From a virus, in the IMG/VR virus record IMGVR_UViG_3300030090_003444, positions 1-49,564 of that record: 49,564 nucleotides of DNA; one strand, 5' to 3'. Shown one piece after another: positions 1 to 49,564 of the stretch. Both the position numbers and the translations under genes were made by a program. The notes beneath the pieces were generated by a model. The model was not told the DNA's origin. It saw only the letters and a program-made list of their open reading frames with translations, and did not search any database. The number at the start of each line of letters is the position of its first letter. Position 1 is the stretch's first letter.

Positions 1-2019
1 GCTGAGTTCAACCAAGTCTTAGCCGCGTTCAACAACAGCACGGGCCATAAACACGATGGGTCAGCCGCTGAGGGTCCGCCCATCGACCGTATTGCCGACG
101 CCGATCAGCGTAATCTTCTGTTCGTCGATACCAGCACTAATCAAATCAACTTCTTCGTCGAGGTCGCGTCTACTGCTGTCGGTCAAATTAGTGTGCAAGA
201 CGGTGCCATCCTGCCTTTCACCGACGACGACATCAGCATCGGCTCGACCGCATTCGAGTTCAAAGATCTGTTCATCGACGGCACCGCCAACATCGACGCA
301 CTCGTGGCCGACACAGCGGACATCAACGGCGGTACAATCGACAATGCAACAATCGGTGCGACGACTCCGGCAGCGGGTGCATTCACTACAATCACCGCAA
401 CCAATCTAACCATCATTGGCTCTGCCAGCACAATCGGCGCGGTCGCCTTTACGTCAACTGGTGCAACCATCACCGGCAATCTAACAGTATCAACAAACAT
501 CACCGCGTCTAACATCACTGTCGTCGGGTCTGCCAGCACGATTGGTGCGCTGGCCATTACCAGCACAACCGCTACACTAACTGGCGACTTTACTGTCTCC
601 GGTAACATCACTGCCAGTACAATCGGCGCGACTAACATCACTGTGACCGGCTCTGCCTCGTCCATCGGTGCCTTGGCTATCACCAGCACCACGGCTACGC
701 TAACCGGCAACCTGACTGTCTCGGGGACCGTAACCGCTACGACTCTTGCTGCTGACAACATTACAGTGACCGGATCTGCCTCTACGATTGGCTCTGTTTC
801 CGTTACTTCTACGGGTGCAACCGTCACAGGCGATCTGACGGTATCCGGCAACATCACTGCGTCTACCATCGGCGCAACAAATATCACGGTCACGGGTAGC
901 GCATCTACGATAGGCGCTGCAAGTTTCACCTCCACAGCAGTTACGATTACTAAACTTATTTCTGGTAATGTTGCTATCACTGGTGGCACGATTACAGGCA
1001 TTAACAACATTTTTGACCCAGGGTCCGCGCTTAGTTACACTTTTAACGGCAGCACGTCAGATGCAGACCCCGGCAACGGTCAGATCGGATTGAACAACGC
1101 ATCGTCCACTGGCACTACAACAATCTTCATAGACAACGTAGATTCTCTTAGTAGCGCAGATCAGACTGGATTTATTTCTCTTCTTTCTGGTGGTAACAAC
1201 CCGTCTGCCGTCCTCGGCACGGTAACACTTCGTAAGGCGACCTTTCCAGAGATTTTTGCGCAGTATAGTGTAACGGCGCTCACAAATGCCTCGGGATATC
1301 AAAAATTAACGGTCACAAATCGTGGCGCTAGTTCTGCGGCACCGTTTACCAGCGGCGACTCTTTGCTAGTTGATATCGCGTTGACGGGTGATAAGGGTGA
1401 TCCTGGGACGGGCAACATGTCTGGGCCTGGGGGCGGGGCAACCGACAATGCTGTCCCAAGATATAATGGATCAACCGGCTCAGACTTACAGAACTCCGGT
1501 GTTATTATTGACGACTCTAATAATGTTACCGGCGTAAACGCCCTCACTGTTACAACTAATATCACCGCATCTAATATCACTATTGTCGGCAGCGCCTCTA
1601 CAGTCGGAGCGGTGGCTTTCACCAGCACAGGGGCGACCGTCACGGGTAATCTTACTGTTACCGGAGCGGTGACGGCCTCTAACATCACCATTGTTGGCAG
1701 TGCTTCTACTATCGGCGCTGTAGCATTCACTTCGACCGGCGCAACAATCACAGGTGGCTTGACGGTAACTGGTGCGGTTACAGCCTCTAATATCACAATC
1801 GTAGGCAGTGCATCAACCCTCGGTGCAATCACCGTCACTACCAGTAGCGTAGGCATCAACACTGCTGCCGTAACATCAGGCACCGCGCTAGAGGTGACGG
1901 GCAATGTGCGTATCACGACCACCGGCAACGGCTTGATCTTTCCCGATGGTACAAAGCAAGAATCAGCCGCGTCCGGTGGCACAGGTATCGCAATCGCTAT
2001 GGCGTTAATTTTTGGATAA
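1..2019 (+). CDS. Tail fibre protein, 5'-truncated, with tandem repeats
   Basis: The frame is open from the first base, so the gene begins before the window; 672 residues are visible. Near the start is GHKHDGSAAEG, an H-x-H-D-G pattern common in phage tail fibres. Eight degenerate copies of a 36-41 residue unit built around NITxxGSASTIGA follow, five in about 403-960 and three in 1573-1854. They are Thr/Ser/Gly/Ala-rich and look like a beta-structured shaft. A short collagen-like stretch (GDKGDPG) lies between the two blocks. The C-terminus carries LIFPDGTKQ, a pattern often seen at the ends of fibre shafts. It probably binds the host surface. Naming as a fibre rests on composition and context; the receptor cannot be read from the sequence. 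Confidence 0.8.
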   Translation, partial: AEFNQVLAAFNNSTGHKHDGSAAEGPPIDRIADADQRNLLFVDTSTNQINFFVEVASTAVGQISVQDGAILPFTDDDISIGSTAFEFKDLFIDGTANIDALVADTADINGGTIDNATIGATTPAAGAFTTITATNLTIIGSASTIGAVAFTSTGATITGNLTVSTNITASNITVVGSASTIGALAITSTTATLTGDFTVSGNITASTIGATNITVTGSASSIGALAITSTTATLTGNLTVSGTVTATTLAADNITVTGSASTIGSVSVTSTGATVTGDLTVSGNITASTIGATNITVTGSASTIGAASFTSTAVTITKLISGNVAITGGTITGINNIFDPGSALSYTFNGSTSDADPGNGQIGLNNASSTGTTTIFIDNVDSLSSADQTGFISLLSGGNNPSAVLGTVTLRKATFPEIFAQYSVTALTNASGYQKLTVTNRGASSAAPFTSGDSLLVDIALTGDKGDPGTGNMSGPGGGATDNAVPRYNGSTGSDLQNSGVIIDDSNNVTGVNALTVTTNITASNITIVGSASTVGAVAFTSTGATVTGNLTVTGAVTASNITIVGSASTIGAVAFTSTGATITGGLTVTGAVTASNITIVGSASTLGAITVTTSSVGINTAAVTSGTALEVTGNVRITTTGNGLIFPDGTKQESAASGGTGIAIAMALIFG

Positions 2020-2024
2020 TAAAA

Positions 2025-2375
2025 ATGGCATGGTATTTAAAAGAGGGGACGCAAAATCCGCTACAAAATATCCCTACTAGAATTAGGGTGCCTGACGCAC
2101 AGTTTCCTGGCGGGAATAGAACTTACACCGGGGAAGCAGTATCCGATCATCTATCTGAAGCTGGTTATACAGAAGTTCCCGACCCGCCCAGCTTTGACAA
2201 AGACACTCAAAGGTTAGATTGGGCTAATGGTGAGTGGACTGTAAACGAAAAAGCCTCGAAACCTGAATATGAACCCTATGTAGATGACCCTACGATAGGG
2301 TGGATGTTTCGAGGTGATCCTGACCCAGCAGACTTTGAATCGGTTGAGGCTTGGTTAGAGCATGTTAATGGCTAA
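2025..2375 (+). CDS. Small protein following the tail fibre gene
   Basis: This 116-residue acidic, aromatic-rich soluble protein starts 5 bases after the tail fibre stop. It carries a pattern (AGYTEVPDPPSFD, then L-x-W-x-x-G-x-W) that I associate with small proteins encoded beside phage fibre genes. There is no signal peptide or membrane segment. The position suggests a fibre accessory, either a chaperone or a small virion component, but no catalytic motif is visible and the function is not established. Confidence 0.65.
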   Translation: MAWYLKEGTQNPLQNIPTRIRVPDAQFPGGNRTYTGEAVSDHLSEAGYTEVPDPPSFDKDTQRLDWANGEWTVNEKASKPEYEPYVDDPTIGWMFRGDPDPADFESVEAWLEHVNG

Positions 2376-2398
2376 AGTGCATATAGGAGTAATTAATT

Positions 2399-2773
2399 AT
2401 GGCAGCGCCTAATATCGTCAATGTTGCTACTATTACCGCAAAAACTGATTCAGTTGCGTTAAGTTCAACTGGTGGTATTAGTGTTTTAAGCAACGCATCT
2501 AATAGTGGTATTGTTATGCAGGTAGTGGCATTATATGCCGCCAACGTAGACGGGACTAACAATGCAGATGTAACAATTACGGTTCACAATGAGCCGAATG
2601 GAGCGGGAACTGGTTTTGCGCTTGCAAAAACTGTGGTCGTGCCAGCAGATGCCTCTATCGTAATTATTGATAAAAACTCGCCTATCTTTTTAGAGGAAGC
2701 CATGAGTCTTAAAGCAACACCCTCTGCGGCTGATGATCTTGAGATTACTGTATCTTATCAAGAGCTAAGTTAA
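2399..2773 (+). CDS. Putative small virion protein
   Basis: A 124-residue protein with a good ribosome binding site (AGGAG, 9 bases before ATG). It is rich in Val, Thr, Ala and Ser in alternating beta-strand-like patterns, with NNADVTITV in the middle and LEITVSYQE at the end. That fits a small beta-sandwich virion protein. It sits between the fibre gene and a glycine-rich adhesin-like gene. Proteins of this look are common in marine phage tail modules, but I cannot assign a position in the particle. Confidence 0.6.
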   Translation: MAAPNIVNVATITAKTDSVALSSTGGISVLSNASNSGIVMQVVALYAANVDGTNNADVTITVHNEPNGAGTGFALAKTVVVPADASIVIIDKNSPIFLEEAMSLKATPSAADDLEITVSYQELS

Positions 2774-2787
2774 ATAGGATTATTATA

Positions 2788-3696
2788 ATGGGCAGAAGCA
2801 TTGGATTTGACCACGTTAGCGGAACATCTACCTCTTTTGTTTGGGATCTTAATGAGGTAGGTGAAAGAATACAACAGGACGAGTGGGCTACAGTTGGGCC
2901 AGGGACCATTGATATTTTACTTGTCGGCGGCGGCGGTGGTGGTGGTTCAAATAACTATGCCGGCGGTGGCGGTGGCGGCGGTTTTGTCGTGAGTACCTCC
3001 GTTGCTGTAGAGGTGGCTAGAACATATATCGTGACAGTTGGAACTGGCGGGGCGCTTTCAACTAATGGCGGTAACAGCGTATTCAAAGATTCCGCAGAGA
3101 CTATTAACATCATCGCTTATGGTGGCGGTAGGGGCGCAAACGGTAGCGGTTCCACAGGAAACCCCGGGGGTGATGGAGGCTCTGGTGGTGGAGGAGGCGG
3201 TAATAGCCCAGGCAGGCCAAACGGAGTAGCAGGGTCGGCCACTACATTCCCCACCGGCCAGCAAGGCAATCCCGGCGGCGACGGTTCAAACGGTTACAAC
3301 TCTGGTAGTGGTGGCGGCGCTGGTGCGGCGGGCCTCCCTGGAGGTAACTCCTCGTCAAAAAACGCTGTGGCGGGGGCTGCTAACGAGTTTCAAACGGGGA
3401 GTGATATTTTTTATGCAGGCGGTGGTGGCGGTAGCGGCGGGCCAGCCCCATTGGGTAGCAGCGCCCCCGGTGGCGGTGGGAAAGGCAGAGGTAACCCTGA
3501 AAGTGGAACTGCTGGCACCGATGGTCTAGGCGGTGGCGGGGGTAAAGAAGCAGCCGGTGGTAGAGGCGTTGTTATTCTAAGATATCCCGATGTGACAGCG
3601 GATATTACTATGATATCCGGGAGCAGTTCAAAACAAACTTATACTGGGTTTAAATCGTTTACTTTTGCTTCATCCGCAACTTTTCAATTCAATTGA
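2788..3696 (+). CDS. Glycine-rich tail adhesin-like protein
   Basis: A 302-residue protein with a preceding AGGA ribosome binding site. After about 45 ordinary residues comes a central domain of roughly 200 residues dominated by poly-Gly runs (GGGGGGG), Asn and Ser. The closing motif GGRGVVILRYP typically ends such glycine-rich domains in phage and bacterial surface proteins. Poly-Gly bundles are known in receptor-binding adhesins of some T-even-type phages, which supports a tip-adhesin or fibre role; this is analogy only. GGC/GGT-rich repeats make the gene prone to replication slippage and recombination. Confidence 0.65.
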   Translation: MGRSIGFDHVSGTSTSFVWDLNEVGERIQQDEWATVGPGTIDILLVGGGGGGGSNNYAGGGGGGGFVVSTSVAVEVARTYIVTVGTGGALSTNGGNSVFKDSAETINIIAYGGGRGANGSGSTGNPGGDGGSGGGGGGNSPGRPNGVAGSATTFPTGQQGNPGGDGSNGYNSGSGGGAGAAGLPGGNSSSKNAVAGAANEFQTGSDIFYAGGGGGSGGPAPLGSSAPGGGGKGRGNPESGTAGTDGLGGGGGKEAAGGRGVVILRYPDVTADITMISGSSSKQTYTGFKSFTFASSATFQFN

Positions 3697-3697
3697 T

Positions 3698-4471
3698 ATG
3701 TTTCAAAACAAATCTTTTATCTTATTCGCCGGTATGCCTAGAACAGGCTCTACATTATTAGCCTCTATTTTAGCACAAAATCCAAATGTCTATGGTAGCG
3801 GCAACAGCCCCTTAGTAGATTTGATGTGGAACGCATATAGTGCGGTAGATGTTAAATCAACGAAGACAGACCTCGACGCACAAAAAAGATTAGAAGAGGT
3901 GCGAACTGACTTAGTAGCATCGACCGTGCAAGCATACTACAAGAATGCAAAAGAAAAGTTTATTATAGAAAAAGGTCGGGGCTGGCTGTTAGCTAAAAAC
4001 AGAAAACTTGCTAAAAAATATTTTGGTGAAGATGTAAAGGTGATCTGTTTTAGACGACCTGTTGAGCAGATTCTAAGCTCCTTTTATAATCTGATGCAAC
4101 CGGGTTGCTCTGATGAAGAGTTTTTTGATAGGTTTCTAAAATATCATATACCTATACACGACAATATCAAAGGTGTTAAATTAAGTAAATTCGTTAAAGA
4201 TCCGAATGTTTTGCATCTTGAGTATGACGATATTGTGCATAACACTTCAGACGTTTTAGATAAAGTATATAAGTTTTGCGAGTTGCCCTCGTATCAGCAC
4301 GATCTTTCTAATATCACACGTTGTTTCGAGGAAGATGATTTTAGCTACGATATTGAAAAGTTGCACGAGGTGCGGCCCACAATATCTAAACGCAGTCATA
4401 AAGTTAAGTTGCCAGAAAACTTTTTACAAATTGGTCAAGACCTGACTAGGCAACTATACCGATACGGTTGA
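3698..4471 (+). CDS. Sulfotransferase-family protein
   Basis: A 257-residue protein. The start chosen is the ATG one base after the preceding stop. An upstream in-frame TTG would place 11 extra residues inside the previous gene. Residues 8-20 (LFAGMPRTGSTLL) match the 5'-phosphosulfate-binding loop of PAPS-dependent sulfotransferases, and VICFRRPVEQILSSF around residues 115-130 matches the 3'-phosphate-binding region. The expected reaction is transfer of sulfate from PAPS to an OH or NH group. Its place among tail genes suggests modification of a virion glycan, fibre or host surface sugar, but the substrate is unknown. A second, different sulfotransferase lies at 14429-14998. Confidence 0.8.
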   Translation: MFQNKSFILFAGMPRTGSTLLASILAQNPNVYGSGNSPLVDLMWNAYSAVDVKSTKTDLDAQKRLEEVRTDLVASTVQAYYKNAKEKFIIEKGRGWLLAKNRKLAKKYFGEDVKVICFRRPVEQILSSFYNLMQPGCSDEEFFDRFLKYHIPIHDNIKGVKLSKFVKDPNVLHLEYDDIVHNTSDVLDKVYKFCELPSYQHDLSNITRCFEEDDFSYDIEKLHEVRPTISKRSHKVKLPENFLQIGQDLTRQLYRYG

Positions 4472-4481
4472 CGAGGAATAC

Positions 4482-4715
4482 ATGGACATCTCACCTGTAA
4501 TCTTTTGGAACATTGTACTGACTCTTGTGATCGCCCCAGCTTTTTGGGGGTTTCGCAGCCTGATAGCAGAGCTAAAGCGCATCGACATTCTGTTAAATAA
4601 AACACGAGAAGAATATGCGACTCGCGATGAACTGCGCGACGATATGCGTCAAGTCATGGACGCGCTACACCGGGTCGAAGATAAATTAGATAAAGCATTA
4701 GGGAAAGGGTATTAA
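4482..4715 (+). CDS. Small membrane protein with coiled coil
   Basis: A 77-residue protein with a GAGGAA ribosome binding site. An N-terminal hydrophobic segment (about residues 4-24) would span the membrane once. It is followed by a charged heptad-like helix (TREEYATRDELRDDMRQVM) and a basic tail. The layout, one N-terminal transmembrane helix plus a coiled coil, is the same as in the protein at 39185-39502 and is seen in inner-membrane spanins. No second spanin subunit is recognisable beside it, so a lysis role is only a possibility. Confidence 0.6.
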   Translation: MDISPVIFWNIVLTLVIAPAFWGFRSLIAELKRIDILLNKTREEYATRDELRDDMRQVMDALHRVEDKLDKALGKGY

Positions 4716-4717
4716 TT

Positions 4718-5815
4718 ATGTCTCAAAGACTATACAGCCAAACGGAGATTGACGAGGGATTACCTCAGTACCATCAAGCAATTCGTGAAAAGACGGGGTA
4801 CACAGGTCAATTTAAATCGGACCCGGCACAAACTTTTCAACAGTATATGACCAGTGCAAATGCTCCAGCGGGCGCACAAGCGGCGGCAAATCAATTAGCG
4901 GAACAGTTTGCAGCAGGGCAGTTTAGATTACAAAATCAATCCCCAGATACCCAGCAACCCGCACCGACTACGACACCAACAACAACGCCAACGACAGTCA
5001 ATTTATCCAACATATCGGGATTGCTCTCTCCTCTCCAAAGTCAGGTCTCCGGCTTAACATCAGATGTGGGCGCACTAAGCAGTGGGCTTACTGGTTTAGA
5101 AACTGATCTCGGCACGTTACAAACTGGTGTGACTGACCTGGCAACAGGTGTCGGCACACCGGGTGCGGGTCAGACTGATTTGTTCGCAGGGCAGTCTGGT
5201 CTGATGGCTGAACAGCAAAAATTAGCAGAGGCGCAAAAAGCGGCTGCACAAGCACAACAAGAGGCAATCGGTGAGCCATTAGAGGGTCAAGCTGCAACAC
5301 TATTCGGTGGTCAAGCTGGTTTGATGGCTGGACAAACTCAACTCGGTCAACAGACAGATCGACTTGGACAGGCTATTGGTGGTGGCGTAGAGGGCATCCG
5401 TAGCGACATATCTGGGGTAGGCTCTAACATTCAAGCGTTGCAACAGGCCGCTCAAGCGTACCAACGCGAGGCCGAGCGCCAGCGGGCTACAGGTTTCCAA
5501 GCGGGTGAGACTGGTAGAGAACAGATCGGTAGACGAGTTGCAGACGTCGGGCAGCAAGCTAATCTGATAGCAGAGCGACAGGCGGCTGCACAACTGGCGA
5601 GTCAGGCCACCCCAAGGGCTGCGATGATGCAGGCAGCAGGTGTGTTGCCGGCTGGCACACAACAAGCCGCTGCACAGTTCGCTCAGACACAACGACTTAC
5701 GCCGCCGGCTCAAGGCCAGGTTGCGGAAGCTGGTGCGCTAGGCCCGACCGCACCTGATCCTCGTGACGTTTTGAGGCAACAACTGGCTACGCGCCAAGGT
5801 TTGATGGGTCTTTAA
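4718..5815 (+). CDS. Ala/Gln-rich internal virion-type protein
   Basis: A 365-residue protein, very rich in Ala, Gln, Gly and Thr. After the opening segment comes a Thr-Pro linker (about residues 85-93), then a long region with repeated LxxLxxxLxx and QxxLxxQ spacing. A small internal repeat appears as GQSGLMAEQQKL, GQAGLMAGQTQL. Prediction would be mostly helical and coiled coil. With the following genes it forms the block where podophages encode internal virion or ejection proteins. No enzyme motif is visible. Confidence 0.65.
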   Translation: MSQRLYSQTEIDEGLPQYHQAIREKTGYTGQFKSDPAQTFQQYMTSANAPAGAQAAANQLAEQFAAGQFRLQNQSPDTQQPAPTTTPTTTPTTVNLSNISGLLSPLQSQVSGLTSDVGALSSGLTGLETDLGTLQTGVTDLATGVGTPGAGQTDLFAGQSGLMAEQQKLAEAQKAAAQAQQEAIGEPLEGQAATLFGGQAGLMAGQTQLGQQTDRLGQAIGGGVEGIRSDISGVGSNIQALQQAAQAYQREAERQRATGFQAGETGREQIGRRVADVGQQANLIAERQAAAQLASQATPRAAMMQAAGVLPAGTQQAAAQFAQTQRLTPPAQGQVAEAGALGPTAPDPRDVLRQQLATRQGLMGL

Positions 5816-5829
5816 TTAAGGATAACGAA

Positions 5830-7704
5830 ATGGCTAATGAATTTGGGAAAATTGTTGGTAATGTGCTGGCCCCAGGTCTTCTTCCTGTCGGATCACCTCC
5901 TCCAGCAAGAGATTTTCAAGTGACCCCCATGCCTGGAGAAAAGCCTCAACCAATGCCCCTGCCAAGAAGCATGACCGCAGAATATACTCAACAAGATTTA
6001 AATCGTTTAAATGATTTGAAAGCGATAGCAGAAAGAGAGGGGTCTGCCGGTGGTAAAACAATAGATCAAATCAACGCAGAACTCCGCGACGTGACCAACT
6101 TCTTTGCTGGTAAAAAAGCAGATGCAGCAGGAGAGGAAGACGAGGGAAAAGATACCTCCGTAGCGGATAAAGTCACAGAACTAGAGGGCTTACTAAAACC
6201 TTTCCAAACTGATACCGGTGGCATTAGAGAGGATTTGTTAGGTGGTGAGGACTTACCCAGCACGTTTGATTTAAGCGCCGCGATCACCGCCGCTAAGGGT
6301 GCCGGTTCGCTAGATGATGATAGTATCACTAAACTACAAACAGTCGCGGACGTATTGAAAAAACGAAACCAGACCCGCGAAGTTGGTTTCATGGGTACGT
6401 TTGATGATCCAAGAGATGCCGACAGGTTTCTGAGTGCGACGGGTTCGCGGTCTAGTTATGTCGATCCTTTTGGTCAAGTCACGCCGACTGGTCAGCTAGA
6501 GACTCTAGCTAAAGCACCAGACTTACCGGAGGGTACGCAGTTACAATTAAGTCGTTATCAGGCTCAACCGGATGAGTTTCTCAACGCCGATAAATACACT
6601 GTTACGCCCACTAAATACAATGTAGAGGCAGCGCAAGCTGAGGTATCGACGGCGTTACAACAGCCTAAAAGCGAGGCCGAATCATTCCAGGCTGCTACGG
6701 TAGCTGACCAAGTTGCTAAAACACAAATCCAGGCTGCTCGTCAACAGGGCCTAACCGATTACGTCGAAGCAGCAAAAGGTGAGGTAGATGTTAAATCTAC
6801 TGTGCAGGGTCAACTCGCTGCGTTAATGCAACAATTTGAGGGTGGTCAAGTGCCGGCTTTTGCAGCCGGAGCGATCCGCACAGCAGAACAACGTCTCGCT
6901 GCGAGAGGGCTAGGGGCCTCGTCTATGGCTGGCAGAGCTATCATGCAGGCTGCTATGGAGGCAACACTGCCAATCGCTGCGGCTGATGCAGAAACATACC
7001 GTCGTATGTCTGAGGCAAATCTAAACAACAGACAACAAGCCGAGGTGTTGAACGCACAGATGACGCTACAGATGGACATGCAAAACCTGTCTAACGAACA
7101 ACAAGCTCGTGTCGCTAATACACAGAACCAGATACAATCTCTTTTTACCGATCAAGCTGCTGTAAATTCATCGCGTCAATTTAACGCGCAGAGTGAGCAG
7201 CAGAACGATCAGTTTTTTGCCAACCTATTCAATCAAACTGCTCAGTTCAACTCGGCCCAAACTAATGCTATCCGGCAGTTTAATGCAGGACAGGCAAACA
7301 CAGTTTCGCGGTTCAACTCTGAGTTGGCTAATCAAAGAGATCAGTTCAATACTAAAAATAGATTGTTGATTGACCAGGCTAATGCGGTGTACCGTAGACA
7401 GATTAATACTGCAAACACCGCGATACAAAATGCTGAGAACGAATTTAACACAAGAAATTTATTCAATATTAGTCAGACTGCACAGGCTAATCTACTACAA
7501 CAACATCGTGACGAGTTAAATTTTGCAAGACTCAATACTTTAAATGAGTTAGATTACAATAGAACTTTGGCTATCTCGTCGTTTGCTTACGACAGAGATT
7601 TAGAATTAGCACAGGATATCGCGGTTGGCTCTGCCGGCATGACTGTTTTAGGTGGTCTGCTAGGCGCACTAGAAAAGCCTATCGCGAAAGCACTAGGAGG
7701 TTAA
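5830..7704 (+). CDS. Internal virion-type protein with Asn/Gln-rich helical region
   Basis: A 624-residue protein with an AAGGA ribosome binding site. The N-terminal third is acidic and Pro/Gly-containing. Around residues 340-385 lies RTAEQRLAARGLGASSM, a segment I recognise from large structural proteins of marine podophages. The following 200 residues are strikingly rich in Asn, Gln and Phe (repeats of the type QFN, QxNxxxxFN), consistent with a long polar coiled coil. The C-terminus is a short hydrophobic glycine-rich segment. Likely a virion or ejection protein; assignment by family look and neighbourhood. Confidence 0.65.
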   Translation: MANEFGKIVGNVLAPGLLPVGSPPPARDFQVTPMPGEKPQPMPLPRSMTAEYTQQDLNRLNDLKAIAEREGSAGGKTIDQINAELRDVTNFFAGKKADAAGEEDEGKDTSVADKVTELEGLLKPFQTDTGGIREDLLGGEDLPSTFDLSAAITAAKGAGSLDDDSITKLQTVADVLKKRNQTREVGFMGTFDDPRDADRFLSATGSRSSYVDPFGQVTPTGQLETLAKAPDLPEGTQLQLSRYQAQPDEFLNADKYTVTPTKYNVEAAQAEVSTALQQPKSEAESFQAATVADQVAKTQIQAARQQGLTDYVEAAKGEVDVKSTVQGQLAALMQQFEGGQVPAFAAGAIRTAEQRLAARGLGASSMAGRAIMQAAMEATLPIAAADAETYRRMSEANLNNRQQAEVLNAQMTLQMDMQNLSNEQQARVANTQNQIQSLFTDQAAVNSSRQFNAQSEQQNDQFFANLFNQTAQFNSAQTNAIRQFNAGQANTVSRFNSELANQRDQFNTKNRLLIDQANAVYRRQINTANTAIQNAENEFNTRNLFNISQTAQANLLQQHRDELNFARLNTLNELDYNRTLAISSFAYDRDLELAQDIAVGSAGMTVLGGLLGALEKPIAKALGG

Positions 7705-7705
7705 T

Positions 7706-7987
7706 ATGAGTTTGTGGGGTACAATCGCATCAGCCGTGATTGGTAGTGGTGCGAAGGCGTTGTTTGGAGCGAGCAAAACCTCTAAACGAAACATGCCGTC
7801 CTTTCGGGTTACAAAAGTAAGAGGCATGAAAGGTCGAGTTGAAGGCACTGACGCTATTGCCACACAAGATGTTTCGGCAGATGTAGGGTCAATATCACGA
7901 CTAGCCCGCAGGCACGAAGCTCTGATGGAGAGCTTTGATACAAAAGAAGGCGCAGTGACCGGCAAATACGGCACTATGAGAGTATAA
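7706..7987 (+). CDS. Small basic virion-module protein
   Basis: A 93-residue protein with a strong ribosome binding site (GGAGG, 5 bases before ATG) that overlaps the end of the previous gene. The N-terminus (WGTIASAVIGSGAKALFG) is a short amphipathic or glycine-rich helix, and the remainder is charged. Membrane-active N-terminal helices of this kind occur in ejection-module proteins, but no family was recognised. Confidence 0.55.
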   Translation: MSLWGTIASAVIGSGAKALFGASKTSKRNMPSFRVTKVRGMKGRVEGTDAIATQDVSADVGSISRLARRHEALMESFDTKEGAVTGKYGTMRV

Positions 7988-7998
7988 GGAAGTTAGTC

Positions 7999-8502
7999 AT
8001 GGAAGATAAAAACACACCAGATTTTAACGGGCCGATCCCTGGATCTTCCTTGACGAATGAACTAGGAAGCACTCCAGACGAGCGGCCACCCGAGTTTGCA
8101 GATCCCTCTGATGCCTATGAGGATATGGCGTCTCGTATTGCAACGCCAGACGTTTTCGAGCGTATCTCAGTTGCCTCGGAGTTAGGTATCCCCGTTGAGT
8201 TAACAGTCCGGTCGATGGTGTTCTCTGGTTGGGCAAACGGTCGGTATAGCGTTGACACAATGTATCTAATCTACGGACCGTTGTTTGAATTAACGATGGC
8301 TATGCTAGATGAGAAGGGTATCAGCTATCTCCCTCTAGCTAAACGTAAAGAGGATAAAGAATATAACAAAGCTCTTGATTTGTTAAGTGAGATCAAAGGG
8401 ATCAAAGAAAAAACAGAAGAAGTTGAAGCAGAAGTAGAGGAAGAGCCGGAAGAAGAAACCAAAGACGTTCCTACCGGCGGTTTGATGGGAAGGGTTGAGT
8501 AA
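7999..8502 (+). CDS. Acidic hypothetical virion-module protein
   Basis: A 167-residue protein with an AGGA ribosome binding site. The middle (about residues 35-110) is a compact, mainly helical domain. The last 45 residues are an almost continuous acidic helix (KTEEVEAEVEEEPEEE) followed by GGLMGRVE. The TAA stop shares its last base with the next ATG, so translation of the two genes is probably coupled. Function unknown; its position within the ejection-protein block suggests a virion component or assembly factor. Confidence 0.6.
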   Translation: MEDKNTPDFNGPIPGSSLTNELGSTPDERPPEFADPSDAYEDMASRIATPDVFERISVASELGIPVELTVRSMVFSGWANGRYSVDTMYLIYGPLFELTMAMLDEKGISYLPLAKRKEDKEYNKALDLLSEIKGIKEKTEEVEAEVEEEPEEETKDVPTGGLMGRVE

Positions 8503-9629
8503 TGGGATTTTTTTCACCAGGTGTAATTATCGGTGCAGCGTCAACCTTTGTCGGTCAAGTAGAGGAAGAGCGCGAGTACAATAGAGATCTTGCTGAAGAG
8601 CATCGCCGTGAGCGTCAGAAAAATCAGGCGTTGACAGATCGTCTCCGCGCTAAACGCAAATCAGATGATGCTAAACTCAGTCAGATAGCTACCAGCCTCC
8701 TTGGTCAATATGGCGGTGACAGAGCCGATGAGGTAAAGCAAGCACTGGGTTCTGAGGGCCTAGCTGCTTTTGGTGCAGAGTATGAAAGCTATGTTAAAAC
8801 TAGCCAAAACCAACGAGTGGCGCCTAACCCTAGAGGATTTGTGCAGAAACTTATCGCTCAATCTAGCACTGAGGATGGTATTGTAAACCCCTATAGAACA
8901 GAGCAGATTGCGAAAGCTGATACAACCGATAGCCTTGAACAAACACAAGAATCATTTGTTGATCGCTTTAAGGAGTCGTTGACCGGCGGTGGTAAGGTGC
9001 GAGAGAGCAGTGCAGCCCTAGCACAATCAGAAGCGGCTTTGGCTGAAGCTCAACAGCCTAGAGTGGCTCAGTCCGTGATTGGATCTGTTAGCCCGAAGCT
9101 ATCGCGCGGTGAGATACGGAATCTTACAAAAACGATTGGTGAAAAATTTGGTAGGAAGTTCTCTGATATAGAGCTTGCTGAACAAACTACGAAAGCTCTA
9201 AGCAAGGCTGTTGTTGATACTATGGAAGCAAGCAAGGCAAAAGAACCGGAAGTTGAGAGACAAAAAGTTGTAGCTAAAGTCATTTTAAACAACAGTGATT
9301 TGTTGACTGTTGAAGATCAAGATGTTGCTTTGCAAGCTATCAATATTCTGGCTAATCAGGTCAAAGGTGAATCTTTGCCGGCTAATATTATTGCCGAAAT
9401 TAGGCGTGATGGATTGACTAAAGTTGTAGAAAAATATGCTGAAGAGGCTCCTGCGAAAAAGCCAACAGCGCCGAAACCTCAAATCAAGGCAGAGCCTAGT
9501 GCTGTGGCTGGTGCATTGACCGCCAAACAATTTAAAGAAAAATTTAAAGATGCAAACGCCCGTCGAAAAGCTATGAAAAAATATACGAGACAACAAGTTG
9601 GCGATGAATTTATTTTTGTTCCCGAGTAA
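8502..9629 (+). CDS. Helical internal virion-type protein
   Basis: A 375-residue protein coupled to the preceding gene by a TAATG overlap. The first 25 residues are hydrophobic and glycine-containing (FFSPGVIIGAASTFVGQ). A strongly charged coiled coil follows (residues 20-60), then Ala/Glu/Gln-rich helices and a Pro/Lys-rich linker near residue 310. The C-terminal 40 residues (LTAKQFKEKFKDANARRK) are basic. This organisation suits a protein ejected with or associated with DNA. No named family recognised. Confidence 0.6.
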   Translation: MGFFSPGVIIGAASTFVGQVEEEREYNRDLAEEHRRERQKNQALTDRLRAKRKSDDAKLSQIATSLLGQYGGDRADEVKQALGSEGLAAFGAEYESYVKTSQNQRVAPNPRGFVQKLIAQSSTEDGIVNPYRTEQIAKADTTDSLEQTQESFVDRFKESLTGGGKVRESSAALAQSEAALAEAQQPRVAQSVIGSVSPKLSRGEIRNLTKTIGEKFGRKFSDIELAEQTTKALSKAVVDTMEASKAKEPEVERQKVVAKVILNNSDLLTVEDQDVALQAINILANQVKGESLPANIIAEIRRDGLTKVVEKYAEEAPAKKPTAPKPQIKAEPSAVAGALTAKQFKEKFKDANARRKAMKKYTRQQVGDEFIFVPE

Positions 9630-9634
9630 GAACA

Positions 9635-12600
9635 ATGGAATATAAAAGCCTAGAAGATCTCATCAAAAACCCGAAGTTTGTCAAGACCCTCATCAAATAC
9701 GAAGAGGATCGCGGGAAAGATCCGTCTCTTACACCGTTAGAGGCGGCTAAAGAGTTTCTGTCTGATTACAGATACTTACAGGCAAACACGGTCGGTGCCT
9801 TTGATTTCGTTAATTATGTCGAAAGCATTGATGAAAACGATCCCGAGCAAGCCGAGTACAAAACAAATTTAGGTAAACTTTATCAGGCTGTCGATGAAGA
9901 GGTCGATGAGATCTTTGGTGAAGATGCTAGTTTTGCTGATGCTGCTGGTGGTGTTTTCGACTACGCGCGGTTCGCGGTGCTTGATCCGGTAAACCTTCTA
10001 GGCGCGGGCTTTGGTAAGGTAGCTACGATGGCTGTGGCTCGTCCTGTTATTAACAGACTGGTGAGCAAAGCGTTTGTTGGTGATATCACTAAAAAAGCTG
10101 GAGAGCGCCTAGCTAGAGCCGAGTCAACAAGACTTGGCCGTTTTGGTTTGGGTGCTGTTGGTGCTGCTGCTATTGATGCACCTGTGTCTGGGACGATGGA
10201 ATATCAAACCCAGAAAGCTGAGAAAGAGCTAGGTGTTAGAGAAGATATTGACTATGGAGACGTTGGGATAGCCGCTGGGATTGGTGGTGCCGCCGCTGGT
10301 GTCATGGGTGGCGCTCTGTCAGCAGCTATTGACCCTGGCAAACGCAGCAGAAAAATTCGAGAAGAAAGCGAGAAGTTGCTAGAAAGCACTGACCAGGGAC
10401 AGGCTGCGAAGTTCTCTAACTTAAAAGAGTATGGCGAAAAAGAAAAGCTGGTAGGCTTCTACGTCGATAAGGCAGAAGGTGCTGGGGACATTATCACTGA
10501 AGAATATGACTCTATGGGTCGCGTGGTAGAGGTGGATAAAGAGGGCAACCTAGTCGTTGAGTTTTTTGCCAAAAGTCCCAAAGATGTGGAGGAGCCTACT
10601 TTTCGTAAAACACTCAAACAAGAGGATGTGAAAGCTCTGGGTCAAAGAGAGAGTGATGACCGGGCTGCACAGTACGAAAATGAATCTGGTAAATATTTCA
10701 ACCCGAAAAGCATCGCAGAAGGGAAAGAAATATTTTACCAAAAATTTAGAGAGCAAAACCCAACGGCATCTCCTAAAGAGATAGATCAGGCGTTCGATAT
10801 TTCCCTTAATCCCACGTTGATGGCAAAAGTCAATCGTGCCGTAAATGATATGGTGGTACAGGACCCGTCTTTGATGCGTTTTGTGGATAAACGAGCGCGA
10901 GTTTCAGAAAAGGTAGCCTCGGTCTTAGAAAACACCTCCCCAGAAAACCTTCCCGAAAATATTAGATTAGCGATAGATAAACATGGATTGACTGTAGAGG
11001 AGTTTGCCGCCGCATCTCGGGCAGATGTATCTATTGCCGCCATGACTCTTGGTAAACAAAGTCAAATTAATTTAGGAGAATTAGCGGATGTGGGTAAAAA
11101 AGCCCAGGCTTTGTCCGATCAAGATTTAGCTAGAGTCCGCACTGTCCGTGAAATTCAACTACGCGAAGCACAAGCAGCCGGCAAATTTGGTGATGCGGTC
11201 GATATTTGGCGGTCACTGTTGGTGACGCAGCCGGCCACAACACTCCGCAACATTATAGGGTCCGGTGCGTTAGTGCCAGGAGAATCTTTAAGGGCTGCTC
11301 TGGATAGACTATTTATTGAACAAGATCAATTTATGCAGGGTATAAATCCGGCTGACGTAAAGGTGCCTGACGATGGGTTGTCTAGGAACATATTCTCTTT
11401 GGCCTCACGACTGGCTAACCCAGAAGATTCTATAGAAATTTTGCGTATTATCGCCAAAGACTTTTCCGAAGTAGACGAAAAAATTCTTAGTGTTTTTGAT
11501 GATAGGTTAGGTAGGGTAGATCCTGACGCAAACTCTATTTATCACACCTTCAATGGTATTAGCAGATTTTTCAACACGTTCAACAGCGCCCAAGATCGCG
11601 CATTTAAGTCTGCTGTTTTCCTTCATGATTTAGATGGCCAAATCAAAGTGGCTAGAAACCGTGGTTTTATAACTGATGATATAGATGGGATTGAGGATCT
11701 TTTAGCTAAAAACAGAACTGATTTGCTCACCGATGAAATGGTTTCAAGATCTTTGGACGCCGCTTATAAGTTGACTTTCCAGGCTCGTAGGGCTGGAGAC
11801 AGGCTTTTGTTTGGCGGTGGTGCGATTAATAAATTCCAAGACGCGGTTAATAAATCACCTATATTAAAATTAGGTATCCCGTTCCCTAACTTTTTGGCAA
11901 ACTCAATCGTTTTTACTTTGAATCGCACAGGTATGGGTGCTTTAAAAGGTATGGTTAGAGGCAAAGATATTCTCAAAGGTCGTAGTGCTGCTGGTAAAAA
12001 AGCAGCCATAGAAGATCGAAAAAGATTAGGTGAGGTTAACAAAGAAATTAAAGAAGTCAATAATTTAGATGCTTTTACTGAAGCAGATCAAGCAAGACTT
12101 TCAGATCTGAAAAGAGAAAAAGATGAAATACTCTTACGTTTTGGGGACCAAGAAAAAAAATTAGAAGATTTCAAAGATGCTCTTATTGAATCTGGAGAGA
12201 TGGTTGCTTTGTTTGGCGTTGCACTAGCAGCTAGATATTATATGGGTGGCTCTGAGTGGTATCTGCTGGACATTGATGGTGAGAGTTATGACGCTCGCCC
12301 CCTCTTCCCGCTCGCCCCGTTTTTATATTTTGCTGATCTTTTCGATAGACATCAGCTAAAAGACCTTCCTGTGCGAGACACAGCCGCCAGAGATTTTTCT
12401 GAGGCGACTTTAGGTGTCACTGTTAGAAGCGGTGGATTAGCAAAATTTGTTAGGGATGTTCAAAGATTTTTAGAACAAGAAACTCCTACGGATGAAAATA
12501 TCAAAGCTATTGCTGCTGCTACAGGAAGTCTTTTTGGTTATCTTGCTGGTGGGCTAACCACACCGCTCAGACCTTTTGAAGATATTGCTAAGACTGTAGG

Positions 12601-13342
12601 CCCAGATGAGGTTCGCCAATTCCAAGATCGCCGTTTGCAAGAAAATGTTTTAGAAAATTTAGGTCTGTTTTCTGAGGAAGCGACTAAAAATAACCCAGAG
12701 ATAAATGCGTTTTTTGACGAGTTAATAAAAAGTTTAGCTCAAGGCACACCATTTGAAAGAGCAACCTTGGGAGAAACCGATCCACTTATCGGTCCGTTTG
12801 ATGCCGAGGTAAGGCGCACTGACAATGTGCCAGCTTTAAAACAAGTCACAGGTGTCGCGGCGTTAGGGCGTCTCCCAGAAGTCCAGAAAGAGCTAGGTCG
12901 GCTAGGTATTAATCGAACGAAGGTTACGAAATACACTAAAACACCAGAATATGATAACGTGTTCAATGCCATCGTAGGGCAGTTGTCGGACACAATCGTT
13001 ATGCAAGAGATTCTGTCAGAGGATTATCAGCGCATGTCTCCTGACTTCCAAAAGATGAGGATGGAAGAAATCTATAAAGGCAAGAAGGGTGTCCACGAAC
13101 AAGCGCGTAACATGATAAAAGCACATCTGCCGGTGCTAGATAAATTATATAGGTTAGAGTCAAGAATTACAGACGATATCATTGGCCCAGCACTACAGGC
13201 TGCGAGAGATGCAGACCCAAACTTCAGCATCAAATACGTTAACGAGATCAAAGATCCAGAGGGTGCTGCTCAACTAAATAAAAACATCGACCTTATCTTA
13301 GAGGGTGTTGCTGATCCTCTGGGAGAGGCAATCGAAAATTAA
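9635..13342 (+). CDS. Very large internal virion / DNA ejection-type protein
   Basis: At 1235 residues this is the largest gene in the window and the last of the rightward virion block, ending about 40 bases before a bidirectional terminator. Residues 105-215 hold several Gly/Ala-rich hydrophobic stretches, including AAIDAPVSGTMEYQ and GIAAGIGGAAAGVMG. The middle and C-terminal parts are long charged helices with scattered hydrophobic segments such as ALIESGEMVALFGVALA. Giant terminal proteins with this mix are typical of podophage internal cores that form the trans-envelope ejection channel. No lytic transglycosylase or peptidase motif was recognised, so wall degradation during entry cannot be claimed. 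Confidence 0.7.
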   Translation: MEYKSLEDLIKNPKFVKTLIKYEEDRGKDPSLTPLEAAKEFLSDYRYLQANTVGAFDFVNYVESIDENDPEQAEYKTNLGKLYQAVDEEVDEIFGEDASFADAAGGVFDYARFAVLDPVNLLGAGFGKVATMAVARPVINRLVSKAFVGDITKKAGERLARAESTRLGRFGLGAVGAAAIDAPVSGTMEYQTQKAEKELGVREDIDYGDVGIAAGIGGAAAGVMGGALSAAIDPGKRSRKIREESEKLLESTDQGQAAKFSNLKEYGEKEKLVGFYVDKAEGAGDIITEEYDSMGRVVEVDKEGNLVVEFFAKSPKDVEEPTFRKTLKQEDVKALGQRESDDRAAQYENESGKYFNPKSIAEGKEIFYQKFREQNPTASPKEIDQAFDISLNPTLMAKVNRAVNDMVVQDPSLMRFVDKRARVSEKVASVLENTSPENLPENIRLAIDKHGLTVEEFAAASRADVSIAAMTLGKQSQINLGELADVGKKAQALSDQDLARVRTVREIQLREAQAAGKFGDAVDIWRSLLVTQPATTLRNIIGSGALVPGESLRAALDRLFIEQDQFMQGINPADVKVPDDGLSRNIFSLASRLANPEDSIEILRIIAKDFSEVDEKILSVFDDRLGRVDPDANSIYHTFNGISRFFNTFNSAQDRAFKSAVFLHDLDGQIKVARNRGFITDDIDGIEDLLAKNRTDLLTDEMVSRSLDAAYKLTFQARRAGDRLLFGGGAINKFQDAVNKSPILKLGIPFPNFLANSIVFTLNRTGMGALKGMVRGKDILKGRSAAGKKAAIEDRKRLGEVNKEIKEVNNLDAFTEADQARLSDLKREKDEILLRFGDQEKKLEDFKDALIESGEMVALFGVALAARYYMGGSEWYLLDIDGESYDARPLFPLAPFLYFADLFDRHQLKDLPVRDTAARDFSEATLGVTVRSGGLAKFVRDVQRFLEQETPTDENIKAIAAATGSLFGYLAGGLTTPLRPFEDIAKTVGPDEVRQFQDRRLQENVLENLGLFSEEATKNNPEINAFFDELIKSLAQGTPFERATLGETDPLIGPFDAEVRRTDNVPALKQVTGVAALGRLPEVQKELGRLGINRTKVTKYTKTPEYDNVFNAIVGQLSDTIVMQEILSEDYQRMSPDFQKMRMEEIYKGKKGVHEQARNMIKAHLPVLDKLYRLESRITDDIIGPALQAARDADPNFSIKYVNEIKDPEGAAQLNKNIDLILEGVADPLGEAIEN

Positions 13343-13380
13343 TTAACCTGCAATCACCAAACCACTGCAATCACCAAACA

Positions 13381-13418
13381 AAAAAAAGACCCTAGAGAAA
13401 TCCAGGGTCTTTTCTTTT
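13381..13418. terminator. Bidirectional intrinsic terminator between convergent genes
   Basis: A 10-bp perfect stem, AAAAGACCCT at 13384-13393 with AGGGTCTTTT at 13404-13413, encloses a 10-base loop. It is followed by a T-run on the + strand (to 13418) and a longer T-run on the - strand (complement of 13381-13387). It lies exactly between the last rightward virion gene and the last leftward gene, so it can stop both. Confidence 0.9.
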
Positions 13419-13424
13419 GTGGAG

Positions 13425-13721
13425 TTAGACTGGTTCGTTTGTTTTAGACCGGATTGGGACATCAAAGTCTACAACAGGGTGGTCATCGCCTTCAAGAATC
13501 CCGATCACCTTCAAGGTCGCTCGGGCGCTTGCTATGATTTCGCGAGGACAGCAATCAGCCCAGCCTTCGGCGTAGAAGATACAACGTGACCTAAACTCGG
13601 CCATTTCATCTGTTTCTTCTGCGCTGATCCAGTAATGCTGTTTAGTTTGATGAAGCACGTCTGGTGCCTCGCAGTCAATCACATGGTCGATATAGTACCG
13701 CTGTGGAATGCGATATCGCAT
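13425..13721 (-). CDS. Small hypothetical protein with its own promoter
   Basis: A 98-residue protein. An ATG four codons upstream exists, but the GGAGAGAGA box directly before the second ATG is the ribosome binding site type used by this phage's early genes, so the inner start is preferred. The protein is acidic with several Cys (residues about 20, 52, 61, 62) and Trp. No known fold recognised. It stands alone between two terminators under a near-consensus sigma70 promoter. That isolation suggests expression timing different from its upstream neighbours, perhaps early and strong. Confidence 0.65.
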   Translation of the reverse strand: MRYRIPQRYYIDHVIDCEAPDVLHQTKQHYWISAEETDEMAEFRSRCIFYAEGWADCCPREIIASARATLKVIGILEGDDHPVVDFDVPIRSKTNEPV

Positions 13722-13778
13722 GTCTCTCTCCATATTTATTTGTCAAAGATCGAAGCCCTTTTCGGGTCTATGTCTAGT

Positions 13779-13807
13779 ATAATAACCCATTTGAAATTTG
13801 ATGTCAA
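13779..13807 (-). promoter_or_regulatory. Sigma70-type promoter for the isolated small gene
   Basis: On the - strand, TTGACA (complement of 13802-13807), a 17-base spacer and TATTAT (complement of 13779-13784). It lies between the terminator at 13849-13886 and the gene starting at 13721. The leader between them holds a small CCC-GAAAA-GGG hairpin. Confidence 0.8.
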
Positions 13808-13848
13808 ATCACAAAATGTTACAGGGTTGTTACAATTCGTGATTGACC

Positions 13849-13886
13849 AAAAAAAGACCCCGGTGGGATTAACCTCGACCGGGGTC
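13849..13886 (-). terminator. Intrinsic terminator after the oxygenase/sulfotransferase island
   Basis: A perfect 9-bp stem, GACCCCGGT (13856-13864) with ACCGGGGTC (13878-13886), followed on the - strand by seven Ts (complement of 13849-13855). It begins 7 bases past the stop of the gene at 13893, so it ends the long leftward operon and insulates the small gene beyond. Confidence 0.9.
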
Positions 13887-13892
13887 AGTTCG

Positions 13893-14432
13893 TCATGGAG
13901 AGAATAAAAACCTTACATGTTTCTGCGCTACATAGTCAATGATTAAATGCAACCTATTTGTATTTTGAGAGGTATTTTTTACCTGATGATACTGGTTGTT
14001 ATTAATCTCAACGATTGAGCCTGTGTCAAGATTATACCGGCGATTTCCAATATTGAAGATAACATCATCGCAAGTTACTAAAGGTACATGAATTCTTTGT
14101 GATAAACTAAACTGCAAACCCCCATCGTAATGACGCTTGATCTCATCACCTGGAGAAAGCAGGGCAAACTGAATATTATAAATAGTGCCAGGTCCGTACC
14201 AATCACCCAATATTTTGAATAGATCTTTAGCTATATAGCCGAATTGTTTGATGAGGATAGGGTCGTTACTTTTGAACTCGTTGACTAAAAAAAAGGTTTT
14301 AGCGTCACCAAAAAGTTTGTCACGGTTCAATCTATCGTCTCGTTGAAACGCAATAGAGTTGTTTCTGAGAAAATTATTGTAGACATCAGGATTTAACCTG
14401 CCTAGTTTTTTTATATATTCTGGTTTATTCAT
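13893..14432 (-). CDS. Aspartyl/asparaginyl beta-hydroxylase-like 2OG oxygenase
   Basis: A 179-residue protein. H101-x-D103, then R113-I-H115 and H149 with VKNTS and R160-x-H162, match the metal- and 2-oxoglutarate-binding pattern of the aspartyl/asparaginyl beta-hydroxylase family, a double-stranded beta-helix enzyme. It would hydroxylate an Asp, Asn or similar substrate using Fe(II), O2 and 2-oxoglutarate. It is the last of four contiguous genes (two more oxygenases and a sulfotransferase) and ends just before a strong terminator. The substrate is unknown. The length fits a single catalytic domain. Confidence 0.78.
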   Translation of the reverse strand: MNKPEYIKKLGRLNPDVYNNFLRNNSIAFQRDDRLNRDKLFGDAKTFFLVNEFKSNDPILIKQFGYIAKDLFKILGDWYGPGTIYNIQFALLSPGDEIKRHYDGGLQFSLSQRIHVPLVTCDDVIFNIGNRRYNLDTGSIVEINNNQYHQVKNTSQNTNRLHLIIDYVAQKHVRFLFSP

Positions 14433-14998
14433 AGACCGAAACTGGTGGAGTAACCAAAGCTCCTAAAATCTGAGCTAAATAAATCCAGAACTAAGTGCTT
14501 TGCCTCTTCGCAATAATCTTTGATTATGTCATCTCTAACATAATCCCCGCGATTTACATGGGGCAATGTTAAACCTAATTCTTTTTCTAACTCATAGAGC
14601 TTTTCATACCTATAAACGCGAGTCAAACCAAGATCCCCAGATAGATTGAGGCAGAAAAAAGTTTGTGTATATAGCATCATAGGTGTTTTATCAAAGACTC
14701 TGCCCTGCTTTATGAAATGTAAAAACTCTAGGAAAGTGTGGCTGGTGCTATTAATCCTATTAAAATGTCTATAGTGACTGTACGCTCTGCTATATGGGTT
14801 TCTAACTATTGTGAACTTAAAACATCTTTTAAGATCGTTCTCCCTCTCTAGCACAAACAGAGGATCGTGGTTAGCGTACTCTGTATAATTATGATAATTT
14901 AAATGTTTATCGTTAAGTGCGACAAAGACAGATTGACCGCCGGTTTTAGGAATATGCACAAACGCAACGTCGTCATAGTATAGGTTATTTACATTCAT
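14429..14998 (-). CDS. Sulfotransferase (Sulfotransfer_2-like)
   Basis: A 189-residue protein. FVHIPKTGGQS (residues 13-23) is the PAPS 5'-phosphosulfate loop typical of carbohydrate sulfotransferases, and FTIVRNPYSRAYSHY (about 62-76) is the 3'-phosphate motif. It is shorter than cellular members but keeps both motifs. The 3' end overlaps the following oxygenase start by 4 bases, so the genes are probably co-translated. Co-expression with three hydroxylases suggests sulfation of a hydroxyl introduced by them, or of a sugar; this is inference. Confidence 0.82.
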   Translation of the reverse strand: MNVNNLYYDDVAFVHIPKTGGQSVFVALNDKHLNYHNYTEYANHDPLFVLERENDLKRCFKFTIVRNPYSRAYSHYRHFNRINSTSHTFLEFLHFIKQGRVFDKTPMMLYTQTFFCLNLSGDLGLTRVYRYEKLYELEKELGLTLPHVNRGDYVRDDIIKDYCEEAKHLVLDLFSSDFRSFGYSTSFGL

Positions 14999-14999
14999 A

Positions 15000-15623
15000 T
15001 TAAGGACGGGGGCCGGTAAACCAGCACACTAAGGATCGTCTTGTCCCTCTTGTAACTGGTTTCACTCTATGAAAAGCGTCAGATGGAAAGAAAAGTCCGT
15101 GGCCCTTAGTGTTAAAAAAGCTAGGCTGGAAAGCTGCGCCTGTTTGACTGGCTGTGTCGATTGACATAAACTCAAACTCACCTCCCTCAAAGTCTTCAGG
15201 ATCGCTTAATAAAATACTACAGCTTACTTTTCTATAAGGTGCGTTCAAGTCTTTATGATTTATAGGATCAGAATGCCAGTCGTAATGTTGTTCACCTTGC
15301 TCTCTGTATATCGTATATTGCAGGTCTTCAATCCCAGTAATATTGTAACGCCAATTATTATCATTAATTTTTTCTATAGCGTCCATTAATATTTCATACA
15401 CCTGTAAATCCCGAATCCAACAAATCGAACAAGATCTACTATTTAAATTTGAAGATAACTTCTCACCTTTAAAATCAACCTCAGTCCCTTCTTGTTCAAG
15501 ACTGTTTAATGCCAAATTATGAATAAAATTTACCGTTTCATTTTCAAAAATAGGTTCAACAAAATACCAATTATCAGATCCTATAGACGCCACTAAGCTG
15601 CCTGAATGTTCTGCTCGTTGCAT
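15000..15623 (-). CDS. Prolyl 4-hydroxylase-like Fe(II)/2OG oxygenase
   Basis: A 207-residue protein. H117-x-D119 (in HYDWHSD), distal H185 (SDAFHRV) and R195/R196 form the facial triad and 2-oxoglutarate anchor of the P4H/PKHD-type oxygenases. VSCSILLSDPEDFEGGEFEF is the strand-turn preceding the catalytic core of that group. Single-domain enzyme, probably cytosolic. The start ATG follows the upstream gene's TAA directly. It could act on a prolyl residue, another amino acid or a small molecule; the family does not settle it. Confidence 0.85.
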   Translation of the reverse strand: MQRAEHSGSLVASIGSDNWYFVEPIFENETVNFIHNLALNSLEQEGTEVDFKGEKLSSNLNSRSCSICWIRDLQVYEILMDAIEKINDNNWRYNITGIEDLQYTIYREQGEQHYDWHSDPINHKDLNAPYRKVSCSILLSDPEDFEGGEFEFMSIDTASQTGAAFQPSFFNTKGHGLFFPSDAFHRVKPVTRGTRRSLVCWFTGPRP

Positions 15624-16226
15624 TTAAGTATTCTCTAAAAAGTTTTCTACCTCTAAAGACTCGTCACCATCATATATACATCCACTGTAACGCCCATATA
15701 CGTTAACATAGTGTAAAAATAATTGGGCTTGCCAATCGTCTTTACTCGGCGGCTTAAACCTTTCTCGCCAGTGTGGAAGTTCGCAGCCTCTATACAATAT
15801 CGCATCGCCTGGTTTGAGATCTACGCTGACCACCGCTGGATTCTCTGCGTAATTTGCGAAAAAAATAGGCCAGTTAAATTCTGAACTTTGCCCCATGTTA
15901 ATTGTTACGCTAATTTCACAGGAGGGTCGATCAGTGTGCGGTGTTAAAACCTCACCTGATTTATATACTCTAGCATAAGTGTAAGTTGGATACAAAGGTA
16001 GTGTGTTTATTTCCTCAACGAATCTCTGAAAATAAACTAATAAAAAGTTAGCTTTCGGATGTTTATGGAACGCTGCACTTAAACTGCATTGCTCATCGCT
16101 GGGGCCAGGATTTTGCAGAAAATCGTCTACGACGGGCGTTCGACAGATCTCTGGCATAAACTCATTAATGACAACGTAACCCTTTTTTTGAAACTGGTAG
16201 ATGCCAGCGTCTTTTCTTACATACAT
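15624..16226 (-). CDS. Fe(II)/2OG oxygenase, second type
   Basis: A 200-residue protein. YARVYKSGEVLTPHTDRPSC carries H97-x-D99. PGDAILYRGCELPHWRE carries the distal H152 with a basic residue two positions later. These are the iron ligands of 2OG oxygenases with a jelly-roll core (the SM-20/P4H-like group found in marine phages). It differs enough from the neighbour at 15000-15623 to be an independent family rather than a recent duplicate. First gene of the four-gene oxygenase/sulfotransferase island. The preceding 91 bases hold only a weak GAAG ribosome binding site and no clear promoter. Confidence 0.8.
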   Translation of the reverse strand: MYVRKDAGIYQFQKKGYVVINEFMPEICRTPVVDDFLQNPGPSDEQCSLSAAFHKHPKANFLLVYFQRFVEEINTLPLYPTYTYARVYKSGEVLTPHTDRPSCEISVTINMGQSSEFNWPIFFANYAENPAVVSVDLKPGDAILYRGCELPHWRERFKPPSKDDWQAQLFLHYVNVYGRYSGCIYDGDESLEVENFLENT

Positions 16227-16317
16227 AAATCTTCGTACCGAGTTGTATGGTGTCTATGCACCGCTAAATCTAAATTTTTTTTCGGTTGATAAAAACCCAG
16301 CAGTTTTAAAAAACGAA

Positions 16318-16626
16318 TCATAATTTATCCCCTAGATTTTTTTTGTGAAACTTACCGGCTGTCCCCTGGTCAACAGGGCAGATCGCGGTGGGATTGAATG
16401 GTTGAACAATCCCGAATGAAAAAGCCCCAGATTCCTCGTTATAAAACATCATTATCATATGACCCTCAGATGACAGTCCGGTGAACTTCAATGTCTCGCC
16501 GTGTTGATTTTTAAGATATTCTTGCGCGGTGTCAAGAGGTCCGCACTTTACCTGCCCGTGATCGGCGGTTGCTGCATTAATTCCTAAACTCGCTGTAAGG
16601 ACTGTTGCCCAAAAAATTGTTTTCAT
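16318..16626 (-). CDS. Secreted small protein beside the lysis genes
   Basis: A 102-residue protein with a strong ribosome binding site (AGGAGGG, 4 bases before ATG). A classical signal peptide is visible: MKT, a hydrophobic core FWATVLTASLGINA, then a likely cleavage after ATA (around residue 21). The mature part has two cysteines (near residues 28 and 84) that could form a disulfide in the periplasm. It lies directly downstream of the lysozyme gene, so a role in lysis, periplasmic protection or superinfection exclusion is possible. No family recognised. Confidence 0.7.
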   Translation of the reverse strand: MKTIFWATVLTASLGINAATADHGQVKCGPLDTAQEYLKNQHGETLKFTGLSSEGHMIMMFYNEESGAFSFGIVQPFNPTAICPVDQGTAGKFHKKNLGDKL

Positions 16627-16634
16627 AATCCCTC

Positions 16635-17069
16635 CTAAATAGGTGTTAAAAATAGTTCTCTTTCTGCGTAGCGTCTTCTGACCAGACCTTTAAGTTTTCT
16701 ACCTCCCGCGAACACCCAGCGAGGGAACTCATCAGCGGCTCTCTCATACTCCGATCTATTCACGCGGCGACGAAGTGTAGAATTTTGTAGAGATCCGCTA
16801 CCAAGATTGAAAGAAAATGACACTAGCGCGTCAAATTGATTTTGATTCAGCGGGGCTGTAATAAGTCTTTCGACCGCTCTTTCAAACTTAGCAATATCTA
16901 ACATCAGTAATTCAATCCCCTCCTCCTCTGTGATAGGTGGAGAGTCCATTGTAATACCGTGTGTACTCCCAAACCCGAGTGTCGGGATACCCGCCGCGCA
17001 TCTATAGACGGTGGATCGGAACCCTTCGAAGTGTTTAATTAGGTCAATGCCTTTTTTACCCATCTTCAT
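16635..17069 (-). CDS. Endolysin, T4-type lysozyme (GH24)
   Basis: A 144-residue N-acetylmuramidase cleaving the glycan strands of peptidoglycan. The catalytic triad is E15, C24 and T30 (HFEGFRSTVYRCAAGIPTLG), the Glu-8-Cys-5-Thr spacing of the phage 21-like branch, where Cys stands for the usual Asp. FDALVSFSFNLG is the conserved second helix motif. No signal peptide or SAR segment, so export should depend on the holin. The start ATG overlaps the holin stop (ATGA), which points to translational coupling. Confidence 0.92.
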   Translation of the reverse strand: MKMGKKGIDLIKHFEGFRSTVYRCAAGIPTLGFGSTHGITMDSPPITEEEGIELLMLDIAKFERAVERLITAPLNQNQFDALVSFSFNLGSGSLQNSTLRRRVNRSEYERAADEFPRWVFAGGRKLKGLVRRRYAERELFLTPI

Positions 17070-17494
17070 TTAGATTTCAACGCCCTAGACCCAAACCAAA
17101 ACGAGACGATTGCTGCAACTATGGCTTGGAAATTTTCTGAGTTAATCGCCATAATGGCTTCATACACAGCCGCACCTTCAATGTGTACTAGCATATAAAA
17201 ACCAGCCGCTTTGATCCCGATGAAGGTGAGGATGAAAAGATAAGTAACAATCGGCCTCACGCTACCGCGCAGGTTCTCCACCCATGTTGCGGGTTTAATA
17301 CTAGAATCATGCTTATATATCGCTTTTGTCTCTGCAATGTCGGCCTTCGCATTGATCTCTTCTAGTTTCAGTGAAGAACCTAACTTCATCTGCTCCATCT
17401 GCCGGTCGATAATCGCCAACTCGTGCGCTCTATCAGCCCGATCTTGAAAAAACTCAAACACCTTCGGTAGCATAGAACTACCAAAACCCAGCAA
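17066..17494 (-). CDS. Holin (GTA-type three-TM holin family)
   Basis: About 142 residues. A charged N-terminal amphipathic part with DRADRAHEL is followed by two clear hydrophobic helices: one around SVRPIVTYLFILTFIGIKAA (the RPxxTY pattern is typical of this holin family) and one around FQAIVAAIVSFWFGS. It forms membrane lesions that release the lysozyme encoded next. The start is uncertain. The frame has no ATG until MLPKV, the TTG used here has a poor ribosome binding site, and an ATT at 17515 lies 5 bases after GGGAGG and would add LTILGSL to the N-terminus. Confidence 0.8.
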   Translation of the reverse strand: MLGFGSSMLPKVFEFFQDRADRAHELAIIDRQMEQMKLGSSLKLEEINAKADIAETKAIYKHDSSIKPATWVENLRGSVRPIVTYLFILTFIGIKAAGFYMLVHIEGAAVYEAIMAINSENFQAIVAAIVSFWFGSRALKSK

Positions 17495-17516
17495 ACTGCC
17501 TAAAATTGTTAAAATT

Positions 17517-18188
17517 TCAACCTCCCGCCTCTGTTAAAGCAACCCAGCTATATGGGAACTTTTCCATGATAATTTCATCCCACATCCATGCGAGATCTTG
17601 GATTTCTTTCTGTGCATCTGAGGAACTTCTCAGATTAAACGCCCTGGCCCAAGCATATAACGACCCAGTAACGTAGTATTCTGTGTAAGTGGACTGAGGT
17701 AAAACCATGCGAGCCTGTTCTGGACAGACGCCTTTCTGAATCAGCCTATCGTATGTCCACAAAGCACTGTCGATAGCTTGCTGATAGATATCTACAATCT
17801 GATTACTGGGGTTGATATCTACAGTTTCGTCTGATGAACCTTGCTTCTTATTTAACGCTGCCTTGCGCCACTCATTAGGTGTATATGTTTCAGCCTCGTA
17901 ACTAACATACCTACGGCTGATCTCGTTGTAGCTAAAACCAATCACATGTTTAAATCGTTGCCTCGCAACAAAGATAGGCACACACTCACGCATGGTGATA
18001 GTGCAGTGAGTAAACGGAGTAAAGTGATTGTGGTTGGCAAGATACTTGATTAGTCTCGCATCTATCTCCTCAAGATCCGCAAAGCCTTCACTAAAGTTAT
18101 AAAAGGACTCTCTGTTAAAACTAACCCGTGCAGCGTTCACCACTGTTAAATCGGTTCCCATTACGTCTATTAGTTTCGCTTCCATCAT
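17517..18188 (-). CDS. thyX: FAD-dependent thymidylate synthase ThyX
   Basis: A 223-residue enzyme making dTMP from dUMP with methylene-tetrahydrofolate, FAD and NADPH. The signature RHRx7S appears as RQR (residues 76-78) ... S86, followed by ISRRYVSY. The C-terminal part PEQARMVLPQSTYTEYYVTG is the substrate-binding motif. The usual His of RHR is Gln here. The first 68 bases overlap the 3' end of the endonuclease VII gene in another frame. Working with NrdJ nearby, it supplies thymidylate for phage DNA synthesis. Confidence 0.93.
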   Translation of the reverse strand: MMEAKLIDVMGTDLTVVNAARVSFNRESFYNFSEGFADLEEIDARLIKYLANHNHFTPFTHCTITMRECVPIFVARQRFKHVIGFSYNEISRRYVSYEAETYTPNEWRKAALNKKQGSSDETVDINPSNQIVDIYQQAIDSALWTYDRLIQKGVCPEQARMVLPQSTYTEYYVTGSLYAWARAFNLRSSSDAQKEIQDLAWMWDEIIMEKFPYSWVALTEAGG

Positions 18189-18618
18189 TACACTCTAAAT
18201 AATTTATAGCTCTATTTAATATTTCGATGTTGTCATCGAAGCCGCCCAACGCCCGGTTACACTTGTGGCACAGCCAGCCTCGAAAACTTTTTGTTTGGTG
18301 GTTATGGTCAAGCACCCAGCTTCCGTTTCGGGTGTTGCCTTTGCCTTTGACCGACTCCTCGTCAGCCAAGCAAATAGGGCAAATATAATTTTCTGGAGGC
18401 GGGCCATGTTTATATCGTAACTCCTCTCTAGTTTTTGATAGTTCTTGATTGCACTTACGACATTCGGGTCTGAGATAATTACCACCGCTGGTGAAAGAGT
18501 AAGAGGAGAGAGGCAGAAACGTATTACACTTGCTACAAACCTTGCCCTCACCCCCACCTAAATCTTCATGTTCTATAAATAAAGTCAGTTGCTCTTTTTT
18601 GAGCCTTGAAATATTCAT
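18121..18618 (-). CDS. Recombination endonuclease VII-type HNH nuclease
   Basis: A 165-residue protein. CSKCNTF...CRKCN is an N-terminal zinc-binding pair of CxxC motifs. CPICL, LDHNHQTKSFRGWLCHKCN and LGGFDDN match the treble-clef endonuclease VII domain, with D/H-N-H as the catalytic site. The T4 enzyme resolves branched DNA and trims packaging substrates; a similar role, or a free-standing homing role, is possible here. GAGG lies 8 bases before the ATG. The last 22 codons overlap thyX, so the tail after NYLE is constrained by two frames. Confidence 0.85.
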   Translation of the reverse strand: MNISRLKKEQLTLFIEHEDLGGGEGKVCSKCNTFLPLSSYSFTSGGNYLRPECRKCNQELSKTREELRYKHGPPPENYICPICLADEESVKGKGNTRNGSWVLDHNHQTKSFRGWLCHKCNRALGGFDDNIEILNRAINYLECNDGSETNRRNGNRFNSGERCTG

Positions 18619-18724
18619 AATTGAATCCTCGTTCCCACTCCCTATATCTGTCGGAGTGGGGTCGAAAAGGGTTAGCAGAATAATTTCTAAACCCTTTCCG
18701 GCCTTCTGAAAAAATATCCCTCAT
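18566..18724 (-). CDS. RMF-like small protein
   Basis: A 52-residue protein starting 17 bases after the NrdJ stop. The core reads EGRKGFRNYSANPF, then REWERGFNYEYF. This is the G..A/F....NP(F/Y).......W..G(F/W) pattern of ribosome modulation factor, a small protein that binds 30S ribosomes and promotes inactive 100S dimers. Phage versions of this motif are common but their role is not settled. The 3' end overlaps the endonuclease VII start by 53 bases. Alternative starts upstream would place coding sequence inside nrdJ. Confidence 0.6.
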   Translation of the reverse strand: MRDIFSEGRKGFRNYSANPFRPHSDRYREWERGFNYEYFKAQKRATDFIYRT

Positions 18725-18740
18725 TGGGAAAGGATATCGT

Positions 18741-20444
18741 CTAGGAGCCACAGGAGCCTCCGGTCTGGGCGATATCGCAGATATCATGAGTTTCAACATG
18801 CTCTTCGAATTCTGTACCTAGTTTATCCACGGCTTCATGATAAGGAACTACAGACAAAGGTTGACCGCCTCTAGCCCCGTCAGGGTAGCAAGTAAAGCCA
18901 CGCAATCTGTGGGCATATTTAGCAAGGGTGTCAGCAAAATGTTCAACCGTGTCTTCATTGTTAAGTTTAGATCCCCATGATGGTAAGTTAATTGTGCTAC
19001 TGATAGACATATCAACATAGTCTTGAACGTCTGCCTGGAATCGCATTCTCTTTTCATAATTATCCGCGAGATCCAAAGCACTTTCGATGCTCTCTGGGTC
19101 TACACCGTAGATGTCGATGAGTTCTTGCGCCGCGCTGTCAACCACATATTGATACTTCCACCGCGTTCCTTGAGTGAGGTAGCGGCGCTTGTAGGCAACA
19201 GCAAAGAGAGGCTCAACGCCGGTTGTGGTCCCGGCCAAAATCCCAATCGAACCGGTCGGGGCGATAGCCCGGTTTGCTACAGGGCGCGAGATAGATAGTT
19301 CATCTGCATATTCTTTCGCGGTTTTATCAGCTTGCTTCTTATAGATTGACAACCACCGATGCAGTTCTGGTGTCACCTCATATTTAGACCCGCGTTTAAT
19401 CAGCCACTCGTGAATGCCCATCAGACCTAAACCTAGCCGGCGATTTTTTTCACGGGTTTTGTAAACAGCCTCATAGGGCAGGTGCGCTCGTAAGGTGCCA
19501 CACATCAGGAACTTGATGCCAAGTTCAACGATATCTCTGAACTCTGACTGTGATTCAACTCTTCCTAGATTGATAGATGCTAAGTTACAACAGTCATGCG
19601 AATCAGATGAGACGACTTCAGTGCAAGCGTTACGCAAAGTATCTTGCTCGTCATCAAAGAAGTTAAAAGAAAATCCAGGTTCAGCAGTACGCAAAGCCTG
19701 TCTGACATTCTGTAAGAATACATCACCGACCTTACCGGTCTTCCAGTAATCTAATAACCATGCGGTGTCATAGTTAATAGAGATGTTCGTCATGTCCAAC
19801 GGGGCGGGGAAATTAAAATCTTGTTCTTTGATCTGCTTGAGAGTGAAGCCTGTATTACCTACCGGCATTGTGTCCCAATCTTTAGCAGTCATAAACTCTT
19901 GTACGTCGCCGTGTTGCCAGTTTAACGACGCATAGATCGCTGATCGCCTTGACCCACCTTGCATGACGCGACGACCGATCTCGTTAATCATAGCTGCCTT
20001 TGGCACCGGGCCGCTGGCTGTCCCCCCGGTTCCGTTTAGAACTCGGCCCCGCTCTCTATAAACACTGTAGTCAACACCGATACCGCCACCGGTCATCAAG
20101 CAAGATTCAGAGGACCAGCTTAGATTGGCCCAATCCTGACGAGTATCCTCTTCGGCTTTCAGCAGGAAGCAGTTGTTGTAAAACCGATTCTTGCGACCGG
20201 CGTAATACAGATACCGACCACCTGGCACAAACTTCAAGTCGATCATGTATTGCTTCAACTGAAACAACTCATCATCTGTCATCAGCTTATGCTCGTCATG
20301 ACGATAATCGCCACACACATCGTCAACTAGGACACAGCAAAGTTGCTCCCAGGTTTCGCAACCGGCATGAGCGTATTTTAAATTAAAAATGTCCTCGGAA
20401 AACTTCGACCGGAACATGGGGTTTTTATTAGATTTGAAACTCAT
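18741..20444 (-). CDS. nrdJ: Adenosylcobalamin-dependent ribonucleotide reductase (class II)
   Basis: A 567-residue enzyme reducing ribonucleotides to deoxyribonucleotides. Active-site residues visible: N272, C274 (thiyl radical site) and E276 in NACTE; redox partners C92 (NNCFLL) and C286 (CCNLASINLG); and a C-terminal cysteine pair for re-reduction (CDIAQTGGSC). There is no R2 subunit gene nearby and no glycyl-radical motif, which favours class II, active with or without oxygen but needing host B12. It is shorter than cellular NrdJ, as is usual for phage forms. The 5' end overlaps a 59-residue gene by 17 bases. Operates with ThyX. Confidence 0.9.
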   Translation of the reverse strand: MSFKSNKNPMFRSKFSEDIFNLKYAHAGCETWEQLCCVLVDDVCGDYRHDEHKLMTDDELFQLKQYMIDLKFVPGGRYLYYAGRKNRFYNNCFLLKAEEDTRQDWANLSWSSESCLMTGGGIGVDYSVYRERGRVLNGTGGTASGPVPKAAMINEIGRRVMQGGSRRSAIYASLNWQHGDVQEFMTAKDWDTMPVGNTGFTLKQIKEQDFNFPAPLDMTNISINYDTAWLLDYWKTGKVGDVFLQNVRQALRTAEPGFSFNFFDDEQDTLRNACTEVVSSDSHDCCNLASINLGRVESQSEFRDIVELGIKFLMCGTLRAHLPYEAVYKTREKNRRLGLGLMGIHEWLIKRGSKYEVTPELHRWLSIYKKQADKTAKEYADELSISRPVANRAIAPTGSIGILAGTTTGVEPLFAVAYKRRYLTQGTRWKYQYVVDSAAQELIDIYGVDPESIESALDLADNYEKRMRFQADVQDYVDMSISSTINLPSWGSKLNNEDTVEHFADTLAKYAHRLRGFTCYPDGARGGQPLSVVPYHEAVDKLGTEFEEHVETHDICDIAQTGGSCGS

Positions 20445-20607
20445 CGACTTTTACACCAATCTTTTTTATAAGCGCACCATCGACACAATGCTCAATGGCT
20501 TCTGTAATCAACTCCTCTGCTTCCAAAATGACGCCTTCGGCTCCGTCTGCCGGTATCCAACTAGCATCATTATCGACAGTAATATCTAAGTAGATTGTTA
20601 GTCTCAT
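20428..20607 (-). CDS. Small acidic hypothetical protein
   Basis: A 59-residue gene between nrdJ and the coiled-coil gene, found by translating the gap. The ATG overlaps the preceding stop (TAATG), and its own end overlaps nrdJ by 17 bases, so the three are probably coupled. The N-terminus is a beta-strand-like MRLTIYLDITVD. The remainder is acidic and helical (EGVILEAEELITEAIEH), ending in a Lys-rich strand. The pattern is like many small phage hypotheticals; no function known. Confidence 0.7.
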   Translation of the reverse strand: MRLTIYLDITVDNDASWIPADGAEGVILEAEELITEAIEHCVDGALIKKIGVKVDEFQI

Positions 20608-20861
20608 TAAAATCCACGGCCACCGAAAAAGTAAGTGGCCGCCCTATCTTTGATCTTCTTATTCATTTCCGAAATGTATTTGTTTTTGCTAATCATCAGG
20701 GCCTCGTGAGCAATCTGATAATTTTTTTGTGCGAGCGCGTACTCTTCTTTCGCTGCTTCATAATCAGCGTACTTGAGATTGTTCAGTTCGCTTTGCTTGG
20801 CTTCAATCTCTTTTTCGAGTTCCTTGATCGTCGCCTCTGTCGTCTGTGTAAACTCACTCAT
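20607..20861 (-). CDS. Coiled-coil hypothetical protein
   Basis: An 84-residue, highly charged protein (Glu/Lys/Ala), almost entirely heptad-patterned helix from about residue 10 to 70, ending in TYFFGGRGF. No membrane segment. It overlaps both neighbours by a few bases within the nucleotide-metabolism operon. Function unknown; it may be an adaptor or inhibitor that works by binding a partner. Confidence 0.7.
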   Translation of the reverse strand: MSEFTQTTEATIKELEKEIEAKQSELNNLKYADYEAAKEEYALAQKNYQIAHEALMISKNKYISEMNKKIKDRAATYFFGGRGF

Positions 20862-21144
20862 ATTCTTGTTCTCCTGCTAGTTCGCCGCCGATGGCGCTAT
20901 AACCGATTTTATCAACCCAGCTATCTTCAAGCTCTGGACTTTTGCAAGCGCGGCAGGTCTTTACCCAGTCCATTGCTAGTGCTACCTCAAACGGATAAAT
21001 CTTTCTGTCGAAAATAACACTCCATCCTTGAGCAATGTCAGAGAAGTTTTTGTTGGGAGGTCCGTATTCGTCTTGCCTGTCTCCGTTGATGAGGTCTTTT
21101 GCCTCGTTAATCATAAGGTTTCTTTTTGGATAATAGTCGCTCAT
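20854..21144 (-). CDS. DUF6378-like phage protein
   Basis: A 96-residue protein. GDRQDEYGPPNKNFSDIAQGW followed by EVALAMDWVKTCRACKSPELEDSWVDKIGY fits a small helical phage family (R-x-x-x-YG ... F..IA..W ... V..AM...K..R ... D.W.D..GY) that I recall as DUF6378. Its helical pattern resembles MazG-like nucleotide pyrophosphohydrolases, but the EExxE metal motif is not evident, so enzymatic activity is not claimed. Located between dNTP-synthesis genes and nucleases. Confidence 0.65.
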   Translation of the reverse strand: MSDYYPKRNLMINEAKDLINGDRQDEYGPPNKNFSDIAQGWSVIFDRKIYPFEVALAMDWVKTCRACKSPELEDSWVDKIGYSAIGGELAGEQEYE

Positions 21145-21458
21145 TTCTTCCTCTTGTTTAGATCAGGGAAAGGTATCACGTTGTCGCCTTCAAATTTGAC
21201 TTCGACCTTCTTATCAAGCTCGTACTCGGAATCAATATCCATGAACTCACACAGAGAGTTATCAACAGCCTCAGTCAAGATCGTGATGATGCAAGCCATC
21301 GCGTCATATTCTTTAGTGCCTTCCAAGGACTTGGTGACAAAATCACCGACCTCGACTTGCAACATTTGATTCTCTGTATCCAGATGCACGAAGATACCAA
21401 ACGTGTTATTTGGTATCATCACTTTGTGACTTAATTCTAGTGGCGCTTTTTTATCCAT
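21141..21458 (-). CDS. Hypothetical protein in the replication operon
   Basis: A 105-residue protein of mixed charge with beta-rich N-terminal half (TFGIFVHLDTENQMLQVEVG) and an acidic helical middle, ending in the basic tail LNKRKK. The 4-base overlap with the downstream gene and 22-base overlap with the upstream nuclease gene show it is part of one tightly packed operon. No family recognised. Confidence 0.65.
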   Translation of the reverse strand: MDKKAPLELSHKVMIPNNTFGIFVHLDTENQMLQVEVGDFVTKSLEGTKEYDAMACIITILTEAVDNSLCEFMDIDSEYELDKKVEVKFEGDNVIPFPDLNKRKK

Positions 21459-21832
21459 TGGCTCATTTCTAAAAAATCTTTTGCGTAAAGAATAGCTATA
21501 GGTTCTTTGCGGTCGCCTTTCACAATGGCAACCGGTTTAGTATCTTTTATTAAATTAGATTCGGCTTGCTCTAGGGCGTCGTATAAAGTCACCCTGGCTC
21601 TGGCTTTGCATTCCACGGTCCAAGGAAACTTACGTCTAGCAAGTGGGCTAAGACCAATATCCGGTCCGTTCACGCCGCCGGGGGTAGACTGGATGTCGTC
21701 GTCTTCAACACCGGGTAGAGTCTGGCGTAACCAATCTCGCACCCACTGCTGAAGACGACGACCCTTAGCCTTCGCTGACGCTACTGATATCTTTCGGTTC
21801 TTCTTGGAAGAACGTGTAGTATTCAAAGGCAT
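21437..21832 (-). CDS. Putative PD-(D/E)xK or VRR-NUC-like nuclease
   Basis: About 131 residues from the ATG at 21832; longer in-frame starts lie deep in the upstream gene. SAKAKGRRLQQWVRDWL is an N-terminal helix. NGPDIGLSPLARRKFPWTVECKAR supplies a D...E-C-K pair, and LEQAESN a helix with Gln, as in small restriction-like or Holliday-junction-type nucleases. Located directly after the Cas4-like exonuclease, which fits a recombination or DNA-processing role. The first 68 bases overlap the exonuclease gene. Catalytic identity is inferred from pattern. Confidence 0.65.
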   Translation of the reverse strand: MPLNTTRSSKKNRKISVASAKAKGRRLQQWVRDWLRQTLPGVEDDDIQSTPGGVNGPDIGLSPLARRKFPWTVECKARARVTLYDALEQAESNLIKDTKPVAIVKGDRKEPIAILYAKDFLEMSQWIKKRH

Positions 21833-22676
21833 TTGCTGACTTAGACCTAGCTCGTTTGCGATATTGCAAGTCAGGCCAGCATGTATATTTATAATCACAA
21901 TAAGAACAGGTGATAGCCAACTTGCGGTTCCCTGTTAGCTTCTTGTAGAAGGTTTCTTCAACGTCTGAGAAGTCACGTTTGAAGTTATCTTTATCAGCAG
22001 TTTTGTATCGTTTGATTGTGTCTACAATTTTATCATAATACAGATTTTCATCTGCTGGGTTGGCTGGGCAGATTTTAATATCGCCTGTCTCTTTACTGAT
22101 GACAATCCAACCGCCGGCCTCAAGATCATGATACTTAGCTCTCTCGGCCCTAGTATAACCAAACAACTGACTGACGTAACCGAAGCTATCAGTTTCTTTT
22201 AGTGCTTCATATGATTTGAATTTACTATCGAAAGCATAGCGTGAGGCAGATTTGATATCCCACAGGGTTAGCTGACCCGCCTCGTCTTGAATAATAATAT
22301 CAAACTCGCCATTCAATTCACCCTCTTCTGTATGCAAGACGGTGCGCTGGTTGATGGCAAAAATGTTTACACCTGCTGCTTTTAAAATAGCAACGGCTAG
22401 AACTTCTGTCATATCGCCATACGTCATTTTCACTTTGAACGATGGCGTTTTGGGTAGTGGCTTCCAGTTTAGTTTCTCTGCGTGAAGAATGCAGAATGGC
22501 TTGCCAACCTGAGATAGTGACGGGAGTGTTGCTTTTTCCCTAGGTGGTTCGTTAAACCTCTGTAGTTTGTCATGAAAACTTTGCGTTGCCTCCTGTATTA
22601 CGTTAGGAGGCAACGCTGGCTTGCTATAAAGAAAGTCATCTAACTTGTCTTGAAGCCAATGCACATCATCGTGCAT
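21765..22676 (-). CDS. Cas4/RecB-like PD-(D/E)xK exonuclease
   Basis: A 303-residue protein. Nuclease residues: E124/D126 (GEFD), D140-I-K142 (WDIKS), and Q170...Y174 (SQLFGY). C62 together with C257, C260 and C266 (CSYCDYKYTC) would bind a 4Fe-4S cluster, as in Cas4 and AddB nucleases. Such phage exonucleases process DNA ends for recombination or degrade host DNA for nucleotides. It lies one base from the downstream end of the putative ssDNA-binding gene and close to polA, supporting a replication/recombination function. No CRISPR array is present, so this is not part of a CRISPR system. Confidence 0.82.
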   Translation of the reverse strand: MHDDVHWLQDKLDDFLYSKPALPPNVIQEATQSFHDKLQRFNEPPREKATLPSLSQVGKPFCILHAEKLNWKPLPKTPSFKVKMTYGDMTEVLAVAILKAAGVNIFAINQRTVLHTEEGELNGEFDIIIQDEAGQLTLWDIKSASRYAFDSKFKSYEALKETDSFGYVSQLFGYTRAERAKYHDLEAGGWIVISKETGDIKICPANPADENLYYDKIVDTIKRYKTADKDNFKRDFSDVEETFYKKLTGNRKLAITCSYCDYKYTCWPDLQYRKRARSKSANAFEYYTFFQEEPKDISSVSEG

Positions 22677-22677
22677 C

Positions 22678-23496
22678 TCACGGCTCTAAGATGTCGTCAA
22701 ACGCATCGACCACACCTGTGCTGTTGTCTCGCATCCGAGCTTCGACTTGAGCGTTCTCGTAGTCCTTCAACGCAAGAAAGTCTTGGCGCAGAATATTGTG
22801 ATCGCTATCAAGTTCGATGATATTATCCAACAATGGTTTATATTTTAGCACAAACCACTTATTCGATCCGCGCGAATCCATGTCGTAATCCAGCTTCATC
22901 TCAACGGACGCAGGGTTGATAGATGGTTTGTGTGACATCAAGCCACCAATAACATCGCCAATCTCTTTGAAATTAGATGGACCAAGTCTCATGCGAAAAG
23001 GAACGTCCACGATTTCTTTGGGTGTATCTGTACCCGGCGACACAGGGTCTACCATTCGGATCGTTCCATACACATGGCGATACAACTTCACCTTACTTGC
23101 GTTTGCGTAAGCGATTGGATCTTCACTACGCAGCTTCTCCTTTTGTTTGTATGGAACCCACCCACATTTATCACCACCAAACCAATCTAAAGCGGTGCTT
23201 TTGAAATCATGAAAGTGGGCAGAAATGTTTGTGTATTCCTCTTTCTCTGCGTCGAATACCATTGTCTGCATGGTATCCATATAAACCCTGATATAAACCT
23301 CTGTAGCGTAGTACTCTAGGCCATCAGTGTCTTTGAGGCAGATTGAGGGCGCTGGTACAGTAACCAGTTTATCGTCAAACTTAATGTTAGAGTCTCTGTT
23401 AATTCTAGCTCGGGCAATGTTAGGCGCTCCGGTAGACGGGACCGAATACATCGCTGCGAAATCTGGTGTGTCTTGTAATGTAGCGAGTTGATTCAT
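22678..23496 (-). CDS. Possible single-stranded DNA-binding protein
   Basis: A 272-residue protein. The ATG at 23496 is chosen because GGAG lies 7 bases upstream and a promoter (TTGACT, 17, TACAAC) ends just before it; the longer frame would start inside that promoter. The body is beta-rich with many Asp, Lys and aromatic residues. The last residues (GVVDAFDDILEP) form an acidic, hydrophobic tail like those SSB proteins use to recruit partners. Position between DNA polymerase and exonuclease also fits. No OB-fold motif can be proved by eye, so this is a working label. Confidence 0.5.
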   Translation of the reverse strand: MNQLATLQDTPDFAAMYSVPSTGAPNIARARINRDSNIKFDDKLVTVPAPSICLKDTDGLEYYATEVYIRVYMDTMQTMVFDAEKEEYTNISAHFHDFKSTALDWFGGDKCGWVPYKQKEKLRSEDPIAYANASKVKLYRHVYGTIRMVDPVSPGTDTPKEIVDVPFRMRLGPSNFKEIGDVIGGLMSHKPSINPASVEMKLDYDMDSRGSNKWFVLKYKPLLDNIIELDSDHNILRQDFLALKDYENAQVEARMRDNSTGVVDAFDDILEP

Positions 23497-23522
23497 TAGA
23501 ATCTCCAAATTAAAAGAGTGAT

Positions 23523-23551
23523 GTTGTAGCACAGTCTTTTTGAAAAGTCAA
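23523..23551 (-). promoter_or_regulatory. Internal sigma70-type promoter after polA
   Basis: On the - strand, TTGACT (complement of 23546-23551), a 17-base spacer and TACAAC (complement of 23523-23528). It overlaps the last codons of the polymerase gene and would give extra transcription of the putative SSB gene, expected if that product is needed in large amounts. Confidence 0.6.
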
Positions 23552-25599
23552 GTAAAATCGTACTGCTCCATCCAGTTTTTTCCCCTCGACATTTCGACAG
23601 CCAAAGGGATGAAGGTATCAAGACCGAAGCGTCGTTGTGCTTCATCTTGTGCGGCAAGCAAACAGGATGGGCCAATATCTTTTATGATATTTATTTCATC
23701 TGGGTGGCAGTCAATCAACACACTGTCATGCACGGTGTTGATTACACGACTTCTCAAGTCTAGTTCTTTTAGTTTGTTGCACAGCAGAATCACACCGAGT
23801 GGCACGATCTCTGCCGTCGCAACCGATTGAACAGGGTAGTTCACTATTTGGGTCTTGGCGCTGGCGTTCCCCTGGCTATTTCGGAAGCAATCTGGAAAAT
23901 CGAACTGTCTTCCGGTGGCGGTAATGATCCGCTTTGTCCTGATCGCTCGCTCTTGTAGCTCTGTGTGCCAGGCGAAGATGCCTTGGTATTTGGCGAAGAA
24001 CTCTTTGAAGTAAGCCATCTGTGCCGGAGTGCCACTTGTGCCGCCGTAGAGGGGTCGAAAAGTGCTTGCTTTAGCTGGGCCTCGCTCAGTGGGTTCCCCA
24101 TGATCTGTAAGCACTTTCGCAGTGTAGGCGTGGACATCAAAACCATTCTCTACCTCCTCTTTGATTTTGTGATCTCGGGCCAGCGTACCGGCCACGCGAA
24201 ACTCTAACTGTGAATAGTCGATCTCAATCAACTCACCGTTTTCAAACCGGCTTACAAAAGCGCGGCGAACAGGGAACAACTTGCCTTTCGGCATGTTTTG
24301 TAGATTGGGGTTGCTGCTACTTAGACGACCTGTAGCAGTGATACATTGGTTAAAATTAGCATGTAGTAAACCATCAGACTTGATTCCTTTCTTGATGCCT
24401 TCGATGAATGACGCTCTGTAAGTTTCTATTGCAGATAATCGGACGATTGACTCTAAAAACTTTTTAGCGTCTGGGTCTTGCACCTGATTCATGAGGTTGT
24501 TCAGAGTAATCTTATCTGTCTTGAAGCCACCAGATGCCGCCAAGGCAACAGACGGTTTGATATTTAAACCCGCCCGCTCTTTCGTATCTTCTAATAGAAA
24601 GCCTCGCCCGTCACACATCTGACATTTAGTAGCTTTCTTGAACCGCTCTCCGTTTTTCTTAGTTTTAAAAAAAGTACCCCGGCCATGACAGCCGGGGCAT
24701 TGGAGAGAACGGGTCTTGTAGGAGCGTCTGAAGCATCTCGACAGAGCATCTTTGAACTCTGCGAGAGACAGCCGTGGGCGACGTTTCGGTTTACCTTTCG
24801 CATCTGTCCCGATGTTCATGATATCTTTCCATAGAGCTTTATCAACCAGCTTCATGGAGTATAGAACCTCAGACATTTGCTCAGGAGAGGACAAGTTAAC
24901 CGGCGTGTCGCCCACTAGCTTATGGGTAGTCGCAGTCAAGAATGTTGAGAGTTCCTCTTGCTCTTGCGCGTAATCGTGATCCACCTGGTCAAGCACATCA
25001 AGATCAATCGCCATTCCTGACCGTTCGATATCTGTCAGAACCGAGCAAAATTGGCACATCAAATCTCTCACGGGAATGAGTGATGCACCCTCGGCATTGG
25101 TCATTTGCTCCGTCTGTTTCACATAAATCTCAGCAGTTGCCTTGACATCGTGAGACAGATATCTAGTTGCTTCTTCTCTGTGCATATCAGAGAAGTTTTG
25201 TCCTGCACTTAGAGCTTCACCGAGGGAGGCTAATTTCTCGGTGACCTCGTAGCGCGAGGACAGTGCGGCCAAGGCTAGGGGACCTCTTACCGCACGATTG
25301 AGGACATATTGATTAATCATTGTATCAATCACCTTGCCCTCAAAGTTGAAACCACTTTCACGCAACCAGGCTAAGTCAAACTTGGCGTTGTGTGCAATGA
25401 TATAATCAGACTGTGACAGTATGTCGCGAAAGGTTGACAGACCTTGTAGATCGTCTGGGTAAATCACGATTGGCTCATCGTCTACATCAAGTCTCATATA
25501 GCCAATCGCAGCCAGACTATTATTAGCGTTATAGGGCGTCGGGTCTGAACGATCACCATGAAGATCGACTTCTAAATCAATCACCGTATACCGGGGCAT
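23548..25599 (-). CDS. polA: DNA polymerase I (family A) with inserted DnaJ-type zinc finger
   Basis: 683 residues from the ATG at 25599 (GGGAG 8 bases upstream). Proofreading exonuclease: D8/E10, D75 and Y147/D151. Polymerase: motif A D461 (EIDYSQLEFR), motif B R506, K510, F514 and Y518, motif C H624-D625 (VHDSVL). Residues 301-333, between the two domains, contain CPGCHGRG and CQMCDGRG, two CxxCxGxG units as in the DnaJ central zinc finger. This insertion is characteristic of HMO-2011-type phages. F514 aligns with E. coli Phe762. The replicative polymerase of the phage. It overlaps the formyltransferase gene by 23 bases. Confidence 0.95.
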   Translation of the reverse strand: MPRYTVIDLEVDLHGDRSDPTPYNANNSLAAIGYMRLDVDDEPIVIYPDDLQGLSTFRDILSQSDYIIAHNAKFDLAWLRESGFNFEGKVIDTMINQYVLNRAVRGPLALAALSSRYEVTEKLASLGEALSAGQNFSDMHREEATRYLSHDVKATAEIYVKQTEQMTNAEGASLIPVRDLMCQFCSVLTDIERSGMAIDLDVLDQVDHDYAQEQEELSTFLTATTHKLVGDTPVNLSSPEQMSEVLYSMKLVDKALWKDIMNIGTDAKGKPKRRPRLSLAEFKDALSRCFRRSYKTRSLQCPGCHGRGTFFKTKKNGERFKKATKCQMCDGRGFLLEDTKERAGLNIKPSVALAASGGFKTDKITLNNLMNQVQDPDAKKFLESIVRLSAIETYRASFIEGIKKGIKSDGLLHANFNQCITATGRLSSSNPNLQNMPKGKLFPVRRAFVSRFENGELIEIDYSQLEFRVAGTLARDHKIKEEVENGFDVHAYTAKVLTDHGEPTERGPAKASTFRPLYGGTSGTPAQMAYFKEFFAKYQGIFAWHTELQERAIRTKRIITATGRQFDFPDCFRNSQGNASAKTQIVNYPVQSVATAEIVPLGVILLCNKLKELDLRSRVINTVHDSVLIDCHPDEINIIKDIGPSCLLAAQDEAQRRFGLDTFIPLAVEMSRGKNWMEQYDFT

Positions 25600-26218
25600 T
25601 GGTAATCTCCCTCGCCATCTGGCCTGCCAAGTGAACAATCTTGATTGGGGTTGCCCAGCGATCTGCGAACAGGCCCATGAGCTTTTCAGATTGCTCTCTG
25701 TTTTTGTAATGCTGAAAGCCACCGGGGGCCTGTTGATATGGCACGATGGTGTTGTCTTCTATCCGAGGCCAGGTTGCATAGAAAAGATACTCTGCCCGAC
25801 GCAGAAGGTGGTCGTAAAAAGTTTGTAGAGTTTCGGCAGGGTTGTTAAGCCGACACTCAAGCTCCCAATGCTGCATGTAGTCGCTCGCCAGCATGTCGCC
25901 AGTGTCAATGCCTTCGTCGATCTGATGAATAGACACACCTATCGCAGTGCCGTTGTATAAGGCCCATACATTAGGATAGATGCCTCGTCCGTGAGGCAAA
26001 CTAGCTGGGTGAATATTTATGATATTATGTTTCTTAACATGATGGGGCTTAAATATCGGAGCAAAGCCATTGCTGATAATTAAATCAGCAGTCAAGCCGT
26101 TGTCTAGGTCGGACAAAATCTGTCGTTCATTATCCATCATGACAGTGTGACCACGCTGTCTAAGATAAATAGCTATTCTGTCGTTACGCCACTTCGGTCC
26201 ACATATAATTATATTCAT
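25577..26218 (-). CDS. Formyltransferase-like protein (Fmt/PurN fold)
   Basis: 213 residues from the ATG at 26218 (GGAG 7 bases upstream; the GTG one codon earlier is too close). INIHPASLPHGRG carries N68 and H70, and IHQIDEGIDTGDM carries D105: the Asn-His-Asp triad of 10-formyl-tetrahydrofolate-dependent formyltransferases. The C-terminal third lacks the OB-fold domain of methionyl-tRNA formyltransferase. The candidates are a GAR-transformylase-like or sugar N-formyltransferase-like enzyme. It lies between helicase and polymerase genes. Substrate unknown; an amino sugar made via the DegT aminotransferase at 30490 is one possibility. Confidence 0.75.
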   Translation of the reverse strand: MNIIICGPKWRNDRIAIYLRQRGHTVMMDNERQILSDLDNGLTADLIISNGFAPIFKPHHVKKHNIINIHPASLPHGRGIYPNVWALYNGTAIGVSIHQIDEGIDTGDMLASDYMQHWELECRLNNPAETLQTFYDHLLRRAEYLFYATWPRIEDNTIVPYQQAPGGFQHYKNREQSEKLMGLFADRWATPIKIVHLAGQMAREITNAPVYGD

Positions 26219-26230
26219 CACACCTCTCCT

Positions 26231-26290
26231 ATAATATATATATTAATATATGTTTATATAATACTATATTAATAATATATATTATATATA
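26231..26290. other. 60-base stretch of almost only A and T
   Basis: Only one G and one C in 60 bases. It contains TATATTAATATA and ATATTAATAATATAT, both self-complementary, so it can form weak hairpins or melt easily. It forms the leader of the formyltransferase gene, between it and the helicase. It could act as a DNA-unwinding element near replication genes or as a structured leader; nothing in the sequence decides. Confidence 0.6.
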
Positions 26291-26319
26291 GATATAGAAC
26301 TTCCAGGTCCTTATCAGTC

Positions 26320-26348
26320 CAGATAACATGCTTTTTCGGCTTTGTCAA
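26320..26348 (-). promoter_or_regulatory. Possible promoter upstream of the formyltransferase/polymerase genes
   Basis: On the - strand, a perfect TTGACA (complement of 26343-26348), a 17-base spacer and a weak TATCTG (complement of 26320-26325). It lies in the 137-base gap after the helicase stop, followed by the A/T stretch. The poor -10 box lowers confidence. Confidence 0.45.
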
Positions 26349-26355
26349 GCATTTT

Positions 26356-27570
26356 TTAGTCATGATACCTAGAAATTTCTGGAACAATTTTCACAATACA
26401 TCTGCCATGTCTACCACCAACCTTGTTTTTAGACACTGTAAGGTAGCGTAAAAAATTATCCGATCCATTATCAGTTGTTTCTTTGCCAAGGCCAATCACA
26501 TAATCAGCCTCAGCAGGTTTGCTAATCTTGCTCCCAGACATTTGCGTGAATCGTAAACTTGTTCGACCATCTGCACTCGCATCCGCTTGTGTGACAGCGA
26601 TAACAGAGCAATTATTTTTCTTGGCAATCTCACGGCCCCGGCGATACACCTCACCAAGTTTCAAATCATCTCTATGAAACTGACCGTTGATATTCAGCTT
26701 GTCCATTTGGTCAATGACAACGATGTCTGGTTTGTGTTTTTTCACTAGGGCTTCTAGCTGGCGTATGTCAGTTGTTTCATGAAACAAAACCTTGTCTTTG
26801 ACCTGTCGCCACTGGTCAGCCGCACAGTGCCGGTTATTCAATATGCGTTGCTCGTTATACCCAGTGTGACTCATGACAGCGCGAAACCTGGTGGCCTCTG
26901 CCGGCTCCTCGTTAGCGATATACAAAACCCTGGCACCCTGCGCTGCGAACCCCTCTGGTCCGAAGCACAAGCTGATACCAAACGCAGACTTGCCAGACTC
27001 GACAAGCGCGAAGACGATCCCAAAGTTGCCGGGTCCAATACCAGGGATCAGGTTTGTCAACCCTGCTAAGTTAAATCGCCAAGGTAGCTTTGTGTTGTTG
27101 TACTCAAGGATTTCATCAAAGTCGGTTGACAAAACATCAAGTTGTTTGTCTGGGATGAACCCACCTTCGTATTTATCAGCAAGCTCTCTGAGCGTGGTCA
27201 GGTCAACATCCTTACCGTCGATAAGACTCATGCCTATCTGCGCCACTGTCTGCCCCATATACTCTCTAAAGGATGCCTTCAAGACTTCCTCAGCTACGTC
27301 TGCCCCGATCACCGGGTCGATAGTGTGCAACAGCTTGTCATACATGGCCTTCTGTGCAGCCGTTAGCAAAGGGTTGTTAGCATGTAAGAGTGCCTCGACC
27401 TCGGCTATGGTCAGATCACGTTTGTATTTTAGGTGAGCTTGTTCGATCACCTGATAAATCTTTTTGCTCTCCTCCTCAAAATAGTTTTCGCCCAGTAGTA
27501 AATTGTTTTGCTCCCAAAAATCATAACGTAAAAACAAACCCAGTAACAAATTGCTGGTGTTATCCGTCAT
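26356..27570 (-). CDS. Replicative DNA helicase, DnaB-like
   Basis: 404 residues from the ATG at 27570 (GGAGGAG upstream). An N-terminal helical domain (residues 1-110) is followed by a RecA-type ATPase: Walker A ALVESGKS (188-195), a conserved NEEP glutamate near 221, Walker B DIVVID (282-287), and TQADASADG (an H3-like switch). This is the DnaB/gp4 C-terminal helicase pattern. It would unwind DNA at the fork with the separate Toprim primase encoded upstream. A 56-residue gene lies between the two and overlaps this one by 11 bases. Confidence 0.9.
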   Translation of the reverse strand: MTDNTSNLLLGLFLRYDFWEQNNLLLGENYFEEESKKIYQVIEQAHLKYKRDLTIAEVEALLHANNPLLTAAQKAMYDKLLHTIDPVIGADVAEEVLKASFREYMGQTVAQIGMSLIDGKDVDLTTLRELADKYEGGFIPDKQLDVLSTDFDEILEYNNTKLPWRFNLAGLTNLIPGIGPGNFGIVFALVESGKSAFGISLCFGPEGFAAQGARVLYIANEEPAEATRFRAVMSHTGYNEQRILNNRHCAADQWRQVKDKVLFHETTDIRQLEALVKKHKPDIVVIDQMDKLNINGQFHRDDLKLGEVYRRGREIAKKNNCSVIAVTQADASADGRTSLRFTQMSGSKISKPAEADYVIGLGKETTDNGSDNFLRYLTVSKNKVGGRHGRCIVKIVPEISRYHD

Positions 27571-27730
27571 GATCTTCAATCTCCTCCAAGAAAGATAGAG
27601 TTTCGTGTATCTCTTGCCACGCATCTTCATCATCGCGGCCTCTTAGATGAGCGAACGGATGGTAGTCTAACCGTTCTTGCCTGGCTGCATCTAGTTGTTG
27701 TTGCAGCTTTTGATTTAATCGCCTCTTCAT
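27560..27730 (-). CDS. Small charged protein between primase and helicase
   Basis: A 56-residue gene found by translating the gap. Its ATG overlaps the primase stop (ATGA) and its stop overlaps the helicase start, so it is tightly coupled to both. A basic Gln/Arg-rich first half (KRRLNQKLQQQLDAARQER) is followed by an acidic C-terminal helix. A run of six Gs sits 7 bases before the start. Could be a helicase-loading or primase-linking peptide by position only. Confidence 0.65.
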   Translation of the reverse strand: MKRRLNQKLQQQLDAARQERLDYHPFAHLRGRDDEDAWQEIHETLSFLEEIEDHDG

Positions 27731-28464
27731 TCTACTACCCCCCTGGGATAAACTTTCGGGTCTTCTTTTAAAATCTTCATAGTAGCAGTGGTAAACTGTT
27801 TAATTCTTTTGGTCAAGTGCAACGCCTTATTTGTCGCGTCTCTATCAAGAGCGACGGTGACTGACCTATACTGTGATATTATTTCTAGCGCACGATCTGT
27901 TAGTTGTGTCCCCAGCAAGGCAATACCTGTACCGTATTGAGAGACCGCCGCGGCTGATGCTGCATCTTCAACCACAATCGCGTGGTGAATGTCAGTCGGT
28001 ACGATGAATGGTTCTTTACTGGTGCCGTAGCGCAACCACTTGACACCTTTGTGCAAGGCTCTGCCTACTGCATCGACGGGTTTATTGTCTGCCTTGATTA
28101 TAAAGACGACACGATTAGCAGCCACATCGTAGTACAACTGCACACGGTTTGCTTTCCATGCATCTAACACATTGTTTTTTTCAAGATACCTGACCATGCG
28201 GACAGGGAAATCTAACGTGAAAGACGGTGGGATAACAAATTCTGGTGGTGGTTTAGGCTGTTGTTTTCTATGTGCTAAATCAGCACGAGATAGCTTCGTA
28301 CCAATGCCACCTTTGGCTGGACAGCTTGCTTTGTAACAATTCCAAACCGTGTTATCGCGCTCTTTTGTTATAGTAAATGTATTAACACCGCCGCAGAAGG
28401 GACAGTCAAACCGCTTAGTCTCACCGATCTTCAACATCAAATCGTTTATTAGCTCTTCGATCAT
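27727..28464 (-). CDS. DNA primase, zinc-binding and Toprim domains
   Basis: A 245-residue protein. C21, C24, C43 and C48 form the N-terminal zinc ribbon that reads template. The Toprim catalytic core has E166 (VVEDAAS) and D207-x-D209 (ALDRDAT), which bind Mg2+. It makes RNA primers for the lagging strand. It is primase only, with the helicase encoded separately downstream, in contrast to the fused T7 gp4. AGGGGGG lies 6 bases before the ATG in place of an ordinary ribosome binding site. Confidence 0.88.
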   Translation of the reverse strand: MIEELINDLMLKIGETKRFDCPFCGGVNTFTITKERDNTVWNCYKASCPAKGGIGTKLSRADLAHRKQQPKPPPEFVIPPSFTLDFPVRMVRYLEKNNVLDAWKANRVQLYYDVAANRVVFIIKADNKPVDAVGRALHKGVKWLRYGTSKEPFIVPTDIHHAIVVEDAASAAAVSQYGTGIALLGTQLTDRALEIISQYRSVTVALDRDATNKALHLTKRIKQFTTATMKILKEDPKVYPRGVVE

Positions 28465-28502
28465 TCCTGTCCCCCCTACGTTTATTTGGTATGACCCTCG
28501 GT

Positions 28503-28748
28503 TTATATTTCGGGGTCATCAAGTCTTTTGCGAAACGATTCGATTTCTTTTTGGGTTTGTTCTTCACTATCGAAATCTTCCCATGTTCGCAGGTTTATGT
28601 GATCTTCGATTATTTCTATATCACTTAAATTAAATTCTAACGGGAGATCAAGCTGGGAAAATTCCTCGTCCCACTCCCAAAGTAAATTGTCGGCAGTACA
28701 GTAAATTATATCAGGCGCTTCACTTCCAACTTCATAATCTTTTCCCAT
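28503..28748 (-). CDS. Acidic small hypothetical protein after the tRNA
   Basis: 81 residues from the ATG at 28748 (AGGAAATAAC upstream). The longer frame would run through the tRNA gene and is rejected. Very acidic (many Asp/Glu), with several Trp and Leu, a composition often seen in phage proteins that mimic DNA or bind host enzymes. No family recognised. It starts 16 bases downstream of the tRNA 3' end in the same transcript. Confidence 0.65.
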   Translation of the reverse strand: MGKDYEVGSEAPDIIYCTADNLLWEWDEEFSQLDLPLEFNLSDIEIIEDHINLRTWEDFDSEEQTQKEIESFRKRLDDPEI

Positions 28749-28763
28749 GTTATTTCCTTTTAG

Positions 28764-28839
28764 TGGCGCTCCCTGCAAGACTCGAACTTGCAACCCACAG
28801 CTTAGAAGGCTGTTGCTCTATCCATTGAGCTAAGGGAGC
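28764..28839 (-). tRNA. tRNA-Arg (anticodon UCU)
   Basis: 76 bases fold into a complete cloverleaf: acceptor GCTCCCT/AGGGAGC, D-stem GCTC/GAGC, anticodon stem ACAGC/GCTGT around loop CTTCTAA (anticodon TCT), T-stem GCAAG/CTTGC around TTCGAGT, discriminator G, and an encoded CCA. It reads AGA codons, which are frequent in the virion genes here. It lies 12 bases downstream of the XRE-regulator gene and is probably processed from the same transcript. Confidence 0.95.
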
Positions 28840-28851
28840 GCGGTCTTTGCG

Positions 28852-29319
28852 TCATCCAGAATTATCTGGAGGACCGGCAGTGTCTACTTTCTGCCTATAG
28901 AAATGCTTGTGAAGCATCTCTAACTTTTCATCATAATCAGCTAACAATCCAAGCTGACTATCTAATGTTTCTATGATGTCTGGATGTTCAGCCAGCCCAA
29001 CATGATTATTGAACAACACACTGATGTTCGCTTTATGCTTTGCAATCTGGCCTTGATAGTATTGCTCCAGCGAATCTAAAATATATCTCTTGGTGTCCAT
29101 CGTCACTTGTTTCTCCTCACCAAACAAAATGGCCTCCGGCGTTGTCCCCATCAACTCAGCGTAGAGGGTTGCTGTTTGCACACGAACACTGCGCTGACCT
29201 GATTCGTGGGTGTAATAAGTTGCCTTTTGTTTTGGCTCTAACATTGCCTCAGCAAATGCTTTGGCAGTTTTAAACCCGGCAGCTTTTCGTGCTTGTTTTA
29301 ATCTTTCACCGACAGTCAT
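28852..29319 (-). CDS. XRE-family helix-turn-helix regulator
   Basis: 155 residues from the ATG at 29319; a GTG start 15 codons earlier is possible. Residues 4-60 (GERLKQARKAAGFKTAKAFA ... TLYAELMG) form a Cro/CI-type five-helix DNA-binding domain. The remainder is helical and may mediate dimerisation. No S24 protease-like cleavage motif is seen, so it is not a classic LexA-type repressor. Candidate targets are the palindromes at 36959 and 36984 near the control region. It is followed by tRNA-Arg. Confidence 0.82.
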   Translation of the reverse strand: MTVGERLKQARKAAGFKTAKAFAEAMLEPKQKATYYTHESGQRSVRVQTATLYAELMGTTPEAILFGEEKQVTMDTKRYILDSLEQYYQGQIAKHKANISVLFNNHVGLAEHPDIIETLDSQLGLLADYDEKLEMLHKHFYRQKVDTAGPPDNSG

Positions 29320-29382
29320 TTGTTGCCACCCACTAGTCTTGCAATCATGTAGACCCTTAGCCACTCATCTTCCCAATCGAAC

Positions 29383-30393
29383 TCAACCTCTTGTTTCTTC
29401 CACGAACTCGTTGAATCGCTTGTAGATTTTTGTGTAGGTCGCTTTGTCCCACACATATTTTTTGATTCCTTCTGCGAAGTCATAGTCCTCGCCTTTCTTC
29501 AACCCCAATAATCTTTCTTGTCCTACTTCTCCCTCGGCTTCGATTACCTTCGGCAACGCATCAACCGGTAGCCATTGGAGGTACTTAGAACCCGGTAAGA
29601 AGAAGTTTAACGCAGCCGGCCCACCGTTGTGACTGAGGTTGTAAGCTGCTAGGTGATACATCGCCACGCGCAGGTCTAAATTAACCGGTCCAGGCCAATA
29701 GACCTTGAGATCATGCAGGTCATTCGCGTCATGGATAACAACCTGCTCGGTGTCAGGCATGACCACCGGATGCCAGCCCTCCTTTGTTATTTCTCGCGCA
29801 AACCGTAGCCATGATTGAAGGTTGCTGTTGCGCTCTTTTTCGATGGCAGATTGGCGCACGGTGATCGTGACCATATGCTCGGTATCGACACCTTGCTTCT
29901 CACACCATAGCTTTGCCAACCTGACGGCCTCTGGACAAGGCTTGAGACAGACCGGTGTGATGCCTTCGTTCTTCTCTTTTACCTGCCCATAAATATCAAC
30001 CACCTGCGCCAACATAAACGCGCCGTTTGGTTGGTTGATATGATAGGACGGTGGCCAGATCAGACTACCCGGCAAAGCTGCGAGTTCTTTAGCTGCCTCG
30101 TTTCTATCAAGGTAGACCGAGTGGCCAGCGTATTCTGGTGTCATGCGGGCGATTGGTTCTAGTATATGCTTCAATCGCCACATCTTTTCATCGGTGGTCA
30201 GTGACCCATCCTTCGGCGTCTGCATTCGCCATGTCCGGTCGGGACCTAATACAAATACAAAGTGGATATACTTTGCGTTGTTCGCCGCCCGCGCCATCTC
30301 ACAATTCACAGCAAAATGCATGAAATCAAACGTGATCGGCGCGATGGCTAGGTCATAGACACAAAACAAAGTTTCGTTTGGTGATCGGAACAT
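29383..30393 (-). CDS. Possible glycosyltransferase-like protein
   Basis: 336 residues from the ATG at 30393 (GGGAGG upstream; the longer TTG start is disfavoured). The C-terminal half contains AAYNLSHNGGPAALNFFLPGS, like the NGGP/SNxGP segment that binds the sugar nucleotide in some GT-B glycosyltransferases. The N-terminal half is alpha/beta with ICPs of no known motif. It follows a DegT-type aminotransferase and a 49-residue gene. Together these suggest sugar or nucleotide-sugar chemistry. The family assignment is by weak pattern only. Confidence 0.4.
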   Translation of the reverse strand: MFRSPNETLFCVYDLAIAPITFDFMHFAVNCEMARAANNAKYIHFVFVLGPDRTWRMQTPKDGSLTTDEKMWRLKHILEPIARMTPEYAGHSVYLDRNEAAKELAALPGSLIWPPSYHINQPNGAFMLAQVVDIYGQVKEKNEGITPVCLKPCPEAVRLAKLWCEKQGVDTEHMVTITVRQSAIEKERNSNLQSWLRFAREITKEGWHPVVMPDTEQVVIHDANDLHDLKVYWPGPVNLDLRVAMYHLAAYNLSHNGGPAALNFFLPGSKYLQWLPVDALPKVIEAEGEVGQERLLGLKKGEDYDFAEGIKKYVWDKATYTKIYKRFNEFVEETRG

Positions 30394-30542
30394 TAAAGTT
30401 TGTCCTCCCAATAGCGTTCTACCTTACTGCGGATTGCGTAGCGGAACCGGTAAAAGTATTCCCAAAATTGTTTCGGGTCCTCTGACTGTTCAGCCGTCTT
30501 TTGGATCTCTTTCCATACGAGTTGCTCTAACTTGCTCAACAC
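30393..30542 (-). CDS. 49-residue charged protein between sugar genes
   Basis: Found by translating the gap. It starts at GTG (or the next TTG), 5 bases after a run of six Gs, and overlaps the aminotransferase end by 53 bases. It ends in TAATG shared with the next gene. The sequence is aromatic and basic (KQFWEYFYRFRYAIRSKVERYW). A short helical binding protein is likely. Coupling to both neighbours supports it being real. Confidence 0.6.
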   Translation of the reverse strand: MLSKLEQLVWKEIQKTAEQSEDPKQFWEYFYRFRYAIRSKVERYWEDKL

Positions 30543-31794
30543 CTTTACCCCCCTGTTGTTGAGTTTTAACAACTCTCTCCTCGACGTTTGTTATCGCCAG
30601 CAAGATTTCAACCGCGTCTTTTTTGGTGTAGTTCTCGTTTAAAAACAGGTTGAACGAACCATCGCGCATCGCTCTGGCGTTTGGGGTCTTGGGCGCGTGA
30701 GGCGCATGACCCTCTGAGTATTTTTGAGTTGGTTGCCAATTAATATAATCAGCCGCCCACTCCCAATCGCTGACTAAGCAACCGTAATGCGGTAGTAAAC
30801 CTACACCCTCGGCTTGAACGGCTTCAGCAAACTCCGTCTTTGTGACGGTAATTTTTTTCTCGTCAACAATAATTGGCAAATAAAATGGCGAGTGTCCATC
30901 GTGATAGCCCTCTGGTATAGAGCATACCTCGCTGCATTTGTCAAGTAATTTCTTTAGTTGAGCGACAAATTCGTTACGTTTTATTATGGTTTCGATTGCT
31001 CGCTTTACACTTGCCTCACCTATCGCACAAGAAAACTCGTCAGTATTCCAGTTCAAGGCAGGGAAAAGCGCATTGCTTGGGTCATTTTGATTTAAGTCTG
31101 ACCGCCAGGTTTGTTTGCCGCGATCTTTGTGTGCCAGAACATGATTGCCCAGCCCAGTCTGGCCACCCTCTTTGATATACACCAGCCCGCCCGATCCACC
31201 GCTTTGAATTGTCTTGCGGTACATAGTTGAGAAGGCGGCGATGTCTCCAAACTGACCAACGTAACTATAAGCTACGCTCTTAGGCATGGCGAACGGGGCC
31301 TGGCTGCAATCTTCAACAAGATATATACCACTGCTGGCGCAATCCTCAGCAATCTTCGGGATATCCTCGACCGGCGCACCGGCTGCATGGACAACAAAGA
31401 CCGCCGCCGTTTGATCCGTCACGCAGTCTATAATAGATTGCCGGTTGACGTTGTAAGAACCCGGTGCAGCGTCAGCGATAACCGGAACAAAGCCTAGCGC
31501 AACGATGGCCGCTAATGGCCCGCTGTCGGTGACCGGAGACAAGATAACCTCGGACCCGCCCGGTAGGTTATAGAAGGTCTTGAGTGCGGCTAACGCTAGA
31601 TAGCAGGCTCCAGTCCCCGTCGCCACCGGGACAGCGAAACCACCGTTCATTTGCATCTCAAAACGTAACGCAAACCTACGCTCAAACCTGCCTTGATAGG
31701 GCGGGTCCTCTCCGTGACTGCTGTAGTATTTCATCACCTCAGCCACGGCGGCTTGCTCTGCATCCCCGAATGCTTGTCGGTTAGGTTGTTTCAT
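30490..31794 (-). CDS. DegT/DnrJ/EryC1-type aminotransferase
   Basis: A 434-residue PLP enzyme of fold type I. VATGTGACYLAL (about 57-68) binds the cofactor phosphate, D162 (YLVEDCSQAP) pairs with the pyridine nitrogen, and K194 (FSTMYRKTIQSGGSGG) is the Schiff-base lysine. Family members transfer an amino group to keto-sugar nucleotides or act as sugar dehydratases. The glycine loop after Lys is altered from the usual GEGG to SGGSGG. Neighbouring genes hint at an amino-sugar or nucleobase modification; the substrate is not shown by the sequence. Confidence 0.82.
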   Translation of the reverse strand: MKQPNRQAFGDAEQAAVAEVMKYYSSHGEDPPYQGRFERRFALRFEMQMNGGFAVPVATGTGACYLALAALKTFYNLPGGSEVILSPVTDSGPLAAIVALGFVPVIADAAPGSYNVNRQSIIDCVTDQTAAVFVVHAAGAPVEDIPKIAEDCASSGIYLVEDCSQAPFAMPKSVAYSYVGQFGDIAAFSTMYRKTIQSGGSGGLVYIKEGGQTGLGNHVLAHKDRGKQTWRSDLNQNDPSNALFPALNWNTDEFSCAIGEASVKRAIETIIKRNEFVAQLKKLLDKCSEVCSIPEGYHDGHSPFYLPIIVDEKKITVTKTEFAEAVQAEGVGLLPHYGCLVSDWEWAADYINWQPTQKYSEGHAPHAPKTPNARAMRDGSFNLFLNENYTKKDAVEILLAITNVEERVVKTQQQGGKGVEQVRATRMERDPKDG

Positions 31795-32005
31795 CTCGCC
31801 TCGCTTTAATTTCCTGCATCATCTTGCGCCGCTCTGACCTAGTTAGGTTTGGCCACGCGGTGATCTCAGATAAATTACGGTGACAAGTCAGGCACTTGTC
31901 TTGCTCATTGGAGTAATTACAAACTCCCTTGCACGGTGTGTCTCGACGGTCGTTAGCTTCGATAACCGACTTGGCCCACTCAAAGTATGCGTCATCTCGG
32001 GTCAA
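31781..32005 (-). CDS. DUF1289-like four-cysteine protein
   Basis: A 74-residue protein. C25-x3-C29 ... C38-x2-C41, then LSEITAWPNLTRSERRKMM and a terminal Arg, fit the DUF1289 pattern PCxxxC ... CxxC-x-R-x-x-x-EI-x-x-W. The cysteines probably bind zinc or iron-sulfur. Bacterial DUF1289 proteins are small and poorly understood. It overlaps the aminotransferase start by 14 bases and the preceding gene by 14, so co-translation is likely. Confidence 0.75.
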   Translation of the reverse strand: MTRDDAYFEWAKSVIEANDRRDTPCKGVCNYSNEQDKCLTCHRNLSEITAWPNLTRSERRKMMQEIKARRDETT

Positions 32006-32165
32006 TGTAATCTGTCTCCCGCTCTGCCTGTTCTATCAGCACCCGCGCGTCTTTTCTGACGGCCTCGGCGGCGGCTGGGTCTTTTAGTTTGTCGGCCTTG
32101 GCTAACAGTATTTTGGCGATGCCAGTCCTTGTCAGCCATGTGCCTTGATCTCTTGGGTCTATCAT
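31992..32165 (-). CDS. Small helical protein directly after a terminator
   Basis: 57 residues from the ATG at 32165; a TTG three codons earlier lies at the T-run of a terminator and is less likely. Helical, Ala/Lys/Asp-rich (KILLAKADKLKDPAAAEAVR), ending in YIDPR, which echoes MIDPRDQG at its start. No strong ribosome binding site is visible, because the bases before it are the terminator T-run. Translation may therefore depend on read-through transcripts. Confidence 0.55.
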   Translation of the reverse strand: MIDPRDQGTWLTRTGIAKILLAKADKLKDPAAAEAVRKDARVLIEQAERETDYIDPR

Positions 32166-32172
32166 GTCAGCC

Positions 32173-32200
32173 AAAAAAAAAGAGACGCCGAAACGTCTCT
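32173..32200 (-). terminator. Intrinsic terminator closing the early block
   Basis: A 7-bp stem, AGAGACG (32181-32187) with CGTCTCT (32194-32200), loop of six. The - strand transcript continues into eight or nine Us (complement of 32173-32180). It stands after the early genes and only 7 bases before the start codon of the next gene. No promoter is recognisable between them. Confidence 0.88.
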
Positions 32201-32233
32201 AAAGGTTGGGGGCCTTTTGGGAAGCTGTCTAGT

Positions 32234-32416
32234 TTAATCAACCAGTTTTACTTGTGACATAGTGTCGCGTTCTTCGTTGTCTTGTTTTTCTATGATCGTG
32301 TTTGCAAGTTTGAGATCATCAATGATCTCTCGAATGATGTAATATTGCTCGACCATTACGATTGCGACAACAAACAACATCACGAACAAGAACAGATATA
32401 TGAAGATGTCTATCAC
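32234..32416 (-). CDS. Small single-TM membrane protein
   Basis: A 60-residue protein. Residues 3-24 (DIFIYLFLFVMLFVVAIVMV) form one strongly hydrophobic membrane helix. The remainder is a charged cytoplasmic or periplasmic helix (REIIDDLKLANTIIEKQD). It overlaps the preceding stop by 4 bases and is the last gene of the early block. Small early membrane proteins often act in superinfection exclusion or host takeover; here that is only a suggestion. Confidence 0.68.
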   Translation of the reverse strand: MIDIFIYLFLFVMLFVVAIVMVEQYYIIREIIDDLKLANTIIEKQDNEERDTMSQVKLVD

Positions 32417-32715
32417 CCCTTGCCCTCCAAGTGATACCGGTTGAACACATAGAACCTATTGAACCGGTTCTCCCCTACGTTTAGCCCATAGATGATAGCG
32501 TCTTCTATGAGTGCGCCAATGGCGTTATCATCAAACGCCTCATCATCAAGAGGGTTGGTATCGTAGTCTTGAAACTCAATGTCCACCAGATTGTCGCCGG
32601 CATCCAGTTCAAAGCGAATGGTGTGCAAGTCCTCGTCAAACCCATTGGCCGGCCACTTCGATTTGAATTCTTGAATAGCCTTGGGAAAGATCAGGTACGA
32701 TTTGTATTTATTCAT
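32413..32715 (-). CDS. Early hypothetical protein, acidic
   Basis: A 100-residue acidic protein (many Asp, e.g. PLDDEAFDDNAIGALIED), with a basic aromatic end (RFNRFYVFNRYHLEGKG). No membrane segment or recognised domain. Overlaps both neighbours by 4-8 bases. Acidic early proteins frequently bind host factors, but no motif supports a specific target. Confidence 0.65.
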   Translation of the reverse strand: MNKYKSYLIFPKAIQEFKSKWPANGFDEDLHTIRFELDAGDNLVDIEFQDYDTNPLDDEAFDDNAIGALIEDAIIYGLNVGENRFNRFYVFNRYHLEGKG

Positions 32716-33019
32716 CTCCGGTCTCCGTCGGGGTCACATCAAACTTATGCTGGAACTTTACAATTTTTTCGAGTGCCCGCTGTGCGTCCAGCAGGTCTTC
32801 TAACATATGCCAAAGCGCCGACCTTGATAAGTCTTCTAATTCGACACCATGTCCTGCGTCGGTCTCAACGTCGGCTATCGCGTTACGGACCAACCGTTGA
32901 ACAAATGACCAATCGGTTTGTAAAATTTTGGTCACCATGTCATCAATCGAACGTGCTTTAGACAGCGCGAGATCGTCCAGGGTTTTAAGGTTGAGATTGG
33001 TCACATTTTCTTTCGTCAT
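32708..33019 (-). CDS. Early hypothetical helical protein
   Basis: A 103-residue, largely helical protein with Leu/Ala heptads, e.g. SALWHMLEDLLDAQRALEKI. Start supported by GGAGAGAGAAG directly upstream. Hairpin cassette copy A (33043-33097) lies in its leader. No family recognised. First of three coupled genes that end the early block. Confidence 0.68.
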   Translation of the reverse strand: MTKENVTNLNLKTLDDLALSKARSIDDMVTKILQTDWSFVQRLVRNAIADVETDAGHGVELEDLSRSALWHMLEDLLDAQRALEKIVKFQHKFDVTPTETGDE

Positions 33020-33042
33020 CTTCTCTCTCCGTTGTAGGTTTA

Positions 33043-33097
33043 TAGGGTCTTGTTCTGGGCCGGAATAATTAAACCCCGGCCCAGCCTCAAGAACCTA
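33043..33097 (-). repeat. Hairpin cassette copy A
   Basis: Outer stem TAGGGTCTTG (33043-33052) with CAAGAACCTA (33088-33097), one central G/A mismatch. Perfect 9-bp inner stem CTGGGCCGG (33055-33063) with CCGGCCCAG (33076-33084). The stop codon of the gene ending at 33087 lies inside the outer arm. The next ribosome binding site (GGAGAGAGA) follows about 12 bases after the hairpin. No T-run, so not a terminator. Confidence 0.85.
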
Positions 33098-33377
33098 CTC
33101 TTAAATCAAGAACCCCATACGCCATCCGCCGTGACCAAATGACTTTTGTTATGTAGTGCATATCTTGATCGTCCAAAGTTGGCCAGATATAAGACACATA
33201 GTCAGCTACATCGTCAACAGTTGGTTGGTCGGTCAGTTGTCCAATTTTTCGATAGCATTCTGCCGCACACGCATGTGCCTCTTTCTTTAAAATTTTCTGC
33301 CATTCCCCGTAAGTAACAAATCGGCCTGTGCCGTCAACGTCGTCACCTTCTTCCCAATACTCAATCATTTTTGTCAT
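33087..33377 (-). CDS. Early hypothetical protein
   Basis: 96 residues from the ATG at 33377, chosen because GGAGAGAGAAG lies just before it; upstream in-frame ATGs fall inside the hairpin cassette. Acidic N-terminus (EYWEEGDDVDGTGR) with a Tyr/Gly motif TYGEWQKIL, two Cys in HACAAECYRK, and a C-terminal helix. No family recognised. The TGA stop is embedded in cassette A. Confidence 0.66.
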   Translation of the reverse strand: MTKMIEYWEEGDDVDGTGRFVTYGEWQKILKKEAHACAAECYRKIGQLTDQPTVDDVADYVSYIWPTLDDQDMHYITKVIWSRRMAYGVLDLRVGS

Positions 33378-33400
33378 CTTCTCTCTCCGTTTTAGGTTCA

Positions 33401-33455
33401 TAGGGTCTTGTTCTGAGGCAGGATATGACAACCCTGCCCCAGCCTCAAGAACCTA
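33401..33455 (-). repeat. Hairpin cassette copy B
   Basis: Outer stem TAGGGTCTTG (33401-33410) with CAAGAACCTA (33446-33455). Inner stem CTGAGGCAGG (33413-33422) with CCTGCCCCAG (33433-33442), nine of ten paired. An additional pairing TAGGTTC (33393-33399) with GAACCTA is possible. The TAG stop of the gene ending at 33453 is the first triplet of the hairpin in the reading direction. Confidence 0.85.
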
Positions 33456-33872
33456 CTCGTCTTCTTCCTCGCCCATTCCGTCGTTTTTGCCGGTGAAAAA
33501 CTTGATCTCTTCGCGTATGATAGATACGGCCAAGGCCCACTGATGGCCCCTATATTCTTCGATAAATTTTTGCATGTCATCAATCATGTTTGGGCCTTCA
33601 AACATAAAGGCGGTGTGCAAATCTCGCCTAATCCAGTCAAAGGCGCTGACCGGGTTTAACTCTCCGAAATCTTCGTGGTCCTCGTCATAGCCTAGCTCGG
33701 CCACGGTGTTCAAAAATTCATCCGTATTCCAAGCGATCCAAGCAGACGCGGAATGCTGGTGCGGTATTTCTAAAATTAACCGAATTCCCCAGTCAATCAC
33801 CGCCTGGCCGTTTTCATTAAGGCTAACGCCGTTGTCGATGTCATCTCTCAGCATGTAATCTACTATGCTCAT
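33453..33872 (-). CDS. Early hypothetical protein, acidic tail
   Basis: A 139-residue protein with GGAGAGAGAAG before its ATG. Acidic overall with many Trp and Asp (ASAWIAWNTDEFLNTVAEL; HEDFGELNPVSAFDWIRRD), ending in GMGEEEDE. The Trp/Asp-rich, acidic make-up suggests a binding protein. No motif recognised. It lies between cassette copies B and C. Confidence 0.68.
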   Translation of the reverse strand: MSIVDYMLRDDIDNGVSLNENGQAVIDWGIRLILEIPHQHSASAWIAWNTDEFLNTVAELGYDEDHEDFGELNPVSAFDWIRRDLHTAFMFEGPNMIDDMQKFIEEYRGHQWALAVSIIREEIKFFTGKNDGMGEEEDE

Positions 33873-33894
33873 CTTCTCTCTCCGTTTAAGGTTT

Positions 33895-33951
33895 CTAGGG
33901 TCTTGTTATTGGCCAGGATATAAAAACCCTGGCCAATCTTCAAGAACCTAG
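33895..33951 (-). repeat. Hairpin cassette copy C
   Basis: Outer stem CTAGGGTCTTG (33895-33905) with CAAGAACCTAG (33941-33951), one central mismatch. Perfect 10-bp inner stem ATTGGCCAGG (33908-33917) with CCTGGCCAAT (33928-33937). The TAG stop of the 38-residue gene sits at 33948-33950 inside the arm. A GGAGAGAGA box follows before the next start. Confidence 0.85.
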
Positions 33952-34064
33952 CCCCGGCGGCCTTTCAGTAAGGCGTGAATAGCCTTAGCCTCTTTCGGTT
34001 TGATACGGGGGTCGCGTTTGATTGCCGCATCCACGGCCTTCTTGTTATAGGTTGGCGTTTTCAT
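33948..34064 (-). CDS. 38-residue basic microprotein
   Basis: Found by translation of the gap. ATG overlaps the upstream stop (ATGA), with GGAG 10 bases before. Basic and helical (KAVDAAIKRDPRIKPKEAK, then IHALLKGRRG). The RI..KEAK.IHALLKGR pattern is one I have seen repeatedly in small proteins of unrelated phages, which favours a real gene. Function unknown. Its stop lies inside hairpin copy C. Confidence 0.7.
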   Translation of the reverse strand: MKTPTYNKKAVDAAIKRDPRIKPKEAKAIHALLKGRRG

Positions 34065-34168
34065 TGGCTGAACTCTCCTTTGATAATAGATTGCAGTTGG
34101 TCAACGGCTAACCAAATGAGGGAAGCAGTCAACCCAGTAACTAAGATCACTCCAAGCACCTCAGTCAT
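34061..34168 (-). CDS. 35-residue membrane microprotein
   Basis: Residues 4-22 (VLGVILVTGLTASLIWLAV) form one membrane helix, followed by a polar tail (DQLQSIIKGEFSQ). Start ATG overlaps the previous gene's stop (ATGA), and its own stop overlaps the next ATG. With the gene at 34165-34299 it forms a tandem of two proteins that both begin MTE and then enter the membrane. The role is not known; small membrane peptides in early phage operons often alter the host envelope. Confidence 0.62.
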   Translation of the reverse strand: MTEVLGVILVTGLTASLIWLAVDQLQSIIKGEFSQ

Positions 34169-34299
34169 GACAAGGTTCCCGACTGTTGCAGAATTAAAAC
34201 ATCGGCCGGGAACATATCTTGAGCAACCCAGGCGGCGGCTAGGTAGAGCATAAACCCTACCAAACCCGCGAGCAGTGTCGTCCAAACCGCCTCAGTCAT
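34165..34299 (-). CDS. 44-residue membrane microprotein
   Basis: It begins MTEAVWTTLL, then a hydrophobic helix (AGLVGFMLYLAAAWVA), then a short polar C-terminus. One membrane span. The ATG overlaps the end of the upstream 136-residue gene by 8 bases and the stop overlaps the next ATG. Its similarity in start and layout to the following microprotein suggests duplication or a paired function. Confidence 0.62.
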   Translation of the reverse strand: MTEAVWTTLLAGLVGFMLYLAAAWVAQDMFPADVLILQQSGTLS

Positions 34300-34702
34300 T
34301 GTTGGCCTCCTCCTCAATTTTATAACGCCAGTCTATTAACTTTCTTTGGACCCGATGCATCATTTCAAACCTGGCAACGGTCATAAATAAAACTTGAACC
34401 GTCTCCGTCACAGTTGAGCGGCGTTGGATAGGTTCAAAATCCAACGCCGCCTCGAACCCCGCGCGAGTTGCACAGCACTCGCACAACTCCTCCGCCCATC
34501 TCGGGTTGAAGGTATACGCGGACGTGTCAACCCATGACAATATGGCATCGTCTTGCTCCTCTATGCTGTCAGGATATTCGCCGACAATCTCCTCGGCAAA
34601 GGAGGCGCACAATTCGTCCAAATATTCGTCGCCCGTTTTGTTGTAATAGGCGGCGTTGAAATGGTGATCCGCAAGGTCGGTGACATATTTCCGGTTATAC
34701 AT
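34292..34702 (-). CDS. Early hypothetical protein with cysteine cluster
   Basis: 136 residues from the ATG at 34702 (GGAGAGAAC upstream; longer starts fall inside cassette D). Helical, with CECCATRAG (three cysteines) near the middle and an acidic end (EEEANND). A His pair (ADHHFNAAYY) lies near the N-terminus. A metal site is conceivable but unproven. No known family. Confidence 0.66.
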   Translation of the reverse strand: MYNRKYVTDLADHHFNAAYYNKTGDEYLDELCASFAEEIVGEYPDSIEEQDDAILSWVDTSAYTFNPRWAEELCECCATRAGFEAALDFEPIQRRSTVTETVQVLFMTVARFEMMHRVQRKLIDWRYKIEEEANND

Positions 34703-34725
34703 GTTCTCTCTCCGTTGGTTGGTCT

Positions 34726-34782
34726 CTAGGGTCTTGTTATGGGCCAAGGTATCTGAACCTCGGCCCATCATCAAGAGCCTAG
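34726..34782 (-). repeat. Hairpin cassette copy D
   Basis: Outer stem CTAGGGTCTTG (34726-34736) with CAAGAGCCTAG (34772-34782), one central G/G mismatch. Inner stem ATGGGCCAAGG (34739-34749) with CCTCGGCCCAT (34758-34768), ten of eleven paired. Lies 9 bases past the stop at 34792 and before the ribosome binding site of the gene at 34702. Confidence 0.85.
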
Positions 34783-34791
34783 TCTTTTAGG

Positions 34792-35118
34792 TTAGGGAAG
34801 CTGATAACCGCCGTCTGCGATTGTTCCTGGCGCCGTGATCCGGTGTTTGTCGCTGCGAATAACTAGCCGCGCCGTCAACGCGATCCGCGACGCGATAGCA
34901 TCGGCGGGGCCTTTATTTTCCCGCGTGAAATCCTCAATGCCGCGCTCAATAAGTAGCGCGTCGTTATGGTCGAAGACGTCAACCGCGACGATATCGCCGG
35001 CCGGATATGTAAGCGCGACGACAGCGTGGCTAATCGGCAAGTTATGTTGTGGCCAGCCCGCGCCGTTATAGCCGGCGATAGTCTCTGGCCCAATGGTGAT
35101 TATTTTCAGATCAGTCAT
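34792..35118 (-). CDS. Early hypothetical protein
   Basis: A 108-residue protein. Ribosome binding site GGAGAGAGA, 6 bases before ATG. Alternating hydrophobic/polar strands (ISHAVVALTYPAGDIVAVDVFD) and a basic later part, predicted alpha/beta. TIGPETIAGYNGAGW gives a glycine-rich start. No recognised catalytic motif. It uses more GC-rich codons than its neighbours. Confidence 0.66.
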   Translation of the reverse strand: MTDLKIITIGPETIAGYNGAGWPQHNLPISHAVVALTYPAGDIVAVDVFDHNDALLIERGIEDFTRENKGPADAIASRIALTARLVIRSDKHRITAPGTIADGGYQLP

Positions 35119-35145
35119 TTGGTCTCTCTCCGTTTGGTTGGTTGG

Positions 35146-35205
35146 TTGAGGGTCTTATCATGGGCCGGCGTCTGATACAACCCCGGCCCATTGTAAGAGC
35201 CTCAA
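35146..35205 (-). repeat. Hairpin cassette copy E
   Basis: Outer stem TTGAGGGTCTTA (35146-35157) with TAAGAGCCTCAA (35194-35205), one central mismatch. Here the terminal pair of the TCTTG arm is A-T instead of G-C, and the lower stem is TTGAGG/CCTCAA instead of TAGG/CCTA: both sides changed together. Perfect 9-bp inner stem ATGGGCCGG (35160-35168) with CCGGCCCAT (35183-35191). The TGA stop of the ArdC-like gene (35202-35204) is in the arm. Confidence 0.87.
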
Positions 35206-36104
35206 GCGGCTATGGTTTCATCTCGGCTAGTTTGACCTGCCAGGTCAGTTAGGAAGGTTGCGGCAGTACTGGCGGCGGTCGCGGCCTTAAAGAATGCGCT
35301 GGGCTCGTCTTTGAGTTTTTGCATCCAGTTGTTAAGGTACTTGGCGTGATCCTCGCGAGGCGTAACAGATATTTCAAGTTGAGAACACAGCATCGCCGCG
35401 CCTAGCTCGGCCACTAATTCCTCTTGGGCATAGTCTTTGGTCCCAAAAGATGTGCCAAACTTCCGGTCTAACCGTGAGTGGTGACCGCTCCAATGCGTCA
35501 ATTCGTGGAGCAAGGTTGCTTGGTAATCCTCCACCGTGTTGAATTGGTCACAGTGAGGCATGTTAATGAAATCCTGGGAGGGGACATAAAACGCGCGGTC
35601 CGTTTTGATGTTCTTCAAAATCGCGCCGCAATCCTTCACGAAATCATCCGCGACCGTTGGAATGTTTGTCACCTCAACCGGTTTAGCAAAGGCCGGCCGG
35701 TTGCCGTCCGCGTCCGCGACCTGGTCCGCGTTGAACACGTTGAAAGGTTTCGTGCTGGTATAGTGTCGCTCTTTGTCCGTGTCTTTATCTTTGACGCCGT
35801 GAATTACACGAAACCCGCCAACGCTTTTTTCGCCGGCCTGGACCTGGAACCCAAGTTCTAGCCATTGCGCATAGGTCGCCCAGTAGTTGGAGGCGTAACC
35901 CTTAGCCGTTGCGGCAAGGTTCAATCGCACCCAGTTGAAACCCTGATAGGTCTGTTGGGTGAGTGCGTTGGTCGGTGTAAGGCCGGCCTTGCCGCTCCAA
36001 GATTTGAGCCACTGGGTCCCATGCTCCATCATAAGGGCGCGGATTTGCGAGGCGACCTCAAGGTGCGCTTCCTGCTGCATTTGATAGACTGATTTCTTGG
36101 CCAT
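35202..36104 (-). CDS. ArdC-like antirestriction protein with metalloprotease domain
   Basis: 300 residues from the ATG at 36104 (GGAGAGAAAC upstream). The N-terminal domain (TPTNALTQQTYQGFNWVRLNL) resembles the ssDNA-binding region of ArdC and TraC-type antirestriction proteins. The C-terminal domain has H200-E201-x-x-H204 (LLHELTHW) and a downstream Glu (AQEELVAEL, about 228), the zincin metallopeptidase signature found in this family. ArdC protects incoming plasmid DNA from restriction; early placement here suggests the same for phage DNA. Its leader holds cassette F and its stop lies in cassette E. Confidence 0.82.
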   Translation of the reverse strand: MAKKSVYQMQQEAHLEVASQIRALMMEHGTQWLKSWSGKAGLTPTNALTQQTYQGFNWVRLNLAATAKGYASNYWATYAQWLELGFQVQAGEKSVGGFRVIHGVKDKDTDKERHYTSTKPFNVFNADQVADADGNRPAFAKPVEVTNIPTVADDFVKDCGAILKNIKTDRAFYVPSQDFINMPHCDQFNTVEDYQATLLHELTHWSGHHSRLDRKFGTSFGTKDYAQEELVAELGAAMLCSQLEISVTPREDHAKYLNNWMQKLKDEPSAFFKAATAASTAATFLTDLAGQTSRDETIAA

Positions 36105-36130
36105 GTTTCTCTCCATTCGTGAAAGGTTTG

Positions 36131-36186
36131 ATTAGGGTCTTATCATGGGCCAGGAAAAGAACCCTGGCCCATCGTAAGAACCTAAT
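36131..36186 (-). repeat. Hairpin cassette copy F
   Basis: Outer stem ATTAGGGTCTTA (36131-36142) with TAAGAACCTAAT (36175-36186), one central G/A mismatch. Perfect 10-bp inner stem ATGGGCCAGG (36145-36154) with CCTGGCCCAT (36163-36172). Copy most upstream in the early transcript. It overlaps the TAA stop at 36186-36188. GGAGAG precedes the ArdC-like start downstream. Confidence 0.87.
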
Positions 36187-36464
36187 TACCGGCCTGCTAA
36201 CTTAAGCATTCTCTCGGTAACTTTTTGAACGGTCTCCTCTTTCGCCTCCTTTGCTCTCTCCTCAAGGCGTTTCTCAAACTTTTCTGTAAGGTCCGACAAA
36301 GATTTGGCGCGGTCGGCCCAGTAGATCGCCGCCTTGAAATCTCTCTCCTGTAAGTTTCTCTCAGCAAAGCCTGAGAATTTCTCGATGAAATATTGCAGGT
36401 CGGTAAAGAGCATCTCCACAGTCACGGTTGCGTTGTCCAAATCTGTTTCGATAATCGTGGTCAT
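36186..36464 (-). CDS. First early gene: helical hypothetical protein
   Basis: A 92-residue protein with GGAGAGAGA before ATG. After a short beta-like start (MTTIIETDLDNATVTVEM) it is one long charged helix region (LEERAKEAKEETVQKVTERMLKL). It is the first gene after the early promoter and so among the first proteins made in infection. No family recognised; coiled-coil partner binding is likely from composition. Confidence 0.68.
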   Translation of the reverse strand: MTTIIETDLDNATVTVEMLFTDLQYFIEKFSGFAERNLQERDFKAAIYWADRAKSLSDLTEKFEKRLEERAKEAKEETVQKVTERMLKLAGR

Positions 36465-36500
36465 TTGGTCTCTCTCCGTTGGTTAAAAGTTTACTCGCCG

Positions 36501-36521
36501 GACCGGTTTTCCCCGCCGGTC
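36501..36521 (-). promoter_or_regulatory. 5'-end hairpin of the early transcript
   Basis: GACCGG (36516-36521 read on the - strand) pairs with CCGGTC across a 9-base loop. The predicted start of the early RNA is about 36521, so the transcript would begin with this stem. Read on the + strand the same hairpin is followed by six Ts (36522-36527) and could stop antisense transcription. Confidence 0.55.
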
Positions 36522-36526
36522 TTTTT

Positions 36527-36556
36527 TCAGTACCAACCAACCGGAATAGGTGTCAA
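36527..36556 (-). promoter_or_regulatory. Leftward early promoter
   Basis: On the - strand a perfect TTGACA (complement of 36551-36556) with TACTGA 18 bases away or GTACTG 17 bases away (36527-36533). The -10 box is weak. It is the only TTGACA before the first early gene and faces it, 60-90 bases upstream. Confidence 0.5.
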
Positions 36557-36689
36557 CAAATTTTTTTGGCCCTGTGAGATATGAGCCGCCAAATAGGGTT
36601 GGGGGTGTACTATCTAGCGAGAGACGGGGTCGGCCTGTTTCGTGTCGAAAAAAACCCTAATCCCTGGCCCTGGAATAGACCCAAGAACC

Positions 36690-36728
36690 CCGGCCGGCCC
36701 TAATAATAAAAAAAGGGTCGCCGGCCGG
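36690..36728. repeat. GC-only inverted repeat (GGCCGGCC twice)
   Basis: CCGGCCGGCCC (36690-36700) pairs with GGG (36715-36717) and CCGGCCGG (36721-36728), leaving TCG bulged and a 14-base A/T-rich loop. Each GGCCGGCC is itself a palindrome. A very stable hairpin or cruciform in the divergent region. Confidence 0.75.
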
Positions 36729-36917
36729 CCCCAAAAACCCTCAAACCTTCAAAATGCCAAGGCCGGGGCGGTCGCCACCTGGCCCCTGGGTGGTATGCGT
36801 TACGTCATTATGCAAAATTCTGGGAAATCAGTGTCAACACATGGGGCGGGTAGTCATGTATTTACCTGGACAGAATTGTGTTTACCAAAATAGTTATCTT
36901 ATATGTGTATTTTTTGC

Positions 36918-36946
36918 TTGACTTTTTAATTTATATATGATACAAT
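36918..36946 (+). promoter_or_regulatory. Rightward sigma70-type promoter, upstream copy
   Basis: TTGACT (36918-36923), 17 bases, TACAAT (36941-36946). A perfect palindrome begins 12 bases after the -10 box, where an operator would overlap the transcription start. No gene follows for 378 bases, so it may add to the downstream promoter or make a leader RNA. Confidence 0.7.
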
Positions 36947-36958
36947 CTTCGTATTAGA

Positions 36959-36975
36959 TTGATACGGAGTATCAA
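36959..36975. promoter_or_regulatory. Operator-like palindrome 1
   Basis: TTGATAC, GGA, GTATCAA: perfect 7-bp arms around 3 bases, at the expected start of transcription from the promoter at 36918-36946. The half-site GTATCA recurs at 36982-36987. A candidate binding site for the XRE regulator encoded at 28852-29319. Confidence 0.55.
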
Positions 36976-36983
36976 AACGAAGT

Positions 36984-37002
36984 ATCATATCTGATATATG
37001 AT
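36984..37002. promoter_or_regulatory. Operator-like palindrome 2
   Basis: ATCATAT, CTGAT, ATATGAT: perfect 7-bp arms around 5 bases, 8 bases after palindrome 1. The pair of sites could bind two dimers. Confidence 0.45.
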
Positions 37003-37146
37003 TTGTGAGGGGCATTATATTTATAAATAAATTATCTTAAATGCAAAATAACATATAATATATATAATAAAAAGTTATTCTTGGCCAACTATGGCATAAA
37101 ACTCTTGTACAGATACAGATATTTTGCTAACATATAAACTTTTTAC

Positions 37147-37175
37147 TTGACATTTAAAATTATATAGTGTATAAT
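37147..37175 (+). promoter_or_regulatory. Consensus sigma70 late promoter
   Basis: TTGACA (37147-37152), exactly 17 bases, TATAAT (37170-37175): a perfect match to the bacterial consensus. The flanks TTTTTAC and GC after the -10 box are shared with the capsid promoter at 47972. It drives the rightward packaging and virion genes through a leader that contains a terminator. Confidence 0.92.
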
Positions 37176-37276
37176 GCTTCGTAAATTACCCGTTGGCTTG
37201 TGTATCTCTGTCTTGCGGGGCTTGGGTGTGCAAGTTTAACCTATTCTGGTTTGGTGATTGCAGAAACTATTTTTAA

Positions 37277-37315
37277 AGGGGCGTTTCATATCGACGGGTA
37301 GCCCCTACTTTTTTT
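37277..37315 (+). terminator. Leader terminator upstream of the late genes
   Basis: AGGGGC (37277-37282) pairs with GCCCCT (37301-37306), followed by AC and seven Ts (37309-37315). It lies between the consensus late promoter and the first late gene, 10 bases before its start. Transcripts ending here would be about 135 bases long. Confidence 0.72.
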
Positions 37316-37324
37316 GAGGGACGC

Positions 37325-37615
37325 ATGGCTATCACTGTAAGGGGTGAGACGTTTTCTGGATATAACAAACCTAAACGTACCCCAAAGCATAAAACTAAGA
37401 GTCATGCTGTTCTAGCAAAAGAGGGTGATAAGGTCAAGCTGATCCGTTTCGGACAACAGGGTGTGCGCGGTGCTGGTAAGAACCCTAAGACAGCCAAGGA
37501 TAAGGCTAGAAAGAAATCTTACTATGCTCGGCACGGTGCTGCACCAAAAACTAAGTTGTCTGCTAAATACTGGGCGCATCGAACCAAATGGAACGAGGGT
37601 GGCCCTGTGCTATGA
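37325..37615 (+). CDS. Small basic late protein
   Basis: A 96-residue, strongly basic protein (Lys/Arg about a quarter), first gene of the late unit. Segments such as VRGETFSGYNKPKRTPKHKTKSH, HAVLAKEGDKVKLIRFGQQG and KARKKSYYARHGA give a pattern I associate with small basic proteins of marine phages and some host genomes. Ribosome binding site GAGGG, 6 bases before ATG. DNA or RNA binding is likely from charge. The stop overlaps the next start (ATGA). Confidence 0.68.
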   Translation: MAITVRGETFSGYNKPKRTPKHKTKSHAVLAKEGDKVKLIRFGQQGVRGAGKNPKTAKDKARKKSYYARHGAAPKTKLSAKYWAHRTKWNEGGPVL

Positions 37616-37719
37616 CAGATAGGTGTGATAGCTGCATAGAAGTTAACTGCAAACCAGAGGTTTGTAAGTGTGAATGTCATAAACAAGGGAGTAATGACGA
37701 TGCCAGCACATCCAGGTAA
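37612..37719 (+). CDS. 35-residue cysteine-rich microprotein
   Basis: Found by translation of the gap; start coupled by ATGA to the previous stop. Six cysteines in the first 22 residues (MTDRCDSCIEVNCKPEVCKC, then EC), then a His, giving several CxxC- and CxC-type pairs suitable for zinc or another metal. The 3' end overlaps the next small gene by 20 bases in another frame. Unknown function. Confidence 0.6.
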   Translation: MTDRCDSCIEVNCKPEVCKCECHKQGSNDDASTSR

Positions 37720-37825
37720 AAAAATGATGGCCAAGAAAACCACCATGAAGAAAATGGGCGGTGGTGCCGCGATGAAGAAAAAGAAAACCATGACTGCCAG
37801 AAAAGGTAAAATGGCTAAATACTAA
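37700..37825 (+). CDS. 41-residue Lys/Met-rich microprotein
   Basis: GGGAG lies 8 bases before the ATG at 37700; an in-frame ATG two codons earlier is too close to it. The product is almost only Lys, Met, Gly, Ala and Thr (KKMMAKKTTMKKMGGGAAMK). Such KGG/KKM peptides recur in marine phage late regions. A nucleic-acid-compacting or virion-internal role is conceivable. The TAA overlaps the next ATG. Confidence 0.58.
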   Translation: MPAHPGKKMMAKKTTMKKMGGGAAMKKKKTMTARKGKMAKY

Positions 37826-38475
37826 TGTCTCTTCTCACAGAGAACATCCCGTTTGAACGGGTGCTTATTCGCCGTGAGTATACTACGGGGGATAAGAGAG
37901 GACACGGAGAATACCTTAATGGTTTTGTCCATGCTGTAACGAGTTACATGGGAAGGCAGTTAAGTTTCCAGGTTTGCTTTACTGAGCCTGGTTACGGCGG
38001 GTACGGTTGGAGTCGAATGCCTTTACGGGCTGTAGTGACCAAGGAGTGTGATGACGATTGGTCAGACTACGAGATCCAGCCTTGGGACTGCGCCTCGTTT
38101 AATTTTTCCGTGGTGCGTTTTGACATGTTTCGCGATCTACCGATGTTCGCGTTGATTAACGGTGAAAAACATGAGGGAAGGTACTGGTTCTCGCTTGACT
38201 ACTTTAACAGCCAGTACGCTGACGATCATCGACAAAATAAAATTACTCATCTATGCAAACTTAATTGTGGTCGTATTGTCGGCGTTCCTAATAATCGTAG
38301 TCAGTTTTACGACCCTGCTTTTTTCGAGCTTGGTGGTGAGCGACCTGATTTCGAGCCTATTCACCGGCAGTTCTCTTCAGAGTCAGAGGATTTTAGAGAG
38401 CTAGATACGATCTACGATAATTTTCATGGGGGGTATGATGCCAGCGAAGAAGAAGAAGACGAAGAGCCGGGTTAA
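37825..38475 (+). CDS. Hypothetical late protein with acidic tail
   Basis: A 216-residue protein coupled to the previous gene by TAATG. It is rich in Phe, Tyr, Asp and Arg with alternating strands (SFQVCFTEPGYGGYGWSRMP) and a central FNFSVVRFDMFRDLPMF. It ends in an acidic helix (DASEEEEDEEPG). Probably a compact beta-rich domain. No enzymatic motif recognised; neighbours are small basic proteins and the packaging genes. Confidence 0.65.
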   Translation: MSLLTENIPFERVLIRREYTTGDKRGHGEYLNGFVHAVTSYMGRQLSFQVCFTEPGYGGYGWSRMPLRAVVTKECDDDWSDYEIQPWDCASFNFSVVRFDMFRDLPMFALINGEKHEGRYWFSLDYFNSQYADDHRQNKITHLCKLNCGRIVGVPNNRSQFYDPAFFELGGERPDFEPIHRQFSSESEDFRELDTIYDNFHGGYDASEEEEDEEPG

Positions 38476-38632
38476 CGAGGCTGGTAACTATACGAAGCCG
38501 GCTCTGCGTAAACGAATCTTCAACAGAATTAAAGCCGGGTCAAAGGGTGGCAAGCCAGGTCAGTGGTCTGCCAGGAAAGCTCAGATGACCGCAGCGGCCT
38601 ATAAGAAAGCTGGTGGTGGGTATAGGTCATGA
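38426..38632 (+). CDS. Small basic protein, N-terminal half of a DUF5872-like domain
   Basis: 68 residues as given, or 64-65 from the inner ATGs at 38435/38438. The core reads NYTKPALRKRIFNRIKAG followed by GGKPGQWSARKAQM and YKKAGGGYR. This matches the N-terminal half of the domain I recall as DUF5872; the C-terminal half is encoded separately at 39502-39741. The 5' part overlaps the previous gene by 50 bases. Basic and probably nucleic-acid-binding. Confidence 0.62.
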   Translation: MGGMMPAKKKKTKSRVNEAGNYTKPALRKRIFNRIKAGSKGGKPGQWSARKAQMTAAAYKKAGGGYRS

Positions 38633-38898
38633 CCGCTCCTAGCGCAGCAAACATTAGAAAAAAACTCAGAGCCGGGAAAAAACTAGGTGCTACTGAGTTA
38701 GCATCAGCGAGGGCAAGAGGCATGGTAAAAAGAGCAGACGGCACTAAACGCAAATCTAAGAAGTATGCGGGTAAAGCTGCCGGCGGGTCGCTGAAGCCAG
38801 TGCCAACCGGAGCCAAAGGCAAGGGTCTGAAGAAACTGCCTACCGCTGTGCGTAATAAAATGGGTTTCATGAAGAAGGGTGGTCTGGTTAAGAAATGA
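38629..38898 (+). CDS. Small basic late protein, Gly/Lys-rich
   Basis: An 89-residue, very basic protein (KKLRAGKKLGATELASARARG) ending in MGFMKKGGLVKK. The KKGGLVKK end is a short motif that recurs at ends of several proteins in this cluster. The start overlaps the previous stop by 4 bases. Probably disordered and nucleic-acid-binding; no family assigned. Confidence 0.6.
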   Translation: MTAPSAANIRKKLRAGKKLGATELASARARGMVKRADGTKRKSKKYAGKAAGGSLKPVPTGAKGKGLKKLPTAVRNKMGFMKKGGLVKK

Positions 38899-39188
38899 GG
38901 CGCGTACCTCGTAAGCCAGGGCAACCAGCCAAGTCTAAGAAACACTCGGATCTCTACACGGATGAGAATCCGAAAGGCACTATTACCGGATTAAAGTTTG
39001 CTACCACCAAGGATGCCGAGGCATCTGTATCTAAGATCAAACGATCAGGGAGATCTCACGCACATAAGATTCAAGCTGCCATAGCGATGGAACAGCGAGC
39101 CAGGGTTGCGAAGAAGACTGGCGCAGCGGCGGTGTATCGTAAGTACATCAACGCGATGAAGAAGAAAACGGAGGCTCGTAAGAAATGA
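38895..39188 (+). CDS. Small basic late protein
   Basis: A 97-residue protein. KHSDLYTDENPKGTITGLKF, KIKRSGRSHAHKIQAAIAME and VYRKYINAMKKK make a conserved-looking basic helix-rich domain that I have seen in marine phage and bacterial small proteins without a reliable name. Start and end overlap neighbours by 4 bases each. DNA-related function is likely from charge only. Confidence 0.62.
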   Translation: MRRVPRKPGQPAKSKKHSDLYTDENPKGTITGLKFATTKDAEASVSKIKRSGRSHAHKIQAAIAMEQRARVAKKTGAAAVYRKYINAMKKKTEARKK

Positions 39189-39502
39189 ACTTCGACAATA
39201 AGATTCCATTAGCTCTTATCGTTACCGTCCTGCTACAAGCTGGCGGTATTATTTGGTGGGTCAGTCAACAGGCACACACCGTGGCAATTCTAAAAGAAGA
39301 GGTAGGCACTGTAGCCTCTCGCATGGCGATTGAGAAGAATGTAAACCTGCAACGGGATGTTGCCGATCATGCTCGCACCCTAGAGAACGTGCTAGAAGAG
39401 ATGAAACGACTCCACGCTATCGGAGATCACATGGCAGAAACTCGTCGCCGGCTGTCCGTTGTAGAAACTCAACTAAAGTTTATGGATGAACGAGGCCGTT
39501 AA
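39185..39502 (+). CDS. Membrane-anchored coiled-coil protein
   Basis: A 105-residue protein. One N-terminal transmembrane helix (IPLALIVTVLLQAGGIIWWV) is followed by a long charged coiled coil to the C-terminus. Same layout as the 77-residue protein at 4482-4715. Resembles an inner-membrane spanin or a packaging-region membrane peptide. No outer-membrane spanin lipoprotein is seen nearby. Confidence 0.65.
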   Translation: MNFDNKIPLALIVTVLLQAGGIIWWVSQQAHTVAILKEEVGTVASRMAIEKNVNLQRDVADHARTLENVLEEMKRLHAIGDHMAETRRRLSVVETQLKFMDERGR

Positions 39503-39741
39503 TGGCGCTTAAAAAATCACAGCAAAGTCTGAAGGATTGGACGAAACAAAAATGGCGCACCAAGTCTGGCAAAAAATCGTCAAAGACTGGTGAGCGATAT
39601 CTACCAGAAAAAGCCATCAAGGCACTTAGCCCTGCTGAGTACGCTGCTACTACTCGCGCCAAACGCAAGGGAACCAAAGCTGGTAAGCAATTTGTTAAGC
39701 AACCTAAACGGATTGCAGCGAAGACTAAAAAATATAGGTAG
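39502..39741 (+). CDS. Small basic protein, C-terminal half of a DUF5872-like domain
   Basis: A 79-residue protein. KSQQSLKDWTKQKWRTKSGKK ... RYLPEKAIKALSPAEY ... GKQFVKQP is the C-terminal half of the DUF5872-type domain, normally joined to the WSARKAQ half found here at 38426-38632. The start shares one base with the previous stop. Very basic; probable nucleic-acid or ribosome-related binding. Confidence 0.62.
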   Translation: MALKKSQQSLKDWTKQKWRTKSGKKSSKTGERYLPEKAIKALSPAEYAATTRAKRKGTKAGKQFVKQPKRIAAKTKKYR

Positions 39742-39749
39742 GGGTTATA

Positions 39750-40607
39750 ATGTCACAGATGAAAAGAAAGAGAAGCAGCACCACTCTGCAAGCTAGAATG
39801 GAAAAGCTACAAAAACAGTATGATGCGGCTAAAAAAAAGTTTGGCGAAACAGACAGTCGTTATACTAAAGATCTGCAACGATTGCGTATGAACAATGCCC
39901 TAGAAAAAATCCGCACTCTCAAAAAAAATAACCCTGATGTCTTCAAAGGCACTAAAACACCACCGCCGCCACCGGCTGCCCCCAAATCTACTAAGTCTAT
40001 TTTTGGAGGTGGCACCCCTCCCGGCGAACGGGCTTTAAAAAATATTGGTGAAAAAGTGCGGGCTAAAAAACCGCCTAAACCAAAACCGCGCCCAGACAAA
40101 GCCGCAAAATCGCCCACTAAAAAAGCGGGAGAGGCAAAGGGTACAGGCCAAATGCAAAGAAGAGGCCCAGGCCCGAAACAAAGAGGCCCAGGCTTGCGAG
40201 GTAAAAAAGAAGAAGAGTTCAAAGGGATAGATGCACCCAGAAGACCAAAGTTAAAACCTCTCGGCCCAGCAAAAGATATTAAACAGCGCCCAGAGCCGAA
40301 GGGGCCGCGAGATCAAGCTAGAAAACCTCTGCCGGCTGAAAAAGAAATGCGTCCCAGAACCGTCCAAACGAGAAGCCGTCGCGCTGGTGAGGACGATATT
40401 AGGGGCGCTATTGAACGCGCGACCGGTATCCGTTTGACCGGTAAAAGTGCGATGGATATGAGAGAAGAAGAGGCCCGCCGTCTTTTCCCCGACTCGCCTG
40501 ATCCGTTGCAGGATATGGAAGAGATGGAGCGTGGCAATAGACGGAAAGGTGGCATGTTCACCCGGCGTGGCCCGTTATACACCAAAGGTAAAAAGGCAAA
40601 GTCATGA
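39750..40607 (+). CDS. Disordered Pro/Lys-rich late protein
   Basis: A 285-residue protein. An N-terminal coiled coil (residues 8-60) is followed by a long Pro/Lys/Arg/Gly-rich, presumably disordered region including PPKPKPRPDKAA. It ends in GGMFTRRGPLYTKGKKAKS. The 35 bases coding for PPKPKPRPDKAA are repeated almost exactly at 46041-46075 in another late gene. It may bind DNA during packaging. No family recognised. Confidence 0.6.
   Translation: MSQMKRKRSSTTLQARMEKLQKQYDAAKKKFGETDSRYTKDLQRLRMNNALEKIRTLKKNNPDVFKGTKTPPPPPAAPKSTKSIFGGGTPPGERALKNIGEKVRAKKPPKPKPRPDKAAKSPTKKAGEAKGTGQMQRRGPGPKQRGPGLRGKKEEEFKGIDAPRRPKLKPLGPAKDIKQRPEPKGPRDQARKPLPAEKEMRPRTVQTRSRRAGEDDIRGAIERATGIRLTGKSAMDMREEEARRLFPDSPDPLQDMEEMERGNRRKGGMFTRRGPLYTKGKKAKS
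40071..40105 (+). repeat. 35-base direct repeat, copy 1
   Basis: Identical except for one base to 46041-46075, 6 kb away, in another gene but in the same reading phase (PPKPKPRP[D/E]KAA). Codon-level identity points to copying rather than convergence. Confidence 0.85.
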
Positions 40608-40774
40608 GTGTAAAAGGTATCAAAAAGGTTGCGGGTCAACTGGCAAAAGCCTCTAAGTTGCACGGCAAGCAAGCCAAGACGATTATGAAACACGCAGACT
40701 CTATGGCTAAAATGAAGCAGGGTGGGTTTACCCAGCGTGGCGTCCTAAAGGCCAGCAAAACAGCAAAGTATTAA
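40604..40774 (+). CDS. 56-residue basic protein before terminase
   Basis: Found by translating the gap; start coupled by ATGA. Basic helix (GIKKVAGQLAKASKLHGKQA) and an end GGFTQRGVLKASKTAKY that echoes the end of the previous gene (GGMFTRRG...). Directly upstream of the small terminase. A packaging-associated DNA-binding peptide by position and charge. Confidence 0.62.
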   Translation: MSVKGIKKVAGQLAKASKLHGKQAKTIMKHADSMAKMKQGGFTQRGVLKASKTAKY

Positions 40775-40775
40775 T

Positions 40776-41147
40776 ATGACAGAGCAGCAAGAAAAATTCT
40801 TGAATGCGTTGTTTGGTGAGGCGCAAGGTAACTTTCGAGAAGCCATGAACATGGCAGGATACGCCAAGTCTGAGTATCCGGCTCGGTTGATCCGTAACCT
40901 CAAAAGCGAAATCATTGAACGTGCTGAGTATATGCTGGCTGCGAATGCGCCGAAGGCTGTGTTGTCCATGTCCGGTATCTTGGATGATCCAACAGCCCTT
41001 GGCAACAAAGACCGTCTAGCTGCTGCGAAAGAAATCTTAGATCGCACCGGCATCGTTAAGACTGAAAAAGTAGAACACAAAACAAATGGGGCGGCTATTG
41101 TATTCTTGCCGCCGCTAGAGGATGCGGATGGCACACCCGAAGATTAA
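40776..41147 (+). CDS. Terminase small subunit
   Basis: A 123-residue protein. FLNALFGEAQGNFREAMNMAGYA (about 8-30) is the helix-turn-helix DNA-recognition segment usual in TerS (A-x-G...A...AGY). A helical oligomerisation part and an acidic C-terminus (EDADGTPED) follow that could contact TerL. It overlaps the TerL start by 20 bases. Recognises the phage genome for packaging. Assignment by motif, size and direct TerL neighbour. Confidence 0.78.
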   Translation: MTEQQEKFLNALFGEAQGNFREAMNMAGYAKSEYPARLIRNLKSEIIERAEYMLAANAPKAVLSMSGILDDPTALGNKDRLAAAKEILDRTGIVKTEKVEHKTNGAAIVFLPPLEDADGTPED

Positions 41148-42948
41148 TCATCTACGGTCTGAAAAATATAAGGCTAGGGGCAAACTCCCCTTTGGTTTTG
41201 ACAGAGAAGTTGATGAGGACGGAGTAGGTTGGCACGTTCCTGATCCAAAGGCATTGGAACTTTTGGGTGAGGCTATTGAACATGTTCGATCTGGACGTTC
41301 AGTTAGATCTGTTGCAGCTTGGCTGGAGAAAGAAACCTCTCGCAAACTGTCGGGAACTAGGCTACATAAACTTGCCTGGACTGAAGAAGAGCTTGAAGAC
41401 CGGCGAAAAAAACGCCGTAAGAAACTCACTCCTACTCAGCGTAAGCTGGAGGATCTTAAACAAACTGAGAAACAAACTAGGATTAAAGCAGACCAGGCAA
41501 AGCGCCGCCTAGATAGAGCTAAAAAGAAAACGACCTCTCCATCCAACATCATTTCTTTTGAGGATTTGCCTGTTGAAGATAATAGAGAAGTTGCGTTCCG
41601 GCCTAACCCTGGCCCTCAAACTGATTTTCTTAGATCAAACGAGAGGGAGGTATTTTATGGCGGCGCTCGTGGGGGCGGCAAAACTTTTAGCTTGCTTATT
41701 GCTCCTTTACGGTTTGTGGATAAGCCTACCTCTCGTGCATTATTAATTCGACGGACAATGCCGGAACTGAGAGATGTTATTTTTCAGACTCAGCAAATTT
41801 ACCCGAAAGCGGTCCCAGGCGCGAAGTTTAAAACTCAAGAAAATACTTGGCACTTCCCCGGCGGTGCAAGAATCGAGTTTGGGTATTGCGAAAACTTGCA
41901 GGACGTTCTGCGTTATCAAGGTCAGTCGTATTCGTGGATAGGAGTTGACGAGCTACCGCAATACGCGACCCCAGAGATTTGGTATTTTTTACGGTCTTCT
42001 TTGCGTTCTGCGGACCCTACCATCCCGCTACATATGCGGGCTACCGGCAACCCCGGCAACAGGGGGTCAGGTTGGGTAAAGGAACTATTTATCTCTCCGG
42101 CTAAACCAAACACGCGGTTCTCTGAAAAAGTAGAGTATGAACTAGAAGGCAAAACACTTACCGCAGAGTTGACCCGTAAATTTATTCCGGCGTCTGTGTG
42201 GGATAATCCATATCTTACCCAAGACGATAGTTATGTTACGATGCTGGCGCAGTTACCGGATGTAATGAAGCAACAGTATCTTTACGGTGATTGGGATGTC
42301 GTAGCAGATGGCGCGTTCCCTGAGTTTAACAAATCAATCCATGTTGTCGATCCGTTTGAGATCCCTAGTGGCTGGACTAAAATTCGTGCTGCTGACTTCG
42401 GTTTTGCTTCTCATTCTGCCGTCCTTTGGGGCGCTGTTGATTACGACGATAATATATGGATTTATAGAGAGCTATATGTCAACCGATTGACAGCCGACCA
42501 GCTAGGTCGCCAGATAGTCGATTTAGAGTTAGGCGATGGCCGTATCTACGATGCTGTCTTAGATAGCAGTTGTTGGGCGAGACGAGGTGATCGCGGCCCG
42601 TCCATCGCAGAGATGCTTAATGCGGAGGGGTGTAGGTTCCGACCCTCTGATAGATCACCAGGCTCGCGCGTCAGCGGTAAAATTGAAATCCATAAAAGGC
42701 TGATGCAAGACGAGGATACTGGTGAACCTGGCATCAGATTTTTTTCTAACTGTAGAAATATCATCGACCAGATTTCGTCTATTCCTTTAGACAAGCGCAA
42801 CGCTGAAGATGTAGATACCAACGCCGAGGATCACGCCTACGATGCTTTGCGTTACATGGTTTCATCTCGCCCTACAAACCTGCGAACCGCGTTTGATAAT
42901 ATGCCAAAAACAAGATGGGCGCCCTCTGATTCTAGGTTTGGATATTAA
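41128..42948 (+). CDS. Terminase large subunit with recombinase-like N-terminal extension
   Basis: 606 residues from the ATG at 41128 (GAGG 6 bases upstream). ATPase: Walker A GARGGGKT (179-186), Walker B WIGVDEL, coupling motif TGNPG. Nuclease: D in ADFGF, D in DAVLD, and D-x-x-x-D in DHAYDAL. Residues 1-140 are an extra domain: LPFGFDREVDEDG ... VPDPKALELLGEAIEHV ... GRSVRSVAAWL resembles the recombinase (helical DNA-binding) domain of large serine recombinases, followed by a long basic coiled coil. The motor pumps DNA into the procapsid and cuts it. Confidence 0.92.
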   Translation: MAHPKINHLRSEKYKARGKLPFGFDREVDEDGVGWHVPDPKALELLGEAIEHVRSGRSVRSVAAWLEKETSRKLSGTRLHKLAWTEEELEDRRKKRRKKLTPTQRKLEDLKQTEKQTRIKADQAKRRLDRAKKKTTSPSNIISFEDLPVEDNREVAFRPNPGPQTDFLRSNEREVFYGGARGGGKTFSLLIAPLRFVDKPTSRALLIRRTMPELRDVIFQTQQIYPKAVPGAKFKTQENTWHFPGGARIEFGYCENLQDVLRYQGQSYSWIGVDELPQYATPEIWYFLRSSLRSADPTIPLHMRATGNPGNRGSGWVKELFISPAKPNTRFSEKVEYELEGKTLTAELTRKFIPASVWDNPYLTQDDSYVTMLAQLPDVMKQQYLYGDWDVVADGAFPEFNKSIHVVDPFEIPSGWTKIRAADFGFASHSAVLWGAVDYDDNIWIYRELYVNRLTADQLGRQIVDLELGDGRIYDAVLDSSCWARRGDRGPSIAEMLNAEGCRFRPSDRSPGSRVSGKIEIHKRLMQDEDTGEPGIRFFSNCRNIIDQISSIPLDKRNAEDVDTNAEDHAYDALRYMVSSRPTNLRTAFDNMPKTRWAPSDSRFGY

Positions 42949-42957
42949 GGATTTACA

Positions 42958-45111
42958 ATGGCAGAACAATACGAAAACGAAACGATTAATGTTTTAGATG
43001 ATACCGGAGACGAGGGACGCGGTGAATATAGCAATATAGTTAGCTATATCGAAGATAGATTTGAGAGAGCGAAAGATGCGAGATATCACGATGAATCCCG
43101 GTGGCTTCAAGCGTATAGAAACTATCGTGGCATTTATGGCCCCGATGTGCAGTTTACTGACACGGAAAAGTCGCGTGTTTTTATTAAGGTTACGAAAACG
43201 AAAGTGTTGGCTGCTTACGGCCAGCTAATCGACGTTCTGTTCAGTCAGAATAGATTCCCTATCGGTGTTGAACCTACCACTTTACCAGAAGGTGTAGCAG
43301 ACACAGTTCACTTCGACCCCAAAGAAGTGCAAGACAATGCCGCTATGGAGCAGTTTTCTAATGTTTACGGGTTCCCCGGCGACGGTAGGGATCTACAACC
43401 TGGCGATACTGTAGACACTTTACGAGATCGTTTAGGTCCGCTGCAAGATGACCTTGAGAATATCGAAGGCTTGAAAGAGGGGCCAGGGGTTACACCATCC
43501 GCTATCACATTCCATCCGGCTATGGTTGCCGCTAAAAAGATGGAAAAGAAAATTAAGGATCAGTTAGAAGAGTCTGCTGCTACCCGGCATTTACGCTTCA
43601 GTTGTTTTGAGTGCGTGGCGTTTGGAACCGGTATCATGAAAGGGCCATTTGCTTTCGACAAAGAATATTCCAACTGGAATGAAAACGGAGAATACGACCC
43701 TACACTAAAAACAGTTCCGCAAGTTGAGTACACCTCGCTGTGGAACTTCTACCCTGACCCTGACGCTTACAGCATGTACGATTGTGATTACGTTGTGGAG
43801 CGTCATCGCATGACTAGATCTCAGATGCGTTACCTTAAAAAGCGTCCGTACTTTAGATCCAGTGCTATCGAAGAAGCAATCAAATATGGTCCTGACTACA
43901 CCCGTGAGTGGTGGGAGAACGATCTGGATGATAACCAGACGGCAGAGGGTAATGCAGCTTATTCTGGCACGGATATTGAAAGATTTGAAGTCCTAGAGTT
44001 CTGGGGGACCATCGACGCACAGATCGCTCGCGATAATAACTTGGAGATTCCTGATGATTACAAAGATGAAGACGAAGTTCAAATCAATTGCTGGGTCTGT
44101 AACGGAGAAGTTCTCCGGCTTGTTATTAACCCTTTCACGCCTAAAAGAATCCCTTACTTCGCGACTCCTTACGAAGTTAACCCGTATTCGTTCTTCGGTG
44201 TCGGGTTGGCTGAAAACATGGACGACACGCAAACCCTGATGAATGGTTTCATGCGGTTGGCTGTGGACAACGCTGTCCTATCAGGCAACCTGCTAATTGA
44301 AGTTGATGAGTCTAACCTAACACCAGGTCAAGATCTAACCGTGTATCCTGGTAAAGTTTTTCGCCGTCAAGGTGGCGCACCGGGTCAGGCTATATTTGGC
44401 ACAAAGTTCCCTAATGTGTCTAGCGAAAACATGATGCTGTTTGATAAGGCGCGAGTTTTAGCTGACGAGTCTTCGGGTCTGCCCTCTTTTTCCTACGGTC
44501 AAACAGGCGTGACCGGTACTGGTCGAACTGCATCAGGCATCTCTATGTTGATGGGTGCGGCCAGTGGTTCTATCAGAACCGTCATCAAAAACTTCGATGA
44601 CTACCTGTTGCGTCCGCTAGGCGAGGCGATGTTTGCATTTAACATGCAATTTGATTTTGATCCAGAGATCAAAGGCGACCTAGAGATCCGCGCTCGTGGC
44701 ACTGAAAGTTTCATGCAAAACGAAGTTCGCTCACAGCGTCTAATCAGCTTCTTGCAGATTGCCAGTAACCCTGTGTTAGCACCGTTTGCAAAGTTCCCGT
44801 ACATCATGCGTGAGATCGCTGCGACAATGGATTTGGATGTAGATAAGGTTGCCAACTCACCCGAGGAGGCTTTCCGTCAGGCTATGCTGCTACAGCAAAT
44901 GCAACAACAGATGGCAGCAGAGCAATCTGACGCGGCGGTTGGTCAAGACCCGATGGGTACAGGTGGTGGCACTATAGGCACTGGGCAAGCACCGGCACCG
45001 GGTGAACAAGGTGCGCCTACAGGTGGTGGGGCGCAGCCCCAGCCACAGCCCCAACAGCAACAACAACTACCCCCAGAATTATTACAGGCTCTCCAACAAG
45101 TAGGTGGATAA
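42958..45111 (+). CDS. Portal protein
   Basis: A 717-residue protein in the usual place after TerL. Early helical wing (YIEDRFERAKDARYHDESRW), VFIKVTKTKVLAAYGQLIDVLF, and a central region WNFYPDPDAYSMYDCDYVVERH followed by FFGVGLAENMDDTQTLMN: these are the core clip/stem segments seen in podophage portals. The last 60 residues are Gln/Gly/Pro-rich low complexity (PQPQPQQQQQLPPEL). Forms the dodecameric channel through which DNA enters and leaves. Confidence 0.88.
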   Translation: MAEQYENETINVLDDTGDEGRGEYSNIVSYIEDRFERAKDARYHDESRWLQAYRNYRGIYGPDVQFTDTEKSRVFIKVTKTKVLAAYGQLIDVLFSQNRFPIGVEPTTLPEGVADTVHFDPKEVQDNAAMEQFSNVYGFPGDGRDLQPGDTVDTLRDRLGPLQDDLENIEGLKEGPGVTPSAITFHPAMVAAKKMEKKIKDQLEESAATRHLRFSCFECVAFGTGIMKGPFAFDKEYSNWNENGEYDPTLKTVPQVEYTSLWNFYPDPDAYSMYDCDYVVERHRMTRSQMRYLKKRPYFRSSAIEEAIKYGPDYTREWWENDLDDNQTAEGNAAYSGTDIERFEVLEFWGTIDAQIARDNNLEIPDDYKDEDEVQINCWVCNGEVLRLVINPFTPKRIPYFATPYEVNPYSFFGVGLAENMDDTQTLMNGFMRLAVDNAVLSGNLLIEVDESNLTPGQDLTVYPGKVFRRQGGAPGQAIFGTKFPNVSSENMMLFDKARVLADESSGLPSFSYGQTGVTGTGRTASGISMLMGAASGSIRTVIKNFDDYLLRPLGEAMFAFNMQFDFDPEIKGDLEIRARGTESFMQNEVRSQRLISFLQIASNPVLAPFAKFPYIMREIAATMDLDVDKVANSPEEAFRQAMLLQQMQQQMAAEQSDAAVGQDPMGTGGGTIGTGQAPAPGEQGAPTGGGAQPQPQPQQQQQLPPELLQALQQVGG

Positions 45112-45333
45112 GTGAACATCACAGTAGCTAAAAAACTTTTACCGTTAGTAAACACTCCACATTTTAAAGAAACCTTACAAATATACGTTAACGAAAAGAT
45201 ACAAGAACATTATCGTGTGCTGGAGCAGTCGGATGACTTTGCTACCATACACAGGGCGCAGGGCGCTATTACTGCACTGAAAAAAGTTGGCCAGATGAAA
45301 GAGGATGTGCAGGGGTCATCAAAGAGGGATTGA
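45112..45333 (+). CDS. Small protein between portal and capsid-module gene
   Basis: A 73-residue protein starting at GTG immediately after the portal stop (GGTGG 4 bases upstream). Helical, with KLLPLVNTPHFKETLQIYVN and RVLEQSDDFATIHRAQGAI. Its size and place resemble small head-assembly helper genes. No family recognised. The 3' end overlaps the next frame by a few bases, but the next real start is 45336. Confidence 0.6.
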   Translation: MNITVAKKLLPLVNTPHFKETLQIYVNEKIQEHYRVLEQSDDFATIHRAQGAITALKKVGQMKEDVQGSSKRD

Positions 45334-45335
45334 TT

Positions 45336-47057
45336 ATGGCTGAAGAAGGCAACAAAGAAACCAAGATCAAAGACTTCATCCAAGAGTTGATGTTGTCGGA
45401 AGAGGTTGACCCGGTGACTATGGCCGAGGGTGGTACGGCAGTGAAGGATGAAGATTACGATATTGAATCATCCACTGACCTGAGAAATTTAGTCGCCAAA
45501 AAATTAGGCACTTATGAAGAGTCCGAAGTTGCCCGCCAAGATGCTAAACGGTTTACTGAAAGCGAACAGTTAGGTCTGAAAGGTGGTGACACGCTAAGAC
45601 ATATTCTTGGCGCGGGTTATCTAAAATATATTGAAAAAGATCAGTTTCAGCCTTTGTTAGAAGCCACTGAGGTCATGGATCAGCTAATCGCAAAAGGCGA
45701 AAGATTTTTAGATCCAGACGCAGATGATCCCTATCGCGCTAGTTATTATAACCAGCTTTTAGAGGAAGCGGATAGGGATATTATTAATTACAAAGTCGGG
45801 GCGGCATTGGCAGAGCAGTATGATACGAAAGAAGAGTTTACTAAAGCTGCTGTGGAAATGGTGAAGGCACTGAACCGTGGGGAAACGCCAACGGTAAAAG
45901 ATGAAACTTCGTCTCTTTTTGGCACTTCAGATCAAACTTTGTCCCCGGTGTTAAGCACTGGTGTTGTTTACAAACCGAGTGAACTGAAACAACGCGGCGT
46001 CCTATACGATTCGGCCAGCGATAGTTTGATCCCGGCAGAGCCGCCTAAACCAAAACCGCGCCCAGAGAAAGCCGCTGGAGGCTCTGTAGAGAAAGAGGTC
46101 GATTTTGTCAAAGATGATGACGAAGAGCCGGCTGACCCACCTCCCGGCGCGACTCCAGAGGAAGTGGCTGATGATATTCCAGCTTACCTCTCAACAGGTG
46201 AATATGTGCTGCCAGCGAACGTCGTAAGATATTATGGGCTGGCTCAGATCGTGCAGTTTCACAAAGATGCCCTGGCTCAGTTACAGCAAATGGAAGATCT
46301 CGACCTGATCGAAAACGTAGATGAAAACGGTTTGGTTGAGCAGGACGATGAAGAAACCAAATACCTTGAGCCGGATAAAGAAGTGAAAGCCACTCTTGTT
46401 GTAGCCAAGCGTCATCCTAGTGGCATGATGGCCCCGATGTTCAATGGCGGCGGGGAAGTTGGGTCTGAAGAAGATCCAGATGCTACTGATGAGATGGACC
46501 CTGATAACACTGGTTTTGCTGGGCCTAGCATGGGCGATCAAGGATTTGGCTCTGGTTTGGATGAAGGTGGTGAGGACGAAGAGGAAGATCTTACCCCGGC
46601 GCAACTAGCAATGGGAGAAGGTCGCGCAACCCCTTTCGATACAAGCTACGAGCCGCCCCGCGAAAAAAGTTTCGTAGAAAAAACTGGTAATGCTTTACAG
46701 GATGCTAGGGATTTTCCCGGCGCGATTGGATTAATGTCTGGTATTCTCGGAGATGCTTTGGTGGAAGCTGCTACGTTTGACATCACCCCAGGTAAAGACG
46801 GTGGTGCGGGTGTACCAGGCGGGGAAACTAGCTTAGAGGACATGATTGGTATCGACGTTGATGAACCGACCATGCAAGAGCTAGGCGAGGATGATCGCGG
46901 TGAAGCAGACGATCCCAAAGTAAAAATCATTAAAGACGTTGTTCAAGAGGCGATTGTAAAAGCCGATCCTGTTTTTGAAAACAAAGTTTTTGTCCCTGGT
47001 TACGGTTTTAGGGACGTAAAAACCGCCGCTCGTGGCGGTCTGATGGTTTACGAGTAA
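45336..47057 (+). CDS. Acidic capsid-module protein
   Basis: 573 residues from the ATG at 45336 (GAGGG upstream). Acidic overall. The middle carries PPKPKPRPEKAAGGS, then DDIPAYLSTGEYVLPANVVRYYG, a conserved-looking S-x-GE-Y-V-x-P-A-x-VVRY pattern I recall from large structural proteins of marine phages. Glu/Asp-rich linkers, and RGGLMVYE at the end. Encoded between portal and scaffold, so likely a minor head protein or assembly factor. Function not determined. Confidence 0.62.
   Translation: MAEEGNKETKIKDFIQELMLSEEVDPVTMAEGGTAVKDEDYDIESSTDLRNLVAKKLGTYEESEVARQDAKRFTESEQLGLKGGDTLRHILGAGYLKYIEKDQFQPLLEATEVMDQLIAKGERFLDPDADDPYRASYYNQLLEEADRDIINYKVGAALAEQYDTKEEFTKAAVEMVKALNRGETPTVKDETSSLFGTSDQTLSPVLSTGVVYKPSELKQRGVLYDSASDSLIPAEPPKPKPRPEKAAGGSVEKEVDFVKDDDEEPADPPPGATPEEVADDIPAYLSTGEYVLPANVVRYYGLAQIVQFHKDALAQLQQMEDLDLIENVDENGLVEQDDEETKYLEPDKEVKATLVVAKRHPSGMMAPMFNGGGEVGSEEDPDATDEMDPDNTGFAGPSMGDQGFGSGLDEGGEDEEEDLTPAQLAMGEGRATPFDTSYEPPREKSFVEKTGNALQDARDFPGAIGLMSGILGDALVEAATFDITPGKDGGAGVPGGETSLEDMIGIDVDEPTMQELGEDDRGEADDPKVKIIKDVVQEAIVKADPVFENKVFVPGYGFRDVKTAARGGLMVYE
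46041..46075 (+). repeat. 35-base direct repeat, copy 2
   Basis: Partner of 40071-40105, one mismatch (GAC to GAG, changing Asp to Glu in PPKPKPRPxKAA). Lies inside the acidic capsid-module gene. Confidence 0.85.
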
Positions 47058-47129
47058 AATTTTTTTCGGGCTACTTTTTACCCCTGACATGGTGTCAGGC
47101 TACTAAAGACCCCCAAAAAGGAGAATACT

Positions 47130-47963
47130 ATGACTATGGCAGAAGTACAAGAAGATCAAGTTGCAACCATTAAGTATAAAAGAGATCATGTTGCGGAGGA
47201 CGAACAAGAGATTGCCAGGCTAGAGGCAGAAAGAAACCCACAACCCGTTGAGGAACAGGGAGAGCAAGAAGATCAAAATTTAGACGCTGAGGAGCAAACT
47301 TTCAAAAAACGGTATGGTGATTTACGCCGTCACCAACAACGTATCAAAGAGGACACTGATCGCACCATCAGGCAGATGCAAGAGCAGATTGAGGCTCTCA
47401 CCAAAAAACAAGTGAAGCTGCCGAAAAGCGACGAGGAGCTAGATCAGTGGGCCGAAAAATATCCAGACGTAGCTAAGATTGTTGAAACTATTGCCACTAA
47501 AAAGGCGATGGAAGCCAGCGGCGAGGTAGAGAGTAAATTACGTCGGGTAGAAGAACTAGAGTTTAAGATTGAAAGAGAGAAAGCGGAAAAAGAACTTGCT
47601 CGCTTGCATCCCGACTATGATGACCTAAGACAAGATAAAAATTTTCATGAGTGGGTGGCCGATCAACCAAAATGGATTCAAAGCGCCTTATATGAAAATG
47701 ACACAGATTTTTTAGGTGCTGCTAAAGCTATTGATCTTTACAAATCTGAAAACGGTAAAAAAGAAACTAAGCAGGATACGAATGCTGCTAAGTCTGTCAA
47801 AACTAGTAAGAGAGCAGAAGAGCCTACTGACGGCAAAAATGTGTGGTCAGAGTCTAAGGTGATGCAGTTGTCTGCTAGAGAATACGAAAGATACGAAGAC
47901 GAAATCGAAAAAGCTCGCAAGAGCGGTAACTTTGATTATGATCTTTCTGCGGGCGCACGTTAA
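47130..47963 (+). CDS. Scaffolding-like protein
   Basis: A 277-residue, highly charged protein (Glu/Lys/Gln/Asp) dominated by coiled coil (residues 20-170) with a basic and partly disordered end. It lies directly before the major capsid gene, the usual place for a podophage scaffold, and the composition fits. A strong ribosome binding site (AAAAAGGAG) precedes it. The 72 bases upstream contain a CCTGACA/TGTCAGG hairpin without a T-run. No protease domain seen. Confidence 0.75.
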   Translation: MTMAEVQEDQVATIKYKRDHVAEDEQEIARLEAERNPQPVEEQGEQEDQNLDAEEQTFKKRYGDLRRHQQRIKEDTDRTIRQMQEQIEALTKKQVKLPKSDEELDQWAEKYPDVAKIVETIATKKAMEASGEVESKLRRVEELEFKIEREKAEKELARLHPDYDDLRQDKNFHEWVADQPKWIQSALYENDTDFLGAAKAIDLYKSENGKKETKQDTNAAKSVKTSKRAEEPTDGKNVWSESKVMQLSAREYERYEDEIEKARKSGNFDYDLSAGAR

Positions 47964-48204
47964 TTTTTTACTTGACAAATGAAATTTACTATGTTATAAT
48001 GCCCAAAGAATACTAAAAAGGTGCCTCCCGTCTGGGACTACCACCGCATATAATAGAGTAGAGACATAGATCTCCTCTAATAAAAGGCTAACATCAAGCC
48101 TTCAACCACCTGATTCCGTAGGCCGGTTCTTACCTCACCCTATCCCGTCAGCCTTGAAGCTATCAGTTAGCTCTTTTCCGCATAAGCCAGAAAGGAGAAA
48201 ACCA
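47964..48204 (+). other. Long leader of the major capsid gene
   Basis: After a consensus promoter the leader runs about 195 bases with no credible gene. It contains AAGGCT, AACATCA, AGCCTT (hairpin), a second AGCCTT further on (GTCAGCCTTGAAGC) and AGAG/CTCT complementary stretches. The ribosome binding site AAAGGAG is 7 bases before the capsid ATG. Possibly a stabilising or translation-enhancing leader. Confidence 0.6.
47972..48000 (+). promoter_or_regulatory. Consensus sigma70 promoter for the capsid gene
   Basis: TTGACA (47972-47977), 17 bases, TATAAT (47995-48000), preceded by TTTTTTAC and followed by GC, like the promoter at 37147-37175. It provides extra transcription of the most abundant virion protein. 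Confidence 0.92.
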
Positions 48205-49275
48205 ATGGCATTCCGTGCAGCGGCGGGGTACGCGAACCTCCCGAATGGAAACTTCTCACCAATAATTTACTCCAAAAAGGTACAAACAGCCTTTAGGAAG
48301 GCATCGGTGGTTGAAGATATTACCAACAATGACTACTTTGGCGAGATCGCCAACTTCGGTGATACCGTTCGTATCATCAAAGAACCGGAAATCTCGGTGC
48401 AAGAATATTCTCGCGGTACTCAGATTGTTCCGCAAGAACTGGATGACGAGGACTTTACCCTCGTTGTCGATCAGGCTAACTACTTTGCGTTCAAGATTGA
48501 CGACATCGAAGAAGCCCACAGCCACATTAACTTTGAATCCTTGGCCACTGACCGCGCTGGCTATCGTCTGCGTGACCAGTATGACCAAGAAATCTTTGGT
48601 TACATGTCGGGCTTCAAACAGTCGGCTCTCCACGCTAACGCTGACACGGCCCGTGTTGCCGGTGACAAGTCGGGCACTGACCCGATCAGCACCGTCGATG
48701 CTGACGGTCTGCTCAACAGCATGAAACTGACCTCGACGGACATGGGTATCGGCTCCACGACTGCCAACTCTATTCCGATTACGGCCACTCCGACCAGCAC
48801 CAACTCCTCGGCGTTGGCTGTTCTGAACCGGATGGCTCGTAAACTCGACCAACAAAATGTTGATCGTGACGGTCGTTGGCTCGTTGTTGATCCGGTGTTT
48901 GCTGAAGTCCTTAACGATGAAAACTCGAAACTGTTGAACAACGACTTTGCTGGTCGCCAAGATGCTGGTGATATTCTTCGCAATGGTCGTATCATGGACG
49001 GTTTGATTCGCGGCTTCCGCATCTACATGTCGAACAACCTGCCGACTCTCGGCACTGGTCCTGGCACGGTTGCCGCCGCCGGTTCGTCCTCGAACTTCGG
49101 CGTCATCATTGCTGGCCACGATTCGGCTGTTGCTACCGCCTCTCAAATCGAAAAAGTTGAGACCTATCGTGACAATGACAGCTTTGCTGATGTTGTCCGT
49201 GGTCTGCACATGTATGGTCGCAAGTTGCTTCGCCCTGAAGCTCTGGTGACTGCTGCTTACAACCTGCACAGCTAA
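48205..49275 (+). CDS. Major capsid protein
   Basis: 356 residues from the ATG at 48205 (AAAGGAG upstream; the frame upstream is the untranslated leader). Characteristic sequence AAAGYANLPNGNFSPIIYSK at the N-terminus, then FGDTVRI and VDQANYFAFKIDDIE, then a long C-terminal domain ending in GRKLLRPEAL. This is an HK97-fold coat protein of the kind in marine podophages. C-ending, highly expressed-type codons differ from neighbours. About 400 copies per head are usual for this particle size. Confidence 0.88.
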   Translation: MAFRAAAGYANLPNGNFSPIIYSKKVQTAFRKASVVEDITNNDYFGEIANFGDTVRIIKEPEISVQEYSRGTQIVPQELDDEDFTLVVDQANYFAFKIDDIEEAHSHINFESLATDRAGYRLRDQYDQEIFGYMSGFKQSALHANADTARVAGDKSGTDPISTVDADGLLNSMKLTSTDMGIGSTTANSIPITATPTSTNSSALAVLNRMARKLDQQNVDRDGRWLVVDPVFAEVLNDENSKLLNNDFAGRQDAGDILRNGRIMDGLIRGFRIYMSNNLPTLGTGPGTVAAAGSSSNFGVIIAGHDSAVATASQIEKVETYRDNDSFADVVRGLHMYGRKLLRPEALVTAAYNLHS

Positions 49276-49287
49276 GGAGGATAGAAC

Positions 49288-49564
49288 ATGGCTACTGTCG
49301 ATATGACTGTTGGTGGTGTTGCTAATGGCGCTGCCACCTCCATCAACCATAAAGCCCGCATGGGCTCTCAAATGCCGTACACTGTTGAGTTCACTCTTGA
49401 CTTTGCTGCGGCCACCACTGCCAAAGGTTCTGCCTTGGCGGCTGGCGATGTCTTTCAAGTGATTGATGTGCCGGCCAACACCATGCTTCACGGTGCTGCT
49501 GCTGAAGTGCTTGTCGCGGCTAATAGCTCGGTTTGCACTTTGGACATCGACATTGCTGCTGGCG
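49288..49564 (+). CDS. Capsid-associated protein, 3'-truncated by the window
   Basis: The first 92 residues are visible; GGAGG 8 bases before ATG is a very strong ribosome binding site. KARMGSQMPYTVEFTLDFAAA, then TTAKGSALAAGDVFQVIDV and PANTM form a beta-rich pattern I recognise from small virion proteins encoded just after the capsid gene in marine phages. Probably a decoration or auxiliary head protein. It shares the highly expressed codon style of the capsid gene. Confidence 0.72.
   Translation, partial: MATVDMTVGGVANGAATSINHKARMGSQMPYTVEFTLDFAAATTAKGSALAAGDVFQVIDVPANTMLHGAAAEVLVAANSSVCTLDIDIAAG

Follow-up and report, generated by a model that had tools for sequence, protein, structure and literature searches.

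The early operon of an HMO-2011-type marine podovirus carries six hairpins of 52–56 nt each, all on the minus strand between 33043 and 36184, and we consider it probable that they are T7-style intercistronic mRNA processing hairpins, predicted to be cleaved and arrived at by convergence. The window, by which we mean the whole 49,564-nt stretch that was analysed, belongs to this phage type by its family A DNA polymerase, which contains a DnaJ-like insert with CXXCXGXG motifs visible in the translation, and by tblastn with this polymerase, for which the best matches were CRP-212, CRP-3, CRP-235 and HMO-2011 at ~40%. HMO-2011-type phages are among the most abundant phage groups of the ocean. The nearest isolated relatives of the carrier phage infect Alphaproteobacteria. 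The operon extends from ~36.5 to 32.2 kb (Table 1) and its genes are presumably early genes, among them one for an ArdC-like anti-restriction protein (Pfam PF08401, E 5.6e-20; PF18818, E 9.4e-45; phrog_7245, E 2e-76); the intrinsic terminator probably marks the end of the early transcript.

Table 1. Features of the hairpin-bearing early operon, in the order of transcription
Feature	Positions	Strand	Details
Leader of first early gene	36465..36500	-	TTAACCAACGGAGAGAGACCAAATG, no hairpin (direct reading)
First early gene	36186..36464	-	92 aa, no assigned function
Hairpin F	36133..36184	-	First in transcript; 9-bp outer stem, T.C mismatch, 2x2 internal loop, 11-bp inner stem
Leader 3' of F	36105..36132	-	Contains GGAGAGAA; then AUG of ArdC-like gene at 36104
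ArdC-like anti-restriction protein	35202..36104	-	300 aa; ArdcN + zincin-like metallopeptidase
Hairpin E	35148..35203	-	3' of ArdC-like gene; G.G mismatch in inner stem
Leader 3' of E	35119..35147	-	(AACC)n, then GGAGAGAG; AUG 35118
Early gene	34792..35118	-	108 aa, no assigned function; not in the relative's early operon
Hairpin D	34727..34781	-	Stop codon 10 nt upstream
Leader 3' of D	34703..34726	-	ACCAACCAACGGAGAGAG; AUG 34702
Four overlapping genes	33948..34702	-	136, 44, 35 and 38 aa; no internal hairpins
Hairpin C	33896..33950	-	Starts with TAG stop of 38-aa gene
Leader 3' of C	33873..33895	-	Contains GGAGAGAG; AUG 33872
Early gene	33453..33872	-	139 aa; not in the relative's early operon
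Hairpin B	33401..33455	-	Starts with TAG stop of 139-aa gene
Leader 3' of B	33378..33400	-	Contains GGAGAGAG; AUG 33377
Early gene	33087..33377	-	96 aa; not in the relative's early operon
Hairpin A	33043..33097	-	TGA stop of 96-aa gene within 5' arm
Leader 3' of A	33020..33042	-	Contains GGAGAGAG; AUG 33019
Early gene	32708..33019	-	103 aa; orthologue in the relative at 64%
Intrinsic terminator	32181..32200	-	AGAGACG-TTTC-GGCGTCTCT-T8; the relative has one too

A search of the 49.6 kb with the arm pattern AGGGTCTT-N30..55-AAGANCCT returned exactly six matches, as against none in 100 dinucleotide-shuffled versions, and no seventh copy was found in the window; all six intercistronic elements proposed in a first-pass annotation are in place. 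Their general fold consists of 4 bp, a 1x1 mismatch, 5 bp, a small internal loop, 11–13 bp and a short loop, and in the window copies it reads ((((.(((((...((((((((((((......))))))))))))..))))).)))). Folded alone, each copy reaches -29.7 to -35.2 kcal/mol, with z of -4.7 to -8.1. The single central mismatch of the conserved outer stem, originally given for the plus strand as G/A or G/G, is Y.C in the mRNA sense (T.C in A, B, C and F; C.C in D and E). The inner stem comprises 12 bp (11 in F, and with one G.G mismatch in E) rather than the 9–11 bp first described, and the loop has 6 nt instead of 8–13 bases. Between the two stems lies an internal loop of 3x2 nt in A–D and 2x2 in E and F, and the outer stem of E is extended to TTGAGG/CCTCAA. 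With a cut-off of E 1, none of the Rfam covariance models matched any of the elements.

The pattern of substitutions points to a selected mRNA structure and not a DNA dyad. Across ten copies, six from the window and four from a related phage, which are not mutually independent, 99.0% of the cells are paired and six to seven pairs have changed on both sides. Neither missing covariation nor random substitution of duplicated stems, both considered in the first-pass annotation, was found: the covariation score was 0.290 as compared with 0.152 for shuffled alignments, none of 500 shuffles reaching the observed value, and whole-arm swaps between copies lowered pairing from 0.99 to 0.89 and broke the inner stem, with 0 of 5000 reaching the observed pairing. 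The G-C to A-T double change previously noticed in E and F is real and lies at pair 10/48, and further double changes occur in the inner stem; the outer stem is near-invariant, with eight of its nine pairs never varying. Because 14 G.U pairs but no A.C pair are found on the mRNA strand, selection on the sense RNA is indicated.

Placement between genes is equally regular. In the early operons of the two phages, hairpins occupy 10 of 10 non-overlapping gene junctions versus 0 of 11 overlapping ones (p = 2.8e-6). In A, B, C and E the stop codon, thought to lie in or next to the arm in every copy, overlaps the 5' arm; it sits 1 nt upstream of F, but 10 nt upstream of D. The AUG follows 23–29 nt from the hairpin end, and the intervening leaders are unpaired and A/C-rich. 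The ribosome binding site expected after each copy is GGAGAGAG in five of them, whereas F has GGAGAGAA instead. The first gene of the operon possesses a GGAGAGAG leader without a hairpin, an arrangement found in both phages. No T-run follows any of the six full hairpins, in agreement with the earlier view that they are not terminators, and the intrinsic terminator, which calls for a T-run right after the stem, was rejected; nor was a sigma-70-like minus-strand promoter found at any of the six elements.

Our comparison reveals a close likeness to the early RNase III sites R0.3, R0.5, R1, R1.1 and R1.3 of T7, which likewise separate early genes at several places on a polycistronic messenger, each hairpin being closely flanked by a stop codon and a ribosome site; as in T7, the early messenger begins with anti-restriction. 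At all 10 junctions of the two phages the element lies between the stop codon and the next ribosome site, and it offers ~two turns of dsRNA in which an internal loop separates the lower and upper stems. The first-pass annotation knew of no named family with this layout, yet the T7 sites have near-same structure in the same position: an outer stem, interrupted by a 1x1 mismatch in three of the five sites, then an internal loop and an inner stem of 9–10 bp, the fold of R1 being ((((.(((((..(((((((((....)))))))))...))))).)))). The internal loop of R1.1, a site that separates genes 1 and 1.1, is asymmetric, with 4/5 nt (PMC6121014). A sequence-free descriptor recovers five of the six window copies, all four copies of the relative and T7 R0.3, R1 and R1.1, with six matches in the 40 kb of T7; at a setting of at least 20 bp it yields five matches on the window's minus strand versus 0–2 in 40 Markov controls.

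The differences from T7 are also clear. The inner stem here has 11–13 bp and the loop 6 nt, as compared with 9–10 bp and a tetraloop in T7; the internal loop is wider on its 5' side here but on its 3' side in T7; and the copies are near-identical in sequence, unlike the T7 sites, to which they show no sequence similarity and from which the carrier, a member of an unrelated phage group, is distant. Because the R1 model, run against the T7 genome, matched nothing at E <= 1, lending no support to common descent, and because the DNA polymerase groups with HMO-2011, the likeness is taken as convergence. No mention of HMO-2011 together with RNase III was found in the papers searched.

We propose that the host RNA polymerase would transcribe the early operon as one messenger, in which every translation-unit boundary would fold into a two-storey hairpin, with the fixed Y.C mismatch in its outer stem and a small internal loop below an inner stem of 11–13 bp. 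Host RNase III would cut close to the internal loop and yield single-gene pieces; such cleavage is known at the T7 sites, whereas here it is predicted from the fold. A stable 3' structure would remain on the upstream messenger, an unpaired A/C-rich leader with a strong GGAGAGAG ribosome site would head the downstream one, and overlapping, translationally coupled genes would remain uncut together. RNA processing or stabilisation, which headed the roles suggested at first, is the best-supported one. The conservation of the outer stem exceeds what RNase III alone should need; an RNA-binding protein with sequence specificity, or homogenisation of the copies through recombination, would agree with it as well.

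Of the other explanations, the strongest, although we consider it unlikely, is a hairpin that stays uncut, blocks 3' exonucleases and shields the next ribosome site from ribosomes and upstream structure. The contact between stop codon and 5' arm, the unpaired leader and the restriction to non-overlapping junctions agree with it, but a plain hairpin would suffice for this purpose, leaving unexplained why all 10 copies have the Y.C mismatch and why the internal loop and the outer arms are conserved, and with neither cleavage nor a nearby terminator the hairpin would not stand at a 3' end. Somewhat less likely still is a multi-copy operator at which a phage or host RNA-binding protein regulates early translation or mRNA decay; it would account for an outer-stem sequence and Y.C mismatch conserved beyond the needs of pairing, but none of the early proteins was recognised as a candidate regulator, and T7 uses the same fold, without that sequence, for RNase III. 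A put/nut-like RNA that brings about antitermination by modifying RNA polymerase, another role suggested in the first-pass annotation, has very little probability, despite the two-storey hairpins in an early operon and a scan of larger frames that revealed no RNA polymerase gene, because a single promoter-near copy would do, yet the hairpins are tied to gene boundaries, one per non-overlapping junction, and the operon leader has none. A DNA-level recombination or dyad-binding site with the RNA fold as by-product appears just as improbable, for although it agrees with chimeric cassettes and with gene turnover whose junctions fall inside elements, it is opposed by the G.U bias of the sense strand, the single orientation, the mismatch that breaks dyad symmetry and the location between stop codon and ribosome site.

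Two other groups of named multi-copy intergenic repeats adjoin gene starts, a further exception to the supposed lack of a named family. The promoter early stem-loops (PeSLs) of T4-type phages, reportedly treated by Arbiol 2010 and Comeau 2014 and covered in a further published account (PMC4503421), are repeated intergenic cassettes by which early genes are shuffled through recombination. The present elements resemble them as repeated intergenic stem-loops at which recombination shuffles early genes; however, a PeSL combines a promoter with a terminator stem-loop, whereas a ribosome site is found here, and identity with PeSLs was rejected in that the elements show neither a promoter-like site on the minus strand nor a T-run after the full hairpin. 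SAS/ESAS are likewise multi-copy intergenic inverted repeats right upstream of a conserved ribosome-site sequence. In the ESAS of cluster K mycobacteriophages there is little support for pairing of the arms in mRNA, and SigA-like promoters lie inside (PMC3203893, PMC11373665); unlike ESAS, the arms covary here and no promoter was found. Identity with SAS/ESAS (uncompensated 17-bp repeats, a SigA-like promoter, the 13-bp GGGATAGGAGCCC) was rejected on compensating arms, the missing promoter and a different sequence.

The hairpin cassettes also act as recombination joints, because the elements are near-identical, a role beyond the view of the first-pass annotation. The 30-kb relative (L122) has four copies. 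Its copy R4 combines the upstream flank of C (95%) with the downstream gene of A, and its copy R2, which equals B in 54 of 55 bases (98%), lies between unrelated genes and is followed by the leader of E (93%); these chimeras show that recombination between cassettes shuffles genes, as in PeSLs. In addition, a gene has been replaced between flanks that are 92–94% identical. Homologous recombination at such near-identical elements would add, remove and exchange early genes.

The element was found in only these two, closely related phages. More distant HMO-type contigs and isolates yielded no copies; several relatives at 75–86% are represented by contigs without the early region and hence have no bearing on absence. 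The region had no blastn match among isolated phages. A loose arm pattern produced more than 100 matches in IMG/VR, by chance, and the matches of a stricter pattern were real only in two relative contigs, the others lying in coding frames without the fold of the element. Among 85,000 bacterial and archaeal genomes the stricter pattern matched 19 times, and the best 4 of the 19 by model score fold at only -9.7 to -13.1 kcal/mol. A weak model match in G001 (L179:10063-10099) is apparently coding sequence, judged by its letters alone.

It is quite possible, although we suggest it more tentatively than processing itself, that processing hairpin, standard leader and ribosome site make up a dual-use cassette that renders early genes plug-and-play and evolved outside the T7 group. 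If so, processing would release any gene that had come to lie between two cassettes as a separate, translatable messenger, and gene exchange through recombination and selection for processing of the RNA would reinforce each other. If the processing role holds, the early-messenger strategy of T7 would be no peculiarity of T7, having been reached independently by a marine phage, and early-gene turnover would gain a concrete mechanism in which exchanged genes are still expressed alone.

The 49.6 kb virus record carries helicase, terminase and portal genes, and its DNA polymerase, whose best isolate matches are Roseobacter CRP phages and Puniceispirillum phage HMO-2011 (~40% identity), places it, by sequence, as an HMO-2011-type marine podovirus. 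The six hairpins, A–F (F first in the transcript, A last), lie in a minus-strand operon encoding an ArdC-like anti-restriction protein and small proteins of no known function; the anti-restriction gene and the layout suggest that these genes are early. Among the other genes tabulated below, the sulfotransferase, oxygenase and hydroxylase-like genes are unusual podovirus cargo, and the aminotransferase and formyltransferase genes perhaps serve sugar or base modification.

Coordinates of the operon, its hairpins and further features of the window and related contigs
Feature	Location	Strand	Remarks
Operon with hairpins	~36.5 kb to terminator	-	
Strong intrinsic terminator	32200-32181	-	Operon end
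Hairpins A–F	33043-36184	-	
Terminator-like hairpin	36500-36522	+	Within the minus-strand operon's leader region
Perfect sigma-70 consensus promoter (TTGACA-17-TATAAT)	37147-37175	+	AT-rich surroundings, between two divergent operons
Two sulfotransferase genes, 2OG-Fe(II) oxygenase, Asp/Asn hydroxylase-like gene	3665-4471, 13893-16226		
Very stable hairpin (-46.7 kcal/mol)	21695-21764		Within coding region; arms GTCGTCGTCTTCA/TGAAGACGACGAC
DegT/DnrJ/EryC1 aminotransferase and formyltransferase genes	25577-31794		With tRNA-Arg
Relative L122/L125	IMG/VR contig 3300017912_001693		Near-twin 3300017909_002530
Long 12-bp tandem repeat arrays of L207 (72% relative)	IMGVR 3300025889_000291, 872-1383 and 3852-4946		About GTCAGGGATCAG; side where early genes are expected

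The hairpins share a single orientation and lie at gene boundaries. In four copies the 5' arm and the stop codon overlap; in the other two the stop codon precedes the arm by 1 and 10 nt. The next AUG follows 23–29 nt past the hairpin end, after an A/C-rich, frequently (AACC)n spacer that terminates in GGAGAGAG or, after F, in GGAGAGAA. Hairpins occupy 6/6 non-overlapping and 0/5 overlapping junctions in the window operon, and 4/4 and 0/6, respectively, in that of the relative L122, which carries four copies (R1–R4); pooled, this gives 10/10 versus 0/11 (Fisher p 2.8e-6). In both phages, the operon's opening gene carries the leader but lacks the hairpin. This junction pattern, together with the hairpin-free leader, indicates that the hairpin is a feature of the borders separating translation units.

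The positions of the six elements reported in the first-pass annotation were reproduced: the arm pattern gave six matches across the window, and 100 shuffles gave none. In mRNA sense, the 5' side comprises TAGG-Y-TCTTR, an internal loop and an inner stem of 11–12 bp, followed by a 6-nt loop, and the 3' side comprises the inner stem, an internal loop and YAAGA-C-CCTA, except that in hairpin E the two terminal bases are G and C. Folded singly, the six copies have energies between -29.7 and -35.2 kcal/mol, a stability that no more than 1 of 200 shuffles equalled. A search of the window with a covariance model of the ten copies, whose own high scores arise by construction, turned up no additional site at E ≤ 1 beyond lower-scoring matches to the same six in opposite-strand reading. 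No Rfam family matched at the elements.

Across the ten copies, standard pairs fill 99.0% of cells, six pairs show double-sided changes and all five measures exceed every one of 500 shuffles, a signal lost when partners are slid, while swapping whole 3' inner arms among copies lowers mean pairing from 0.99 to 0.89, with 0/5000 swaps reaching the observed value. Hand alignment adds a seventh double-sided change, at pair 10/48, where E, F and L122 R1 have A-U in place of G-C. The sense strand holds 14 G.U pairs and no A.C, and therefore the constraint acts on the messenger rather than on a DNA dyad or antisense RNA. As the copies are kin through duplication and recombination, all these counts overstate independent events.

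The five RNase III sites of the T7 early region, at what we take to be their positions, were folded as a yardstick. T7 R1 and the window elements both consist of 4 bp, a 1x1 mismatch, 5 bp, an internal loop (2x3 in T7 R1, 3x2 or 2x2 in the window) and an inner stem, which spans 9 bp with a tetraloop in T7 R1 versus 11–12 bp with a 6-nt loop in the window (13 bp in L122 R1). A layout descriptor with no sequence term of any kind gave six matches in the 40 kb T7 genome, R0.3, R1 and R1.1 among these, and recovered 4/4 L122 copies and 5/6 window copies, missing E because of its G.G mismatch. Set to at least 20 bp, it matched the window minus strand five times, versus 0 to 2 times in 40 Markov controls. 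The asymmetric 4/5-nt internal loop of T7 R1.1 (PMC6121014) was likewise returned by the descriptor. Given unrelated sequences and phages of different groups, we treat the likeness as convergence. RNase III cuts the T7 early messenger at five sites, yielding mature mono- and dicistronic mRNAs (PMC4858673). For the window hairpins, the data establish the structure, selection on it as RNA, the junction placement and the use as exchange joints; by form and position, they are probably also cut by RNase III. The main doubt comes from the near-invariant outer-stem sequence, which could reflect a sequence-specific protein or homogenisation by recombination.

The cassettes, each a hairpin with its leader and ribosome site, also contain the joints of gene exchange. 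L122 is 88–94% identical to the window across long stretches, and between flanks of 92–94% DNA identity the early operons differ in gene content: the window has specific genes of 92, 108, 139 and 96 aa, in their place L122 carries genes of 85 and 73 aa, and ArdC is common to both yet only 51% identical. L122 R4 combines the upstream flank of C (95%) with the downstream leader and gene of A, and R2 equals B at 54/55 bases between unrelated flanking genes, with the leader of E (93%). In effect the cassettes resemble the PeSLs of T4-type phages, which have a promoter and a terminator, whereas the window cassettes have neither.

Covariance model searches gave no convincing copy in HMO-2011, CRP-212, CRP-3 or any of 20 other contigs, of HMO type or more distant, nor did strict pattern scans of IMG/VR and 85,000 genomes give further convincing members. 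Because the contigs of several 75–86% relatives end before the early region, the hairpin family may be larger than the two phages.
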